This document shows, piece after piece, positions 1 through 64,000 of a DNA stretch of 64,000 bases; the first letter of the stretch is position 1, and each line of letters starts with the position of its first letter. This DNA comes from Deltaproteobacteria bacterium (lineage in GTDB: Bacteria > Bdellovibrionota > Bdellovibrionia > Bdellovibrionales > Bdellovibrionaceae): assembly GCA_017302835.1 (NCBI GenBank), contig JAFLCC010000005.1:124001-188000 (forward strand), given 5' to 3'. Position numbers and translations under genes: made by a program. The notes under the pieces were generated by a model, which was not told the origin of the DNA, ran no database searches, and worked only from the letters and a program-made list of their open reading frames with translations.

Positions 1-1
1 A

Positions 2-412
2 TTATTGAATGTAGCTATTGATTTAGATCCAAAATTTTATGAAATGGCGACAACAGGTCCGCTAACTGTTTCCGTGACCATTAGCGATGCCAAAGGGGCA
101 TCCATTCTCTTTGATAAAGTGGTAAAGAATTTTCCAAATAAATGGAAAATTCTTTACCAGGCTGGGTATCAAGCTATTTTTGAAGAGAAAGACTTTAAAA
201 AAGCTGCTGATTTATTAACCAGAGCCGGTCAAAATGGCGCTCCAAAGTGGGTGTTTAGTTTAGCTGGTGGTTTGTATAACGAAGTAGGTATGAAGGCCTT
301 GGCTGAATCAATTTATCAGTATCTTGTTGAAAAATTTCCAGAAGATGAAGTCACTCGTAATCTTAAACAAAAGTTAGATAACAAAGTTAAAAATTTTTAT
401 GAAAAAAAATAG
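2..412 (+). CDS. TPR-like protein, 5' end cut by window edge
   Basis: The frame is open to the first base, so the gene begins outside the window; a TTG at 5 is the first possible start but is unlikely to be the real one. The visible 136 residues carry helical pairs in which aromatic and Ala positions recur (for example the stretches around KAADLLTRAGQ and LAESIYQYLVEKFP), as in tetratricopeptide repeats, and a Lys-rich tail. The TPR reading is inference. A TlpA-like thioredoxin follows 44 bp downstream on the same strand, so both may serve one envelope process. Function unknown. Confidence 0.6.
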   Translation, partial: LLNVAIDLDPKFYEMATTGPLTVSVTISDAKGASILFDKVVKNFPNKWKILYQAGYQAIFEEKDFKKAADLLTRAGQNGAPKWVFSLAGGLYNEVGMKALAESIYQYLVEKFPEDEVTRNLKQKLDNKVKNFYEKK

Positions 413-456
413 ATTTTTTAAGTAGTTGAAATTTATAAAAATAAGAGGCGGTTAAA

Positions 457-1005
457 ATGGGGGCTCACTTAAAAGCTATTTTGTCTGTGGTTGTAGTCAT
501 GCTTATAAGCTTCCTTGGAGTTTATTTCTATTTAGGCGAAAGTAAGATTCTTCAGAAAGAAACACAGAAAGTAAATGATGAAGTCTCTTTAACTCTTCCA
601 CAAGAAAAAATAAAATTGATGGATGGGGGGGGCTTGTCGCCTTCCGAGTTCAAGGGAAAAATTATTATTCTTAATTTTTGGGCCAGTTGGTGTGCGCCCT
701 GTATTGAAGAGGTACCATCCTTAATTGAATTAACAAAAAAAAATAATCATGTTATTGTATTGGCTGTTTCAGGAGACAAAAATAAGGAAGATATTAGGGC
801 TTTCATAAAGTCATTTCCAGAATTTAACAAGGAACCATTTTATCAAGTTTGGGATAATAATGAAAAATGGTTGAAAAGTTTTCATATTATAAAGCTGCCA
901 GAATCTTTTATCTTTAATTCGAAAGGTGAAATGGTGAAAAGGATATCTGGAACTATAAATTGGAATACAGCTGATTCCTTGAGCTATTTTAGCAGTCTAG
1001 ATTAA
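457..1005 (+). CDS. TlpA/ResA-like membrane-anchored thioredoxin
   Basis: Predicted 182-residue periplasmic thiol-disulfide oxidoreductase. An N-terminal hydrophobic segment (about residues 5-27) would anchor or export it, followed by a thioredoxin fold with the redox motif WCAPC (Cys79 and Cys82) inside NFWASWCAPCIEEVPS, typical of TlpA/ResA/CcmG. A cis-proline segment (KLPESFIF) lies near residue 150. Such proteins usually reduce apocytochrome c or copper-centre cysteines outside the membrane. The window has a dihaem cytochrome c at 7204, so cytochrome maturation is possible, but no ccm genes are visible. The start ATG has a GAGGCGG-like ribosome site just upstream. Confidence 0.85.
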   Translation: MGAHLKAILSVVVVMLISFLGVYFYLGESKILQKETQKVNDEVSLTLPQEKIKLMDGGGLSPSEFKGKIIILNFWASWCAPCIEEVPSLIELTKKNNHVIVLAVSGDKNKEDIRAFIKSFPEFNKEPFYQVWDNNEKWLKSFHIIKLPESFIFNSKGEMVKRISGTINWNTADSLSYFSSLD

Positions 1006-1073
1006 TCTCCTTGAAATTAACGTCTCTTCTTTAGCAATAAGTGCTTTCTGGAGCTCTTTAATTCAGAGCTTTC

Positions 1074-1101
1074 TTGACAGAAAGAGTTTTATTCGCATAG
1101 T
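1074..1101 (+). promoter_or_regulatory. Candidate sigma-70 promoter of dnaJ
   Basis: TTGACA at 1074-1079, then 16 bp, then CATAGT at 1096-1101 (4 of 6 matches to TATAAT), ending about 40 bp before the dnaJ ATG. The -35 box is perfect; the -10 is moderate. No CIRCE repeat or clear sigma-32 box was seen here. Confidence 0.4.
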
Positions 1102-1141
1102 TTCATAGGCGTTTTGATTTTGAATCGGGAGAGGTGTCGGC

Positions 1142-2263
1142 ATGTCCACAAATCGTGATTATTATGAAATTTTAGGTGTTTCTCGTGATGCAGATACTGA
1201 GACGATTAAAAAGTCTTATCGTAAAATGGCGATGCAATACCATCCAGATAGGAATCCAGATAATAAAGAGGCTGAAGAAAAGTTTAAGGAAGCGGCTGAG
1301 GCCTATGATATTTTAGGAACTCCAGAGAAACGATCTCAATATGACCGTTTTGGTCATGCCGCTTTTAAACAAACCGGAGGAAGAGGCTCACATCCTGGAT
1401 TTGAGAATGTAGAAGATATTTTCTCTAATTTTGGTGATATTTTTGGCGACATTTTTGGCATGAACAGCGGAGGTCGATCGCGACGTTCCAGAAATGAGCC
1501 GCGCAAAGGTTCTGATTTAAGGTATATAGTTGAAATAAGTTTAAAAGAAGTGATTACGGGATTTGAAAAAGAAATCGAATTTGAAACAGAAGTGGGCTGT
1601 AAAGAATGCCATGGTAGTGGAGCTGAAAAAGGAAGTCATGCAGAGACCTGCTCTATGTGTGCTGGAGCTGGCCAGGTCATTTCACGGCAGGGTTTTTTTT
1701 CCATGCAAACGCCTTGTCCTCAATGCCGGGGTGAAGGAACTTTAATTAAAAAACCATGCAGAACTTGTAAAGGTACCGGCAGAAGTTCGAAATCAAAAAA
1801 AATCCAGGTGACAATACCCGCGGGTGTAGATAACGGGACTCGCTTAAGAATTTCCTCTGAAGGAGAGGGGGGCTTCAAGGGTGGGCCTCCAGGCGATTTG
1901 TATGTAGAAGTGAGAGTTAAGGAACAGGAAAATTATGAACGTCATGGAAATGATTTGCATTCCATTTTAAAAGTCCCTTATGTGTTATTGCTTTTAGGAG
2001 GAGAAGTGGAAGTTTCAACGTTAACTTCTAAAGAGAAAATTGAAATACCTAAGGCTTCACAACCTGGGAGTCAGGTGAAACTTCGTGAGCATGGATTTCC
2101 CTCCATTAGGTCGCAACGTCGAGGAGATATGTATTTCCATCTCGAAGCTGAATACCCTAAAAAAATCTCATCCGAAGAAGAAAAACATCTTAAAGAAATT
2201 GCTAAATTGTATCATATCGAGGCTCATGATACTAAAAGTGGTTTTTTCGCAAAGAAAAAGTAA
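1142..2263 (+). CDS. dnaJ: Chaperone protein DnaJ
   Basis: Full-length 373-residue class I J-protein, co-chaperone that delivers clients to DnaK and stimulates its ATPase. The J domain occupies about residues 5-70 with the HPD tripeptide in QYHPDRNPDNK. A Gly/Phe-rich linker follows (FSNFGDIFGDIFG), then four CxxCxGxG zinc-finger repeats (CKECHGSG, CSMCAGAG, CPQCRGEG, CRTCKGTG) and the C-terminal client-binding domains. SD-like GGGAGAGG precedes the ATG. It sits upstream of dnaK, the reverse of the usual dnaK-dnaJ order, with a gap of about 110 bp; no grpE or hrcA is visible. Confidence 0.97.
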   Translation: MSTNRDYYEILGVSRDADTETIKKSYRKMAMQYHPDRNPDNKEAEEKFKEAAEAYDILGTPEKRSQYDRFGHAAFKQTGGRGSHPGFENVEDIFSNFGDIFGDIFGMNSGGRSRRSRNEPRKGSDLRYIVEISLKEVITGFEKEIEFETEVGCKECHGSGAEKGSHAETCSMCAGAGQVISRQGFFSMQTPCPQCRGEGTLIKKPCRTCKGTGRSSKSKKIQVTIPAGVDNGTRLRISSEGEGGFKGGPPGDLYVEVRVKEQENYERHGNDLHSILKVPYVLLLLGGEVEVSTLTSKEKIEIPKASQPGSQVKLREHGFPSIRSQRRGDMYFHLEAEYPKKISSEEEKHLKEIAKLYHIEAHDTKSGFFAKKK

Positions 2264-2376
2264 ATTAGCACAAAATATCAGCACAATAGAGATTCTTTTT
2301 TGATTATGGACCTTGACCAAAAGGAATACAGGCTCAGATTGTTTTTAGAAGGTTTAACTAAACAATGGAGAAAAGT

Positions 2377-4317
2377 ATGGGAAAAATTATAGGCATAGAT
2401 CTTGGGACGACCAATTCGTGCGTGGCGATTATGGAAGGTGGCGAGGCTAAGGTTTTAGTCAATGAAGAAGGAGCTAGAACGACACCTTCGGTGGTGGCCT
2501 ACACGAAAGATAACGAAAGACTTGCTGGCCAAATAGCGAAGCGTCAGGCAGTTACGAATCCAGAGAATACAATTTATTCTGCAAAAAGATTTATCGGAAG
2601 AAGATTTTCTGAGGTTCAAGAAGAGACCAAATTGGTTCCCTATAATGTAGTTGAAAAAGGGAATGATTGCGCTTTCAAAGTTCGCGATAAATTAATTTCT
2701 CCTGAAGAAATTGGAGCTGCTGTTTTAGCTAAATTAAAAAAGGTTGCTGAAGATTATTTAGGTGAAGAGGTTAAAGAGGCTGTTGTTACGGTTCCTGCCT
2801 ACTTCAACGATGCCCAAAGACAAGCCACCAAAGATGCTGGAAAGATCGCAGGGCTCGAAATTAAAAGAATTATCAATGAGCCCACAGCTGCGGCCTTGGC
2901 TTATGGTTTAGATAAGAAGAAAAATGAAAAAATTGCCATCTACGATTTTGGTGGAGGGACTTTTGATATCTCGATCCTTGAAGTTGGTGATGGAGTTGTG
3001 GAAGTGAGATCTACCAACGGGGACACGCACCTGGGTGGAGATAACTTTGATACTCGTATTTTAGAATGGATGGTTGCTGAGTTTAAAAAAGATCAAGGTA
3101 TCGATTTGAAAAATGATAAAATGGCTTTGCAGCGTTTGAAAGAAGCAGCTGAAAAGGCTAAGATCGAGTTATCATCTTCACAAGAGACAGATATCAACTT
3201 GCCTTTTATAACCATGGATCAAACAGGTCCTAAGCATTTACAAATGAAGCTTTCGAGGGCTAAATTTGAGCAAATGGTTGATGACTTAGTCCAAAAATCC
3301 ATTGAACCTTGTAAGAAAGCCCTTCAAGATGCGGGTCTTAAGACTTCTGAAATTGACGAGGTTGTTCTGGTCGGTGGATCTACTCGAATTCCTGCAATTC
3401 AAAAATCGGTGAAAGACTTTTTCGGTAAAGAGCCAAACAGGACAGTGAATCCTGATGAAGTTGTGGCTATCGGCGCGGCTGTTCAGGGTGGTGTTCTTTC
3501 TGGTGATGTGAAAGATGTGTTGTTGTTGGATGTAACTCCTTTGTCTTTGGGAATTGAAACTTTGGGTGGCGTGATGACAGCTCTTATCGAAAGAAATACG
3601 ACCATTCCAACGAAGAAGTCTCAGGTATTTTCGACGGCAGCAGATAATCAGCCAGGTGTTGAGATTCATGTTCTTCAAGGTGAAAGAAAAATGTCCACGG
3701 ATAATAAATCTTTAGGGCGCTTTGAATTAACTGGCATTCCACCCGCTCCACGAGGGGTTCCACAAGTAGAAGTTACTTTTGATATCGATGCCAATGGTAT
3801 TTTGAGTGTTTCTGCGAAGGACTTATCTTCAGGAAAATCTCAACAAATTAAAATCACTGCACAAAGTGGTTTAACTGAAGAAGAAATCAAAAAAGCTGTC
3901 AGAGAAGCTGAACTTCGTGCGGATGAGGATAAGGAAAAAGTAGAAGCCGCTAAACAAAGAAATGATTTGGAAAATTTAGTCTATCAAACTGAAAAAATGA
4001 TTAAAGAGGCTGGTTCTAAGGTATCCGACGCAGAAAAGAAATCCATTGAAACGGTTCTAGCTGAGGCCAAGAAAACAGTTGAAAATAAGTCATCAGCTTA
4101 TGGAGAAATGAAAGCGGTTTTTAGCAAGTTGCAAGAAGCCACGCATAAGTTGTCAAGCGAGATGTACAAACAAGGAGCTGGTGCTACACCTGGCAGCGAT
4201 GCTGGTGGAGCTCAGGGTTCTCATGGGGCCACCGGTGCTGCCGGTTCAGAAACCGCAGGTGCTGGGAAGAAAGATGGCGATGATGTGATTGATGCTGATT
4301 ATAAAGATGTGAATTGA
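2377..4317 (+). CDS. dnaK: Chaperone protein DnaK (Hsp70)
   Basis: 646-residue Hsp70. The nucleotide-binding domain begins with [15 protein letters not shown] and contains the phosphate-2 loop YDFGGGTFD and the adenosine motif [10 protein letters not shown]. The interdomain linker appears as [13 protein letters not shown], followed by the beta-sandwich and helical lid, a Gly/Ala-rich disordered tail and a C-terminal [12 protein letters not shown] close to the canonical EEVD-like end. I chose ATG 2377 because GGAG lies 6 bp before it; an in-frame ATG at 2365 would add four residues but has no good ribosome site. It works with the DnaJ just upstream in cytosolic protein folding. Confidence 0.97.
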
Positions 4318-4370
4318 TATAAGGGAAAGATTACACAAAACGAATTAAAGGATAATGGAATTTATTGAAA

Positions 4371-4402
4371 AATGGACAGTCTCAAAAACTGTCCATTTTT
4401 TT
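4371..4402 (+). terminator. Rho-independent terminator after dnaK
   Basis: A perfect 10-bp stem, AATGGACAGT (4371-4380) pairing with ACTGTCCATT (4388-4397), with a 7-nt loop and a run of seven T. The minus-strand gene ending at 4401 runs into the same hairpin; a short A-run on the left side makes it plausibly bidirectional. Confidence 0.85.
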
Positions 4403-6230
4403 AATTAGCGACACTTAGTTTAATCTCCGATTTTAAATCGACTAATTTTTTGTAGTAGCGATGGGTCCGTATGGATTTATCTTCTGGCAAAAGAGTGTTT
4501 GGAATAATAGAATCGAGAAGTTTAATTGCCTCTGGTTTTTGATTTAATGTTTTTAAGAGGTCGGCGGTTAAGTGGGCGGCTCTTAATTTGTTATCGCCAT
4601 AGGAAAATTCCAATGCTTTTTTGGCTTGAGCCAAAGACTCTTCCTTGAGGTTAAGTTCTTTTAGAACTTGGGCGTGATTATAGTAAAAGGTAAATTCATT
4701 TGGATAAATTTGAATGAGTCCTTTGTACAGTGAGTTGGCTTGTTGAAAATCACCTGATTTATAAATGGCATAAACGCGATCTAAGTTAAAGCCTTTGTTT
4801 GTTTGAATATTTAAGTTTAATTTTTTTATTTTCCTTTCTATTTCTAAGCTAGCTTGTTTGTATAGGTATTGAGCTTCTGTTTTGGCTCCTAGCTTTTCAA
4901 AAGAATCAGCTCGCAGAAAAAGGAGATCAGCTTTAGTTAAAAAGCTATTTTTGTCAGTTTTTTGAGATAATAACTTATGAGTGATAGTTAAAGTTTGGCG
5001 GTAAGTCCATTTTTTTAAGTCTTCATTCTTGGTTGTTTCAGCAATCGTTTCTAACATATTTAACTTATCATACCAAGTTTCTTCAAAAGGAAAGGCCTCT
5101 AAGGAACTTTTAATATAGTCGATGAATTCAGGGCCCGTTTCCATAGAAGAATTTCTATTGAGAGAAGAAAAGCCTACTTTCAATGACAAATAATTAAGCG
5201 TATCTTGCTCTTTGACTGTGAGTTTTTTCTTTTGGATGGCATAGGGAACCAGTTTAAAAGCTTCGATGTAGTTTTCTTGATTTAAATACAAATTTAATAA
5301 GTTCCAAGCGTTAGTGGGTGTTTTTGATTTCTGAAAATCATTGGTTAAATTTGTGATGCTTTGGTTTTTATTATGAATAACAAAATTCATTTTAGAAAAA
5401 AAGTTTTGGGGTTCCAGGTTTCCAGTAATTCTTTGAATTTCTTCAAGTTGAGGGGTTGTAAAAATAATGGTTGGGTAACCTTTTACTTGAAATTTTGATT
5501 TTAATTCCCATGACGCAGACAAATCTGCATCCAGCTTTAAAAATACCATTTTTTGTTGGTAGGTTTTAAAAGTGGGATGACTAAAAACGGTTTCGTCTAA
5601 AACATTGCAGGGAGGACACCAATTGCCATAAAAGTCTATGAATAGAGGTTTGTTTTCAGTTCTTGCTTTGAGTAATGCTAACTTTGGATCAGTTAAAAAC
5701 ATTAAATTTTTAGGCGAAGAAATAGGGGTAGAATTTAAAATACTTTCTTTAGAACCTTCATCTGATTTTTTTAAATAATTTGGGTCAGAATAATTTTTGA
5801 TTTCTTCTGTAGTTTTTGTTTCAGCCAGAGGTTCGCAGGAAATAAATTTTTCTTTGGGAACACAGTAGGTATTGGCATTATCACAGAGATAAATCTTTAA
5901 TTCAATGGAACAAGTATTCTTGTTAAATAATGATACATCTAGATGAATTTTGAGAAGTGATTCGGAGGTTTGGAATTGATCTGGTGACAGAACTTGAACG
6001 GAGGAAGGGTCAATACCTTTGCCTTTTCTAATAGCAACTCGATGAGGGGCTTTTTCATTGATATGATGATTTTTTGGAGGAGTCACCGATAATTCATATA
6101 TAGCTTTTTCTTTTGTTTTTACTATAGAATAGCTAAAATCTAACGAGTTAGTAGACTCCGATATTCCCATCGAACTAAAGAAAAAAAATAGAAGAGACGA
6201 AAGTAGATTGATATTTAAAATTAACTTCAC
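4401..6230 (-). CDS. Exported DsbD-alpha-like / thioredoxin / TPR protein
   Basis: 609 residues with an N-terminal signal peptide (LLSSLLFFFFSS). Residues about 25-135 resemble the DsbD N-terminal beta domain, including a CxxxxxxYC-type stretch (LCDNANTYCVPKE). A thioredoxin domain follows with FYGNWCPPCN (Cys205 and Cys208), typical of the DsbD gamma domain. The rest (about 330-600) is helical with TPR-like repeats. The membrane-embedded beta domain that links alpha and gamma in true DsbD is absent, so electrons cannot cross the membrane through this protein alone. Probably a periplasmic disulfide reductase or isomerase using its TPRs to bind partners; the exact role is unknown. Confidence 0.75.
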   Translation of the reverse strand: MKLILNINLLSSLLFFFFSSMGISESTNSLDFSYSIVKTKEKAIYELSVTPPKNHHINEKAPHRVAIRKGKGIDPSSVQVLSPDQFQTSESLLKIHLDVSLFNKNTCSIELKIYLCDNANTYCVPKEKFISCEPLAETKTTEEIKNYSDPNYLKKSDEGSKESILNSTPISSPKNLMFLTDPKLALLKARTENKPLFIDFYGNWCPPCNVLDETVFSHPTFKTYQQKMVFLKLDADLSASWELKSKFQVKGYPTIIFTTPQLEEIQRITGNLEPQNFFSKMNFVIHNKNQSITNLTNDFQKSKTPTNAWNLLNLYLNQENYIEAFKLVPYAIQKKKLTVKEQDTLNYLSLKVGFSSLNRNSSMETGPEFIDYIKSSLEAFPFEETWYDKLNMLETIAETTKNEDLKKWTYRQTLTITHKLLSQKTDKNSFLTKADLLFLRADSFEKLGAKTEAQYLYKQASLEIERKIKKLNLNIQTNKGFNLDRVYAIYKSGDFQQANSLYKGLIQIYPNEFTFYYNHAQVLKELNLKEESLAQAKKALEFSYGDNKLRAAHLTADLLKTLNQKPEAIKLLDSIIPNTLLPEDKSIRTHRYYKKLVDLKSEIKLSVAN

Positions 6231-6245
6231 GGGTGCTCCTTATGT

Positions 6246-6398
6246 TCGCTAAAAGGCCTGGCGCCAAATTATGCAAAAAGGAGAGTGGAGGCAAATGATA
6301 TTTTTCGCCTTTTCGCTTCACGCTTCAAAATGACTGCAGCTATTGAAGACCCCAAAGTCAATAAAAAAATCCTTGAGTACATAGGTTTACCTAAATAA
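6246..6398 (+). pseudogene. Remnant of an IS91-type transposase C-terminus
   Basis: Reading in the frame that ends at TAA 6396-6398 gives about 50 codons without a start. They include GLAPNYAKRR and, at the end, KMTAAIEDPKVNKKILEYIG. These resemble two conserved pieces of IS91-family transposase C-termini as I know them (a 'HGVLAPxAxxR' segment and an 'IAxIEDPxVIxxILxHLGLP' tail), here brought together by an internal deletion. No terminal repeats or catalytic part are visible. The identification is from memory of the family and needs a database search. Confidence 0.5.
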
Positions 6399-6467
6399 TT
6401 CGCCACCACTTAATCAGCAAAATACATTTAATAAAATGATAGACATGAGTTTTTTATAATTTTACTA

Positions 6468-6677
6468 GAACCTTAGAGGCGAATCTTTAGCTTCAACACT
6501 CATCTTTTTTGAATAAAGGTTAAGAAAATTATCGACATTTGAGATTATTTTTTCCTCTGGCACTTCCACATAATCCACTTGGAACTCTTCAGTGGCTAAT
6601 GCTTTTAATTTCGACTCAGAAAATTGATTTACTTCATTTTGAGCTTGCGTCTCATTCTTTTCGAAATTACGAACAAT
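6468..6677 (-). pseudogene. Possible coding remnant, no start codon
   Basis: Between stops at 6678-6680 and 6465-6467 the minus strand has 70 open codons with the composition of real protein (Glu/Lys/Gln-rich, ending NLYSKKMSVEAKDSPLRF). It has no usable start or ribosome site. Together with the transposase remnant this spacer (6231-6785) looks like a graveyard of decayed genes. I do not recognise the family. A 71-codon plus-strand frame over the same bases looks less protein-like. Confidence 0.25.
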
Positions 6678-6785
6678 CTAATTCCCTTAAAAGGGTCTGT
6701 GCTAAGGTCCAAGGATTTAACTACGAAAGTCTATATTCAATAAATATAATTTAAAAATATCTCTTTGATAGCTTAAACTTAAGCC

Positions 6786-7157
6786 ATGGATTGGGTGTTT
6801 AAAATTTTCATTTTGATTCCTGGATTTTTACATATCTACTTTATGTACATGGAAATGTTTCTTTGGGAGAAGCCCAGAACCTTAAAGGCTTTTGGGCTTA
6901 GCGCCTCTCTGGCGCAACAAACAAAAAATATGGCTTTTAACCAGGGCCTTTATAACGGGTTTTTAGCTGCTGGTTTGATTTGGTCCTTGTTCATTTCTGA
7001 TATCCAATGGGCAAACCAAGTTCAGATATTTTTCTTGAGTTGTATCTTTTTAGCTGGAGTTGTCGGAGCCTTAACTGTTTCTAAAAAAATATTTTATCTG
7101 CAATCCTTGCCCGCAGCCATTCCTTTGGTTTGGGTTTTAATTAAGTTTCAATTTTAA
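6786..7157 (+). CDS. DUF1304 family small membrane protein
   Basis: 123 residues with four predicted membrane helices (about 3-22, 52-70, 75-95, 100-120). The N-terminus GFLHIYFMYMEMFLWEKP and the later FNQGLYNGFLAAGLIW match the conserved features of DUF1304 proteins, which have no established biochemical function and are sometimes mislabelled as epimerases. It stands 46 bp upstream of the cytochrome gene on the same strand. The family assignment is from recognised motifs. Confidence 0.8.
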   Translation: MDWVFKIFILIPGFLHIYFMYMEMFLWEKPRTLKAFGLSASLAQQTKNMAFNQGLYNGFLAAGLIWSLFISDIQWANQVQIFFLSCIFLAGVVGALTVSKKIFYLQSLPAAIPLVWVLIKFQF

Positions 7158-7203
7158 TTTTGAAAAGAATATAGAATAATGATTAAAGAATTTGGAGATA
7201 TTA

Positions 7204-9549
7204 ATGAGAAAGTTGTTTATCCAGTTACCGATTTTTTCTGTGGGCCTTCTTTTTACAAGTTGTTTAACTCAGCAAAAAGCAGAGTTAAATTCAAGTCGGA
7301 ATCCAAGTAATTCCAATGCGGCGGCAAGCCTAACGCAACAAAGGGAAATTGAAATTCCTTCAGGATTAAGCAAAGGTGATTGGGCCGATTTTGAGCATCT
7401 TTCAGAAGGGGCCGATGTGTACCCCTATGAATGGTTCATGAATTTAAAGTCAGCTGTTTTTCCAGAAGATCAAATTTACGGTGAAAATTTAAAAGGAGTC
7501 TATAATCAATTTTTTCATGAACAGTTGGACAAAAAATTTGGAATTTTAAAAACGAACGAGGAATTTTCATTTAAGAAAGTGAATCAGATACCTCGCAGAG
7601 TAAAATATTTAATTCCTTATTCCGGTTTAACGGCTTCTTGGAGTAATTTCCCTGTTGATGATTCTTATATGAATCAAACCAAGGATGTTTCAAATTCAGC
7701 CGATGCCTTTGCTGCCTATGACAATGAAAATACAAAGCTAGAATTGACTCCAGAAAATAAGATTATTAAAGAATTTAATGGTATTAAATCAATTAGAATG
7801 GTCGGAACTAATTGTGCCCTCTGCCACTCTGGTTCGATTAGTTTTGGTGGTAAGCTCTTACCAGTTCAAGGGGCCCCATCGATGGTCAATGTGAGGGGAT
7901 TTTTTAAGGATATGGCTGGTTCGACAGTCTTGATGCTTACGAAAAAAGAGGTATTGGAAGAGTTTTTAACAAATATTAAAAGCTCGAATCCTTCTGTATT
8001 TAAGCATCTTCAACCTAAAAAAGATGCGGCCCAGTTGAGTGATGGCTTTGTTAAAGATTTTGCGAAGGCAACAAACGTTTTTGCGCATTTGGCAAAAGAG
8101 GAAGGCGAGTCCTCTGCTTTAGGAAAAACCAGTCATTTAGCAGCAAATGCCTATAATTTAATAATTGATAACGGGATGATATTTAAAAAAGTATCAGCAG
8201 GAATCACTCTTTTAAAGGCAAAAAAAGGTGACAATAGCAGGTTGTTTGAAGGAATTGCGGCGATCAAGAGAAGCTTAGTGAAGTTACTTAAACTCACTTA
8301 CAATCTAACAGACGAAGACATTCAGAATTCTCATTTGGAAAAGAGGATGGAATATTTTGCGAAATTGTCAGTCGGGATCGACCCTTCTACAACAGAAACA
8401 CCTTCTGGATTTAATCGGACGGATGCTTTTGGGCGTATTGGAAATCTTGTCTTACGGGGATCTAATCCAGTGGATATCACGGCCCCGGTTTCTTTGCCAT
8501 GGATATGGGGATTAAAGTATATGGCCAACTTGCACTACAATGGAAATTCGAATTCAGTTATTATGAGGAATGTGGGACAGTCTCTCGGTTTAGGGGCGAT
8601 CATTCTGGATAAAGATTTATCATCGACAGTGAATGTTCATAATTTAAATAAATTAGAACATTTGGTTCATCAAATTAAAGTTCCTGAATGGAAAGAAGTT
8701 TTTAAAGATTCTCGGGATTCTGCTGTAAGGATAAATCCTGATCTGCTACCTCGAGGTATCCAAATCTATTCTAGTAAGTGCATGCACTGTCATGAGAGCA
8801 ATAAATTTGTCGGGCCTTCCCAGGTACTGCGTGAATATCATATGTTCCCTCTAAGTTCTAGAGATGGAAAATGTAGAGATTATAAAAACAATCAAGAATA
8901 TGATTGCAGCCCCAATACGGATCCATTTGCAGCTCTCAACCCTATTAAACCAATTAGAGATCCCGTGTTAAAACATTTAATTCCCTTTGAAGAAAGCATT
9001 TATAATGGAGTGGGAGGCATTAAAGCTAAGTACTATAAAGATCATCAAATAACTCAGGAACAGCAAAAGGAAATGGAGTTCTATAATATCCGAGGCAATG
9101 AATTTTTTCGTGATACCTATAACGGTTTTTCAAAGCAGGGTGACTTTAATAATAACTATGGTGATATGAAACCAGGAATGGGTTATAAAGCAAGGCATCT
9201 TTCTGGAGTCTGGGCGACAGGTCCCTTTCTGCATAATGGATCAGTACCCACACTTTGGGAATTGCTGAAGCCGTCTGTAAAAAGGCCAAAATATTTTAAT
9301 GTAAAGTCCATGAACTTTGATCCCAAATTTATCGGAGCTCCAGAAAAAGATTGGAACCGAAATAATAATAAATGCGATTTAAAAAATAAAATAGATAAAG
9401 AAATCTGTTTTGATACAGGACTTTCAGGGAATTCGAATGGGGGACACGAATGGGGTACAGATCTTTCAGATTCTGACAAACTCGCACTTATTGAGTTCTT
9501 AAAGTATTTGCCACCAGAACCAGAATACTCTTGGTGGAAGTATAAGTAG
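7204..9549 (+). CDS. Dihaem c-type cytochrome lipoprotein, RoxA/CcP-like
   Basis: 781 residues. Start set at ATG 7204, which has GGAG 6 bp upstream; a TTG at 7192 is less likely. The signal peptide ends in the lipobox LLFTSC, so it should be an outer- or inner-membrane lipoprotein. Two haem-binding motifs are seen: CALCH (Cys204) and CMHCH (Cys526), far apart as in dihaem peroxidases and RoxA-type rubber oxygenases. Near the C-terminus, SGVWATGPFLHNGSVPTLWE is the signature I associate with this RoxA/large-CcP superfamily. The likely chemistry is oxidation of an organic substrate or peroxide; the substrate is unknown. Confidence 0.75.
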   Translation: MRKLFIQLPIFSVGLLFTSCLTQQKAELNSSRNPSNSNAAASLTQQREIEIPSGLSKGDWADFEHLSEGADVYPYEWFMNLKSAVFPEDQIYGENLKGVYNQFFHEQLDKKFGILKTNEEFSFKKVNQIPRRVKYLIPYSGLTASWSNFPVDDSYMNQTKDVSNSADAFAAYDNENTKLELTPENKIIKEFNGIKSIRMVGTNCALCHSGSISFGGKLLPVQGAPSMVNVRGFFKDMAGSTVLMLTKKEVLEEFLTNIKSSNPSVFKHLQPKKDAAQLSDGFVKDFAKATNVFAHLAKEEGESSALGKTSHLAANAYNLIIDNGMIFKKVSAGITLLKAKKGDNSRLFEGIAAIKRSLVKLLKLTYNLTDEDIQNSHLEKRMEYFAKLSVGIDPSTTETPSGFNRTDAFGRIGNLVLRGSNPVDITAPVSLPWIWGLKYMANLHYNGNSNSVIMRNVGQSLGLGAIILDKDLSSTVNVHNLNKLEHLVHQIKVPEWKEVFKDSRDSAVRINPDLLPRGIQIYSSKCMHCHESNKFVGPSQVLREYHMFPLSSRDGKCRDYKNNQEYDCSPNTDPFAALNPIKPIRDPVLKHLIPFEESIYNGVGGIKAKYYKDHQITQEQQKEMEFYNIRGNEFFRDTYNGFSKQGDFNNNYGDMKPGMGYKARHLSGVWATGPFLHNGSVPTLWELLKPSVKRPKYFNVKSMNFDPKFIGAPEKDWNRNNNKCDLKNKIDKEICFDTGLSGNSNGGHEWGTDLSDSDKLALIEFLKYLPPEPEYSWWKYK

Positions 9550-9759
9550 CAGGTTAAAGTGAACTAGGAATTTAAGTTTTTTTGAGTTTTAGAACTTAAG
9601 AAGCTCGATGTAAGTACTAAGGTCTGAGAAAAAATATTAGAATTGTACCTACTTGATACATATTAATTGTAATACTTGAATGCAGCTGAAAAATATGAAA
9701 CCATGAAAATATGAAAACAACAAACTTAATTTTATAAAGGAATGAAAGGGAACTACAAA

Positions 9760-10335
9760 ATGAAAAAATCAAACTTAAATCAAAAAGGTTTCTCGCTAGT
9801 GGAGCTGATGGTTGTTGTAGCCATTATAGGAATCTTAGCTACAATCGGTATTCCTCAATACCAAAAATTTATGGCAAAAGCTCGTCAATCGGAAGCTAAG
9901 ACTCACTTAAATGCTATATATCAAGGGGAAGCGTCCTTTTTCACAGAGTTTAATGGATATTCAACAAACTTGGGAGCAATTGGGGCTGATGCTTCGGGAA
10001 CCAATTTAAGATATAATGCGGGTTTTGATAATGATATGCCTGGTTGCACAAACCCTGTAGCCAATTCGGTTGATGGGGTGGCTGCAACTAATGATATGGT
10101 TTCAGTAGCAAATCCCCCTGGGTCTCCTGCGACCTATTTTTGGGCATTTGGAGAGCCAACTTCGGCAGTTAGTGGAACAGCTTGCAATAGTGCTGCTGGT
10201 GCTCAAGTATTTACAGCTGCAGCCTGGGGGAATCCTACAAATAATGCGGCAGCCCCCAACAATGCTGATAACAACGGTGATATTTTTACTATTAATCAAG
10301 CTAGAAACATGAATCATCGTGCAGTTGGAATGTAA
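9760..10335 (+). CDS. Type IV pilin (PilA-like)
   Basis: 191-residue major-pilin-like protein. The prepilin site is KG/FSLVELMVVVAIIGILA: cleavage after Gly10 leaves N-methyl-Phe with Glu at position +5, followed by the hydrophobic assembly helix. The C-terminal globular part is Ala/Asn-rich and has two cysteines spaced for a disulfide loop. I chose ATG 9760 because it has AAAGGG 9 bp upstream; an ATG at 9742 would extend the leader by six residues but its SD would be too close. No pilus assembly genes are nearby. In predatory Bdellovibrio, PilA is needed for prey entry; whether this copy does so is unknown. Confidence 0.9.
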   Translation: MKKSNLNQKGFSLVELMVVVAIIGILATIGIPQYQKFMAKARQSEAKTHLNAIYQGEASFFTEFNGYSTNLGAIGADASGTNLRYNAGFDNDMPGCTNPVANSVDGVAATNDMVSVANPPGSPATYFWAFGEPTSAVSGTACNSAAGAQVFTAAAWGNPTNNAAAPNNADNNGDIFTINQARNMNHRAVGM

Positions 10336-10374
10336 GTCTAAACTTACATTTGCTAATTTTTACTTTACTTCTTA

Positions 10375-10412
10375 AAACAGGCAAGCATTTGACTATGCCT
10401 GTTTAAGTTTTT
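10375..10412 (+). terminator. Rho-independent terminator after pilin gene
   Basis: AAACAGGCA (10375-10383) pairs perfectly with TGCCTGTTT (10396-10404); a T-rich tract (AAGTTTTTT) follows. It lies 40 bp after the pilin stop. Confidence 0.8.
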
Positions 10413-10430
10413 TACAAATTTATCAATAGA

Positions 10431-10676
10431 TCATTCCATGCTATTCCCATGGAGCATTTCTTTCAGGCTCAAAATATGGTGAAAAAATTGAGCCTGTTTT
10501 AGTGCCTGATCTGCCCCAAAGGGCGCTATCAAAAAGGTTTCAATGGTGTCCGATTTTTTAAATGGCATGAGCTCAAGTTTTCGTTTTATTTCTGGAATAA
10601 TAGACGTATTAATGGGGTTTTCGGAAAATTTTATCTCGCATACGGTATATGTGTACATAAAATCTCTATTCCGCAA
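10431..10676 (-). pseudogene. 3' fragment of an AAA ATPase with DUF234 nuclease-like tail
   Basis: A TAA lies directly before the first codon (a TTG), so the frame is cut off upstream. The 81 residues contain YTVCEIKFSENPI and end FFHHILSLKEML, which match the extreme C-terminus of AAA ATPases of the DUF234 type (a restriction-nuclease-like D...E-x-K core followed by a 'YFHHxLTLEDLF' end). The P-loop and helical parts are missing. The broken ATPase at 41924-42891 appears to belong to the same broad family and lacks such an ending, but there is no evidence the two were once joined. Confidence 0.6.
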
Positions 10677-10720
10677 TTAGAGTTTAATCAACTTTGTTTG
10701 CGGGATAGAGGTCTAGATTC

Positions 10721-11542
10721 TTATTTCAAACTCCAGATGGTTCTGAGGCGCGTGAGTTCGGAGCCGTTTTCTTTGTGAAATATTTGATGAAAAAAAACGA
10801 TTTCGTTTTTTTCGGAGTGAGGACTAGCTTCGATTTTTGAAATGATTTGATTGCCATGGAGAACTTCCGCCTTAAAGTTAATTTCTATCGACGTCAGATG
10901 GTGGGTTTTCCATGTTATTGTTGGTACCGCTTCCAAGGCCCATTGGGCATAGACCACATGGTTGACATGCCCGTTAACGTCTAAATCCCTAAGCATCACA
11001 GGCAGAACAAGTTCCCTAGTAAGATTCGAAACTTTTGGTAAAGGTGCAAAGTCATCAGCAATAGCACGCATAGGAGTAAAAAGATTTTCTGAAAAATGAG
11101 TGGATGCTGAGTCTTGAGTAGGGGTAGCTGTATTTTCTAGTGATTCGGTCCTTTTCAAAGGAATGGGCTTCTTGGTTTTTGTATCAATCATGGCGACGGA
11201 AATGGTGGCTTTAGCAATTATCTGATGGTCATTGGTAGAAGCTTCAAACTCCCTAAGGATAAAGAGATTTTGCAAGGTGGAAGGCCAGGTTTTGATGATG
11301 ATTTCTTTGCCAATGGGAGGCCGATTATAGATTTTTAGATGATATCTTGAAATGACCCAGGATTTTCCTTCAGTGAAGAGATCAAATACGGATAAACCCC
11401 ACTCAAAAGCATGCATCCCCGAGGCATCTTGCATGTAGTTCATGAGGGAAGAGGGTTTGGCATAACCAAAAGGATCAGCATCATAGGTGGTTACCTTGTA
11501 GGAGCCTGTATAAATTTTATTTTTTTTGATTTCCGTTTTCAT
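10721..11542 (-). CDS. Acyl-ACP thioesterase (FatA-like)
   Basis: 273 residues with two hot-dog halves. The first begins GSYKVTTYDADPFGYAKPSS; the second has RDLDVNGHVNHVVYAQWALE, carrying the Asn and His of the plant FatA/FatB active region. The enzyme hydrolyses acyl-ACP to free fatty acid in the cytosol. It lies 11 bp after lipB and is divergent from the LuxE/LuxC operon. In bioluminescent bacteria a thioesterase (LuxD) feeds free fatty acid to LuxE and LuxC, so this gene could supply the neighbouring operon; that link is inference. Confidence 0.85.
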   Translation of the reverse strand: MKTEIKKNKIYTGSYKVTTYDADPFGYAKPSSLMNYMQDASGMHAFEWGLSVFDLFTEGKSWVISRYHLKIYNRPPIGKEIIIKTWPSTLQNLFILREFEASTNDHQIIAKATISVAMIDTKTKKPIPLKRTESLENTATPTQDSASTHFSENLFTPMRAIADDFAPLPKVSNLTRELVLPVMLRDLDVNGHVNHVVYAQWALEAVPTITWKTHHLTSIEINFKAEVLHGNQIISKIEASPHSEKNEIVFFHQIFHKENGSELTRLRTIWSLK

Positions 11543-11553
11543 TTCGTCCTACT

Positions 11554-12258
11554 TTAGTCAGTCTGGTTTTTAAAATTTTTTAAAAATATTGTTTTTAATT
11601 CATTGAGTATTTTTTCTTCAGAAAGAGGTAGGTTTGTTTGCTCTTCTAAACTAGTCATGATGGACCTATTAAAACCACAGGGATTCATTCCTCTATAGGC
11701 ATGGATATCTTTATAAATGTTAATGGCGGCCCCATGATAAGTAACCCATTTCTTAACTGCGATTCCCAATGAGGCTATTTTTTGGTTGTTGATCCAAACG
11801 CCTGTTTGTTCTTTTTCTTCTAACAAATCATGCTGCAAGGACTTCCCCACGGCAGAGAGGTGATACAGCGCTAAAAATTCAATAATTGAGTTTTCTAGGA
11901 CGCGTAAAAAAGCGACCACATCTTGGGTTGGTATGGCTGTTCTTTTGGTTTTTAAACTGAGCAGGGGATAGATAACTAATTGGCTAGGGCCATGGTAGGT
12001 GGCTCGGCCCCCACGGCTTACTTCGATGGTTTCCCCGTCCCAGGCAAAGACATCCCCAGGTTTGGTCGAGCGGCCTAAGGTAACGATTTCTGGATGCTTG
12101 CAGAATATAATGAAACTTGTATCAGGATTTTGACTTATAGATTCAACCCTTTCGAGTTGTTTAGTTAAGCTTTCTTGATAGTCTATAGTTCCCCAGTTTT
12201 CAAATTGGATATGTGAAGATTTATTCATCAATTTGGGTAAAAAAGTATCCTCGATCAT
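11554..12258 (-). CDS. lipB: Octanoyltransferase LipB
   Basis: 234 residues. It moves octanoyl from ACP to the lipoyl domains of 2-oxoacid dehydrogenases and the glycine cleavage H protein. Signature seen: SRGGRATYHGPSQLVIYPL, the KIASLGIAV segment with the conserved Lys, YHGAAINI, and the catalytic Cys in MNPCGF. A second in-frame ATG lies ten codons in; neither has a clear ribosome site. It forms a two-gene unit with the acyl-ACP thioesterase. Both use acyl-ACP, which may explain their pairing. No lipA is in the window. Confidence 0.93.
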   Translation of the reverse strand: MIEDTFLPKLMNKSSHIQFENWGTIDYQESLTKQLERVESISQNPDTSFIIFCKHPEIVTLGRSTKPGDVFAWDGETIEVSRGGRATYHGPSQLVIYPLLSLKTKRTAIPTQDVVAFLRVLENSIIEFLALYHLSAVGKSLQHDLLEEKEQTGVWINNQKIASLGIAVKKWVTYHGAAINIYKDIHAYRGMNPCGFNRSIMTSLEEQTNLPLSEEKILNELKTIFLKNFKNQTD

Positions 12259-12328
12259 AAGTATTTGTAGTCAAAATTTCAGTATTTGTAAATATATGAA
12301 AATAATACTGTGCAAATGAAAGACAATA

Positions 12329-12334
12329 TATAAT
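12329..12334 (+). promoter_or_regulatory. Candidate -10 box of the MFS/LuxE/LuxC operon
   Basis: A perfect TATAAT 27 bp before the MFS start in the 103-bp divergent spacer between lipB and the operon. No good -35 at 16-18 bp was found, so an activator or a different sigma factor may be involved. Confidence 0.3.
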
Positions 12335-12361
12335 CATTGCTAATTCGGGTAGTTTCGTAAG

Positions 12362-13576
12362 ATGGCAAAAAAGCAATTTGAATGGCTCATGATTATGAGT
12401 CAACTCCTAGCGCAGTTATCAGACAGAATGACGAGTCTGGGATTGATTTGGTTTATTACCACTCAGTACGGAGAAGGGTGGTTAACCTGGTATCTGGTCG
12501 TTGGAGGACTCCCTCATTTACTTTTAGCCGGTTTTTCAGGGCGTTGGATCCAAAAAATAGGAGCTTTAAGGACCATTGTCCTTTCTGATTTTTGGAGGGC
12601 TATTTTATTTGGAGTGAGTGCCTATTTTTTTTCAGAAACTCCATCTACAACTAGTTTGTATCTGATTATTTCTATTATTTTCACGGCAAATATCTTTTCA
12701 GCATTTTTTAATCCAGCCATTTTGACCTTGCCGATAGAACTAGAGGAAGAAGATCAGATTCAAAGGTTAACGGCAAGGTTGACAACAATTACTTCTTTGA
12801 CGACCATGATAGGTCCTATTTTTGGACTCATTTGTTTTAATCGATTTGGAATCAAAGGTTTATTTTTCACTTCATTTTTATCTTATTTGATTTCAGGTGG
12901 CTGTGCTTTTCGGTTAACAAAGTTTTTTAAATCCAATGAAAAAGAAAAAAACAAGATTTCTTCGAAAACTATCTCTTTAAAGCCTGTCTCCTTGATGGCG
13001 AGCTTAAGAAAAAACAAACTGATTGCGACCATGCTTTGGGTATTTTTATTTATGAATTTATTTTTAAGCCCTCTTCAGGTTTTGTTACCTGTGATGGCTA
13101 AAAATATTTTTAATAATTCTTTTAACTCATTGGCTTATATGGAAGTTGTTTTTGGAACGGGAATTGTACTTGGCGGTATCCTACTGAGTCTTTTTACCAT
13201 AAAGAAAAAAGAGTTACTATGGGTCTGGGGCTTGTTACTATTCTTTTCTTCGAGTTATGTGCTTTTCAATTTTCAAGATAAATTAATATTGAATTTATTT
13301 TTTTTGCTGATGATGGGTGTCAGCTTAGGTCTGGTGAATGTATTGATTATTCATTTATTTCAGGAGAGACCTTTGCCAGAGGATGTTCCTAATGTCATGA
13401 GCTTAACCAATTTGATCAGCACGGCCAGTGTGCCATTTTCCTTAACCATGTTGGCTTTTCTTCAAACCTATATACGTGTTGAAAAGTTGGGAATCTTAAG
13501 TTCCGTGGGTCTTATGGTGATGGTCTTGCTTGCTTACTTTCCATTTCAAAAATGGGGAAAGGATGTTTTTAAATGA
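12362..13576 (+). CDS. MFS transporter (EntS/MFS_3-like exporter)
   Basis: 404 residues with about 11-12 hydrophobic segments. The N-terminus (LLAQLSDRMTSLGLIWFITT) and the GRWIQKIGALRTIVLSDFWRA loop between helices 2 and 3 are typical of MFS proteins related to the enterobactin exporter EntS. It is the first gene of a run of five that overlap or nearly abut (its TGA overlaps the next ATG). As an exporter-type family heading an acyl-activating operon, it may export the operon's product; the substrate is not known. Confidence 0.85.
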   Translation: MAKKQFEWLMIMSQLLAQLSDRMTSLGLIWFITTQYGEGWLTWYLVVGGLPHLLLAGFSGRWIQKIGALRTIVLSDFWRAILFGVSAYFFSETPSTTSLYLIISIIFTANIFSAFFNPAILTLPIELEEEDQIQRLTARLTTITSLTTMIGPIFGLICFNRFGIKGLFFTSFLSYLISGGCAFRLTKFFKSNEKEKNKISSKTISLKPVSLMASLRKNKLIATMLWVFLFMNLFLSPLQVLLPVMAKNIFNNSFNSLAYMEVVFGTGIVLGGILLSLFTIKKKELLWVWGLLLFFSSSYVLFNFQDKLILNLFFLLMMGVSLGLVNVLIIHLFQERPLPEDVPNVMSLTNLISTASVPFSLTMLAFLQTYIRVEKLGILSSVGLMVMVLLAYFPFQKWGKDVFK

Positions 13577-13614
13577 AAAAAGGCGATTCAATCATGAAAA
13601 AAGGCGATTCAATA
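13573..13614 (+). repeat. 21-bp exact tandem duplication at a start codon
   Basis: ATGAAAAAAGGCGATTCAAT plus one C occurs at 13573-13593, and its first 20 bases recur at 13594-13613. The result is a duplicated M-K-K-G-D-S-I at the N-terminus of the GNAT protein. The first ATG overlaps the TGA of the MFS gene; the second gives an alternative start 18 bp beyond that stop. Confidence 0.9.
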
Positions 13615-14769
13615 CTTCTCAGTGAGGACTTGCGAATGAGATCAGCGGAAGTAGGAGACATTCAAAATTTACTCACGCTGTATTTTACCATTTATGGTGG
13701 AAATTACCCTTTAACTTTGGGCACAGATCGTAAGGTGATGAAGGAAATTTTGTTAAACGATAACAACCTGTGGTTGGTTATTTTTGATGAAAAAAATCAT
13801 CTCCTATGTGGATCTGCTGTATTTGAAGTGGATCCTCAGTACCGAATTGCTAGGGCCGAAGGCATTGTCGTCCATCCAGATTATCAAAATAAAGGCCTGG
13901 CCTCAAAGATGATTAACTATGGATCTGATTTATTACTTGAACATCAAAAATTAGTAAACTCCATTTATGCGACGACAAGAACTTTGAGTGTGGGACCGCA
14001 GTTGGCATTTATTAAAAATAATTATATTCCATTAGGAATTTTTCCAAATGCTCATCGCTTATCTAATTACGAGACTCTCACCTTGATGGCAAAACATAAT
14101 CCCGAAGTTTTAAAAAAAAGAATTCCGGTTGAAGAAGCTCCTGAGTTACTGGGACCTATTTTTTCTGCGGTCGATAAATTTATTCCCTCAATGCATAAAG
14201 CACCGAAACTTTTAAAAATGGTTCGTCCTAAACCTTCAGGAGAGTATTTGGAATTCGAAATTATCCACGCTCCAGAATATGTAAAAAGAAAGTTTAGCTC
14301 TCAATTCACAGATCCCTTTGATCAATTTTTTCCCTTTCACACACCTAATTTGTTATTAAGTGCCAAAAATGGCGAAGTAGATATATATGGATACTTAAGT
14401 GAATCCGATGGCTATTGTGCCTTAATCACAGCGACAGAACCCTTTTACACCATGGCGGGAAGGCTTCGCCCCTTAATGCAGCAGTTGCATGATTTTGGTG
14501 TTTCTTATATTGAAATTTTAATGGCCATGGACAGCATTTTATCCCTAGAGACATTGCTGGATTTAAATTTTCTACCTTCTGCCATTTATCCTGCGATGCT
14601 GGAGTACAAGGATCAATTTATGGATTTAGTGTTACTTTCTAGATCCATGGAACCATTGAATTTTCGAGGGATACAAATTGAAAAATCTTTTAAACCCTAT
14701 ATCGACCAGTACATTCAATTATGGAAAAAAATGCATTTAGAAGTTTTGGGGGTTTTCAGTGAAAAATAG
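13573..14769 (+). CDS. GNAT-family acetyltransferase, two-part
   Basis: 398 residues. Residues about 15-165 form a GNAT N-acyltransferase domain; RAEGIVVHPDYQNKGLASKM is motif A with the acyl-CoA-binding loop. Residues about 180-398 are not recognisable by eye and may be a second, degenerate GNAT-like lobe. The start overlaps the MFS stop (ATGA), so translation is probably coupled; because of the tandem duplication the true start could be 13573 or 13594. Within this operon it might acylate or acetylate an amine in the product. Substrate unknown. Confidence 0.75.
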   Translation: MKKGDSIMKKGDSILLSEDLRMRSAEVGDIQNLLTLYFTIYGGNYPLTLGTDRKVMKEILLNDNNLWLVIFDEKNHLLCGSAVFEVDPQYRIARAEGIVVHPDYQNKGLASKMINYGSDLLLEHQKLVNSIYATTRTLSVGPQLAFIKNNYIPLGIFPNAHRLSNYETLTLMAKHNPEVLKKRIPVEEAPELLGPIFSAVDKFIPSMHKAPKLLKMVRPKPSGEYLEFEIIHAPEYVKRKFSSQFTDPFDQFFPFHTPNLLLSAKNGEVDIYGYLSESDGYCALITATEPFYTMAGRLRPLMQQLHDFGVSYIEILMAMDSILSLETLLDLNFLPSAIYPAMLEYKDQFMDLVLLSRSMEPLNFRGIQIEKSFKPYIDQYIQLWKKMHLEVLGVFSEK

Positions 14770-15949
14770 TTTAACAGAAAAGAACTCAGCAAAAAAGCCA
14801 GACCTTTTTCCACCAGATAGGGAACAATTAAAGAAAGTGTTTCAAATCTGCACTCAAGAAAATCCATATCAAGATAACCAGAATGAGGGTTTAGAATTTG
14901 TTTTAGCAATGAAAGAAGTTTTTTCTTGGCATTATGATCGTTCGTCTTTTTTTAAAGAATTTTTACAACAAAATAATTTTGACATCAAAGCATGGGATGG
15001 CTCCTTGGAAAAAATTCCTTTTATTCCAGCTGATTTTTTTAAATTTCATGAAGTGAAGTCGATTGAAGAAGATGAGGTTTTTTTACACCTGACTTCTTCT
15101 GGTACCACAGGACAAAAATCTCAGATCTTCTTTGATAAATGGAGTTTGGAATCGGCACAACAAATGGTGAAATTTATCTTTCAATACTACGGGTGGGTAA
15201 CTGAAGAAAAGGCAAACTACTTGCTTTACAGCTATCAAACCGAAGCAGATTCAAAGTTAGGAACGGCCTATACCGATAACTTTTTGACTCAATTTGCACC
15301 TGTCAATTCTATAGAATACGCTTTGAAATGGAATGGCAAGAACGGTCATGATTTTGATTTATATGGCTGTATCAGGGCCTTGCAAAAATTTGCTTATGAA
15401 GGTTTGCCCGTTAGGATATTGGGATTTCCGTCCTTTTTTTATTTTACGATTCAAAGAATGAGGGACTTGCAAATGAAACCCCTTAAGCTTTCTCCGCAGT
15501 CCTTGGTATTTTTGGGTGGTGGATGGAAAGGCTTTGCAGATAAGGCCATTGATAAAACTGAGTTCTATAAAATGGTAGAAGATCAACTCGGTATTCCCAA
15601 TGAAAGATTAAGAGATGGCTTTGGCAGTGTCGAACACTGCATTCCCTATATAGAATGTAAGAATCATCATTTCCATGTGCCGATCTATTCGAGAGTCTTA
15701 ATTAGGGATTTGTATCATTTAAAAAATGTTGGTTACAACCAAGAAGGATTTCTGCAATTTATTTCTCCTTATATCACTTCGGTTCCTGCTAATTCTGTTT
15801 TGATGGGAGATTTAGCAATTCTTCATAAAGGATCGGACTGTGATTGTGGGTTAAATACGGATTGGTTCGAGATATTGGGTCGAGCCGGGTTGACCAAAAA
15901 TAAAAGTTGCGCCATCGCGGCTGCAGAACTATTAAGAGGTTTTATATGA
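14759..15949 (+). CDS. LuxE-like acyl-protein synthetase
   Basis: 396 residues, GTG start at 14759 overlapping the upstream gene by 11 bp. The adenylation loop LTSSGTTGQKSQIFFD (about residue 115) and the overall length fit LuxE, which activates a free fatty acid as acyl-AMP and passes it to a cysteine before handing it to LuxC. A late cysteine (Cys384, in KNKSCAIAA) sits where LuxE carries its acylated Cys; a CDCG motif lies shortly before. The next gene is LuxC-like, as expected for a fatty-acid reductase pair. No luxA or luxB is visible. Confidence 0.82.
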   Translation: MKNSLTEKNSAKKPDLFPPDREQLKKVFQICTQENPYQDNQNEGLEFVLAMKEVFSWHYDRSSFFKEFLQQNNFDIKAWDGSLEKIPFIPADFFKFHEVKSIEEDEVFLHLTSSGTTGQKSQIFFDKWSLESAQQMVKFIFQYYGWVTEEKANYLLYSYQTEADSKLGTAYTDNFLTQFAPVNSIEYALKWNGKNGHDFDLYGCIRALQKFAYEGLPVRILGFPSFFYFTIQRMRDLQMKPLKLSPQSLVFLGGGWKGFADKAIDKTEFYKMVEDQLGIPNERLRDGFGSVEHCIPYIECKNHHFHVPIYSRVLIRDLYHLKNVGYNQEGFLQFISPYITSVPANSVLMGDLAILHKGSDCDCGLNTDWFEILGRAGLTKNKSCAIAAAELLRGFI

Positions 15950-18492
15950 ATCAACTAAAACAACTGAAACAATTGAATCCACATTGGTGGCAAGGAGAAT
16001 GGATTGATAATGAAGACTTATTTCAGAATAAATTAACAACACTGAATAAATCAGTTTATGAAGGTCTAAATTCTGATTTTGACATTGAAACGTTTTATCA
16101 TTGCTGTGATCGCTTTTCTAAAGATTTATTGCAAAATCATTTGATGAGAGAAAAACTGTTGAATATTTTGGTGTCCTCAGGAGAGTCTTCAGAAACCGAA
16201 GCCCTCGGTGTTTTGTCTGGAATCAGCGACTTTTTAAAAGAAAGTGAATTAAGGATTAAAATGTCCCGCGAGGTAGGCCGGGATGATCCCTTTTTGTCCA
16301 CACGAGTTCCCCAGGAAAATGATGTTTTTGAATCCTATAGCCCATTAGGGTTTTTGGTTCAGATTTTACCTTCCAATGATTCCGCTCTTCCTGTGCTGAG
16401 TGCTTTTGAAGGATTACTCACTGGAAATGTTAATTTATTAAAATTGAGCCAACATTCCAGTCAGTTTACTTCCACCTTGTTTGATTTCTTTTTCGCTAAC
16501 GAATTAGCAGTCATTTTTAAAAAGAGATTGATCATCCTTAAAATTTCTTCCCAAGAAAAAGAGAGAATGCAGAAAATATTTAGCGAGGCTGACGGGGTTG
16601 TGGCTTGGGGAGGTGAAGAAGCCATTGCTGAAATCAAATCACTTTGTTCCTCTAAAGTGAGATTTATAGAGTGGGGTCATCGGATTTCTTTTTCTTATAT
16701 TAGCAGTCAATCTAAATTGAATCCTTCATTTATTCCGGATTTGGTAAAAGATATTTTAATCTACAGCCAACAAGCTTGCTCAAGCCCTCAGTGTGTCTAT
16801 GTGGAAAATGCGAGTTTTGTTGAGCTTCAGGAAATAGGTTTGAAAATAAGCGAAGAAATGGGCCAAGTTGCCGGCAATTATAGATTGTTAATCCCTTCTG
16901 CCATGGAATCTGCCGAAATTCAGAAAACGTCTTTGGTCGTCGAGACCGAACAAGCATTAAAATCTGAATGGGCCAAGGTGATCAGAGATGAAAAAGATCG
17001 ATGGAGAGTGTTGGTGGACATGCGGCCAGCACTTAGAGCCTCACCTTTATTTCGAACGGTTTGGCTGAAACCCATTTCAAGATCTCAATTATGGGAAGTG
17101 TTTCGACCTTTGCGATCCTACTTGCAAACCGTTGGGCTAAAATGTGAACTGAGTGAACTCAAAGAGCTTTCTCAAGGACTTTATCAGGCGGGAGTGAATC
17201 GGATTAGGCCCCTGGGAGATATGCATGGAAGCTATATGGGGGAGCCCCATGATGGTTATGCGGCCCTCTTGAGGTACATGAAAAAAACAAGTCTGAAGAG
17301 TGATTTGGTTCAGTTAAAAACCTATGGGACATTAAGTGATTTAGAGCGAAATGAAATTAAGTTTTCCTATCTTCCTGAAAGACTCATGACAAAGATGGAT
17401 TTTCAACAACAGAAAATTCCATCTGGAACTGAATTATTTTTTAAAAGTGGAGGAAGTAGTGGTGAACCTAAAATTTCTTATTTTACTTATCACGATTACC
17501 ACAGACAAATGGATTTGGCAGCTAAAGGGCTTTTAGCTGCAGGTTTAGTTCCACTAAAAGATAAATGTATCAATTTGTTTTTTGGTGGAGGTCTATATGG
17601 AGGTTTTTTAAGTTTTTATACAATTTTAGAAAAGCTTCAAGCGGTTCAATTTCCTATGTCGGCCCATATGGATTTTAAGTTTGTTGGGGAAGTAATTGTT
17701 AAAAATAAAATTAATGTTTTGCTGGGAATGCCATCCTATTTGATGTTGCTTTTTGAGGCCAATAAAGAATTATTTAAAACCAATCAAGTAATAGAAAAAA
17801 TATATTTCGGTGGAGAGCATTTATCCGAGCTTCAGAAGAAACATTGGCAGGAAGAATTTGGTGTGAAAACGTTCTTATCGGCAAGTTATGGAAGTGTGGA
17901 TATGGGTCCCTTGGGCTACCAGTGTGCTTCTTCAGGTCCACGCATTCATCATTTACATCAAAGCCTTCATTTTTTAGAAATTTATAAATTGGATAAAGAG
18001 GAGCCTGTTGAAAAAGGAGAAGTGGGAAGGCTCGTATTTTCCACCTTGGGCAGAGAAGGTCAAACGCTCCTACGTTATGATATCGGGGATGTTGGAAAAT
18101 GGATTGACGAGGAATGTCCTTGTGGAAGAAAATCGCCTCGTTTTGAACTTTTAGGTAGGTCCGGTGATATTTTTAGAGCCTCGAGCTGTTTTTATAGTTT
18201 TAGCAAGTTCCAACAAATTTTGGCGGATCATTTAAACTATGATCAGGAATTCCAGATCCTTATTGATAATCAATGTGGTTTAGATAGATTGACTTGTAAA
18301 ATAAATAAAAAAAGTCAGCTAGAGCAAGATCAAGTACTTTCCATGCTTATTAGAAACTATAAAGATTTACAAGAGACAGTTCAGGAAGAAAAAACAATGC
18401 TTCTCGATTTTTCGTTTGTAGACTCAGCTGATTTTTTAAAATCATCAGCCAGTGGAAAATTACTGCATGTGATTGATCAGCGGGTAAGGTGA
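15946..18492 (+). CDS. LuxC-type acyl-CoA reductase fused to a CapK/LuxE-like ligase
   Basis: 848 residues; ATG 15946 overlaps the LuxE stop (ATGA). Residues about 1-450 are a LuxC-like NADPH-dependent acyl reductase: ESYSPLGFLVQILPSNDS, the glycine-rich VVAWGGEEAI, and the likely catalytic Cys278 in SQQACSSPQC. Residues about 480-848 are an adenylate-forming domain of the CapK/phenylacetate-CoA-ligase type, with FFKSGGSSGEPKISY, FGGEHLSELQ, RYDIGDVG and a CPCGRKSPRFELLGR zinc/hinge motif. LuxC is normally a separate protein, so the fusion is unusual. It could activate and reduce an acyl group in one chain. Product unknown. Confidence 0.82.
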   Translation: MNQLKQLKQLNPHWWQGEWIDNEDLFQNKLTTLNKSVYEGLNSDFDIETFYHCCDRFSKDLLQNHLMREKLLNILVSSGESSETEALGVLSGISDFLKESELRIKMSREVGRDDPFLSTRVPQENDVFESYSPLGFLVQILPSNDSALPVLSAFEGLLTGNVNLLKLSQHSSQFTSTLFDFFFANELAVIFKKRLIILKISSQEKERMQKIFSEADGVVAWGGEEAIAEIKSLCSSKVRFIEWGHRISFSYISSQSKLNPSFIPDLVKDILIYSQQACSSPQCVYVENASFVELQEIGLKISEEMGQVAGNYRLLIPSAMESAEIQKTSLVVETEQALKSEWAKVIRDEKDRWRVLVDMRPALRASPLFRTVWLKPISRSQLWEVFRPLRSYLQTVGLKCELSELKELSQGLYQAGVNRIRPLGDMHGSYMGEPHDGYAALLRYMKKTSLKSDLVQLKTYGTLSDLERNEIKFSYLPERLMTKMDFQQQKIPSGTELFFKSGGSSGEPKISYFTYHDYHRQMDLAAKGLLAAGLVPLKDKCINLFFGGGLYGGFLSFYTILEKLQAVQFPMSAHMDFKFVGEVIVKNKINVLLGMPSYLMLLFEANKELFKTNQVIEKIYFGGEHLSELQKKHWQEEFGVKTFLSASYGSVDMGPLGYQCASSGPRIHHLHQSLHFLEIYKLDKEEPVEKGEVGRLVFSTLGREGQTLLRYDIGDVGKWIDEECPCGRKSPRFELLGRSGDIFRASSCFYSFSKFQQILADHLNYDQEFQILIDNQCGLDRLTCKINKKSQLEQDQVLSMLIRNYKDLQETVQEEKTMLLDFSFVDSADFLKSSASGKLLHVIDQRVR

Positions 18493-18499
18493 GGAGCCT

Positions 18500-19747
18500 A
18501 TGAAAGTTTTTAGTTTGACCGAATTAATTGAATTAGCTCGAAACAAATCGCCTTTTTATAAAGAGCTTTATAAGGGTATTTCGAATAATACACCCATCGA
18601 AGATCTGCCCTTAATTGAAAGTCATGATTTTTGGCACCATAACACCATAGAGAATAATCAAATTCTGACCGAAGAACAAACTGATGGGATTGTTTTTAAA
18701 AGCGGTGGAACTTCAGGAAATCCCAAGTTTTCTTTTTTTTCTATCGATGAATGGGAATTATTCACGCAAGCTTTTGGCGAGGGCATGAGAAAAGGTGGAT
18801 TGACCAAAGGAGATAAAATCGCCCATTTGTTTTATGCCGGTGATTTGTATGCGTCCTTTTTATTTATTACCAAATCTATAGAGAAGTCTTTATCTTCTGT
18901 GGTTCATTTCCCTCTGAGCGGAGGGGCTGATTTTGATCACATTGTAACAACAATAAATGCCTTTAAGCTTAATGTGTGGGCAGGAGTTCCGACGACGATG
19001 GTCAAACTGGCTGAGCACGCTGAAAAAAATAATTTACATCCTCCCAAGAAAATTCTATTCGGTGGAGAAAGCATGTATGCCGATCAAAAAGAATTTATTT
19101 TAAGTGTATTTCCTGAAGTGCAAATTCAGTCTATAGGATATGCAAGTGTAGATGGAGGCTTATTAGGATATGCAGATAGGACCTGCGCGCCTCAAGAACA
19201 CCGTGTGTTTTCTGATTTTACAGTGATGGAGATTATCGACGAGGAAACGTTGAAACCAATTAATGAAATTGAAAAACCAGGAAAACTTTATCTAACAAAT
19301 CTCACAAGGTCTTTAATGCCAATCATCAGGTACCCTGTTGGGGATAGGGCCATGTGGCTAGAGTCCCCAACAGATTATCGAAAATTTAAAATTCTTGGAC
19401 GTTCTGAAGAAGGGGCCAGGATCGGTCCTGCTACCGTTTACTATGAAGATATTTCGGCCTTACTGTCCCATTCTCATAGTGGATTTAATGTGAAAGGCTT
19501 TCAGTTAATCACCAAACATTTTCAGAATAAAGATCAATTGGTCATCAAAGTAGCAACAACAAGTAGAGACACGGCAGAGATGGAGCACTTAAAATCAAGA
19601 ATTGAAGCGGAACGTTCTTTTTTAAAAGAGTTGGCACATGAAAAACAGATTCATCCTCTCAAAATTGAATTTGTAGATATAACCGAATTAGAAACTAACC
19701 CCCGAACAGGAAAACTAAAACGCTTGATCGACGAAAGAAAAACTTAA
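18500..19747 (+). CDS. CapK/phenylacetate-CoA-ligase-like adenylating enzyme
   Basis: 415 residues, 7 bp after the LuxC fusion gene with GAGG before its ATG. Adenylation loop FKSGGTSGNPKFSFF (about residue 68), FGGESMYADQKE, RYPVGDRAMW and ILGRSEEGARIG align with the ligase half of the upstream fusion, so the two are probably paralogues. It lacks the CxCG motif present there. The operon thus encodes three acyl-activating domains (LuxE, fused ligase, this one), suggesting more than one acid is activated or that acyl groups are passed in relay. Last gene of the operon; converges with the OsmC gene after only 4 bp. Confidence 0.8.
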   Translation: MKVFSLTELIELARNKSPFYKELYKGISNNTPIEDLPLIESHDFWHHNTIENNQILTEEQTDGIVFKSGGTSGNPKFSFFSIDEWELFTQAFGEGMRKGGLTKGDKIAHLFYAGDLYASFLFITKSIEKSLSSVVHFPLSGGADFDHIVTTINAFKLNVWAGVPTTMVKLAEHAEKNNLHPPKKILFGGESMYADQKEFILSVFPEVQIQSIGYASVDGGLLGYADRTCAPQEHRVFSDFTVMEIIDEETLKPINEIEKPGKLYLTNLTRSLMPIIRYPVGDRAMWLESPTDYRKFKILGRSEEGARIGPATVYYEDISALLSHSHSGFNVKGFQLITKHFQNKDQLVIKVATTSRDTAEMEHLKSRIEAERSFLKELAHEKQIHPLKIEFVDITELETNPRTGKLKRLIDERKT

Positions 19748-19751
19748 GTTT

Positions 19752-20132
19752 CTATACTTTTTCTTCAGTAACAAAATCAATTTGATGACCTTTGTTTATA
19801 AGTTCTTTCACGGCGCATTCTTTGATTGCAGACAAAACAATCGACTTTTCCTCTTGATTCCATCCTTGGGGAAAACTCACTTCAGTCATCCATTTGGCTG
19901 GTAGAGAAGGGTTCTCAGGTTTCACTACGGATTTACAATTAATTTTCATACCTATTGTTGATTTTCCTATTTTTCGACTGGCCTTCAGCGCATAGACACC
20001 TGCACAGCCTGAAAGAGCTGCGTAGGTGGCCTCCAGGGGGTTAGCCAAAGTGCCATCAACAGAATAAGTATATTGAAATTTTCTTGATTGAACTTGAATT
20101 TGATTTGAATCGTTCATCTCTATTGAAAACAT
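19752..20132 (-). CDS. OsmC family protein
   Basis: 126 residues of the OsmC/Ohr fold, hydroperoxide-reducing proteins that use two cysteines. Cys43 lies in LSGCAGVYAL and a second Cys in AIKECAVKEL, the expected spacing. Length fits the shorter YhfA-like OsmC branch rather than Ohr. Encoded convergently with the acyl-activating operon and divergently from the lipoprotein gene at 20431. A TCTCC-reverse ribosome site precedes the start. Confidence 0.85.
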   Translation of the reverse strand: MFSIEMNDSNQIQVQSRKFQYTYSVDGTLANPLEATYAALSGCAGVYALKASRKIGKSTIGMKINCKSVVKPENPSLPAKWMTEVSFPQGWNQEEKSIVLSAIKECAVKELINKGHQIDFVTEEKV

Positions 20133-20170
20133 AAATTTCTCCTAATCTTAATGAGAATCTAAGCTCTTTT

Positions 20171-20317
20171 TCTTCCTAGTAAAACAAGTTCTAATTTTAC
20201 CGCACAATGGCAATGTTTGTTGGCAGCGATTGATTTTCTCCATCAAACTTAGGTTTTAGGACTTGTTTCAATTTAAGACGAGTTCTCTTAACAATGTATC
20301 AAAAAGGACTAGGAAGA
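20171..20317. other. Branched inverted-repeat element (possible structured RNA)
   Basis: In the 298-bp divergent spacer, two nested stems almost abut. The outer is 10 bp perfect (20171-20180 with 20308-20317, TCTTCCTAGT/ACTAGGAAGA). The inner is 13 bp with one G-U (20182-20194 with 20256-20268). Between the right arms is a third hairpin, TTAAGA/TCTTAA (20274-20292 region). The inner loop holds TTGAT/ATCAA. This three-way-junction layout suggests a folded RNA or leader, but strand and transcription are unknown. Confidence 0.4.
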
Positions 20318-20430
20318 CCAATCAATTAGTCTCAGCTTTTGATACCTTCGAAAATTTTCTTTAATTTGAAGTAATTGATGATAGCATAGATCGAAGGGCG
20401 AATGGGTGAGCTATTTCTTAAGGGGGGGAT

Positions 20431-22146
20431 ATGGGTTTAAAGCGGTTGGCTTTTTTTTCTGTGATCATTTTCTGTTTAACTTTTTCTGCTCAAAATTGTG
20501 GAAAGGTGTCAATAGACGAATTGGCTTCTACTGCCCCGTCAGTTTTAGAGTTAAATGCTGAGCCAAAAAATGATGATGCTCCAATACCCTATCCAGCGCC
20601 TGTTCCTGGACGCCCAACTCTTCCTTCAAACACGAAGGTGATCGAGTTCGATATAAATAAATACCCTAATGGATTTTCTTTTTCCTTGGGTAATCAGGAA
20701 GAATTGACGGTTATTAAAGATATTAAACTAAATGAAATAGGAGATCTGAGTGTAAAAACAAGTTTCAATAATGATCTCTCTTTCGATCCAAGTTCTTTGA
20801 TTTTTTTGTATAAACCTAAAATGGGATATTTAGGTTACGATCAAAAGGAAATTATTCTAACAACAATTGATGAAACGAAAATTAGATTTAGTTTAATTTT
20901 CATGGTTCGATCGTTAGTTCTTATCAATGAGACCAATGCCTTGGTATATGGAGACGATAGCGAAGATCAAACAGCTCTTCAAAAAAAACTTAATAATGAA
21001 AAACCTGTTGGAAGTGGGGATATCTTTTATAAATGGGAAAGGGTAGCAGCAAATCAATTATTTACTCCAACATCCTTAACGAGTGCGCTTTTTGTTGAAA
21101 AGACAGGGAGGGATGCTTTTTGTTTTGCTGAAAATGTTGTTGTCAATGAAACAACCGGAAAGTACGATACTATTTTTCTCCCTGGAGTTACTACTTCTCC
21201 TTGTGCTCTTGTCAAAGATGCGCAGGGGAATAATGTGATCTCTACCACAAAAACTGATCCAGGTGGTCATTGCGTTTGTACAGCGAATGCAACCTTTCAA
21301 GCTCAATCTTGGAATCTTTTGACCAATCCAGCAAGAATATTAAGCTTGGTAAATTCAAATCGACTAACTGGCTTTATAAGTCCCCTAATTTTTGATAATT
21401 ACACACATTCCGCAGTACTTCAATCAACCAATCGAGACGATGATCTTGTTGCCATGATCATTGCGCAAAAAAGAATAGTGGAGGATTCAGGCATTAGCAA
21501 AAACTATACCTTAGCCGCCATCAGAGCTCAAGGTGGGATTAGCTTTCCTGGAAGGGTTTCGACGGATCCACCGATAAACTGGGCACTTGTCTATTTTGAG
21601 GATGGAAGTCCAATAAACTTAATAGCCTCCAAAGAGATTGGAATTTCCTATAAAAATCCAAGCACTGGCTCCATAAGCTTGGCTAAAAAAAATGATGGGT
21701 GGAGTGGAAAATCCTCAATGGTAAAAATAGTTAGAAATAAAAATTTAATACAGGCATGGGTCAGCGATTGGGCTTTGAGTGGGGAACCTTTTCCTACAGA
21801 TGTAATTGGAGATTCTCTATTGTCTGTAGATTTAAGCAGTTTACCTATATTAGAAAAGTTTATTGGACCTCAGAAATTTGGATATGGTTCCCTTAGTCAA
21901 ATGTGGTCAAGTTTTAATAATGTTCAATTCGATTCCGGAGTATCTGATAAATATGTTTATGATTTGAAAAAAAATGAATTGTACGAATTACAAAATGATG
22001 GAAAGTACCTTCGTAGGCAGGATATTAATCCCTACATTTTGTTAGGTTCGCCGCGAATTGTTGGAAATCCAGAAACATTCAAAAGGTATAGGCTAAAGGA
22101 AGATCAGTCATTTGTATTATGCAGAGATGAATCTTGTTTGAACTAA
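20431..22146 (+). CDS. Large exported lipoprotein, unknown function
   Basis: 571 residues. Signal peptide (RLAFFSVIIFCLTFS) followed by AQNCGK, where Cys23 is the probable lipidated residue; the -1 Asn makes this a non-standard lipobox seen also at 28399. Then a Pro-rich linker (PIPYPAPVPGRP) and a long beta-rich region without a family I recognise. A GGGGGGG stretch just before the ATG is the likely ribosome site. Four cysteines in the middle (near residues 230-280) might form disulfides. Secreted or surface role is inferred only from the signal. Confidence 0.7.
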   Translation: MGLKRLAFFSVIIFCLTFSAQNCGKVSIDELASTAPSVLELNAEPKNDDAPIPYPAPVPGRPTLPSNTKVIEFDINKYPNGFSFSLGNQEELTVIKDIKLNEIGDLSVKTSFNNDLSFDPSSLIFLYKPKMGYLGYDQKEIILTTIDETKIRFSLIFMVRSLVLINETNALVYGDDSEDQTALQKKLNNEKPVGSGDIFYKWERVAANQLFTPTSLTSALFVEKTGRDAFCFAENVVVNETTGKYDTIFLPGVTTSPCALVKDAQGNNVISTTKTDPGGHCVCTANATFQAQSWNLLTNPARILSLVNSNRLTGFISPLIFDNYTHSAVLQSTNRDDDLVAMIIAQKRIVEDSGISKNYTLAAIRAQGGISFPGRVSTDPPINWALVYFEDGSPINLIASKEIGISYKNPSTGSISLAKKNDGWSGKSSMVKIVRNKNLIQAWVSDWALSGEPFPTDVIGDSLLSVDLSSLPILEKFIGPQKFGYGSLSQMWSSFNNVQFDSGVSDKYVYDLKKNELYELQNDGKYLRRQDINPYILLGSPRIVGNPETFKRYRLKEDQSFVLCRDESCLN

Positions 22147-22181
22147 TAATGGGAGCTAAACTAGAGGAATTTTATTCTAAT

Positions 22182-23435
22182 TTAAAAGTCATAGGCAATA
22201 CCCATTCCATTTCGATTCAGGAACAAGTCGATATTGTTTTTTGAAGAAGTAATGGAGTTAGTTTGAAAGTAAATTCTTGTTCGCCCCTTTAAGAAGGAAG
22301 GATTTATTGTGAATTTCATAATTTTCTCAGTAAAAGTTCCATCTGAAGAGGTATTTGAGTATTGTAAGTCTAAAGAGTAAATCGTTTTTTGAAAAGTGTA
22401 TTGAGCTTGTCCACCAATGAAGGGAGCCGCATAACTGGAACTAACGCCAATACCTGCTAAACTCAAGGTGTGAAATAAGTATCCTAATTCTGAAGATAAC
22501 TGAAAGTTATTTCTTTTCCATCGATACCCACTTGCGATTTCGTAGGAGCTGATTGTGGCTTCCCGTTCATTTAATTTTTTTTGATTAGTTAACGGAAGAT
22601 AACCATTAAAGACGAAATAAATATTGGATTCCCCAAGAGAGAGTTCTGCATGTAGAGGTAGTCTGAATTCTGAAAATGAACTTTTATCTGAAGTTGATTT
22701 TGAAGCAGATCCTGAATTGTAATCAAGGCCAACCCTGAATTTCAAGAGTTGATTTTCAGAGGGAACGGCGGTTTGATTCTGTTTGAAACTTAACTTAACC
22801 GTATTTCTTTGATCCAATTGTCCCCAGGATAAAGCCCAGTGTTCTTGAGCTGTTACGTCTGAACCTGAAAAAAGTTTCCACCGATCACCTTTTCCTTCAG
22901 AGATGCGAATAGATGATCCCAGCCAGTTAGCGTCTGTGGTTGATGAAAAAATTACGGAGACGACCTCATTGTTCTTTAGTGTACATGATAAAGATCCTGG
23001 GTAACTAGTTGTTTTGGGACCGGACAATTTGTATTTCACTTTTAATTTTTCGCAGCTTTCGTCCACTATAAAAGTTGGTGGTTGCCCAATCATTTTAAAA
23101 TTGAACAAGGATGTTTGATCATTTGTTTTAAAAAGAATTTGTCCCGTGCTTTGAGATAACAAAAGCAGAGATTTGTCTAAATTATCTTTTGGAAATTCAA
23201 CAAGTTTCGTTGAATCACCTTCTTCACTATAGTTGGCTTGCTGAAAAGCGATGGGTGCTTTCGTTTGAATAAAGATTGCTCTTTTTCCATTTTCATTAGC
23301 AATGCTAAGGGTTCCTGTTGTTGTCGTTAGAGTCCCTTGACTGGATTGCCATTGAATCGTGTAAGTTTGGGTGGCTGCGATACTAGTAGTTAGTTTAAAA
23401 AAGAAAAAAACAAAAATTACCTGGATTTTTTTCAT
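22182..23435 (-). CDS. Outer-membrane beta-barrel protein of a Mot-like operon
   Basis: 417 residues with a signal peptide ending near SIAATQ. The N-terminal half (about 25-190) is a beta-rich soluble domain with a single probable disulfide (two cysteines in SCEKL and LSCTL). The C-terminal half has alternating aromatic beta strands and ends GMGIAYDF, a terminal Phe being the classic BAM targeting signal. Its start overlaps the stop of the MotB-like gene by 4 bp, so it is translationally coupled to the motor genes and is probably their outer-membrane partner. I do not recognise a named family. Confidence 0.65.
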   Translation of the reverse strand: MKKIQVIFVFFFFKLTTSIAATQTYTIQWQSSQGTLTTTTGTLSIANENGKRAIFIQTKAPIAFQQANYSEEGDSTKLVEFPKDNLDKSLLLLSQSTGQILFKTNDQTSLFNFKMIGQPPTFIVDESCEKLKVKYKLSGPKTTSYPGSLSCTLKNNEVVSVIFSSTTDANWLGSSIRISEGKGDRWKLFSGSDVTAQEHWALSWGQLDQRNTVKLSFKQNQTAVPSENQLLKFRVGLDYNSGSASKSTSDKSSFSEFRLPLHAELSLGESNIYFVFNGYLPLTNQKKLNEREATISSYEIASGYRWKRNNFQLSSELGYLFHTLSLAGIGVSSSYAAPFIGGQAQYTFQKTIYSLDLQYSNTSSDGTFTEKIMKFTINPSFLKGRTRIYFQTNSITSSKNNIDLFLNRNGMGIAYDF

Positions 23436-24523
23436 TGCAAGACCTGAATCTTTCCCTTTTCATCAATTGTAAAAGGAACTAATTTGGGAATGCCTACACC
23501 TTTTATCTGAAACTCTTCACTTTTGTAAATATCAGATTGGGAAAATATCGTCAGTTTTACTTTTGCTGGATTAATGTTCCCATTTTTGTTAAATAAAACA
23601 ATTCGAGCAATATATTTTCCTGGCTTGTAGTTTTCAGCTTTCCACATTTCAATTCCTGGACCAAAGCGACTATCAATTTCAAAATTTCCAGGAAGTCCAT
23701 TAATTTTTCTTCTCTTGAAATTAAAGACCTTATTTTTGTCAAAATAAATTTCCAAATCTAAATCATGTTTTTCGGTATCCCATGTGACCAATGTGGAAAC
23801 GTAGTTTTGCTGAGTGATTTGTTTTGACATGAGTTCTGCATTCTGGTTTTTTGCCTGTTCTAATTCATTTTTTACCCGTTCTAGCTCTGCTTTCACTTGT
23901 TCTAATTCATTATTAAATTTTTCATTAAGTTTTGTCGTTGAAACTTCAGCGGCACTGGTAATTTCTCTTTCTTTCTTTTTTTGTTCAGAACTCAGGGCTG
24001 AAATTTTTTCTTTTAGAGTTTCAATTTTTTCTTGTTGTTCTTGAAGTGCCTTTTTTTGATCAGCTATTTGTACATCGGACTTATTTTTTTCTTCTGCTAT
24101 TTTTTCAATTTGAGTTTTTAATTCTACTTTTTCGGACTCTAGCTTTTCCAACGTTATTTTTTCAGTTGTATTTTCAGGAGGTGATACGACGTCATTCTTC
24201 TTAAGAGAGGAACGAGGGTCTTGATAAGAAAAAAATTTATTTGAAATCTGTCTCATGGTTTCATCTGCATCCTTTGTTTTATCAGATTTCAAAACATAAA
24301 GAAGTACAAATAGTCCAAAAAGTAGGGTCATCATATCAGCATAACTGACCAGCCATCCCATTTCTGTTCCCGAATGGCTTCCGCCTGAATGATCCTCCTC
24401 AGTTAACTTTTGATGTTTGGCGACAAATTCTTCTGATGTGGTTTCTATTAGTATGGTATCATCTGATGTGGCTTGTTTTTCCTTTTTCATAGTTGGCCTA
24501 GGAAGCATTTTTTGTTTGGCCAT
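23432..24523 (-). CDS. MotB/ExbD-like stator protein with a DUF2135/YfaP-like C-terminus
   Basis: 363 residues. A cytoplasmic tail (1-53) leads to one membrane helix, GWLVSYADMMTLLFGLFVLL, with Asp63 in the position of the proton-carrying Asp of MotB. A long coiled coil follows (about 115-235, Glu/Lys/Gln-rich). The C-terminal 120 residues contain LVTWDTEKHDLDLEIYF, DSRFGPGIEMW and PGKYIARIVLF, a pattern I associate with DUF2135/YfaP beta domains, in place of the usual OmpA-like peptidoglycan-binding domain. Overlaps the MotA-like gene by 26 bp. Likely a proton-driven motor component that contacts something other than peptidoglycan. Confidence 0.75.
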   Translation of the reverse strand: MAKQKMLPRPTMKKEKQATSDDTILIETTSEEFVAKHQKLTEEDHSGGSHSGTEMGWLVSYADMMTLLFGLFVLLYVLKSDKTKDADETMRQISNKFFSYQDPRSSLKKNDVVSPPENTTEKITLEKLESEKVELKTQIEKIAEEKNKSDVQIADQKKALQEQQEKIETLKEKISALSSEQKKKEREITSAAEVSTTKLNEKFNNELEQVKAELERVKNELEQAKNQNAELMSKQITQQNYVSTLVTWDTEKHDLDLEIYFDKNKVFNFKRRKINGLPGNFEIDSRFGPGIEMWKAENYKPGKYIARIVLFNKNGNINPAKVKLTIFSQSDIYKSEEFQIKGVGIPKLVPFTIDEKGKIQVLQ

Positions 24524-25313
24524 TTGACGAGCTCAATATTCTCGATACTTCATAATGATCCATCATGGACAATTTATTGCGGCAGTTAGTGATGACCTTT
24601 TTGTGTGAGTATCCTTTTTTCATTTGGATACAGGTCTCAATGATAATATCTCGGAGGAACAAGTCATCTTCTGCGGCTTTAGTGGAATTGTCTGCGAGCG
24701 GAAGAAAGACGAAATTGTTAAGTCCTACTCCCCATAGAGTGGCCGTCAAAGCCACCGCCATGGAGGCGCCAATACTTTCAATTCCCACTTTTCCAAGCCC
24801 TGACATCATGCCAATCATTCCAGATGCCGCACCCAGAAGACCTAAATGGGGAGGGTATTTAGCAATATTGTTCAGAATTTTTGCGTCTTCTAGATATAGC
24901 CTTTTGACCGAATTACGCCGATCAACAAGTATCTCTTGCAAGGTGGTCGCATCATATTCTGGATTTTCAAGGAGATTCATGGCATCTTTTAAAAAAGGAA
25001 AGAGATCACCTGTTGGCGAAAACCTTGGAACCAACTCATAATAAGCATCTATCATTGCAAATATATCGTGAATCACGGAGCTTTCATTTTTTTTTGTTTT
25101 AAAAAGAAAACCAAAAACAATATAGTTATATACTTGATTTAGTCTTTTAGCTGAATAGGTTAAATAAGCAATTCCAATGGTTCCCCCTAAAACTAATATA
25201 AGTGCATGGGAGTTGAGTAAGATAGCTGGATTTCCAGCCGAATGAACCACTCCGAAATATATTACCAATCCGCAAATTAAAATGCCAGTCCAGGTGCTCT
25301 TCATAAAAAACAT
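24498..25313 (-). CDS. MotA/TolQ/ExbB proton-channel family protein
   Basis: 271 residues with four predicted membrane helices: two at the N-terminus (about 7-50) and two in the region 150-215 (HLGLLGAASGMIGMMSGLG and ALTATLWGVGLNNFVFLPL), with a cytoplasmic loop between, the topology of MotA. It should form the ring around the MotB-like helix of the next gene, which overlaps it by 26 bp. No flagellar genes are nearby, so a non-flagellar use is likely. First gene of the three-gene operon. Confidence 0.85.
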   Translation of the reverse strand: MFFMKSTWTGILICGLVIYFGVVHSAGNPAILLNSHALILVLGGTIGIAYLTYSAKRLNQVYNYIVFGFLFKTKKNESSVIHDIFAMIDAYYELVPRFSPTGDLFPFLKDAMNLLENPEYDATTLQEILVDRRNSVKRLYLEDAKILNNIAKYPPHLGLLGAASGMIGMMSGLGKVGIESIGASMAVALTATLWGVGLNNFVFLPLADNSTKAAEDDLFLRDIIIETCIQMKKGYSHKKVITNCRNKLSMMDHYEVSRILSSSNGQTKNAS

Positions 25314-25370
25314 TTCGGAAATGATTTTAAAAACTGAAGTCTAGATTTCTAAGTAGAGTCGTATAGATTT

Positions 25371-26504
25371 TCAAAAATGAAAACGTTGCTTAATTCGGTT
25401 AATGTAATTAAGGATACCTGAAAACCGATTGCCTTTAACATTGTTGTTGCCAGGAGTTGGACCTGTATTTTTATTAGGAACAGATCGTGGAGGTAATTGC
25501 GAATAAAGATACTCTTCGACTTCTGACTGGGCGATTTGTTCCGGAGTGGGGTTCATAGGAATTGGACGTGACGGTAAAGCACTAATTCCCAGGAATTCAG
25601 CGATCTCATGATCACTGGAGTCGCGGAACCAATCCATGAGATCTTGAAAATATCCTTTATACCAATCGCTAGTACGGTTCGCGTTTAATCCCAAATTTAC
25701 GGGATCATAAGCGCCCAAGGTGGGAGTGAATTTATCGCTGTCTGTAATGTAAAGTCGTAATTCACCATCTTTATTTTTGTTTTTGAAATGTTCTCCCCAG
25801 CTGCGGGCATCAAGAACTCTATAGCTGCTGGGGACATTGTCGATAGCCACCCAGCTGTTGTCAGGGAGCCTTACTAAATGCCCAATGTGGAATTGCCAAA
25901 TAATTTTTCCTGTTCCCATCGGCCCGACGGCCCAGATTTTTTTGATAGAGTCACGATCTAGTCCTAGCCTCATCAGCATCAGATCCACATAGCAACCACG
26001 ACCAAAACAGTAGCCTATCTCAGAACCCTTCTGTTGATATTGATCGGCCGAGCGTTCAGAAACGACAGGATGCCTATCGATGGATCGAAGAACCAGATCA
26101 GCAAGATCTTTACTAGGTAAAAAATCAAATCGCTTATCTGTTTTATCGTTAGGACGATAAGCTTCTAGAGTCTTGAAAGTCTGCTCATTTAGTTCATCCG
26201 TGATTTCCCTGGTCGTCCATCCTCGAATTCCATATTTTGCTATCAAGGCATCAATCGCCGCATTTGGCACTAGATTCTGTATCCCGCCATATTTAATACC
26301 AGTAGCCACCTGTCTTACTTCCTGGTTACGATACTTAAGCAAATCTACATTAATTAAAGAGGAAAAATAGTCCTTAGTTTGTTGCAATAAAATGCGTTCA
26401 TGTTCCGTATAATGCAAAATGCAACGCTGAACTTGAGCCAAGGCTACCGAGCTCAGCGTCGACATAAGCGATATTGTAATTAAAAATGAATTCACCTTTG
26501 TCAT
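25371..26504 (-). CDS. Exported papain-like (transglutaminase/protein-glutaminase-like) protein
   Basis: 377 residues with a signal peptide (FLITISLMSTLSSVALA). The central part has a possible catalytic triad: Cys in IGYCFGRGCYVDLML, His in WQFHIGHLVRL, Asp/Asn in WVAIDNVP, in the order and spacing of transglutaminase-fold protein glutaminases. The C-terminus is Pro-rich then basic. If active it would modify or cleave proteins outside the cytoplasm. This is inference from motif order; other papain-fold peptidases are alternatives. It lies 57 bp upstream of the MotA-like gene on the same strand and may be co-transcribed with it. Confidence 0.55.
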   Translation of the reverse strand: MTKVNSFLITISLMSTLSSVALAQVQRCILHYTEHERILLQQTKDYFSSLINVDLLKYRNQEVRQVATGIKYGGIQNLVPNAAIDALIAKYGIRGWTTREITDELNEQTFKTLEAYRPNDKTDKRFDFLPSKDLADLVLRSIDRHPVVSERSADQYQQKGSEIGYCFGRGCYVDLMLMRLGLDRDSIKKIWAVGPMGTGKIIWQFHIGHLVRLPDNSWVAIDNVPSSYRVLDARSWGEHFKNKNKDGELRLYITDSDKFTPTLGAYDPVNLGLNANRTSDWYKGYFQDLMDWFRDSSDHEIAEFLGISALPSRPIPMNPTPEQIAQSEVEEYLYSQLPPRSVPNKNTGPTPGNNNVKGNRFSGILNYINRIKQRFHF

Positions 26505-26630
26505 ATAAATTCTCTATATTCTCTTTTTTTTGAAATAAAGGCGTAGTCTACTTTTTTAAATATTTCCACTGTCGAGAATGAGTCGAATTTTTATTACAGG
26601 GGAAAAATAGCTAAAGCGAGCATGATAAAG

Positions 26631-27095
26631 TCATTTTACTGCCATAAACAGGTCTTTTACAAAACCGCTGGCAACAGCCCATAAATATGGTTCATTATTT
26701 CTATTTGCATTAAGAGTGTACCTTACCATTCCTTCTTCATATACTTTAGATATGTTGTTTCTGTTATCAGAACTATAGGCTCCAATGTGAGTTAATATTT
26801 GAGATAGAAGGTTTTCGTGTTGTTTTTTAGCTGAAAACTCAAGTGTAAAAGGTGATTGCTCATTTTCTCGATAAAACTTTATGCTGAACCAGTCATCAGA
26901 ACCTTTTCTTTTTTCAATGGCTAAACTCATACCATTTTCCCCACGAATAACTTTCACAGTACTTGTGAATCCTGTGGTATGAGCATAATCCTCAAGGGTA
27001 TTTACGAAGTCTGTAACAGTTTTGTTCGTAATAGCGCTTGCATTAAGACCTGAGAAAAATAATGCGTAACAAATAGTTTTTTTAATGAAATTCAT
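26631..27095 (-). CDS. Small exported protein, unknown function
   Basis: 154 residues with a signal peptide (MNFIKKTICYALFFSGLNASA, cut near SA/IT). The mature part is an alpha/beta protein without cysteines; no family recognised. A good ribosome site (AAGGAG on the coding strand) lies just upstream. The 383-bp spacer before it contains three consecutive palindromes that may regulate it. Confidence 0.65.
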   Translation of the reverse strand: MNFIKKTICYALFFSGLNASAITNKTVTDFVNTLEDYAHTTGFTSTVKVIRGENGMSLAIEKRKGSDDWFSIKFYRENEQSPFTLEFSAKKQHENLLSQILTHIGAYSSDNRNNISKVYEEGMVRYTLNANRNNEPYLWAVASGFVKDLFMAVK

Positions 27096-27188
27096 AAAAA
27101 GATCTCCTTATTTAAAGTTTAAAAAGGGTTTTATCCCTAGCAATCTTTAAAAAAATATAAAATTTAATTCTCATATTTTATATTTTTT

Positions 27189-27232
27189 GATTACTAAGTA
27201 ATCCTTCAAGAACTTGAACTATACAATAGTTC
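27189..27232. promoter_or_regulatory. Three adjacent palindromes upstream of a secreted-protein gene
   Basis: In 44 bp: GATTACT-A-AGTAATC (27189-27203), TTCAAG-AA-CTTGAA (27205-27218) and GAACTAT-ACA-ATAGTTC (27216-27232), each perfect. They lie about 95 bp upstream of the minus-strand start at 27095. Operator sites or a stacked set of small hairpins are both possible. Apart from these and the motif at 27371, nothing else is seen in the spacer 27096-27478. Confidence 0.4.
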
Positions 27233-27370
27233 AATAGGAGTTTCATCTGTTTTGATTTAGACAGTTAAGCAATAAATGTCACCGCCTGCGAAAAGTTTCC
27301 CTTCAGAGCACTTCGAAACGATTTTGTTAATTTCTAGGGATCATAAAGTAAAACTTGAAGTTCTAATAGT

Positions 27371-27391
27371 GTTGCCATTTTGTGCGGTAAA
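27371..27391 (-). repeat. Dispersed motif shared with 20195-20213
   Basis: On the minus strand this reads TTTTACCGCACAA, then AA, then TGGCAAC. The same TTTTACCGCACAA followed directly by TGGCAA is found on the plus strand at 20195-20213 within the branched element. The two sites are in intergenic DNA 7 kb apart in opposite orientation. Confidence 0.4.
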
Positions 27392-27478
27392 AAAGACATA
27401 ATTTGAGATTCAGATTCAACGTATTAGATTTTGAGAAGTAATTTTTTTTTATTTTTTCAAAGGACTAAATTCTAGAGA

Positions 27479-28399
27479 TTACATTCCGTTGTTTGGTGAT
27501 TTTATGTAGTATTTTACTTTTACATTTAGATCAAGTCGGTCATGATAACAATCGACATCAGGATTGTTGTCACCGGTGATAACCATCTCTAGTTCTTGGT
27601 TGTTGGTGGCTCTGGAAGCCGCAATACGAATAAGAATTTCAGGATGAAATTGCAATTGTATTGTTCCTTTTTGTTCCGTTATTGGCCATTGGCAACGGGA
27701 TAAGTTTTCTTCAAAGCCAAGACAAAAATCATTCGCTTCATTTCTAAAAGGGGAGTTGCGAATTTTTAGCCAATCGTAGGTGAAAAAATCAAGATTTTTT
27801 TCTATTGAAAGTAGGTTTATATTTTCATGAGGAAGAAATTTCTTAATTTCAGATTTATGATTTGAAGCGAGAACCTTCCCATTGAAGTTCAAAAAGAAGA
27901 TGTCATCATATCTGAAGCTTTTTTCAGGCCCACTCACCTCAAGATCGCAAATAACAACATTTGGAGGTAGGGTTAATTTCTTTAACTGTGTGTATCGTGC
28001 TCTTAAGTAACCATCTCGAATACTTAGATTTCCAGAGTAAATATCTTTATCATCAGGTGCGAACTCACAAACGATATTTCTGCCTGATTCAATTTTAGTA
28101 TTTTCAAAAACCAGATCCATATTATTTTCTAGAAGGGCTGCATTTTTTGATAAAAGTTCACAATTTTTTATAGTTTCCATAATAGGAGCAGGAGTAGGAG
28201 TTGGAGCGGGAGGAGGGGAGGGTCGCACTGTACCCGCGGTTTCACCGGTGTCATCAGAGGCTATGTTATTGGGACTTTCTGGCGATGGGTCTCCTGCCGG
28301 AGCCTCTGAATCTGCATTTTTAAGACTAATGCTTCCTGGTTGAGTGCAGTTTTGAAATGAGAACACAAGACAGGAAATTATCAAAATGGAACGAATCAT
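27479..28399 (-). CDS. Lipoprotein, unknown function
   Basis: 306 residues with start taken at ATG 28399 (MIRSILIISC), preceded by a GGGGG ribosome site; an upstream ATG at 28432 would add 11 residues before the signal. The signal ends CLVFSFQNCTQ, the same Q-N-C pattern as the protein at 20431. A Pro/Ala/Thr-rich linker (PSPPPAPTPTPAP) follows, then a beta-rich domain with several cysteines and a stretch of parallel-beta-like repeats (NLSIRDGYLRARYTQLKKL). No family recognised; surface exposure is inferred. Confidence 0.65.
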   Translation of the reverse strand: MIRSILIISCLVFSFQNCTQPGSISLKNADSEAPAGDPSPESPNNIASDDTGETAGTVRPSPPPAPTPTPAPIMETIKNCELLSKNAALLENNMDLVFENTKIESGRNIVCEFAPDDKDIYSGNLSIRDGYLRARYTQLKKLTLPPNVVICDLEVSGPEKSFRYDDIFFLNFNGKVLASNHKSEIKKFLPHENINLLSIEKNLDFFTYDWLKIRNSPFRNEANDFCLGFEENLSRCQWPITEQKGTIQLQFHPEILIRIAASRATNNQELEMVITGDNNPDVDCYHDRLDLNVKVKYYIKSPNNGM

Positions 28400-28602
28400 A
28401 TAGTTGCCCCCATTTATAATTTCCTTCATCATTCATTCCAAGCCAGAGCTCATAAAAATCACTAGAGCTCTAGATATTGACTTGTTAGTATACAAACTAC
28501 GTAGGACTTTAGGTTTATCTTATAGAAAAACAAAGGGAATTAAGAAATTAAGACAAAAAAGTACATGTGATCAAATAATTACCATTCAGGGCTAAATACT
28601 TG

Positions 28603-28634
28603 TCTGTGAGATATGAAATCTGTGAGATATTAAA
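28603..28634. repeat. Tandem 16-bp repeat, two copies
   Basis: TCTGTGAGATATGAAA (28603-28618) is followed by TCTGTGAGATATTAAA (28619-28634), one mismatch. It sits in the 319-bp spacer 28400-28718, which otherwise holds only the cold-shock gene terminator. Confidence 0.7.
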
Positions 28635-28664
28635 TCTGGAAAATGTGAAGTTAATCAAAGACAA

Positions 28665-28699
28665 AGATGGGGATTATTAAAAAGAACTAATCCCCATCT
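28665..28699 (-). terminator. Terminator hairpin of the cold-shock gene
   Basis: A perfect 12-bp stem, AGATGGGGATTA (28665-28676) with TAATCCCCATCT (28688-28699). On the minus strand it lies just after the csp stop and is followed by TTTGTCTTTG, a modest T-rich tract. Confidence 0.65.
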
Positions 28700-28718
28700 G
28701 AACTTAAAAAAATGTTAA

Positions 28719-28913
28719 TTATTTTATGACAGTTACTTGCTTAGCGCAGGGACCCTTTTTGCCTTGTCCAACTTCAAACTGGACTTTGGCGCCGTCTTTT
28801 GGCTGTTCTCCATTGATTTCAGACATATGAAAAAACAAATCAGCTCCATTATCTGGAGTGATAAATCCAAAACCCTTCTCTACATTAAAAAACTTTACAG
28901 TACCCTTTTGCAC
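28719..28913 (-). CDS. Cold-shock protein, CspA family
   Basis: 64-residue single cold-shock domain. RNP1 is KGFGFITP and RNP2 is DLFFHMSEI; it should bind single-stranded RNA/DNA as an RNA chaperone. GTG start with AGGAG 6-7 bp upstream. The roughly 45-nt leader has a TACAAT -10. Monocistronic between a strong terminator and its own promoter. Confidence 0.95.
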
Positions 28914-28956
28914 GAAATCTCCTATTTTAAAAAATTACAGTTAAATCTGTGAGCAT

Positions 28957-28984
28957 ATTGTAACACAATTTTAATCAGATGGAA
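28957..28984 (-). promoter_or_regulatory. Candidate promoter of the cold-shock gene
   Basis: On the minus strand: TTCCAT, 16 bp, TACAAT (28957-28962). The -10 has 5 of 6 consensus matches; the -35 is weak. It is 44 bp before the GTG start. Confidence 0.4.
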
Positions 28985-29010
28985 GATCTTTAAATAACAT
29001 TGGGCTCCAC

Positions 29011-30057
29011 TTATTCCGGTGAGTTAATATTTGAAGCAAAACTATGAATAAGAAGAACTTGGACATTGTCCTTTGGCTCTCGGTCCCTATTGACGATTTC
29101 ATCGATTTGATTGTGAAAACTGACAATAAGATCTGATATTTTTTGAGCTGCGCTTGCAGACATGGCTGTCACTCTGACAGAAGAACGGGAAGGATTGCGA
29201 ACCCGCTGGGGATCCATAGTGATTGGTTTGTCGGGATACCTTGTGGCGGCAAGGCAAGTCGCCCATTTAGTTAAACCTCGTATTTTCGGATGTCTTAAAC
29301 TCGAAAAACCAAAATCAAACACAGAAGGAATATATTTCCTTCCATCAAAATAGATCAGATCGAACTTGAGCATCACATTTAAGGCTTGTTTAAGCTCAGA
29401 TACAGAGCATGCAGCATGTTCAGCAAGAAGCTTTTCATCATGAAACTCGAGCTTTTGATAGCTCTCTATCTGAAGAGCTGCATTGACAAAAACGACAAGA
29501 GGTGTTTCCAGGACAGCCTCCATGTTTTGTAAAAACAGATGATAGCTTTCTTTGATACAAGAAATCTGATGACAATCAACAATCTGGGATAGCCATCCAA
29601 ATAAAACGGGGGATTTAATTCCCATGACACTCAGAACTTGGGAAAAAGAAGGGTGATGCGTTCCTGACAACCATTTTCTTGCGAGAGTTCTCATTGGGGG
29701 TTCCTGGCTAGAACTCAAATTTAACTTGGTGACTAAAGTTTTTAATGTGGTTCTTTCATCGAAAATAAGATCTTGATGCCCAAAGAAATAACAGAAAAAA
29801 GTTTCTAGGGGGATTTCCAAAGCCTGGCACAATTCCATAAATTCTTTCCATTTGATAAGAGTCGCTCCACTTTCCCACTTTCCCACTTGATTAAATGAAA
29901 AATTGAGTTTTTCACTTAGCTTTCTTTGACTCATTTTTCCGCGGACTTGTTTTATAACCTCCCAGCTTAGTTGTTCATAATTTAATCGAAGGTTTTTTTG
30001 CAGTCTACCGGTGACATTATGATGGAACAAGTAATCTCGTTTTGTTTCTATCTCCAT
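29011..30057 (-). CDS. XRE-HTH regulator with TIGR02147/DUF4423 domain
   Basis: 348 residues. Residues about 25-85 are an XRE-type helix-turn-helix ([23 protein letters not shown]). The C-terminal part from about 210, including PSRSSVRVTAMSASAAQKIS, matches the TIGR02147/DUF4423 family, abundant in Bdellovibrio and Fibrobacter, whose ligands are unknown. Divergent from the nitroreductase-like gene at 30218 across a 160-bp spacer, so it may control that gene. Confidence 0.8.
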   Translation of the reverse strand: MEIETKRDYLFHHNVTGRLQKNLRLNYEQLSWEVIKQVRGKMSQRKLSEKLNFSFNQVGKWESGATLIKWKEFMELCQALEIPLETFFCYFFGHQDLIFDERTTLKTLVTKLNLSSSQEPPMRTLARKWLSGTHHPSFSQVLSVMGIKSPVLFGWLSQIVDCHQISCIKESYHLFLQNMEAVLETPLVVFVNAALQIESYQKLEFHDEKLLAEHAACSVSELKQALNVMLKFDLIYFDGRKYIPSVFDFGFSSLRHPKIRGLTKWATCLAATRYPDKPITMDPQRVRNPSRSSVRVTAMSASAAQKISDLIVSFHNQIDEIVNRDREPKDNVQVLLIHSFASNINSPE

Positions 30058-30217
30058 GAGTGCGTCTCCATTTTACCAAAATTCCATGCCAAAACTAAAT
30101 CATCTATTTTAATTTGTCACCACTTGGAATATTTTTTGTTTCTATTTCATAGTCTTTCAGATTCAAAGATAGCGACAGGACTATGAAGATAAGTCCAAGC
30201 TTATTATCCTGAACTCT

Positions 30218-31333
30218 ATGGAATTAAATTCACAAAGCATAGTACAAAAGTGGTTAACAATAGCTCGCTGGGCTGCTTCTGGAGGGAATGCACAACCTTG
30301 GATAGCACATTATAGCGAAGAGGCCGATCACCTAATACTTTATCTTTCAATTGATCCATGTTATCGCCAACACCCATCGTTGATGGACATCATGGGGCTG
30401 GCGTCTGTCATGTCATTGGGGTGCCTTACTCTGAACCTTACCCAAATGGCCCATGGAGATGGTTACGTTTGTGATTCAATGGAAATCCAGAAACAAAACT
30501 CAAATTGGGATAGCACTGTGATCTTGCAGTTTCGTCGAAATAGAAACACCTACAGCCCCTATACCGAGGAAGATATCCTTTTAAGAAAAACCGATCGACA
30601 AAAGTACAAGCAAACACCCATTTCGATAGAGCTTGAACAAGCAATTGCTGGGATCACCAAAAAATATAAAAGCACCCATTTATTTACATTCAAAGAAGAG
30701 AAAAACCAATTAGCAACTGATCTCTTTAATCTAGAAAATATTAGGTGGCAACACTCTCGTCTTTTTAATAGCATGCTTTCAGAAATATCTTTTTCACAAA
30801 GCCAATCCAGTGGTTCAGATAAAATTCCTGAATATCAACTTGGGATCTCACCTGCTGATCAAGCAATTCTAAAACTTCTGAAACAATTTCCAGTCCTCCA
30901 ATTTCTTTTAAAACTTGGCTTTCATCGACACCCAGTTAAAAAAATAATTCAGGACAGTGTGACTTGTTGTGAACGAATTTGTTTCTTACAAGGAAACGAC
31001 CTGTCCGTTGAAGAGTGCTTCCAACTTGGACAGTGCTTCCAGGAAATTTGGTTAGAAACAAATAAAAATGGAGTTTCCTTTCAGCCTATTGGAAACCCAT
31101 TAATTGCTCTTGGTTATTGGAATGATCCCTCTGCTTTTTCCTTCAAAAAAAAACAACAAAAAACCTTGATTCACATTACTGAGAACTTTTCAACCAGTTA
31201 TCACATTGATCTTAAAAAACCAACTTTAGGGTTTAGGATTGGCTGGCCCGAAGCTCCCTCTAGAAACGGAGTTCGCAAAGAACTGATCGCGAAAAAAATT
31301 TCACTCAATAGTCAATCCGTAAAACTAGGGTAA
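30218..31333 (+). CDS. Acg-like nitroreductase-family protein
   Basis: 371 residues. The N-terminal ARWAASGGNAQPWIAHY is the flavin-site signature of the Acg/Rv3131 branch of the nitroreductase superfamily, and a second weak nitroreductase half follows (about 190-330). In Mycobacterium, Acg proteins bind FMN and may store it rather than reduce a substrate. No signal peptide. Function here unknown; transcription by the divergent regulator at 29011 is possible. Confidence 0.7.
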   Translation: MELNSQSIVQKWLTIARWAASGGNAQPWIAHYSEEADHLILYLSIDPCYRQHPSLMDIMGLASVMSLGCLTLNLTQMAHGDGYVCDSMEIQKQNSNWDSTVILQFRRNRNTYSPYTEEDILLRKTDRQKYKQTPISIELEQAIAGITKKYKSTHLFTFKEEKNQLATDLFNLENIRWQHSRLFNSMLSEISFSQSQSSGSDKIPEYQLGISPADQAILKLLKQFPVLQFLLKLGFHRHPVKKIIQDSVTCCERICFLQGNDLSVEECFQLGQCFQEIWLETNKNGVSFQPIGNPLIALGYWNDPSAFSFKKKQQKTLIHITENFSTSYHIDLKKPTLGFRIGWPEAPSRNGVRKELIAKKISLNSQSVKLG

Positions 31334-31472
31334 CAAAAATTAAATAATATTTACAGTTTATAAACGAGGAATTTTTAACCGTAAGGGGAAAGATGGCGCA
31401 TTGACATCATAAAAATAATTTCTTTAGCCTTGGTATGGACTTTGATGTGGACCGAATGTTGCTTGTACTGAA

Positions 31473-31500
31473 GTTTGACTGCTTAGACTTTTTGTCAAAC
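31473..31500. promoter_or_regulatory. Inverted repeat before the OmpA-lipoprotein gene
   Basis: GTTTGAC (31473-31479) and GTCAAAC (31494-31500) form a perfect 7-bp inverted repeat with a 14-bp centre, 26 bp before the ATG at 31527. It could be an operator or a leader hairpin. Confidence 0.3.
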
Positions 31501-31526
31501 ACAACATTTTAAAAAAGGAATCATCT

Positions 31527-32870
31527 ATGTTTTATCTTAGGTTCGTATTGTCTATGGGAGTTGCTACTTTGTTTCTTGCTTCGTGTACCTCCGATTTGAA
31601 AGTCAACGAGTTTAACAGTTCGACGGACCCTCAGTCTGAACTTGTTCGAATTGATAACAATATCGATCAGGCACAAAGGAATCAGGTAAATATCTTATCG
31701 CCAAAATACTTTGAAGAGGCAAAAGCAGCAAGAAAAAAAGCTGTAGAGCAAAGAGCAGAGAATAAAAAGCAAAAAGATATTTTACATAGCTTAGCTCTAG
31801 CCCAAGCTAACTTAGATAAGGCGACAGAAATGGCAAAGGTTTCCAATGTGCTTCTTAAGGGCCCTATCGAAGCGAGGCAAGATGCTATAGATGCAAAAGC
31901 CTACAGCTTGTTTCAAAAAGAATTTGAAACTGCGGATAAAAATTTCAAATCACTAACTGAGCAAGTTGAAGATAACGATACGGCCAACGTGGATAGAAAA
32001 AGAGGACAAATTGAAGCTAGCTATAGAGACCTTGAGCTAAAATCAATAAAAAAAGATAAATTGGGAGCTGCCAAAGATACGATGAGTGAGGCGGTAAAAG
32101 AGGGTGCAGAGAAATTGACACCGGAAACTTTAAGCGTCACTTCAAAAAAATATTCTGAAAGTGAAGCCATCATTGAAAATCAACGTCACGATACATTGGC
32201 TGTTAATAAAGCCTCCGAAGAGGCCGTGATTTCGGCTAATAGGCTACTAAAAATGGTTCGTGACGCAAAAGGCTCCTCAACAAAAAAGCCAGAAGAATTA
32301 GCTAAACAAATTGAAACTAATGAATTAGCGGCAATAAAATCAAAAAAACTACTTAAAAAAAGTGAAACGGCTTTAGCAAATTCAGACAGTAATCTTGCAA
32401 ATGCAGCGCAAAGAAACAGTAAGCTAGAATCACAAGTTTGGCTTGATAAAGAGTTCGAAAAGGCAAGAAAAGAATTTAATAGCACTGAAGCCGAGGTTTA
32501 CAAACAAGGAGATAAACTCTTGTTGCGACTCAAAGGATTATCATTTGCCAACAATAAAGCAGCTATTGATTCTGCTAACTTCGGCTTATTGGCAAAAGTA
32601 CAGAAAGTCATCAGTGATCTCAACGCCAAACAAATTGAAATTGAAGGGCACACAGATTCTCGTGGCGGTAAAAAACTTAATGATATTCTTTCTGCGAAAC
32701 GTGCAGAATCAGTTCAAAGTTATCTTATCGCAAATAACAACGTTGACCCAAACAACATTACTTCAGCAGGTTACGGTGATTCAAAACCTATTGCTACAAA
32801 TAAAACGGCAGAAGGTCGGGCACAAAATAGGCGGGTCGATGTCATTATAACTGCTAATGAAAATAAATAA
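31527..32870 (+). CDS. OmpA-family lipoprotein with coiled-coil stalk
   Basis: 447 residues. Signal peptide with lipobox FLASC. The middle (about 40-320) is highly charged, Ala/Lys/Glu-rich and helical, probably a long coiled coil with a DUF4398-like start. The last 115 residues are an OmpA-like peptidoglycan-binding domain: LSFANNKAAID, IEIEGHTDSRGGKKLND, SAKRAESVQSYL and NRRVDVII. It should tether the outer membrane to the cell wall. AAAAAAGGAATC before the ATG is a plausible ribosome site. Confidence 0.9.
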   Translation: MFYLRFVLSMGVATLFLASCTSDLKVNEFNSSTDPQSELVRIDNNIDQAQRNQVNILSPKYFEEAKAARKKAVEQRAENKKQKDILHSLALAQANLDKATEMAKVSNVLLKGPIEARQDAIDAKAYSLFQKEFETADKNFKSLTEQVEDNDTANVDRKRGQIEASYRDLELKSIKKDKLGAAKDTMSEAVKEGAEKLTPETLSVTSKKYSESEAIIENQRHDTLAVNKASEEAVISANRLLKMVRDAKGSSTKKPEELAKQIETNELAAIKSKKLLKKSETALANSDSNLANAAQRNSKLESQVWLDKEFEKARKEFNSTEAEVYKQGDKLLLRLKGLSFANNKAAIDSANFGLLAKVQKVISDLNAKQIEIEGHTDSRGGKKLNDILSAKRAESVQSYLIANNNVDPNNITSAGYGDSKPIATNKTAEGRAQNRRVDVIITANENK

Positions 32871-32920
32871 GTTTCACAATTTTATATCTCCTTGAATAAA
32901 TTTCGATATGGTCTAGGCTG

Positions 32921-34285
32921 GTGGACATGTACGACAAGAACCCTGCACCAACTAATCGTTTACGGTTTGTAGTTTTAGCCTCCTCTTTTGGGACTTTGAT
33001 CGAATGGTATGATTTTCATTTATTTGGAACTCTTCTAACGGTCATGTCCCAGAATTTTTTTCCTCAAGCGTCTTCTTTTTTTTCACTTATTGCTATGTTG
33101 GTTACCTTTGCCATCGGTCTGGCAGTTCGCCCATTAGGCTCTTTAGTTTTTGGGTGGATCGGAGATGCCATAGGACGTAAATCTACATTTATGATCACCC
33201 TCGGTCTGATGGGAGGTGCGACGGCAGCCATTGGGATTTTACCAACGGTGACTCAAATAGGCCCCTCGGCGCTGGTGATGCTGTGTCTACTTCGTTTGCT
33301 TCAGGGTTTGGCAATTGGTGGTGAATATGCAGGGGCGGCAGTTTATGTTGCTGAGAACGCAGCAGAGAACCAACGTGGACTCGTTACAGGATTTATTCAG
33401 TCCACAGCAACGGTAGGTTTGGCCCTAGCCATTCTTGTGAATCTCATCACTCAGAAAATTTTAGGAGTGCAGCAATTCATTGATTGGGGTTGGAGAATTC
33501 CCTATTTATTGAGTATACTTCTTGTTGTTTTTTCCTATTATATTCGTCGGCATTTGAATGAATCTCCTGCATTTGTCCAGCTTCACCTTCAAGGAAAGAC
33601 GTCCTCTAATCCCATTTTGGAAAGTTTTTCTGATCCAGTAAATCGCATGAACATGTTTCTGGCACTTATTTGCGTGGTGGCTGGGCAAGGAGTGCTCTGG
33701 TACACAGCTAATTTTTATTCATTTTATTTTATGGAGCGAATTCTGAAAATAAAATTTCAAGATGTGAATCTTATACTCTTGATTTCATCAGTGCTTTCAG
33801 TTCCATTTTTCGTGATATTTGGGCATCTTAGCGATCGTTATGGAAGAATGCGTATTATACTTATTGGTTTTTTTCTGGCGCTGTTGGGTCTTTTTCCCAT
33901 TTATCTAGCTATGTTTTCTATCGGAGGAAGTCATGCCGTTGATCCCGTTACTGGAAATTTGATAACTTCGGCCTTTCTTTTTCTGATCGGACTTCAATTT
34001 CTTCAAAACTTTATCGTGAGCCTTGTTTATGGTCCACTGGCTGCTTTCCTGATCGATCTTTTCCCGATTCGAATCCGTTACACATCTGTGTCCTTTCCCT
34101 ATCATATTGGAAACGGAATTTTTGGTGGAATGGTCCCGTTGATTGGATTATTAGCTATCACAAATGCAAATCCACTTGATGCTTTTAGTTCTCTGAGCGG
34201 TCTCTATTATCCATTTTTCATAGTCGTGATGAGTTTTACCCTTGGGATTTTCTTCTGCAGGCGATTAACAAAAAAAAGTCCTTAA
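32921..34285 (+). CDS. MFS transporter, metabolite:H+ symporter family
   Basis: 454 residues, 12 membrane helices. SFGTLIEWYDFHLFGTL and GRKSTFMITLGLMGG, then LLQGLAIGGEYAGAAVYVAE, are the signatures of the MHS (ProP/ShiA/KgtP-like) branch of MFS. Substrates in that branch include organic acids and osmolytes; the one here cannot be read from sequence. Start is either GTG 32921 or ATG 32927. Its stop overlaps that of the convergent response regulator by 4 bp. Confidence 0.85.
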   Translation: MDMYDKNPAPTNRLRFVVLASSFGTLIEWYDFHLFGTLLTVMSQNFFPQASSFFSLIAMLVTFAIGLAVRPLGSLVFGWIGDAIGRKSTFMITLGLMGGATAAIGILPTVTQIGPSALVMLCLLRLLQGLAIGGEYAGAAVYVAENAAENQRGLVTGFIQSTATVGLALAILVNLITQKILGVQQFIDWGWRIPYLLSILLVVFSYYIRRHLNESPAFVQLHLQGKTSSNPILESFSDPVNRMNMFLALICVVAGQGVLWYTANFYSFYFMERILKIKFQDVNLILLISSVLSVPFFVIFGHLSDRYGRMRIILIGFFLALLGLFPIYLAMFSIGGSHAVDPVTGNLITSAFLFLIGLQFLQNFIVSLVYGPLAAFLIDLFPIRIRYTSVSFPYHIGNGIFGGMVPLIGLLAITNANPLDAFSSLSGLYYPFFIVVMSFTLGIFFCRRLTKKSP

Positions 34286-34698
34286 TTCTTTCCTTTTTTA
34301 GTTTCGTTCTCATTTGCCTTTTTAAGCTCGGATATTTTATCTTTAACAACTTGAACATCGATGGGTTTCGTGAGGTAACCCTTTGCCCCTTGTAGGAATG
34401 CTTTTTCAATAATATCTTGGGATGAATAGGCGCTCACCATCACTACTTGCATCTTTGGAAATTCACTCTTAATGAGTCCCAATAGTGAAAAACCATCCAT
34501 TCCTGGCATGTTGATATCGGTAAGTACGATCATCTGAGAATCTCTATCCTTTCTCAAAAACTCGAGACACTCTTCTCCAGAAGTGAAATACCAAATTTCA
34601 TAAAGACCTTCTCTGACGGCCTTCTTAAAGAAAATCCGAAATATTTGCTGCATTCCAATTTCATCATCAACAAAAGCTAATCTAGTTATACTTGACAT
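34282..34698 (-). CDS. Single-domain response regulator
   Basis: 138 residues: one receiver domain with acidic pair DDE (about 10-12), phospho-acceptor Asp in VLTDINMPGMDG, Ser/Thr switch in VMVSAYS and Lys in YLTKPID. No output domain, so it acts by protein contact. Overlaps the upstream histidine kinase by 17 bp, forming a clear pair. Confidence 0.92.
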   Translation of the reverse strand: MSSITRLAFVDDEIGMQQIFRIFFKKAVREGLYEIWYFTSGEECLEFLRKDRDSQMIVLTDINMPGMDGFSLLGLIKSEFPKMQVVMVSAYSSQDIIEKAFLQGAKGYLTKPIDVQVVKDKISELKKANENETKKGKN

Positions 34699-35758
34699 TT
34701 TCGATCTCCAGAGGAAGGGGAAGGTTTATCATCACTTCAGTGAATTTTCCAAGTTCTGAATTGATTTTCATCTCTCCCTTTTGAGCGAGAATAAGATCAT
34801 GAACCATAGCTAACCCCAACCCTGTCCCTTCACCCGCCGGTTTGGTGGTAAAGAACGGTTCGCAGACTTTCGCCAAATTCTCGGTGGCTATCCCTGTTCC
34901 ATTATCGCGAATTAAAATATGCGAGCCGGTGCGGGTTGGCTCAATAAGAACAATCAGTTCAGGTTGATAGGAGGTCATCAATTCTTTTTTTTTCTTTTCA
35001 GCCATCGCATAGAAGGCATTTTCAAAGATATTTACAAAAACTCTGAACACGTCCTGCCTCACCATAAGTGCCGTTGGCAAGGTTGTAAAATTTTTGACAA
35101 TTTTCAGATCAAGGAAGCGGGCAAATTGAGCTGAGTGAATGACAAAATCGAGACTTTCTTCAATAAGTTGGTTGAGATTGACCTTTTCGGTAACCGAAAT
35201 ACCATTGCGAACTTGAGTTAACATGCTCTTAATAATGGAATCCGCACGATCTCCATTTTGAGCAATGAGGTCACAGGCAATTTTAATATCCATAATATCT
35301 TCGTTAAAGAGTTCCAAGATCATGGGACTTGGATGGTCCAAAATTTTTTGTAAATAATCGTTCAAATCATCGCGAACAAAGTTTGAAATAATTTTGGAAG
35401 AGTTGACAATCATGTTGATAGGATTTTTGATCTCGTGGGCAATGCCGGCAGAAAGACGACCCAAAGAAGCTAACTTTTCCTGAGCCACCATCGTTTGTTG
35501 TAGACGGTTGATTTCTTCAATGGTTTTTTCTAGTTTAAAATTTTGATCTTGTAGCTCCTGTGTTCGTGCAGAAACCAAGTCTTCGAGTCTTCTGCGGTGA
35601 GCCTGGAACTCAAGCTCTGCAATCCTTCTTTGATCAAAGCTGATCCATCCCAAAATCATCAAGACAACCATATAGGAAAGAGTGATTACAGTGATCCACA
35701 ACCAAAGAGATGGAGGTTCAGAAAGACTCCATAAGTTCAAAAAGCTTGCTATTGACAT
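34682..35758 (-). CDS. Sensor histidine kinase
   Basis: 358 residues. One N-terminal membrane helix (about 18-40, [20 protein letters not shown]), a coiled coil, then HisKA with [12 protein letters not shown] (phospho-His) and HATPase with [15 protein letters not shown] and [11 protein letters not shown]. No periplasmic sensor domain of any size, so it probably senses at or within the membrane. Partner of the response regulator at 34282. Confidence 0.92.
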
Positions 35759-35854
35759 TTTCCCTTACCTAACAGATGCGATGCTCCTTTGCTCGTAGGG
35801 GATATTCAATGGAAAATGCAATGTACCAGAAAGTAATGAAGAAATTTGGATAAA

Positions 35855-37087
35855 TTAAGATCCATGTTGAAACTGGGGGGATAACTTTTCTCCTTCCCAT
35901 CTAGAGACAACAGTTGTGGCAACGCAGTTTCCAAGTAGGTTCACAGTCGTTCTTGCCATGTCCATAAACTCATCCACACCCATAATAAGAACTAAACCTT
36001 CTAGAGGTAAGCCGAAGGAAGTTAGGGTCGCTGATAGCACCACCATAGAGGCTCTGGGTACGGCAGCAACTCCCTTTGTAGTCAGCATTAACATGAGCAT
36101 CATAGTGAGCTGAGTTTGCAGACTCAGTTCTATTCCTGCGGCTTGGGAAATAAAGACAGATGCCATGGCTAAATATAAAGTGGAGCCGTCCAAGTTAAAA
36201 CTATAGCCTAAGGGTAACACAAAACTGGCAATACGATTGGAAACACCCATTTTTTCTAATGATTTTAAAGCATCTGGATAAGCAGATTCACTGGAAGTTG
36301 TTGCGAAAGCTAAAATCAAACTGGGCCTTAATTCAGTTAAAAATTCTTTAATTTTAACACGAGCCCAGATTAAAGCTGGCAACAGGGTAACCAGTACAAA
36401 AAATATCAGTGCCAAATATAAAACCCCCACCAGTTTTGCCATTGGCAACAAAACTGAAATTCCATGTTCGGCAATGGCACTTGCCATCGCGGCACCGACA
36501 CCTATGGGTGCTAAATTCATGACGATTTCTGTGAACTTAAACATGACATGATTTAACCCTTCACAAAAATGCAATACCGGCTTTGATTTTTCCCCGGCCA
36601 TCAAGACCGCCATGCCAAACATTATTGAAAAGATAACTAATTGAAGAACATCTCCTTTGACCACGGCTTCGGCAAAATTTGTGGGCAAAAGATGTTCAAT
36701 AAATCCAGCAAAGGACATTTTATTTTGACTTGCCTGAATAATTTTTGGGTCCACAACGGAACCAATAGAGAGTCCATCTCCGGGGCGAAAAGAATTAACA
36801 AAAACAAGCCCAACCGTTAAGGCCACGGTCGTGGCAATTTCGAACCAAATAATGGCTCTGAGGCCCAATTTTCCCAACCCGCTTAAACTTCCTGCAGAAC
36901 AAATTCCAACAACAATGGAAGAAAAAATCAAGGGTGCTATGATGCACTTCACTCCATTTAAAAAGACGGTTCTCAATGGCTTTAGTCCATGACCTATTTC
37001 TGGAAACCAAATCCCAATCAGAAACCCAAATACTAAAGAAACTAAGATCCAAATTGTTAACTTCGAAGATTTACTTTTTTTCTTCAT
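35855..37087 (-). CDS. Dicarboxylate/glutamate:cation symporter (DAACS)
   Basis: 410 residues with ATG at 37087 (MKKKSKSSK), preceded by AGGGAG; a longer reading to 37120 adds a hydrophobic leader without a ribosome site. The protein has the eight helices and two hairpins of GltP/DctA: ATTSSESAYPDAL (HP1 serine-rich motif), SFNLDGSTLY, TTKGVAAVPRAS (HP2) and the final GVDEFMDMARTTVNLLGN. It imports C4-dicarboxylates or acidic amino acids with H+ or Na+. Which one is uncertain. Confidence 0.9.
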   Translation of the reverse strand: MKKKSKSSKLTIWILVSLVFGFLIGIWFPEIGHGLKPLRTVFLNGVKCIIAPLIFSSIVVGICSAGSLSGLGKLGLRAIIWFEIATTVALTVGLVFVNSFRPGDGLSIGSVVDPKIIQASQNKMSFAGFIEHLLPTNFAEAVVKGDVLQLVIFSIMFGMAVLMAGEKSKPVLHFCEGLNHVMFKFTEIVMNLAPIGVGAAMASAIAEHGISVLLPMAKLVGVLYLALIFFVLVTLLPALIWARVKIKEFLTELRPSLILAFATTSSESAYPDALKSLEKMGVSNRIASFVLPLGYSFNLDGSTLYLAMASVFISQAAGIELSLQTQLTMMLMLMLTTKGVAAVPRASMVVLSATLTSFGLPLEGLVLIMGVDEFMDMARTTVNLLGNCVATTVVSRWEGEKLSPQFQHGS

Positions 37088-37173
37088 CCAGAATCTCCCT
37101 AAAAAAAATGGCCCAAGCAAAGCCTAACTTAATATTGAATGAAAGGCATCACAATATATTTGATTGACTTAAT

Positions 37174-37203
37174 CGAAGCAGATGACCTTTTGTGGACAGG
37201 CTC
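37174..37203 (-). repeat. 30-bp dispersed repeat, copy 1
   Basis: Read on the minus strand this is GAGCCTGTCCACAAAAGGTC followed by ATCTGCTTCG. It matches 27 of 30 bases at 53685-53714 (plus strand). It lies in the divergent spacer between the symporter and SelO genes. Confidence 0.7.
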
Positions 37204-37298
37204 ATTCTAGGTTGCGGAATTATTGTTGGTCAATTGAATATAGTTGGAATGAAGATTGAAAATAGAATCAAAGAGCTATATGATTTAGCTTATAATAT

Positions 37299-38780
37299 AT
37301 GAGTCTTTTTTATTTTGACAATTCCTACTTTAAGCTGCCTCAGATTTTCTTTGATTCTCAATTCCTAACGCCCGTCAAGGCTCCAAAGATACTTGTTCTT
37401 AACTCCCAATTAGTTGATCAATTAGAATTAAATAAAAGCTCTGAAGAATTTAAAAAAGTGACTGAGATTTTTTCTGGAAATTTGTTACCTAAAGGCGCTC
37501 ATTCCCTAGCTTTGGCCTATGCTGGACATCAATTCGGAAACTTTGTTTCTCAATTAGGAGATGGCAGAGCGCTCTTACTTGGAGAGCACATTGATTCTAA
37601 AGGAAACCGTTATGATATCCAATTAAAGGGATCAGGTCCTTCTAAATTTTCTCGACGTGGAGACGGACGATCAGCACTTGGACCGGCATTAAGGGAATTT
37701 CTGATTTCTGAAGCGCTTTATTATTTGGGAATTCCAACGACACGAACCTTAGGCGTTGTAGATACCGGTGAAACGGTCCAAAGAGAAACAGCATTACCCG
37801 GTGGAATTTCCACACGCGTAGCAAAAAGTCACATTCGAATTGGAACTTTCGAATATTTTGCAAATAAAAATGATTTTGAATCATTAAAAATCTTGGCTGA
37901 TTATGCTATTGAAAGGCATTTTAAAGTTGAAATTCAAAATGGAGAGAATCCTTATTTTCAATTAATAAAAAAAGTTTGTCAGCTCCAGGCCTCTTTGATC
38001 TCTCAGTGGATGGGAGTCGGATTCATTCATGGAGTTATGAATACGGACAATATTTTAATTAGTGGTGAAACCATTGACTTTGGTCCTTGTGCGTTTATGG
38101 ATGTTTATGATCCTGACACCGTTTTTAGTTCTATTGACCAATCAGGAAGATATTCCTTTGGGAATCAACCACGAGTCATTCAATGGAATTTAGCTCGATT
38201 TGCAGAGTGTTTATTACCTTTAGTGGATCCAGATTTAAGAAGAAGTGTAGAAATGGTAAAACCACTAATTGATGATTTTGATCAAACCTATGAGTTTTAT
38301 TGGCGCCATATTCAAAATCAAAAATTTGGATTTGACCCTAGTGAAAAAAGCCATGATTCTTTGATTCAGCAGTTTTATCATTTAATGTATTCTTGCAAAG
38401 CAGATCTAACTCTTTCATTTCGAAGGTTATCGCAGAGTTTAATAGACCCAACAGCCTTTCAATTTTTATTAGGATCTTTCGCGAAGGAGCTTTCTTCGTT
38501 TCAGAACTGGTATGGTGAATGGAAAAAAGTGGTGATGTTAACAAACAAATCGGTGTTGGAAAAATCCAATGAGATGAAAAGGGTAAATCCTTGCTATATC
38601 CCCAGAAATCATCTTGTTGAAGAGGCGATCGAGTCGGCTGTGTATAAAAAAGACTTAAACCATTTTTTCAAATTATGGGAAGTCTTAAAAACTCCCTTTA
38701 ATGAAGGTGTTGGTTTTGAAAGGTACGAAAAGGCCCCTGAGAAAATAGATCCTCATTATAGAACCTATTGTGGGACATGA
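37299..38780 (+). CDS. selO: Protein adenylyltransferase SelO (YdiU family)
   Basis: 493 residues, normal family length. SelO is a pseudokinase that transfers AMP to protein Ser/Thr/Tyr in redox regulation. Seen: AYAGHQFGNFVSQLGDGRA, QLKGSGPSKFSRRGDGR, REFLISEALYYLGIPTTR, HGVMNTDNI and TIDFGPCAFMD. The start matches the family N-terminus (FDNSYFKLP), but no ribosome site is visible. The C-terminus ends RTYCGT with a Cys close to the end, as expected. Confidence 0.92.
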   Translation: MSLFYFDNSYFKLPQIFFDSQFLTPVKAPKILVLNSQLVDQLELNKSSEEFKKVTEIFSGNLLPKGAHSLALAYAGHQFGNFVSQLGDGRALLLGEHIDSKGNRYDIQLKGSGPSKFSRRGDGRSALGPALREFLISEALYYLGIPTTRTLGVVDTGETVQRETALPGGISTRVAKSHIRIGTFEYFANKNDFESLKILADYAIERHFKVEIQNGENPYFQLIKKVCQLQASLISQWMGVGFIHGVMNTDNILISGETIDFGPCAFMDVYDPDTVFSSIDQSGRYSFGNQPRVIQWNLARFAECLLPLVDPDLRRSVEMVKPLIDDFDQTYEFYWRHIQNQKFGFDPSEKSHDSLIQQFYHLMYSCKADLTLSFRRLSQSLIDPTAFQFLLGSFAKELSSFQNWYGEWKKVVMLTNKSVLEKSNEMKRVNPCYIPRNHLVEEAIESAVYKKDLNHFFKLWEVLKTPFNEGVGFERYEKAPEKIDPHYRTYCGT

Positions 38781-38785
38781 AAGTA

Positions 38786-39502
38786 CTATTTTTTCTTCTT
38801 CATTCTGAATAATAAAAAGACGCCGATTCCACCAAGAACGAGGGCTATTGCCAGGAATAGGAGTTTACTCTTTTTGTTTTCTTGGGGGGAGGTGGGCTCA
38901 ATGCCATAGTCATTTCCGCCACCTTGTCCTGTATTGATGGCCCCTAGGGAGCCGCCGGGACCTTTAATGCTTGGATCGGAAATGGAATTTTTTGTAGCAA
39001 TCACATTGAGTGAATTAATGGCGTTAAATAAATCGGTAGCATACTTAGAATAATAATCTTTATGAGCACTGAAAGTAACCAAAACAGCAATCTTTTCTTT
39101 TATCGTGGCTAAATACCGTGTGTAGTAATTTTGGATTTCGCTACTTAAATGGAACCCATCAATCCAAATTAAATTATTGATCTGTTTTTGTTGGGGGGCG
39201 GTTACGACCATGCTTTGCACGGTTCCGCCTGTTTTTAAAGTCGCAGCAATAGGTGATTTCAGGTGCCCTTCATAAATGGAAAGACTGTCAGAGGGGCCGA
39301 CTTCTTTCGCTGTTAAGATAATAATGGCCTCCTTAGATTCATTGGTCTCTTTACTTCGGCAAACCCATTCCGTAGCTTCTAATTGGCATTCCCAGCGCTC
39401 TGGAATCTCAAATGAAATATATGCATTCTTAAATTGCTTGGCCATGACGAAGTGGGAGCTTGTTATCAGAAAACTAACTAGAAATAAAATGTTGCCTCTC
39501 AT
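38786..39502 (-). CDS. Exported, C-terminally anchored protein of unknown function
   Basis: 238 residues. Signal peptide (ILFLVSFLITSSHFVMA) then an alpha/beta domain with two cysteines (CQLEATEWVC), a Gly-rich linker (about 178-200) and a C-terminal membrane helix (LLFLAIALVLGGIGVFLLF) with a Lys tail. The domain could anchor at the membrane facing the periplasm. No family recognised. Convergent with SelO. Confidence 0.65.
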   Translation of the reverse strand: MRGNILFLVSFLITSSHFVMAKQFKNAYISFEIPERWECQLEATEWVCRSKETNESKEAIIILTAKEVGPSDSLSIYEGHLKSPIAATLKTGGTVQSMVVTAPQQKQINNLIWIDGFHLSSEIQNYYTRYLATIKEKIAVLVTFSAHKDYYSKYATDLFNAINSLNVIATKNSISDPSIKGPGGSLGAINTGQGGGNDYGIEPTSPQENKKSKLLFLAIALVLGGIGVFLLFRMKKKK

Positions 39503-39596
39503 TAAGTCCCCTTATTTTATTGTTCTATTTTATTTATTGAGTATGTTGTTACATTATAATGTTTTTTTTCTTCCCAGCTCAAGGAGGAATCTCAAA

Positions 39597-40505
39597 ATGA
39601 TGAATTTATATCAACTTACCACCTTTGTAACTGTTATAAGTGAAGGCAGTATGACAGCAGCTGCTGACAAACTTTTCCTCACTCAGCCAGCAGTTAGTCA
39701 GCAGATTAGAAATCTGGAAGAAGAATTAGGGGTCGAATTGCTTGTGCGAGGTGTTAGGCAAATCAAGCCAACCCCACAGGGGGAAATTCTTTATGAACAT
39801 TCTCGAAAGATTCTTCACCATGTCCAACAAGCTGAAATTGCCATTAGGTCTATGGGTGCCGAGCTAAAGGGAAACTTAGTTATTGGTAGCTTAAACTCTC
39901 TGGGGCTTCACATGATGAGTCCCATTATAGGAAGACTTTTAAGGCATAACCCAGATCTGATGGTTAAAATTGATTACAATAAAGGTGAGGAGTTGTTGAG
40001 ATCCTTTCAACGGGGATCGATCGATGTGATTATCCTACCTGAGGTGAAAAAAGAATTTAATGTTAACATGGACAGTGATGTTGAGGCCAAGTTTTTGAAT
40101 AAAGAAGAAATGTGGTTAGTTTCTTCAGGAAAAGGTTCCAATATCCCACAGCAAATGACTATTTCTGAACTTTGTGATTATCCTATTGTTCATTTTTCAG
40201 GTGAATATCCTTATTTTGATGCCTTGTTAACTCAGAAGATGATGGCCTCTGGAAAGAAACTTTCAGTGATCTTTGAATCTTCAAACGTAGGAACTCTGAA
40301 GAGAGTCATCGAATCAGGAATTGGATTAGGATTCTTACCAGCTCATAGTGTGAAAAAACAGGTACGTTCAGGACGGATGAATCGGATTCATATTAAAGAT
40401 TTAAGCTATGAAATGGATTTGGTTTATTACTACAAAAAAAATTCTACGAATAAAATATTGATCGAAACTTTTTATCAGGCACTATCTCAACAAGAAAAAG
40501 GATAA
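39597..40505 (+). CDS. LysR-family transcriptional regulator
   Basis: 302 residues from ATG 39597, which has AAGGAGG 8 bp upstream; a longer open frame begins at 39276 but overlaps the opposite gene and lacks a site. N-terminal winged HTH: TVISEGSMTAAADKLFLTQ followed by PAVSQQIRNLEEELGVELL. The C-terminal part is the LysR effector-binding domain. Target genes and ligand unknown; divergent from the exported protein gene at 38786. Confidence 0.92.
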   Translation: MMNLYQLTTFVTVISEGSMTAAADKLFLTQPAVSQQIRNLEEELGVELLVRGVRQIKPTPQGEILYEHSRKILHHVQQAEIAIRSMGAELKGNLVIGSLNSLGLHMMSPIIGRLLRHNPDLMVKIDYNKGEELLRSFQRGSIDVIILPEVKKEFNVNMDSDVEAKFLNKEEMWLVSSGKGSNIPQQMTISELCDYPIVHFSGEYPYFDALLTQKMMASGKKLSVIFESSNVGTLKRVIESGIGLGFLPAHSVKKQVRSGRMNRIHIKDLSYEMDLVYYYKKNSTNKILIETFYQALSQQEKG

Positions 40506-40543
40506 AGCTGTTGAAGGGGAATAGGCTGAGGAATCCCTGCAGA

Positions 40544-41698
40544 TCAACCAGCCTTAGCGGGAATAAGTTGATGGCCACATTCGACGCAAAATTTCTGTTG
40601 AGGTGCCGTGCCCGCAGAGCATTGGGGGCATTGCCCCTCTAGTTTTTTGAGTTTCTTTTCTATTTTTTCTATCTTCTCATTGGGGTCGACAAAACCTTTC
40701 TCATTCCACTTTTCTATTTCCTTTAATATTTTCCAAGCGAAGAGTAAATTTGATAATTCTTTAACTTCGAACTCAAGCTTAACCACATTCGCAACGGTTC
40801 GTCTTTTAGTCATGCAGCCTTTTTGCTCAAGCCTTGCGAAATGGTCATTATTTAACTGGATTCCGGTCTCATCTTTGACTAAATCCATTAGGGGAGAGAA
40901 TTCTAAACTAACAACACCAAAACGATCCGCTTCTTTAGTTTTTGCAATGTTTAGAAATACTTCGACCAAGGACATCGTGAAGTCATCTGGTTTTAGCATT
41001 TCAGTTTTACCATTTTTAAAATAGTAATATTGGTAAAATTCAAAAAAACTTTCAATCGGTAATAGATCAGAGACAATAAAATTTTGAATTTCATCAGGTC
41101 CTTCTGGACTCTCTGGAGGTTTTCCAATCTCATAACTGGCCATTTTAAGTTTGACTAAAAGATTACAGGCTTGTTCCAGTCGTTTAAAGGATTCTCCAAA
41201 AACACGCTGGCTATATTGGCGAAGCATTTGCCAAGAGACCTCAAACTGTCCATCTTTTCTTTTAGTGCCTTTGTGATTTATGGTATGAAAAATCGAACCA
41301 AAAACCTTAGCCACTTGATCTTCAGCGCAGGGTTGAGCATCTTTTTCTAAACGTAAGGATTTTATTTCCATAAAGGAAGACTTGAGTCTGTCGGTAAGAC
41401 TCTTTATTGCCATTTTAAATAATTGGGGTCCTGCCTCGAATTGAGCTTTAATCGTGTCAATTGGAACTTCAAGAGTTTTGGTTTCAGCCCTGGCTTGAGC
41501 GGAATAAATATGTGTTGTTTGTCCATTAAAAAAGGATTCTCCCAGAATTGATTGCGAACCTACTTGGTAGATATCTAGAGTTTTTTTCCCTCTTAAGAGA
41601 CAAACATTGACGCTCCCTGATTGAACAAAGACAACGTTGGTAATTTTGTCCGACTCTTTAAAGATAAACTCGCCTTTTTTATATACTTTCTGATTCAT
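40544..41698 (-). CDS. cNMP-binding-domain protein with C-terminal zinc ribbon
   Basis: 384 residues. Residues about 5-115 are a cyclic-nucleotide-binding domain (FIFKESDKITNVVFVQSGS, IYQVGSQSILGESFF). The middle (120-320) is helical and may contain winged-helix segments but no clear CRP-type HTH. The last 30 residues are a zinc ribbon: CPQCSAG and FCVECGHQL. The cNMP phosphate-binding cassette is not clear, so ligand binding is uncertain. Possibly a signalling adaptor. Confidence 0.7.
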   Translation of the reverse strand: MNQKVYKKGEFIFKESDKITNVVFVQSGSVNVCLLRGKKTLDIYQVGSQSILGESFFNGQTTHIYSAQARAETKTLEVPIDTIKAQFEAGPQLFKMAIKSLTDRLKSSFMEIKSLRLEKDAQPCAEDQVAKVFGSIFHTINHKGTKRKDGQFEVSWQMLRQYSQRVFGESFKRLEQACNLLVKLKMASYEIGKPPESPEGPDEIQNFIVSDLLPIESFFEFYQYYYFKNGKTEMLKPDDFTMSLVEVFLNIAKTKEADRFGVVSLEFSPLMDLVKDETGIQLNNDHFARLEQKGCMTKRRTVANVVKLEFEVKELSNLLFAWKILKEIEKWNEKGFVDPNEKIEKIEKKLKKLEGQCPQCSAGTAPQQKFCVECGHQLIPAKAG

Positions 41699-41923
41699 TA
41701 TTCCCTCTGCAAATAACTTCGGAAATTGAATTCATGTACTTGAATCTTTTTAGGGGAAAATTGTTGGAGACATAATTTGTCTGGCCTATCGTCCTGCTGC
41801 CCCTATCTGAATTTGAAAAAGTAACAACTATACTTCTTATACAGCGTTAAGGTGCTTCCTATAGAGACATTAGGCTAATGACTTTAATTTTATTACTTTT
41901 TGCCATTATTTTGAGTTTTTCTG

Positions 41924-42891
41924 TTAGTGGGCAATTGGTAATAATATATTTTCTAGATTTTTCAAAAGAGGTTGAATAATTGAGGATAGAAAGCCCATTT
42001 TCAGAATGAATAAGGGTATTGAAAATAAGCTGCTGATTTTTATTTTAAAGTATTTTTCGATGGTATCAGTGACTGTTGTTAACGGAAGTCGGGTTTTTTC
42101 TGTAATTTGGGTTGTTGTCGCTGGGTGAATTCCAATCGAATTTAGAATTAATTTGACGGTTTTTAGGCCTGCTTTATTAAATTCTAAATTAAGTATTTCA
42201 TCGACCTCATTTAAAAAAATAGTGTTAGGACTGAAGAATAATTCGTTTATTGATTGAATGAAAGATCTGTCTTCGGGAATTTGTTGCCAGTAATAGGGAA
42301 TTCCACCTAGTAAGATAGAGCCAAGACAAACCTCTTCGAGGGACCAATGGGGAGCAAAGTTTTTGTGAAGATCATGTAAATTCAGGTCTTCTAACCATAA
42401 CTCACTATGGGTAACTAACCCACGTAATATTTTCTCTTCACCACCAGAGTTCTCGACAAAAAATTTATTTGAAGAACCACATAAAATAAATTTAAGCTGA
42501 GAGTGTTTTTCAAGTTCCAGCCAGCTTTCTTTAAACAAACTCACAAAACCAGATTGTGATTTTGCTAACCATTGAATCTCATCTAATAGGATGATCAAAG
42601 GGCTTTTAGTGCCTTTAGCTAATAAAGCAATGTCTTCGAACAAAACTTTCCAGTTAAGATTATTTTTGCTATATTTTATGAGCTGAGTTTGAGGTTATAG
42701 TTTTGACCATTCCAGAACCCATCTTTGGATAGTTCGGGATGTTTTTTCATCCAAAGCACCTGAAAAATAAAAACAATTAGACTTGTGCTTTTCGTAGATT
42801 TTTTCAATAAGGTGGATTTGCCAATCCGACGCCGTCCTCTGAGGTAACGAAGGGAAGCTGTTTTTTTGGATTTCTTTAAAACATCGGGTTT
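41924..42891 (-). pseudogene. Frameshifted AAA ATPase, DUF234-type
   Basis: A P-loop ATPase broken at least twice. The Walker A segment LRGRRRIGKSTLLKK begins near 42848; at the A-run 42799-42804 the frame shifts, and reading resumes in another frame as IYEKHKSNCFYFSGALDEK. That frame hits TAA at 42695-42697, then continues as LNWKVLFEDIALLAKG and the intact part (Walker B ILLDEIQWLAK) to 41924. No start codon exists upstream of the P-loop and the nuclease-like C-terminus is absent. It is a relic, probably of the same class as the stump at 10431. Confidence 0.8.
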
Positions 42892-42966
42892 TTAGTTATG
42901 ACACTAAAACCGATGTTTTAGATGCGAGGTCTTTTCTTTTTTCTTTATTGGTGGTAATAACTGGTC

Positions 42967-43260
42967 ATGGAATATTTTGAAAAGGCGTCGGAAGAACATC
43001 AGAAAAGGGAAAAAGCAAAAGCCTACGAGCTGAAGAAAAGTCAGTGGTGGAAACAACAAGTAGGTCCAGGAATTTGTTATTATTGCAAAAAAAAAGTTTC
43101 TCCAAAACTGATCACTATGGATCATGTGATTCCCATTTCTCGTGGTGGAAAATCAACCAAAAAAAACTGCGTGCCATGTTGTAAAGATTGTAATTCGAGT
43201 AAGAGTCATAAGACGAGTTTTGAGATCACGTTGGAAGAAATGAAACGGTCATTAAAGTAG
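42967..43260 (+). CDS. HNH endonuclease domain protein
   Basis: 97 residues with the HNH metal-finger: CYYCKKK, MDHVIPISRGGKSTKKN, CVPCCKDCNSSK, the common bacterial McrA/HNH type with zinc-binding Cys pairs and the His-Asn catalytic part. Basic N-terminus. It stands alone after a pseudogene and before the topo VI genes. It may be a free DNase or mobile homing-type nuclease; role unknown. Confidence 0.85.
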   Translation: MEYFEKASEEHQKREKAKAYELKKSQWWKQQVGPGICYYCKKKVSPKLITMDHVIPISRGGKSTKKNCVPCCKDCNSSKSHKTSFEITLEEMKRSLK

Positions 43261-43405
43261 GTCTTACCTGTCGAACCAAAAACTAACATAGCGCGTTTAT
43301 AACGCCAAAGGATGAGGCTAAATTATAATTTGCCCTTGCCATCTTATTAAATTTCCTTGTTTATTATCAATTGGATTAAGTTTGATTAAAAAAAGGAAAT
43401 GATTT

Positions 43406-45238
43406 GTGAGTAAAATTACTAAAAGCAGTACCGCCGAGTACTTTGCTAAGAACTTGCAGCAAGTGGGCTTTTCATCGCCCTTAAAGGCCGTTTTAACAAC
43501 CCTCAAAGAGGCTGTAGATAACTCCTTAGATGCCTGCGAACAAGAGGGAATATTGCCTGAGATCTCCTTAGAGATTACTAAAATAGGAACGGGATCTACA
43601 AAAAATACGGATTTAATCAGGATCGTTGTCGAGGACAATGGACCAGGGATTGAGCCCGATGATCTAGCTAAGGTTTTTGGTGAGTATTTAGCTTCTTCCA
43701 AATTTGGAAAAGGGCAATGTTCCCGAGGTCAACAGGGTATTGGAATATCCGCAGCGACAACTTGGGCTCAAATGACCAATGCCCGTGGGGTTGTTGTTGT
43801 TTCAAAAACTAAAAATATGAGAAAAGCCATCAAGGCCCAAGTTGATGTGGATATCAAATCAAATACGGGATTGATAAAAAATAAAGAGAGCATTGATTGG
43901 AATAAGCCCAATGGCGTTCGTGTTGAGTTTGCAATGGATGGTAGAATCCAGCTTAATGGGGATGGAGGTTTGATAACTTATATCGAGGGAACGGTGTTGG
44001 TGAACCCTCATCTAACGATAAAATACAAATTATTAGATAACGATTGGGTGAGCATTGAACGTGTGACGACAGAGGTGCCCGAAGTTCCCATGGCCACCTT
44101 GCCCCATCCACATACTTTTAAATTGGGCGAGTTTATCACCTACGCCACTCTTTTTGGGAAAATGACCCTATCCAAGTTTTTAAAGACCGGATTTTCGCGA
44201 GTCTCAGATCAGAGTTTATCTGATTTTGTGAGCAAGGGCTTGCCTAAGAATTTACTTGAAAAATCAATTTCATCTTTGTCTGAAGATAGCTTTAAATTGA
44301 TTTTTACAGCGATTCAAAATTCCGAGCTCATGGCTCCATCGACGAAATCAGTATTAACGGTTGGGGAAGAGGCCTTATCTAAAAGTATATTAAGATTGGG
44401 AAAGGTTGACTTTTTTTCGGTGGTTACGAGGAAACCGCAAATTTGTGATTTTAAACCCGTCGTGGTAGAGGTTGCCCTCGCTCGATTTATTGATCGAGTC
44501 GGGGATATGGACACTCCGGTTCAGCTATTGAGATTTGCAAACCGAGTTCCTTTGCAATTTGATAAGTCAGGATGTGCGATCACAGGCGCTATCGAATCAG
44601 TTAATTGGAAATCCTATGGATTGCAGCAACCTAAAGATTCTTTACCCATTGGACCTTATATTTTTGCAGTGAGTGTGGTTTCGCCATTTATTAAATTTAA
44701 AAATGCCTCAAAAGAAACTATAGATGCTTCTGAAGAACTTGTGGATGAAATCAGAAAGGCGGCGCAACAGGCAGGCCAGAAATTATCTCGGCATATCAAT
44801 AAAGAATTTAAAGAAGCCGATCTGGAAAGAAAGTTGGCTCATATCGAGCAATTTGGTCCGATTCTTGTTGAGAAATTGGCCGTGATCACTGGCGCCAGTG
44901 AAGCGAGAAGAAAAAGAGCTGAAGAGGGTTTAAGAAAAATTTTAGGTAGGGACTCTCAAGAGGCCATCGAAGAACTTGAAGTGGCACAGACAAAATTAAA
45001 AGCTCAGAAGCAAAAGGAAGCTAAATTAACCGGTGGAGACGACGAAGGTAACCCAGAAGGCAGCGAACAATTAATGTTTTCCGAAGAAAACATAGATGCT
45101 GGCACTACGAAATCTACGGGCACCCAAGCGAGTACCACAAAAACTACCGCAACCTCAGCAACAACGACGGCAACCACAGCGACGACGGCGACAGTGGCGA
45201 CAGTGGCGACGACAACTCAAACAACGGCGAAGAAGTAA
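43406..45238 (+). CDS. top6B: DNA topoisomerase VI subunit B
   Basis: 610 residues, GTG start with AAGGAAA upstream. GHKL ATPase: LKEAVDNSLDACEQEG (N box), VVEDNGPGI (G1), GQQGIGISAATTWAQ (G2), then the transducer with RFANRVPLQFD (K-loop region has QQ at LQQPKDS). It powers the A subunit by clamping on DNA. After about residue 560 comes a Thr/Ala-rich tail (ATTTATTATTATVATVA) made from short DNA repeats, not typical of the family. Next gene, 9 bp on, is subunit A. Archaeal-type enzyme, rare in bacteria. Confidence 0.93.
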   Translation: MSKITKSSTAEYFAKNLQQVGFSSPLKAVLTTLKEAVDNSLDACEQEGILPEISLEITKIGTGSTKNTDLIRIVVEDNGPGIEPDDLAKVFGEYLASSKFGKGQCSRGQQGIGISAATTWAQMTNARGVVVVSKTKNMRKAIKAQVDVDIKSNTGLIKNKESIDWNKPNGVRVEFAMDGRIQLNGDGGLITYIEGTVLVNPHLTIKYKLLDNDWVSIERVTTEVPEVPMATLPHPHTFKLGEFITYATLFGKMTLSKFLKTGFSRVSDQSLSDFVSKGLPKNLLEKSISSLSEDSFKLIFTAIQNSELMAPSTKSVLTVGEEALSKSILRLGKVDFFSVVTRKPQICDFKPVVVEVALARFIDRVGDMDTPVQLLRFANRVPLQFDKSGCAITGAIESVNWKSYGLQQPKDSLPIGPYIFAVSVVSPFIKFKNASKETIDASEELVDEIRKAAQQAGQKLSRHINKEFKEADLERKLAHIEQFGPILVEKLAVITGASEARRKRAEEGLRKILGRDSQEAIEELEVAQTKLKAQKQKEAKLTGGDDEGNPEGSEQLMFSEENIDAGTTKSTGTQASTTKTTATSATTTATTATTATVATVATTTQTTAKK

Positions 45239-45247
45239 GGAATTTTT

Positions 45248-46414
45248 ATGGCAACAGGTTTAATTAGAGTTCGAGATTTAAAGATAAATATTCCCAAGGA
45301 AGCCCAAATTCTTGCCGACAAAATGCTTCGCGATTTGGAAAATTCAAAGAGACCTTATTTGGAGGCGGTGAAGACATCGTTAGATAATTCCTTTTACAAT
45401 TCCAAGGTAGGTTATCTAACTCCAGGTGATAAACGTGTTCGAACCGAATTAAATGTTTCCTCCGTACAAAAGTTAGCACGCGTTGTTTTTATGTTGGAAA
45501 TTTTATTAAGAAATTTAGATATTGGCGCCGTGAATACTAAAAGAGAATTGTACTATATCTGTAAAGGTTTAATTAAAGGGGATAAGAAATATAAACCCTT
45601 AGATTTTGAAGACCAAACAGAGTCCGATTCTATTATCGATTTTATTGGTGATATGATGCAAATTTACCGTGAAGAGCTGAACTGTTTTGCCAATGACCGC
45701 GGTGGGCAAACTTACTCCAATCAACTGATTGTGGAAGAAGTGATGCCTGATGGCTCAAAGGCAACTATTGATTTATCAAGCCTAGGTACTTCTCCGTATT
45801 TACCCAAAAACAAACCTCAATCTTTAAAACTGCGCGCCCGTAAGAAGATCGATTTTGCCTTGATTGTCGAATCAGAAGGTACCGCGAATACCTTGCACAC
45901 CATGGGTTTCACGCGACGTAACAATTGTATATTGATTGGCGCTCAGGGGGTTCCCTCCAACGGAGTGCGGGGTTGGTGTAAACTGATCCAAGACGAGTTG
46001 GAAGTACCCATGTACTTTTTTGGGGATCTGGATGCCTACACTCTGCAAAATATTTTTAGAACCTTGAAGGCGGGATCAGCAGCCTCTCTTATTCGAAATG
46101 CCGATTTTTCTGCACCTGAAGTGAAGTTCCTTGGAGTGTTGCCAGAGGATGTCAAAAAATATGATTTATTTTGTTACAATGTAAAGGAATCAGATCCTGT
46201 CGAAGCTAGGGCTTTGAAAAAAGCTAAGGATGCTTTAGAAAATGACCCCTTCTTTACTGACCGAAAAAATAAGGGGCTTTCTGATATTTTAAAATGGTTG
46301 ATGAGTGCAAAAATTCGTTGTGAACAACAAAGTTTTTTTTCGGTGGACCCTAAAGATCCCATTAAAACGGAAAAGATCATTTTGGAAAAGATAAAAAATA
46401 GATCCTATGTTTAA
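45248..46414 (+). CDS. top6A: DNA topoisomerase VI subunit A (Spo11-like)
   Basis: 388 residues. The winged-helix domain has NTKRELYYICKG, with Tyr103 the likely catalytic residue that attacks DNA. The Toprim part has DFALIVESEGTANTLHTMGF (Glu) and YFFGDLDAYTLQNIF (D-x-D). With subunit B it forms the A2B2 type IIB topoisomerase that cuts and passes duplex DNA. It lies directly after subunit B as an operon. Confidence 0.93.
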   Translation: MATGLIRVRDLKINIPKEAQILADKMLRDLENSKRPYLEAVKTSLDNSFYNSKVGYLTPGDKRVRTELNVSSVQKLARVVFMLEILLRNLDIGAVNTKRELYYICKGLIKGDKKYKPLDFEDQTESDSIIDFIGDMMQIYREELNCFANDRGGQTYSNQLIVEEVMPDGSKATIDLSSLGTSPYLPKNKPQSLKLRARKKIDFALIVESEGTANTLHTMGFTRRNNCILIGAQGVPSNGVRGWCKLIQDELEVPMYFFGDLDAYTLQNIFRTLKAGSAASLIRNADFSAPEVKFLGVLPEDVKKYDLFCYNVKESDPVEARALKKAKDALENDPFFTDRKNKGLSDILKWLMSAKIRCEQQSFFSVDPKDPIKTEKIILEKIKNRSYV

Positions 46415-46501
46415 ATAAGTTATGTTTAGATTTAAATTAAAATATAGGTTTAAATATATTTATATAAATAGAATAGTTTAATTAAAAGAAAGGTTTTTAA
46501 A

Positions 46502-48775
46502 ATGTCTTCAAAAATTGAAACAACTCCCGAATTAGTGAAAAGCGTTTATCAAAATATAAATGACAGATTGAAAGTGGTTCGTAAAAGGCTAAATCGACCT
46601 CTCACTTTGGCTGAAAAAATTCTCTATGGCCATTTAGATGACCCACAAAATCAAGAGTTGGTTCGAGGGTCTAGTTTCTTGTTGCTCAGACCAGACAGAG
46701 TGGCGATGCAAGATGCCACTGCGCAAATGGCGATCTTGCAATTCATGCTTGCGGGCAAAGAAGAAGCGGCGGTTCCAACGACGGTTCATTGTGATCATTT
46801 AATTCAGGCCCATGTAGGAAAAGAAAAAGACATGAACTCAGCCATGAGTGCCAATGAAGAGGTTTATAACTTTCTAGCGTCCTCTTCATCACGATACAAT
46901 ATTGGATTTTGGAAACCAGGCGCTGGGATCATTCATCAAGTTCTTCTAGAAAACTACGCTTTCCCTGGTGGTTTGATGATTGGAACCGATTCTCATACAC
47001 CCAATGCGGGTGGTTTGGGAATGTGTGCCGTGGGAGTTGGGGGCTCTGATGCTTCGGATGTGATGGCAGGTCTTGCTTGGGAAGTAAAAAACCCTCAATT
47101 AATTGGGATTCATCTTAAGGGGAAAATGAAGGGCTGGACCTCGGCAAAAGATGTGATTTTAAAACTTTGTGGGATGTTAACAGTGAAAGGTGGAACCGAT
47201 AAAATAGTTGAGTATTTTGGTGAAGGAGCCACTTCTATTTCCTGCACTGGAAAAGCAACGATTGCTAATATGGGAGCCGAGTTGGGAGCCACGTGTTCGG
47301 TATTTCCTTACGATGAAAAAATGTCTGCTTATCTCAAGATGACGAACAGAACTGAATTGGCATTAGTGGCTGATCAAAATAAAAATATTTTAATGGCTGA
47401 TAGTGAAGTGGTTGCTGATCCGAAAAAATATTTTGATGAAGTCTATGAAATCGATTTATCAACTTTGGAACCCCACTTGGTGGGTCCTCACACGCCTGAT
47501 TTAGCTCGGCCTATTTCGGCCTTGGCCAAGGAAGCGAAGGAGAAGGGATGGCCTACAAAAATTTCTTCAGCTTTGATTGGCTCCTGTACCAACTCTTCCT
47601 ATGAGGATATTGGCAGGTCGGCTTTTGTGGCCCAGCAAGCGATGGGAGTGGGGATCAAGATGAATCAGCCCTTCCTAGTAACTCCTGGGTCGACACAAAT
47701 TCAAAACACCATCGAGCGTGATGGACAAATGAAAACTTTTAATGATGTGGGTGCTACGGTTTTAGCAAATGCCTGTGGACCTTGTATCGGGCAATGGAAA
47801 CGGGATGATGTGAAGTCGGGAGAGAAAAACACTATTGTGACTTCCTTCAATCGAAACTTCAGAGGGAGAAACGATGCTAATGCCGAGACCTTAGCTTTTA
47901 TTGCCTCTCCAGAGGTGGTAATGGCCTTGGGATTAGCCGGTAGAATTGATTTTAATCCCTTAACAGACGAGTTGGTTGGCCCCAAAGGTAAAGTCAAACT
48001 CATCGCTCCAGAAGCTCCGGAGCTTCCCTCTAAAGGTTTTGTAGCGGACACGCATGGGTACCAGAAACCTCTTGGTAAAAGTGCCGATGTGAAAGTGGCA
48101 CCCAGTTCTGACAGGCTGCAATTACTAAAACCTTTTACCAAATGGAATGGTCAGGATTATTCTCAGCAGCTTATTTTAGCTAAAGCCAAGGGCAAATGCA
48201 CCACGGATCATATTTCTCCCGGAGGGCCTTGGTTAAAATACCGTGGGCATCTGGATAATATTTCAAACAATATGCTCTTAGGAGCGGATAATGCTTTCAC
48301 TGGAGAGATAGGTAAGGGGAAAAATCAATTAACTAACGAGACAGGAATTGAGTTTGCTAAAATTGCTAGAAATTATCAAAAGCAAGGAAGAGGATGGATT
48401 ATTGTTGGCGATGAAAATTATGGAGAAGGCTCCTCTCGAGAACATGCGGCCATGTCGCCTCGGTTTCTAGGTTGTACTGCCGTTATTGCCAAATCCTTTG
48501 CTCGAATTCATGAGACTAATTTGAAGAAACAAGGAGTGCTAGCTCTTCATTTTATGAATACTGCAGACTATGACAAGCTTCGCGAGGACGATTCCTTGGA
48601 TCTTGTTGAATTGAATTCGATGTCTCCAGGAAAACCTGTTAAACTAGTCATTCAGCATAAGGATGGGAAGCAAGAGTCCATTGATCTCAAACACACTTAT
48701 AACGATGAACAAATTAAATGGTTTAAAGCTGGAAGCGCCTTGAATTTAATCAGCAGCCGCCACACACTCTCTTAA
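46502..48775 (+). CDS. Aconitate hydratase, mitochondrial type
   Basis: 757 residues. Interconverts citrate and isocitrate in the TCA cycle. The 4Fe-4S ligands are in [11 protein letters not shown] and [10 protein letters not shown]; also seen [15 protein letters not shown] and [11 protein letters not shown]. The length and N-terminal sequence ([16 protein letters not shown]) match the eukaryotic-mitochondrial aconitase group rather than bacterial AcnA or AcnB. The 3' end overlaps the convergent lipoprotein gene by 26 bp. AAAGAAAGG before the ATG. Confidence 0.95.
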
Positions 48776-49628
48776 CACTGACACCCCCTCGGGAGTCTCT
48801 AGTGACTGAAAAGAGAAAGCTTTTTCGTTGGCTATTAAGAGCTTCTGGGGCGGTGAACTCGTTTGTATCTTGGGCGTTTGAACGATAGTATTTCAATGAT
48901 CCATCTGTAATAAACCAGGTTGTCGTTATTTCCTCTGTTCGCGTGGAGAAAGAGCCATCGTCTAGTTGTACTTGATAGCTTTGGGCCGCTCCCGTGACTA
49001 ACTCCATTTGTAAAGAAAATTTCCCATTGAGTGGAAAGTTATTTACCCCTAAGGCTTGTCCTTGGCTCAAAATATTTTGGACTACTGGATTTGTATTTTT
49101 ATCGGATGAACTTTTATTACTTACAAGAATTCGTTTAAAACTAAGGACATTTTGTCCAGAGGTATTAGAAACTTTATAAGTAACCAAATAACTAACACCA
49201 TTAAACTGATCCATAGAAGATCGTTGTGAAAAAATAACGGAGCTTGCTGGAATATTTAAAGTGAAGCTGGGAGCGCTCCCGCTAAAATTTTGAGACATCT
49301 CGGAACTGGTGGCAGAGGTGATGGTCCCTTGACCCAGCAGAATTTGCGTTGAGTTGTTATCACAGGTGGCTTTGGCTCCTGCGGAAACTCCAGGATCAAT
49401 GCAGCCATAGGCCTCATAGGTGAGGCTGGCAGTTTCTTTGATATCCGAAATGACAGGAGTGATGGTGACCGTCTCTCCTGGGCCCACTTCAGGTTTATCA
49501 GCAATGAGAGTAAGTACACGCAGTTGATCCAGCTCGACATACTTTGGAAGTTGAGACTTTGTACAACCCGTCGTTAAAATAAATAAACACTGAAAAAGAA
49601 CACAGAAAATAAGAAGGCTCGGATACAT
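48750..49628 (-). CDS. Lipoprotein of the TonB operon
   Basis: 292 residues. ATG 49628 is two bases after the receptor stop, with GGAG inside the receptor's last codons; an upstream extension to 49715 overlaps the receptor and is unlikely. Lipobox ILTTGC. The mature protein is beta-rich with an Ig-like opening ([21 protein letters not shown]), suggesting one or two cadherin/Ig-type domains. Coupled to the receptor, it may be a surface partner for ligand capture, like SusD-type or IroE-like partners; unproven. Confidence 0.7.
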
Positions 49629-49629
49629 T

Positions 49630-51954
49630 TTAAAATTCTCCTTTGATTCCAAAAGCGGGGAGCAGGGGGAGTCCCGTGATAAATTCTTTTTGTGAGTAAT
49701 TATAAGAATACTCAATAGATTCAGGGTTCTTTGTATTTAAAATATTTTGAATGTCTAAATAAAGAGTCCAAATTTCTTCGTTCAAGATCCATTTTTTATC
49801 AACTCGCAAATCTAATTGGTAAAAATCTTTATAGCGTTCAGAATATAAACTTCCACGAGTAGGGATGTAGACGTCATTATCCGTATCAAAAGTTCCTGAA
49901 ACAACAGGGGTTAAAGGGTTTCCAGTGACATAGCGGAAACGGTTAGAGATTTTCCAATTATTTCCTAATTTCTTTGAGGTTACGAGATTTAAATTATGAG
50001 TTTGGTCATAGGCATGTTTGTAAGAAGCGACGAGGGGATTCCATCTGAAGCTTTCACTCCAGGTATAGCTCAACCAAAGATCCCAGGTATCATCATTCCA
50101 TTTAAGTTGATTCTCAATGCCGTAAGAGCGGCCAGCTCCTTGATTATTATAATTTTCAGAATAAAGGATACCCTCTCGTTCTACTTTCGCATAGGATTGG
50201 ATCACTAAGCGATCCAGCCACTTATCAAAAAATTGAGTTTGCCAGGTAAAGCCATCCTTCGCATTTTTTCTGAAGTCTTTTTCAAAACCGAGGCTGGTAT
50301 GAATAGCTCTGGGGGACTTGATGTCTGGGTTTCCAAAGCTCTGATCCTGTTCTTGGGGTTCAGGTGGTTGAAAATAAAGGCCGCTTGCAGCTTTGAGAAG
50401 TAGATCCTCTTGGATTTTCCATTTTGCCGCCAATCTAGGAGATAGAAAGGTTTCCTTGGTGAGGGTAAACTTATCTACGCGCAGTCCCGGAACATAAGTC
50501 CATTGACCCGAATTGATTTCATGACGGTTGTAGATTCCAATATTGCTAATTTTCCCGGTGATATTTCGTTCTTTCACCTCGCTGGAAGCAAATGGATTGC
50601 TCACTCCTCCCTCGCTTCGAGGCTGAACCAGTTTTATTTTTACCTTGGCTTGGCCATAGATGTTGTCCACTCCCCATTGAGAAATCCAATCAGAGTTGAA
50701 AGAATGCTCGTACTCACCTCGCAAACTTAAAATATCAGATTGCAAGTTGAAATATTGTTGTCCCAGATCAATGAGGACTTGATTCTGACCCAGTCCTGCG
50801 GAGAATTTTAGGGAATTATTGTCTTCTAATTTTCGCGACCAACTAGGAATGAAACGATAAAACTGCGTTTCATTGTAAAAAGTTCCGCGAAAGGATGGGT
50901 CCGTTTTGACAGGCTCTTTTAATACAAAGGACAAAATGTCTCTGGAAGCGACACTGACCAAATTAAACTCATCCTTTGAATTAATTTTTTTATGATAGAC
51001 TCCGGTAACATCGTAAAATTCAGGAGCTACAGTTAAATTGGCGTCTTCTTGATTTTTGGCAACTTGTTGAAGAAAAAGACCAATGTAACTGGCTCTCGCG
51101 CTGATCAAATAAGAGGTCTCAGGATCCACCGTACTTTCATAAAGTCCGCCAATCTTAAGGTTATCCGCAAAGAAAAAAGATTTTTTAGAACGATCTCCAG
51201 AATTGGGGATTTTGGTTTTTAAATTGATAATTCCACCGGTAGCCCTCGAGTTTTCAGCGCCATAACCAGCAGATAAATAATCAACTTGTTCTAAGGCTTC
51301 CGGCATGACAACCGAAGATAAGCCTCCGAAGTGAAAAACGATAGGTATTTCATGCCCCTCCAAAGAATAGGAAGTATCTTTCGGTTCGCCTCCTTGGATG
51401 ACGACCTGGGAGGAAAACCCTTGAACTCTGTTAACACCGGGCAAATTTTGAACCGCTTTGATGGGATCGCCTCCACTGCCAGGCATCGCCAGAAATTGTT
51501 CCTGGGTGAGGGTTTTTTGAGTCTGGTCTCTTTTTTGTTTTTGCCCTATCACCCTGGTTTCAAATCCCAAATAAGATTCTTTTTCAATGAATAATTTTAA
51601 AGAGGTGTCTGAGTCGGAGCTATCTAGGACCCGTTCAAATTTTTTATAACCACTGACGTTGACAACAAGTTGATAGTCATCTTCAGTTTTACTTTGAGAA
51701 TGAGTGTTTGTAATAGATTGGGAGTTAGAATCCCTAGGAATATCGAATTTAAAACGACCCTGGGTATCGGTCACTGTTTTAAGTTTTAAAGGGAGTAAGA
51801 ATACAGAAACTTCTTTTAGTGGGTTATTTGTTCCTTTTTCAATTAAAACACCATGGAATTTTAGTGACTCATTTTTAAGAGTGGACTCCTCGGCAGATGA
51901 AATGTTGAAAAAAAAGAATATAAAATATAAAAATATTAGTAAAGTTTTTTTCAT
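49630..51954 (-). CDS. TonB-dependent receptor with CarboxypepD-like N-domain
   Basis: 774 residues. Signal peptide, then a carboxypeptidase-regulatory-like beta domain (about 32-125, GVLIEKGTNNPLKEVSVFLL and DTQGRFKFDIP), a plug (AVQNLPGVNR, QVVIQGGEPKDTSY) and a 22-strand barrel. It ends GIKGEF with terminal Phe. It imports a ligand through the outer membrane using TonB/ExbBD energy. Substrate not readable. The three genes upstream supply its own TonB, ExbD and ExbB. Confidence 0.9.
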   Translation of the reverse strand: MKKTLLIFLYFIFFFFNISSAEESTLKNESLKFHGVLIEKGTNNPLKEVSVFLLPLKLKTVTDTQGRFKFDIPRDSNSQSITNTHSQSKTEDDYQLVVNVSGYKKFERVLDSSDSDTSLKLFIEKESYLGFETRVIGQKQKRDQTQKTLTQEQFLAMPGSGGDPIKAVQNLPGVNRVQGFSSQVVIQGGEPKDTSYSLEGHEIPIVFHFGGLSSVVMPEALEQVDYLSAGYGAENSRATGGIINLKTKIPNSGDRSKKSFFFADNLKIGGLYESTVDPETSYLISARASYIGLFLQQVAKNQEDANLTVAPEFYDVTGVYHKKINSKDEFNLVSVASRDILSFVLKEPVKTDPSFRGTFYNETQFYRFIPSWSRKLEDNNSLKFSAGLGQNQVLIDLGQQYFNLQSDILSLRGEYEHSFNSDWISQWGVDNIYGQAKVKIKLVQPRSEGGVSNPFASSEVKERNITGKISNIGIYNRHEINSGQWTYVPGLRVDKFTLTKETFLSPRLAAKWKIQEDLLLKAASGLYFQPPEPQEQDQSFGNPDIKSPRAIHTSLGFEKDFRKNAKDGFTWQTQFFDKWLDRLVIQSYAKVEREGILYSENYNNQGAGRSYGIENQLKWNDDTWDLWLSYTWSESFRWNPLVASYKHAYDQTHNLNLVTSKKLGNNWKISNRFRYVTGNPLTPVVSGTFDTDNDVYIPTRGSLYSERYKDFYQLDLRVDKKWILNEEIWTLYLDIQNILNTKNPESIEYSYNYSQKEFITGLPLLPAFGIKGEF

Positions 51955-52625
51955 TATCTATTCTCCAAAATAAATCTATAAGTGTAACGAATTCTAACAG
52001 CAACAGACTGATCCTTTATTTTTGCGGGTCTAAAACGAAAGTTTTTAATTGCCGATAGAGCCGCCTCATTTAAACCAAATCCAGGTCCATTAATCAAGAT
52101 GACTTGTCTAACTTGCCCCTGGTCATCGATGAGGAGGTCCATGTTCACAGGTCCTTCAACTCCAGCTTTTTTTGCAGCTTCAGGATAGGGAATTCTGACT
52201 TCAGAAACCAATTGGGGCATGCTGGAAACGAGGTAATCATCGGCAGGAATAGGTATAGAATCTTGGTCTTTTGGATCCAGACTTAAATTATCTTGTTCTT
52301 TAGCTATCGTATTTCCTAATTTAACTTCGGCAGTGGTTTCTGAACTCGTCGTTGTCGATATCGCTTTCCTGGAAACCCCAAAAACAGGCTTGGTATCCAA
52401 ATTCGGTGGAGGTGGTTTAGCTTTTTGAGTTTTAGGAGTTTCTAAATTTAAGGTTTTGGAAACGACTTTTGGTGAATCATAAACTTCAAACGGGACAGAA
52501 ATTTTTTTGATGGTGGGTTTTAAATTTAAGCCAACGAGCAAGATAACAAAACTAAAATGAATAACCAATGAAAGAGTCAGCGGACTTTTCCAATTCAGAG
52601 AACCTTTCCAAAATGGAACAGTCAT
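51954..52625 (-). CDS. TonB-like energy transducer
   Basis: 223 residues. N-terminal membrane helix (PLTLSLVIHFSFVILLVGLNL) with the His expected in TonB, a Pro-rich periplasmic linker (KAKPPPPNLD) and a C-terminal TonB domain (EVRIPYPEAAKKAGVEGPVNMDLLI, ALSAIKNFRFRPAK). Overlaps exbD by 4 bp and the receptor gene by 1 bp. Delivers proton-motive energy from ExbB/ExbD to the receptor. Confidence 0.9.
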   Translation of the reverse strand: MTVPFWKGSLNWKSPLTLSLVIHFSFVILLVGLNLKPTIKKISVPFEVYDSPKVVSKTLNLETPKTQKAKPPPPNLDTKPVFGVSRKAISTTTSSETTAEVKLGNTIAKEQDNLSLDPKDQDSIPIPADDYLVSSMPQLVSEVRIPYPEAAKKAGVEGPVNMDLLIDDQGQVRQVILINGPGFGLNEAALSAIKNFRFRPAKIKDQSVAVRIRYTYRFILENR

Positions 52626-53044
52626 GGTTTTTTCTCTTCTCTTTCAATTTGTACGGCAAATTTTTCTAATCCAGCGGTTTTTAAAATATCAATTACTTTG
52701 ACCACTTTGCCATAGGAGGCTTCTTTGTCAGCGCTGATAAGGGCTTGAGCCTGTGGGTTCTCTGCCAGAGACAACTTCGTAGCCTCAGAAAGCCCCGCTT
52801 CGTCGGTCAGTTGCCCATTGAGTAAAATATTTCCATCTTTGTTTACGGCCACGCCAAGAGTTTGCATCATTTGGCCATCTCCAGTTTTGGTTTTAGGCAG
52901 GCGTAATTCAAGAATATCTTTGACCAACATGGGTGCCGTGACCATAAAAATCACTAATAGGACTAAGACCACATCCACAAAGGGTGTGATATTGATGGCC
53001 GTCATGATACCTTCATTGTGCGATTCTTCATTGGATGCAGCCAT
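52622..53044 (-). CDS. exbD: Biopolymer transport protein ExbD
   Basis: 140 residues, single N-terminal helix NITPFVDVVLVLLVIFMVTAP with the essential Asp in FVDVVLV, followed by the periplasmic domain. Second gene of the exbB-exbD-tonB-receptor-lipoprotein operon. Confidence 0.93.
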   Translation of the reverse strand: MAASNEESHNEGIMTAINITPFVDVVLVLLVIFMVTAPMLVKDILELRLPKTKTGDGQMMQTLGVAVNKDGNILLNGQLTDEAGLSEATKLSLAENPQAQALISADKEASYGKVVKVIDILKTAGLEKFAVQIEREEKKP

Positions 53045-53061
53045 TAGGTTTCCTCCAGTAG

Positions 53062-53652
53062 TTACAGTTTTGAGATGTAGAGGTCTTTGAGTGATTCTAC
53101 TTTGTTTTGCAGGTCCTTAATTTTTTTAGAGAAAATGTTATAAGCTATAACTGCAGGTATGGCGACAAAAAGTCCCATGGCGGTGGCGTACAAGGCTTGT
53201 GAAACGCCACTCATCACTGCGGCAGATCCTGATTGGCTCCCCAGATGGGCGAAGGATCTAATAATGCCTAGAACCGTTCCAAAAAGTCCAATAAAGGGAG
53301 CGTTGGCGCCTAGGGTTCCTAGGACTACCAAGCCTTTTTCTAGGTGAATTTTTTCTTCTTTGAGGTGGGAGATCAAGGCACGGTCGATAAACTCAGGATT
53401 TTTTCCAGCTCTAAAGACGACAGTCAGGGCTCTTTTTAAAAAAGAAGAGCCCTGAGAGCAAATTTTTTCAACCCCAGAAAAGTTATGCTCAGCAATTTCT
53501 TTTTTGAGAACAGCAAAATCTTCGTCTTGGTTTTCAACACTAAGAAAACGTTTTCGATCAATCATGATGGAGATAGACCAAACAGACAATCCAAACATTA
53601 AGAGCAGAATCAATTTTTCAACAATATCTGTAATGAATATAAGAGCTTCCAA
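53062..53652 (-). CDS. exbB: Biopolymer transport protein ExbB
   Basis: 196 residues with three membrane helices and the conserved LGTLGANAPFIGLFGTVLGI and GVSQALYATAMGLFVAIPAV stretches of ExbB/TolQ. First gene of the operon; its start is 32 bp from the repeat/inverted-repeat element at 53683. Works with ExbD as the proton channel. Confidence 0.92.
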   Translation of the reverse strand: MEALIFITDIVEKLILLLMFGLSVWSISIMIDRKRFLSVENQDEDFAVLKKEIAEHNFSGVEKICSQGSSFLKRALTVVFRAGKNPEFIDRALISHLKEEKIHLEKGLVVLGTLGANAPFIGLFGTVLGIIRSFAHLGSQSGSAAVMSGVSQALYATAMGLFVAIPAVIAYNIFSKKIKDLQNKVESLKDLYISKL

Positions 53653-53682
53653 TTTATCCCCTTTTGTGGATTATTGTTTTTT

Positions 53683-53739
53683 AAGAGCCTGTCACCAAAA
53701 GGTCATCTACTTCGTTGGGCATTTTGGTGACAAGCTCTT
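53683..53739. repeat. Inverted repeat containing copy 2 of the 30-bp repeat
   Basis: Arms 53683-53700 and 53722-53739 (AAGAGCCTGTCACCAAAA against TTTTGGTGACAAGCTCTT) pair with one mismatch across a 21-nt centre. Bases 53685-53714 match the repeat at 37174-37203 in 27 of 30 positions. The rest of the 329-bp spacer to carD (53740-53981) shows no other clear structure. Confidence 0.7.
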
Positions 53740-53981
53740 TAAATCAGTTACTAAATTTGATCATTGGTTAAAATAGACTTGCTGTTAAGTTATTTTTGAC
53801 TGCTCACGCGGCGTTCTGAATTGCCAATTAAATAGACGATGGCCCTTATTTGTTATGACATGACTGTCTACAATTCAAAAATCTAGAGTAATCTTTTCAT
53901 TTTTTTAGACTATTGATTGATAAATTGTGTCAAACGTGATAGAACTTGCATCTTGTTAATGATCTTTTGAAAGAAGGTTTC

Positions 53982-54479
53982 ATGAACGGATTTAAAGTTG
54001 GCGAAAATGCAGTTTATCCAGGACATGGTGTTGGGCGTATTCTGTCTATTGAGGTTAAAGAAATTCTTGGAAATAAACAAACTTTTTATTCAGTTCAAAT
54101 CTTTGAAACTGGAATGAAGATCATGATTCCAAAGGACAATGTTAAATCAGTGGGTTTAAGGCCCATTATCAGCAAAGAAGAAGCCTCTAAAGTGGTTGGC
54201 ATCCTGAAAGAGAGGGATGTTAAAATAGATAACCAAACCTGGAATCGCCGTTACCGTGAGTACATGGAAAAAATCAAAACTGGCTCCGTCTATGAAATAG
54301 CTGAAGTTTTACGAGATTTGTTTGTTTTAAAAATTGATAAAGAATTAAGTTTTGGTGAGCGAAAAATGCTCGATACAGCTAGGACTCTTTTGTTTAAAGA
54401 GCTAACTCTAGCCACCTCTGAAGAAGAACTTTTCAATCAAGAGGACGTCAAAGACATCTTCGGTCTGAATGATAAATAG
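53982..54479 (+). CDS. CarD-family transcriptional regulator
   Basis: 165 residues from ATG 53982 with AGAAGG upstream; an ATG at 53946 would add 12 residues. N-terminal CarD/TRCF RNA-polymerase-interacting domain (VGENAVYPGHGVGRILSIE), then a helical C-terminal domain (LSFGERKMLDTARTLLFKEL) that binds DNA. Such proteins stabilise RNA polymerase open complexes, often at rRNA or stress promoters, and are typical of Bdellovibrio and myxobacteria. Confidence 0.92.
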   Translation: MNGFKVGENAVYPGHGVGRILSIEVKEILGNKQTFYSVQIFETGMKIMIPKDNVKSVGLRPIISKEEASKVVGILKERDVKIDNQTWNRRYREYMEKIKTGSVYEIAEVLRDLFVLKIDKELSFGERKMLDTARTLLFKELTLATSEEELFNQEDVKDIFGLNDK

Positions 54480-54510
54480 AAATAAAATAGAAAATAAATT
54501 TTATAAGTAA

Positions 54511-54551
54511 AACCTAAATAGCCTAAATAGCCTTATTAGGTTATTTAGGTT
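54511..54551. other. 16-bp hairpin between carD and gltX
   Basis: AACCTAAATAGCCTAA (54511-54526) pairs with TTAGGTTATTTAGGTT (54536-54551) with one G-U and a 9-nt loop, no T-run after. Could be a carD terminator, or part of the gltX leader; a palindrome AATAATATTATT follows before the start. Confidence 0.5.
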
Positions 54552-54600
54552 AAATAAATAGGTTGAGCTCTAAATAATAATAATATTATTATACCTAGCT

Positions 54601-56127
54601 ATGACAACAGCTATAATGAAATCTAATATAAAAATGGGTACATTTGAAAAAGTTCGTGTTCGGTATGCCCCTTCCCCTACGGGTTACCTTCATGTCGGCG
54701 GAGCAAGAACAGCTCTATATAATTTTTTGTACGCTCGAAAAAATCAAGGTGATTTTATCATTCGCATTGAAGATACCGATGAGGCACGTTCGAGTGTTGA
54801 ATCCCTGCGAATGGTTCTTGAAGATTTGCAATGGTTGGGGTTGACGTGGGAAGAGGGTCCCGATTCTAAAACACTCGTTGAACGGGGAAACTTTGGTCCC
54901 TACAAGCAATCAGCGAGGCAGAAAATTTATCAGGAAGTCGCTCAAGAGCTGCTTAAAAAAGGGCAAGCTTATTACTGTTTTCTTACCGATGAGGAAATTG
55001 AAAAACAACGAGAAGAATTAAAAAATCAGGAATCATCAAGTGATGTCGGGCAACTTCATGTTCAGAGCCCTTATGAGAATTGGACACTGGAACAGGCCCA
55101 GGCCGAACTAAAAAAAGGCTCAAAGGCCGTTGTCAGATTTAAAACAAGGAATTTAAAAAAAGACTATGTTTTTCAGGACCTCATCCGTCAGGAGGTCACT
55201 TTTCCATCGGATATGGTAGGCGATTTTGTACTGTTAAGATCCGATGGCATGCCGGTATATAATTTTTGTTGTGTCGTGGACGATCATTTTATGAAAATTT
55301 CCCATGTCTTAAGGGCTGAGGAACATCTTTCCAACACTTTACGACAGTTAATGATTTATGAAGCGATGGCATGGGAAACCCCTCAGTTTGGCCATGTGTC
55401 CTTAGTTCTGGATGAAGATCGTCAAAAACTATCGAAAAGAAAGGGAGCAACGAGTTGCCATCAATTTAGGGAGGAAGGTTACTTGCCAGAGGCCATTCTT
55501 AATTTTATTGCCTTGCTGGGGTGGTCTCACCCTGAAGAAAAGGAAATCTTAAGCTTGGCAGAAATGAAGGAGTCCTTTTCAACCGATCGATTGCATTCTT
55601 CGGGGGCCATTTTTGATAGAGTGAAATTAAAATGGGTGAACTCACAACATCTCAGAGCCATGCCAGAGCCAGAGTTATGGAGCCTCATAGAACCCTTCTT
55701 AATTCAAAATAAGGTTCAATTTCTTCAAGATAAAGAATGGCAATGCCAATCACTAAAAGTTTTTAAGCCGTATTTAGAGACCTTGATGGATGCGGTTGAG
55801 TCTTTCAAGCTTTTGGATGATCATTTTTTCCAATTATTGCCAGAATCCAAAGAAGTTACTGATTGGCCCAGCTCACTTTTGGTTATTAAAACATGGAAGG
55901 AAGTCTTGGAAAATAATCCCAAAGAAAATTATACCGAGGAGGATTTTTTAAAAATTCAGGATGAGGTGAAAACCAAGTCTCAAGTAAAGGGTAAATTTTT
56001 ATTTATGCCGATGAGAGTGGCTGTTATCGGCAAGCCCCACGGTACAGAGTTGAAAATACTTGTCCCTTTAATGAATAAAAAATCTTTGGTTCATCGGGCA
56101 GAAAAAATTATCTCTAACCTTAATTAA
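54601..56127 (+). CDS. gltX: Glutamyl-tRNA synthetase
   Basis: 508 residues. Class I synthetase: HIGH motif in PSPTGYLHVGGARTALYNF and KLSKRKGATS as KMSKS. Charges tRNA-Glu. Start uncertain: ATG 54601, 54616 or 54634, none with a ribosome site; the conserved part begins at VRVRYAPSP. Followed 28 bp on by cysS on the same strand. Confidence 0.93.
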   Translation: MTTAIMKSNIKMGTFEKVRVRYAPSPTGYLHVGGARTALYNFLYARKNQGDFIIRIEDTDEARSSVESLRMVLEDLQWLGLTWEEGPDSKTLVERGNFGPYKQSARQKIYQEVAQELLKKGQAYYCFLTDEEIEKQREELKNQESSSDVGQLHVQSPYENWTLEQAQAELKKGSKAVVRFKTRNLKKDYVFQDLIRQEVTFPSDMVGDFVLLRSDGMPVYNFCCVVDDHFMKISHVLRAEEHLSNTLRQLMIYEAMAWETPQFGHVSLVLDEDRQKLSKRKGATSCHQFREEGYLPEAILNFIALLGWSHPEEKEILSLAEMKESFSTDRLHSSGAIFDRVKLKWVNSQHLRAMPEPELWSLIEPFLIQNKVQFLQDKEWQCQSLKVFKPYLETLMDAVESFKLLDDHFFQLLPESKEVTDWPSSLLVIKTWKEVLENNPKENYTEEDFLKIQDEVKTKSQVKGKFLFMPMRVAVIGKPHGTELKILVPLMNKKSLVHRAEKIISNLN

Positions 56128-56155
56128 TTGGAAGTGCTTTACTCATTTTATTTAT

Positions 56156-57631
56156 ATGGAAATATCTAAGAAGATGGAATTGAAAATTTTTAATAGTTTA
56201 ACGAAAAAAAAAGAATTATTTGTCCCCTTGAATCCTCCTCACGTGACAATTTACGTCTGTGGTCCCACGGTCTATGACTTTTTACATGTGGGAAACTTTA
56301 GAGGGCCAGTTGTGTTTAATCTCATTCGAAATTATTTAGAAGAGATTGGCTATCAGGTTCAGTTTGCTCTTAATTTTACAGATGTGGATGACAAAATTAT
56401 AAAGAAGGCCAATGAGCTAAAATTACCTTCTTCTGAAGTTTCAGAAAATTATATCCATGAGTACAAAAAAGATTTTCAGATTTTAGGTTTACGGCCCCAT
56501 GATTATAATCCAAAAGTGACAGAAAACATGGAAGCCATACAGGAGATGGTCTCTCAGCTGATTGAAAATAAAACAGCTTATGTTCAAAATGGCGATGTTT
56601 TTTTCTCTATTGAAAAATTTCAAAATTACGGAAAATTAAGTGGCAGAAATACGGAAGAGTTATTGGCGGGAGCCCGGGTTGAAGTGGATGAGAAAAAAAG
56701 AAACCCTCTTGATTTTGCCCTTTGGAAGTCCGCAAAACCCGGTGAGCCTAGTTGGAGTTCTCCATGGGGGGCAGGGCGTCCTGGGTGGCATATTGAATGT
56801 TCGGCAATGATTGAAAATATTTTCGGCGATCAAATTGATATCCATGGCGGGGGGAGTGATTTGATTTTTCCACATCACGAAAATGAAATCGCTCAATCCG
56901 AAGGCTGCAGTCATAAGTCCTTCGTGAAGTACTGGATTCATTGGCAGATGCTGAATTTTTCCGGACAAAAAATGAGTAAGTCTCTGGGAAATATTATTTC
57001 TTTACGGCAATTTACAGAGAAATATCATCCAGAAATTTATAAGTTTATTATCCTGTCGGTTCATTATCGAACGGTTGGTGATTTCAGTGAAGAAACTATA
57101 AATAGAAGTATTTCGAGTCTTGCTAAAATCTATTCTAGCCTTGCCCTTGCTAAAAGTTACTCTCCTGATTATTCGATTCAAGAGTCAGCAATCCTGAACG
57201 AGGCAAGCGATTTAGCGAAGGCATGGCAGAAAATTATTTTTGTTTTGAGTGATGATTTTAACACTGCAGAAATGATGGCCGTGATTTACGAAGTGATGAA
57301 AAATTTCAATCAAACCATCAAGAGGGGCTTGAAACCTGCGCCCGCCTTAGTAGAGAAGTGTCAGCAATTTCAGATTTTTTTTCATAAAGTTGGGAAACTG
57401 ATTGCTTTATTTAATGAAGATCCAATCATTTTTTTAGATTTCTTAGATCAAAAATTGATAGAACTAAATCAAATAGATATTAAATTGGTAAAGGAAATTG
57501 TCGCGGAAAGAACTTTAGTTCGGCAAATGAAAGATTATCAAAAATCAGATGAGTTAAGAGATAAATTGAATTCCATGGGGATTTCGATCAGTGACACTCC
57601 AGAAGGAACTTACTGGGAAGTGACTAAATAA
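56156..57631 (+). CDS. cysS: Cysteinyl-tRNA synthetase
   Basis: 491 residues. HIGH in YVCGPTVYDFLHVGNFRG (with the first zinc Cys), HIECSAM (second Cys), GSDLIFPHHENEIAQSEG and KMSKSLGNI. Charges tRNA-Cys. A second ATG at 56174 (MELKIFN) is also possible. ribA begins 2 bp after the stop, so the two are co-transcribed. Confidence 0.95.
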   Translation: MEISKKMELKIFNSLTKKKELFVPLNPPHVTIYVCGPTVYDFLHVGNFRGPVVFNLIRNYLEEIGYQVQFALNFTDVDDKIIKKANELKLPSSEVSENYIHEYKKDFQILGLRPHDYNPKVTENMEAIQEMVSQLIENKTAYVQNGDVFFSIEKFQNYGKLSGRNTEELLAGARVEVDEKKRNPLDFALWKSAKPGEPSWSSPWGAGRPGWHIECSAMIENIFGDQIDIHGGGSDLIFPHHENEIAQSEGCSHKSFVKYWIHWQMLNFSGQKMSKSLGNIISLRQFTEKYHPEIYKFIILSVHYRTVGDFSEETINRSISSLAKIYSSLALAKSYSPDYSIQESAILNEASDLAKAWQKIIFVLSDDFNTAEMMAVIYEVMKNFNQTIKRGLKPAPALVEKCQQFQIFFHKVGKLIALFNEDPIIFLDFLDQKLIELNQIDIKLVKEIVAERTLVRQMKDYQKSDELRDKLNSMGISISDTPEGTYWEVTK

Positions 57632-57633
57632 AA

Positions 57634-58239
57634 ATGAATCTTAAATCTCTTCCTGATGCCGAAATTAAAACAATGATTCAGGTTCCTACAAAACATGGAG
57701 ATTTTAATTTTGTTTCTTTTAAGGGCTTATTAGATGAAAGAGAGCATCTAGCCATTATCTCTGGTGAGGTTTGTTCTAAAGAGAATGTGTTAGTCCGCCT
57801 GCATTCTGAATGCTTAACAGGTGACGTTTTTGGTTCGAAGCGTTGTGATTGTGGAGATCAGTTAAATGAAGCTTTAACAAAAATTAAAGCGGAGGGCGGA
57901 GCTATTCTTTATCTAAGGCAAGAAGGTCGAGGTATTGGTATGTATGATAAAATAGAAGCTTATGCCCTTCAAGATTTGGGGAGTGATACCTTCGAAGCCA
58001 ATGTCAAATTAGGTTTGAACGAAGATAGTCGAAATTACTCGGTAGCAGCCCAAATGATCAAAGCTTTGGGAATTAAATCCATTAGATTACTGAGTAATAA
58101 CCCTGATAAGGAAAAACAGCTTAAGGATTTGGGTATTCTCATTACGGAAAGAACGGCAACCAAGGTATTTGTAAACCCTCATAACCGAAGTTACCTCCAA
58201 GCTAAAGTCGATAAAAAAGGCCACTCGATTAAGTTTTAA
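57634..58239 (+). CDS. ribA: GTP cyclohydrolase II
   Basis: 201 residues. Converts GTP to the first riboflavin precursor. Zinc site SECLTGDVFGSKRCDCG, then YLRQEGRGIGMYDKIEAYALQD, with the expected GTP-binding residues. The stand-alone form, not fused to RibB. Its ATG is 2 bp after the cysS stop. Confidence 0.95.
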   Translation: MNLKSLPDAEIKTMIQVPTKHGDFNFVSFKGLLDEREHLAIISGEVCSKENVLVRLHSECLTGDVFGSKRCDCGDQLNEALTKIKAEGGAILYLRQEGRGIGMYDKIEAYALQDLGSDTFEANVKLGLNEDSRNYSVAAQMIKALGIKSIRLLSNNPDKEKQLKDLGILITERTATKVFVNPHNRSYLQAKVDKKGHSIKF

Positions 58240-58269
58240 TAGGGGGTACGCCTATGCCTCAACTCCTCG

Positions 58270-58300
58270 TTCTCTTTGCCCAACCGTTGGGCAAAGAGAA
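58270..58300. other. Strong 14-bp hairpin after ribA
   Basis: TTCTCTTTGCCCAA (58270-58283) pairs perfectly with TTGGGCAAAGAGAA (58287-58300), a 3-nt loop. It lies in the convergent gap between ribA and the DUF2799 gene and has no T-run on either side, so it is a terminator only by position. Confidence 0.6.
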
Positions 58301-58328
58301 GGACTTGTCTCTAATGTGCCCAACCATG

Positions 58329-59192
58329 TTAGCGATTTGGGACTTCAGTGATTTTTGATGGTATTATTGGAAGAACAGATAGTTCATGCTGGGCCCATAG
58401 AATTTTGTCGCGGGTTTCAGTTAAAGTTTTTCTTGCCGAGTGGGTTTGGGATCTGGCGGTAGATAAAGATTCAAAAAGTGAAGTTCTCTGGCGCATGATA
58501 TACCCTGGTTCCGAGCAGACATTTTTGCTCTCATCTCTTTTAAGTGCTTGGTTATAAACATTTACAACGTGGCACTGCAAGAGGTTAGGAATTGAAGAGT
58601 AGGCACGGGAGACATTATTTTCACTGATTTCAAGACCTTCAAGTAAATGGGATTGATTCGTTTCAAATTCTTTTTTATCAACAATAAATTGAGTCAAATA
58701 TTCTTTTCGTCCTTGAAAATACCCTGGTAGAAAATCAACTTCTTGTTTGGCATTGCAAACTTTTTGGTAGACTTGCCCCGATTTACCATAAGAGTAGCCT
58801 TTTTCTTGAGTGCAAAAAATGATTAATCCCTCTGCAAACCGTTTTTTCATCAAGCTGGGCTCAAGACCATCACAAAATTTAAAAAAAACAGGTTGTCCTT
58901 GAAGGGCTCGTTTATAGATTTCATCGTAACCACACATTTTTTCGCGGCCTAATTTAAATCCTTGATCTATTTGTGTGGCATTGATGCGATCAACGCCTTT
59001 GCAGTCTTTAACAAAGGCATCTTCTTCAAGGTACTTCCCTTGAAACGCAATATTTTGCGAGTATTCAAACCAATTTGTGTTTTCACATTTATCTTTAAGG
59101 GCCCAGCTAGAGCAGCCTAAATTAAAAAATAAATGGGTTAATAATAGAGGTAGCAAAATTTTAGTACTCAGACTTATTTTAAATTGTTCCAC
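58329..59192 (-). CDS. DUF2799 lipoprotein
   Basis: 287 residues, GTG start with AGGAG upstream. Lipobox FFNLGC. The mature part has the repeated Cys/Trp/Gly pattern of DUF2799: CENTNWFEYSQNIAFQGK, a run of conserved cysteines, and GFKLGREKMCGYDEIYK. A second half of similar type may be present, then a helical tail (STARSQTHSARKTLTETRD). Function unknown. The leader has TTGACA at 59239-59244 (minus) but only a weak -10. Confidence 0.75.
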   Translation of the reverse strand: MEQFKISLSTKILLPLLLTHLFFNLGCSSWALKDKCENTNWFEYSQNIAFQGKYLEEDAFVKDCKGVDRINATQIDQGFKLGREKMCGYDEIYKRALQGQPVFFKFCDGLEPSLMKKRFAEGLIIFCTQEKGYSYGKSGQVYQKVCNAKQEVDFLPGYFQGRKEYLTQFIVDKKEFETNQSHLLEGLEISENNVSRAYSSIPNLLQCHVVNVYNQALKRDESKNVCSEPGYIMRQRTSLFESLSTARSQTHSARKTLTETRDKILWAQHELSVLPIIPSKITEVPNR

Positions 59193-59344
59193 GGATAGCT
59201 CCTAATGATTCAAAAATCTTGCAGAGATTTTAGAGAGCTGTCAAATTTTCTCGGCACGCCACACTAAAAACGAGGAATCAATTATGTTTTTTGCCTTCAA
59301 TGAATGTATGTATTAAAGGAGAGGATGAAATAGGGAGATGAGAA

Positions 59345-60928
59345 ATGAAAATTGGCATACCTAGGGAAATACATGCAGGTGAAAAACGAGTGGCACTGAC
59401 CCCTGATGTGGCAGAGAAAATGATAAAACTAGGATTTTCAATACTTGTTGAAAGAGATGCGGGAGTTTTATCTGATATTTTGAATGAAGATTATGAGAAG
59501 GCGGGCTGCCAAATCATTTCTGACTCCCTCAGTTTATGGAAGCAGGCAGAGCTGATCCTGAAAGTGCGTGCGCCCGAGATGAATGCTCAGCTTGGAAAAA
59601 ATGAAGTGGAGCTTCTAGAGAAAGGTCAGACCTTGATTTGTTTTGTTTGGCCAGGTCAGAACCCTGAATTGTTAAAAAAATTAGCAGCAAGTAAAGCCCA
59701 TGTCCTGGCGATGGATTGCATTCCAAGAATTTCTCGAGCTCAAAAAATGGATGCCTTAAGTTCCATGGCAAATATTGCTGGTTACCGTGCCGTCATCGAA
59801 GCGGCTCATCATTTCGGAAGATTTTTTACCGGTCAAATAACGGCAGCTGGGAAAGTCCCTCCAGCTAAGGCTTTAGTGATTGGTGCTGGGGTTGCTGGTT
59901 TAGCAGCGATGGGCACCCTAAGTGGTCTCGGCGCTGTGGTGCGAGCCTTTGATACACGTCCTGAAGTGAAGGATCAAGTGAAGAGCCTGGGGGCTGAATT
60001 TTTAGAATTAAATTTTATTGAAGAAGGCACGGGTCAAGGTGGTTATGCTAAACAAATGAGCGAAGCCTTTATCAAAGCAGAGATGGAACTTTTTGCCCAG
60101 CAGGCAAAGGAAGTCGATATTCTTATTACCACCGCTTTGATCCCTGGGAAAAAAGCCCCGACGCTGATCACTCAAGAGATGGTCAAGTCGATGAAAGCTG
60201 GAAGTGTGATTGTGGATTTAGCAGCTGAGCAAGGTGGAAATTGCGAGCTCACAGAACCAGGAAAAGTGGTGATAAAAAATGGAGTGACTTTGATTGGGTA
60301 TACGGACCTGCCAAGTCGTTTAGCAAAACAATCCAGTCAATTGTATGCAAGTAATTTGTGGCGTTTATTAGAAGAACTGACTCCAAAAAAAGATGGCGTG
60401 ATCCATATCAACCTAGAGAACGAAGTTTTACGAGGGGCCACCATCGTCAATGCAGGGGAGATTCTGTGGCCACCACCGCCGCCGCCATCCATGGTTTCTG
60501 TGCAAAAAGCTGTAAATGATTCGAAATTATCAACGCCGGCTTCCACCTCAACGCAAGCTTCAAGTAAGGCACCCGTAAAAGAATCTAGTTTGTTGTCTTT
60601 GCTTATTCCCTTATTCGTGAGTGCGGTGACTTTGTTAGTTGTCGGTCAATGGGCTCCTCCAGAATTTTTGGCGAGATTTACGGTCTTTGTTCTTTCATGT
60701 TTTGTGGGATACATGGTGGTATGGAATGTGACGGCGTCTTTGCATACGCCATTAATGAGCGTGACCAACGCGATCAGTGGAATTATTGCTATCGGTGCTT
60801 TTTTACAGATATCTTCGAGCCATGTTGTGGTGCAAGTTCTTGCGGGTTTGGCCATCCTTGTTGCCACGATAAACATTGTGGGCGGTTTTACCGTAACACA
60901 CAGAATGTTAAAGATGTTTCGAAAATAA
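59345..60928 (+). CDS. pntA: NAD(P) transhydrogenase subunit alpha
   Basis: 527 residues, fused alpha-1/alpha-2. NAD-binding domain with [20 protein letters not shown]; starts [21 protein letters not shown] Pro-run (PPPPPPS) and Ser/Thr linker lead to three C-terminal membrane helices. With PntB it transfers hydride between NADH and NADP+ using proton flow. pntB follows 35 bp on. Confidence 0.94.
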
Positions 60929-60969
60929 TTAATTTGATGGATATAATTTCTCAATAATGGAGATTGGTG

Positions 60970-62385
60970 ATGATTTCAGAAGGTGTTTTCACAGCGAGTT
61001 ACTTAGGAGCAAGTGTTTTATTTATTCTTAGTTTAGGTGGACTTAGCCATCAGTCTTCCGCGCGACGAGGTAATTATTATGGAATGCTAGGAATGGCTGT
61101 GGCCTTGGTAGTTACTTTTTTGAATCCCCAAGTGCAATCAATAGGTTTCTTAATTGCAGCGGTATTGATAGGTGGTGTGATTGGTTACGTCGGTGCGCAA
61201 AAAGTTAAGATGACAGAAATGCCAGAGCTTGTAGCGATCTTACACAGCTTCGTTGGCTTGGCCGCGGTTTTGGTGGGTTATAATAGCTTTGTCGAATCGA
61301 GTGGCGAAAATTTTCAAGGGTCTGGGTTTCTCATTCATGAAATGGAAATTTATTTGGGTGTTTTGATCGGTGCTGTTACTTTTTCCGGTTCCGTAGTGGC
61401 CTTTGGAAAATTGAGTGGTCGGCTCAGTGGAAAATCGTTGTTGTTACCAGGAAGGCATTTTATGAACTTAGCCATAGGTTTGATGGCCTTGGCTTTGGGT
61501 GTTTGTTTTTTATGGACTGAAGATTTTCAAATGAAAATTTTTGTACTTTCAGGAATGACTGTTCTGGCTCTTCTCTTTGGTATTCACATGGTCATGGCCA
61601 TTGGTGGTGCCGACATGCCCGTTGTCGTGAGCATGTTAAATAGTTATTCTGGCTGGGCGGCCGCGGCTACAGGGTTTATGCTTTCTAATGATTTATTAAT
61701 TGTGACTGGAGCCTTAGTTGGCTCAAGCGGAGCGGTGCTCAGCTATATCATGTGCAAAGCGATGAATCGAAGTTTTATAAGCGTTATCGCTGGTGGATTT
61801 GGATCAGAAAATAAAAACACAGCCTCTGCTCTTTCGACGTCGACAGCAACGGAGCCACAGGGTGAGGTGACAGCCATGTCGGCAGAGGAAGTGGCCAATC
61901 AATTATTAACTAGCAAAAATGTGGTGATTGTTCCAGGTTATGGAATGGCCGTTGCCCAAGCTCAGCATACTATCTATGAAATCACTCGGAAGCTAAAGGA
62001 AAAGGGAATGAACGTACGTTTTGCAATTCATCCTGTTGCTGGTCGAATGCCAGGGCATATGAATGTGCTTTTAGCGGAAGCCAAAGTTCCCTACGATATT
62101 GTTTATGAAATGGAAGAAATTAATCATGATCTTCCCAGTACAGATATGGTTATTATTATTGGCGCCAATGACATAGTCAATCCAGCTGCCCTTGAAGATC
62201 CTACAAGCCCTATCGCAGGAATGCCGGTCTTAGAAGTTTGGAAGTCCAAACTAACCATCGTTTCAAAGAGAAGTATGGCCCCTGGCTATGCAGGAGTGGA
62301 TAATCCTTTATTTTACAAAGAGAACACCCGGATGCTCTTCGGTGATGCCAAAGTGAGAATGGACGAGATACTTAAGTTTCTTTAA
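60970..62385 (+). CDS. pntB: NAD(P) transhydrogenase subunit beta
   Basis: 471 residues, ATG 60970 with GGAG 7 bp upstream. N-terminal helices (proton channel) then an NADP-binding Rossmann domain: [48 protein letters not shown]. Together with pntA an intact membrane transhydrogenase. Confidence 0.95.
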
Positions 62386-62401
62386 GGCTTTTCAAATACA
62401 C

Positions 62402-62447
62402 TCTAAACAACTCAAAATAAGGGAGTGCCTCCCCAAAAAGGTTTAGA
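62402..62447 (-). terminator. Hairpin terminator between pntB and the ATPase remnant
   Basis: GGGAG-TGC-CTCCC (62421-62433) inside an outer pairing TCTAAAC (62402-62408)/GTTTAGA (62441-62447). On the minus strand it is followed by TTATTTT. It lies at the convergent ends of both genes. Confidence 0.4.
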
Positions 62448-63270
62448 ATATCTTTCCCTTCCAGAGTTCCTTCAGAAAAAAATCCATGGGAAGGATTTCT
62501 ATCCCCGATTCTGTCAGTCTTGGTTGATCAGCTAAACAAATAATTATTTTTCTTTTGATTGGAAACTCTTCCGCCAAGGCAAGAAGCCCCTTCGACTGGT
62601 TTGGGTTAACTCCTGCTTTCACCTCAAAGGCAAAAATTTCCTCGATTCCATGGTGGACGACAAAATCGACTTCCAAATTTGAAGTGGATCTCCAGTAGTT
62701 AATTTCATGAGGCTTAAACTTATATGAAAGATACGCTTTTAGTTGAAGATATACATAGTGTTCAACAGCCTTTCCGAACTCAATTGATCCTGGAGTTAGA
62801 CTTGAACGACGGGTTAAACAATGAGCTACTCCCGTATCAAAGAAATAAAATTTTGCTGTCGACATGGCTTTTCTTTTTTTCGTTTTTGTAAAACCTGGAA
62901 CCAAATCACCGATGAGAGTATCGACTAATATTTGATAGTAGTCGCGTACCGTTGACGGCGCTACCTGAGCATCATTTCCGATCTCATTAAAATTCACTTG
63001 CTCTGAATTGGCTAAAGAAAGAATATCTAAGAATCTTGAAAAATTATCCAATGAGCGCACGAGGCTTTCATTTTGAATTTCCTCTTTAAGGTATAAGCCC
63101 ACATAGTCAGACAACCGCCGTTTGGGGTTCTTCGCCAGTGTGACACTCGGAAGTCCCCCATTTTCAAGTTGTGACAAAAAATTCGAATGAAATTTAAAAT
63201 CATTTGCAAATTCCGGAAAAACAAGAGGGTGAAACAGCACCTTTGAAGCTCGTCCACCAAGTAAATTCAC
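62443..63270 (-). pseudogene. DUF4143 ATPase lacking its N-terminal P-loop
   Basis: 275 residues, starting at a GTG. It opens NLLGGRASKVLFHPL, which in full AAA/DUF4143 ATPases is preceded by about 100 residues with Walker A and B. Those are missing here and the upstream DNA does not encode them. The DUF4143 nuclease-like part is intact, with EVDFVVHHG and FAFEVKAGVN (D...E-x-K). A 5' deletion is the likely cause. It may still be expressed, but cannot bind ATP. Confidence 0.75.
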
Positions 63271-63364
63271 CCCGAATAGAGTCTAAATTCAGAATTCTTT
63301 TATACACGCCACCTCCGCTATTATTCAATAGCTTAAATGGGGTCTTGGGCTGATTTAAGGGACC

Positions 63365-63949
63365 TTAGGGAAATATAAATGAAGAGGTCCATTCTGAATC
63401 TTTCAATAAGAACTCTCTGCGGCGGTGAATGCGGGAGGGGCGTTCTTCCCAGAATTCAAAACGTTGGGGACTCAATCGGTAACCGCCCCATTGAGGAGGA
63501 CGGGGAACGGGGCCGACATGAAACTTTAAAGTAAATTCAACAACTCGTTTCTCTAATTCGTATTCGCTGCTCATGACTTCACTTTGTTTGGAGGCCCATG
63601 CGCCGATTTGACTTAAGCGGGGACGAGTTTGGAAGTAGTCATCAGATTCTTGCCCAGAGGTTTTTGCTAAGGTTCCAGAAATACGAATTTGTCTTTGTAA
63701 GGATTTCCAGTAAAAGCAAATCGTTGCCTGGGAACAAAACTCAATATCCTGAGCTTTTTTACCCTGATAATTTGTAAAAAAAACGAAACCTCTTTCATCA
63801 AAAGACTTCATGAGGACCATTCGCACATCAGGCATGCCTAAAGAAGAAACCGTTGCTAGAGCTATAGCTTCAGGATAGCTTTCTTCTTTTTTTTTGGCTT
63901 CTTCAAACCATTCTTTAAAAATATCAATTGGTGCTATGACTTTTGACAT
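63365..63949 (-). CDS. pdxH: Pyridoxamine 5'-phosphate oxidase
   Basis: 194 residues, slightly short at the N-terminus but complete. FMN enzyme making PLP from PNP or PMP. Seen: DVRMVLMKSFDERGFVFFTNY, WKSLQRQIRISG, YFQTRPRLSQIGAWAS, PPQWGGYRLSP, FEFWEERPSRIHRR. A 7-bp inverted repeat (63332-63338/63353-63359) follows its stop. Confidence 0.95.
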   Translation of the reverse strand: MSKVIAPIDIFKEWFEEAKKKEESYPEAIALATVSSLGMPDVRMVLMKSFDERGFVFFTNYQGKKAQDIEFCSQATICFYWKSLQRQIRISGTLAKTSGQESDDYFQTRPRLSQIGAWASKQSEVMSSEYELEKRVVEFTLKFHVGPVPRPPQWGGYRLSPQRFEFWEERPSRIHRRREFLLKDSEWTSSFIFP

Positions 63950-64000
63950 GGATCGTTTCCTCAGACTTCTTAAGCACGCTCTAACATAAGGAATTTTTAC

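Follow-up and report, generated by a model that had tools for sequence, protein, structure and literature searches.

A MotAB-like gene pair with a YfaP-like B-subunit tip and an adjacent outer-membrane barrel gene in Bdellovibrionaceae

The B subunits of flagellar stators carry an OmpA-like peptidoglycan anchor, as set out in a published survey that covers MotAB together with its relatives outside the flagellum (PMC12505986). A locus on contig JAFLCC010000005.1 of a Bdellovibrionaceae genome (GCA_017302835.1) departs from this plan, and raises the question of what a flagellar-class proton motor acts upon when its B subunit ends in a different domain and its genes adjoin one for an outer-membrane protein. 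All positions below refer to the window, the whole 64,000-nucleotide stretch of DNA that was analysed (positions 124,001 to 188,000 of the contig). The relevant features are the following:

24498..25313, minus strand: A subunit, a flagellar-class MotA-like proton channel of 271 aa (Pfam, structure search, tree)
23432..24523, minus strand: B subunit, MotB-like, 363 aa, with a TM/plug region containing Asp63, a coiled-coil-like linker and a C-terminal YfaP/DUF2135 domain
23435..23824, minus strand: YfaP/DUF2135-like beta-sandwich of the B subunit, residues ~234-363 (hhalign, AF2)
22182..23435, minus strand: outer-membrane protein of 417 aa, with a signal peptide, an N-terminal beta domain and a C-terminal 10-strand barrel (AF2)
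20431..22146, plus strand: putative lipoprotein of 571 aa, convergent with the others (ORF with a lipobox-like N-terminus)

Gene organization and the three proteins

The minus-strand unit consists of three genes, in the order MotA (25313-24498), MotB (24523-23432) and barrel (23435-22182). The original prediction had described MotA-like, MotB-like and beta-barrel genes overlapping by 26 and 4 bp. All three ORFs are present at these coordinates, although the barrel makes up only the C-terminal 45% of the third product. The 4 bp overlap of the B and barrel genes is secure and is conserved in relatives, while the 26 bp overlap of the A and B genes hinges on the choice of start codon: an alternative start at Met12 of MotB lies just past the MotA stop, and gives a spacing closer to that seen in relatives.

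The A subunit matches Pfam MotA_ExbB (E 6e-13), its nearest solved proteins are MotA/PomA (E 1.8e-15), and it retains the residues equivalent to P173, T209 and P222 in MotA of E. coli. The A subunits, placed in a maximum-likelihood tree alongside the E. coli references MotA, ExbB and TolQ, group with flagellar MotA and apart from ExbB/TolQ (split 98/98), some long branches leaving the detail within the flagellar side unsure. The window protein is thus not grouped with ExbB/TolQ (GIT class), in agreement with the earlier claim that the system is distinct from Tol-Pal and TonB. The region of the charged residues that face FliG (R90/E98 in E. coli) is gapped, both here and in the other flagellar MotA proteins of the phylum. 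Zorya was considered as an identity and rejected, as had been anticipated: the A subunit has no PADLOC match, and the motor genes show no match to ZorA/ZorB beyond the coiled coil of the B subunit.

The membrane part of the B subunit is of MotB_plug type (Pfam, E 7.5e-12, residues 48-96), with no match to ExbD. Its profile matches canonical MotB at E 8e-24, but only across the TM region, and the proton-carrying Asp63, singled out in the original prediction, is invariant in 19 homologs. No OmpA domain was found in the window B subunit by Pfam, whereas the positive controls do match, both E. coli MotB and three MotB paralogs encoded in the genome that contains the window. The linker that follows (~residues 85-235, ~150 aa) is coiled-coil-like by composition, with 2% Pro+Gly and 55% polar or charged residues, and would measure ~22 nm as a single straight helix. 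On the same basis, linkers across the family are mostly 15-36 nm long and a few are far longer; two of them, at 51 and 61 nm, exceed the straight span of a normal periplasm.

The C-terminal 130 residues of the B subunit are modeled as an all-beta fold (AF2, pLDDT 93.9). Direct scans of this domain against Pfam, NCBIfam and PADLOC gave no significant match, so that its assignment required profile-profile comparison. A profile of 23 family members, compared with five YfaP-like proteins (hhalign), matched at 98.1% (E 1.3e-13, 98 columns), against 0.3% for canonical MotB. Two of the five comparison proteins were checked and both carry PF09906 (DUF2135); one of the five adjoins an alpha-2-macroglobulin gene. 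Genome searches with the family profile likewise recover YfaP proteins, with E values of 1e-8 to 1e-12. At Pfam itself, the window protein does not reach the PF09906 gathering threshold, and only one of ten family members matches at all (E 0.13). By its profile, then, the domain is YfaP-like and OmpA-unlike, and the proposed replacement of the peptidoglycan-binding OmpA domain by a coiled coil and a DUF2135/YfaP-like domain is borne out. A divergent OmpA fold, which the original prediction had named as a finding that would refute it, receives no support from the same pair of scores, and the three paralogs do keep OmpA domains. We found no report in the open literature of DUF2135/YfaP combined with MotB.

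Among solved structures, the folds closest to the domain are TerD-like proteins (VIA-align, Z 8.3-10.0 over 121-129 of the 130 residues). In the predicted model this resemblance is barely above the usual background, and the calcium-binding role that it might imply, together with invariant acidic residues in the domain, is only a lead. Foldseek returned nothing with E below 1e-3. Comparison of the domain profile with the sequences of solved structures gave weak matches; the best of them (E 0.13) was to the Thermococcus Tk-subtilisin beta domain, which has a W...DLDL motif in common with the domain.

The third protein is modeled with a beta domain at residues 24-216 and a 10-stranded barrel at 231-417 (AF2, mean pLDDT 78). 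Its hydrophobic N-terminus was recognised as a signal peptide by inspection. It thus displays the usual features of an outer-membrane beta-barrel, namely a predicted signal peptide, an even number of strands (10) and a C-terminal aromatic residue (the final Phe), and the N-terminal beta domain is presumably periplasmic. The barrel part resembles 10-strand outer-membrane proteins, giving Z scores of 20.5 with OpcA, 19.3 with a Legionella Dot/Icm porin, 18.7 with Pla and 16.5 with OmpT. Conservation lies elsewhere in the protein: across 17 homologs only C128, C151, G181 and K182 are invariant, all of them in the N-terminal domain, which carries the conserved pair Cys128/Cys151 and a GKGxxW motif.

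Distribution, a second channel class and neighbouring genes

YfaP-tipped B subunits occur in 21 of the 369 Bdellovibrionota genomes searched. Weaker matches were found in 8 further genomes; six of these were inspected, and proved to be stand-alone YfaP-like proteins (5) or a stretch of a 1053-aa protein (1). Among the named records that have the domain are those of Ca. Bdellovibrio qaytius, MAGs of Pseudobdellovibrio and one MAG that bears the label Bacteriovorax stolpii. The view of its spread outside Bdellovibrionota is based on one pattern-limited scan, and the plasmids searched gave no match.

Joint conservation of the trio had been set as a test of the original prediction, and the result supports it. 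When neighbouring genes were grouped by single-linkage clustering, a barrel of the same family was found near the B subunit at 21 of 24 B-YfaP loci; none was detected in G137 or at either G098 locus. The barrel family itself is found in 26 loci among those compared, and three genomes that have it (G093, G097 and G107) gave no detectable B subunit. The tight order A-B-barrel is seen at 11 loci, eight of which have the identical 4-bp overlap of B and barrel genes, and these span several taxonomic families. Within the order, 16 of 141 genomes have B-YfaP, 17 have the barrel and 14 have both (Fisher p 1e-14, uncorrected for shared ancestry). Because every part is a member of a protein family that is conserved over several taxonomic families, the three-gene arrangement is, on this comparison of sequences, not a product of chance. 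With near-identical pairs removed, distances between A subunits correlate with those between B subunits (r 0.49, p 0.0002). For B subunits and barrels they do not (r 0.03, p 0.42), a test that is weak in either direction since the barrels are only ~15% identical.

In four genomes (G098, G106, G136 and G140), another B subunit, whose N-terminus reads INVFSTSAIDLFAS..., carries the YfaP tip. The adjacent A subunit in three of them (G098, G136 and G140) is a MotA_ExbB-family channel (PF01618) that falls with ExbB/TolQ in the tree, and a barrel of the same family lies beside this second type of motor in G106, G136 and G140. As tip and barrel are found with both flagellar-class and ExbB/TolQ-type channels, they are separable from channel class, and to judge from the sequences they behave as an independent module with which ion motors of two classes have been equipped.

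Large putative lipoproteins recur near the loci. They comprise Cys-rich proteins (at 8 loci), S8 subtilases (at 7; E 1e-26 to 1e-36 where scanned), NHL-propeller types (at 5) and Lcl-like proteins (at 4). The genome that contains the window has three such systems: the window trio, a second trio (C4) accompanied by Lcl-like lipoproteins, and a paralogous locus (C10) where a tandem pair of barrels is accompanied by a subtilase and two Cys-rich lipoproteins. That a single genome can carry as many as three copies, differing in their lipoproteins, points to more than one function. At the window locus no lipoprotein of the recurrent families is adjacent. The 571-aa putative lipoprotein ORF, which is convergent and ends 35 bp beyond the barrel stop, has no Pfam match and no relative at the other loci; it is a possible but unproven associate of the trio.

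Proposed role and alternatives

We regard it as somewhat probable that the locus encodes a compact trans-envelope motor, powered by protons, which acts on a complex of outer-membrane barrel and lipoproteins. That the system is energised and aimed at the outer membrane, not at the cell wall, is far better supported than any particular action of the motor there. The A and B subunits would assemble in a 5:2 ratio and, by analogy with MotAB, proton flow would make A rotate about the B dimer or the B dimer within A. Lacking a cell-wall anchor and equipped with a linker long enough to span the periplasm, the B dimer would be best suited to pushing or turning the barrel's periplasmic domain, on which its YfaP tips would bear. 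Gene order, co-occurrence and linker length suggest such a physical coupling of motor and barrel. The force may then, with less certainty, move, export or reposition large outer-membrane lipoproteins, the output being the movement, export or display of lipoproteins at the surface. Lipoproteins are the likeliest targets of the motor, and the subtilase, Cys-rich, propeller and Lcl-like proteins could serve it as interchangeable cargo or as tools at the surface. More tentatively, and somewhat short of probable, the YfaP tip and its dedicated barrel, carried on two chassis (flagellar MotAB and ExbB/TolQ-type), may represent a proton-powered outer-membrane machine of a class not described before, of which a genome can have as many as three copies, with exchangeable surface-lipoprotein cargo.

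The flagellar class of the A subunit invites another reading, namely that the trio is an alternative or auxiliary stator that works on the flagellar rotor and is anchored in the outer membrane through the YfaP tip and barrel, the flagellum of these bacteria being sheathed. All 21 carrier genomes encode a flagellum (FlhA and flagellins), and in Ca. Bdellovibrio qaytius (L044) the trio directly follows genes that we take, from names assigned by eye, to be fliA-fleN-flhF-flhA. At most other loci, however, recognisable flagellar genes are not adjacent and the recurrent neighbours are lipoproteins; the genome containing the window already has three further MotAB pairs with OmpA domains; and the tip and barrel are also paired with an ExbB/TolQ-type channel. 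An accessory stator therefore seems quite unlikely. The original prediction had set the system apart from flagella; this holds for its anatomy, but with every carrier flagellated a flagellar accessory role is better called a less likely possibility.

An inner-membrane proton channel combined with an outer-membrane barrel is also the layout of TonB/Tol-like energisers, and the second type of A subunit is itself ExbB/TolQ-like. The B subunit might then pull on the barrel for substrate uptake or for tethering of the outer membrane, and surface lipoproteins would not be moved. This is unlikely, if a little less so than the stator: the A subunit of the window is of flagellar class, we noticed neither TonB nor TolA, TolB or Pal at the loci, and a separate ExbB-ExbD-TonB set is present within the window (53652-51954). 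The barrel of a TonB-dependent receptor has 22 strands, and one of 10 strands is too narrow for that role.

Finally, the motor could be a strict gliding engine, dragging surface adhesins along the cell. The combination of a proton motor with outer-membrane barrels and lipoproteins recalls Agl-Glt and GldLM, and gliding is known in the phylum, the question of its motor being still open (PMC13104615). Among the genera of the family, the one sampled most densely (g4, which its many complete genomes mark as probably Bdellovibrio) nevertheless gave no full-strength match, although B. bacteriovorus glides (PMC3169522), and neither the patchy distribution nor the occurrence of as many as three copies in a genome, with differing lipoproteins, fits a dedicated gliding engine, which we consider the least probable of these readings and very improbable in itself.

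Returning to a motor that acts on an outer-membrane complex, the locus appears to hold a flagellar-class motor without a peptidoglycan anchor, rebuilt toward the outer membrane, and so offers a natural experiment in stator repurposing. It is also a candidate machine in a predator phylum for which the surface motor and the transmission of its force are a major open challenge (PMC13104615). Since Ca. Bdellovibrio qaytius, whose genome is complete, carries the system, a search at the bench is feasible.

Comparison with known systems

The third protein shares its barrel fold with OpcA/OmpT-type outer-membrane proteins (Z 16-20), but has no sequence relation to them (7-13% identity) and adds the conserved N-terminal beta domain with its two Cys residues and GKGxxW motif. 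The tip of the B subunit belongs, by profile comparison, to the same family as the YfaP/DUF2135 proteins of bacterial alpha-2-macroglobulin operons. Genuine members of that family are present in Bdellovibrionota, one of them beside such a gene; there YfaP is a stand-alone secreted protein, while here it forms the end of a motor subunit.

GldM, like the B subunit here, carries beta domains. GldLM of the Bacteroidota T9SS/gliding machinery, called non-homologous to MotAB in a review, works in a similar way, as a proton motor whose B subunit acts on an outer-membrane complex (PMC13104615). It appears to differ in its partners, in that no GldK/N, Sor/Por or T9SS components were noticed at the loci. 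Agl-Glt of Myxococcus likewise couples a proton motor to outer-membrane barrels and lipoproteins and has relatives in Bdellovibrionales, with homologs in the gliding B. bacteriovorus (PMC3169522). However, AglQ/AglS are of ExbD/TolR type and AglR is TolQ-like, whereas the B subunit here is of MotB type and the A subunit of flagellar class, and on both counts the window system falls outside the definition of Agl-Glt. By analogy it may nonetheless work like GldLM or Agl-Glt.

The closest relationship is to the flagellar stators MotAB/PomAB (FIT class, PMC12505986), with which the system shares the MotA class, the channel residues, and the Asp and plug of the MotB membrane region; it departs from them in the replacement of OmpA by a coiled coil and YfaP-like domain, and in the co-encoded outer-membrane barrel. 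Overall, ion-driven trans-envelope motors are a known kind of machine, of which the window system appears to be a flagellar-class form without a peptidoglycan anchor.

B subunits with a YfaP tip in other loci

A second type of B subunit also carries the C-terminal YfaP/DUF2135 beta-sandwich (YfaP tip) found in the MotA, MotB and barrel trio of the window.

L105, L109, L114, L115 and L116: YfaP-tipped B subunit whose N-terminus reads INVFSTSAIDLFAS

It is adjoined by an A subunit of the ExbB/TolQ type in L114, L115 and L116, and by a barrel of the trio's family in L109, L115 and L116.

L049 5863-8892: RND/MMPL exporter-like membrane protein (likeness judged by eye), convergent with the MotB-YfaP gene

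Motor loci of the same genome

The genome of the window has further motor loci.

L137 1063-14630 (C10): paralogous motor/barrel system
L040, L042 and L043: three MotAB pairs of the canonical, OmpA-bearing kind

The first has two barrels in tandem and three lipoproteins (one S8 subtilase, two Cys-rich), convergent with its MotB-MotA genes. Among the canonical pairs, the MotA cytoplasmic loop appears less typical in L040 and L043 than in L042.

Other gene sets in the window

14759-19747 (+): fatty aldehyde-type cluster
43406-46414 (+): DNA topoisomerase VI, both subunits
49630-53652 (-): ExbB-ExbD-TonB-like genes, then a TonB-dependent-receptor-like protein and a lipoprotein

The overlapping genes of the first encode a LuxE-like acyl-protein synthetase, an AMP-binding enzyme fused to a LuxC acyl-CoA reductase, and a second ligase-like protein. 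The topoisomerase genes, which adjoin each other in this bacterial genome, match the Top6B transducer (E 7e-45) and Spo11/Top6A toprim (E 2.5e-36) domains. The ExbB-ExbD-TonB-like set is a classic outer-membrane energising set, separate from the MotA/MotB-YfaP/barrel trio.
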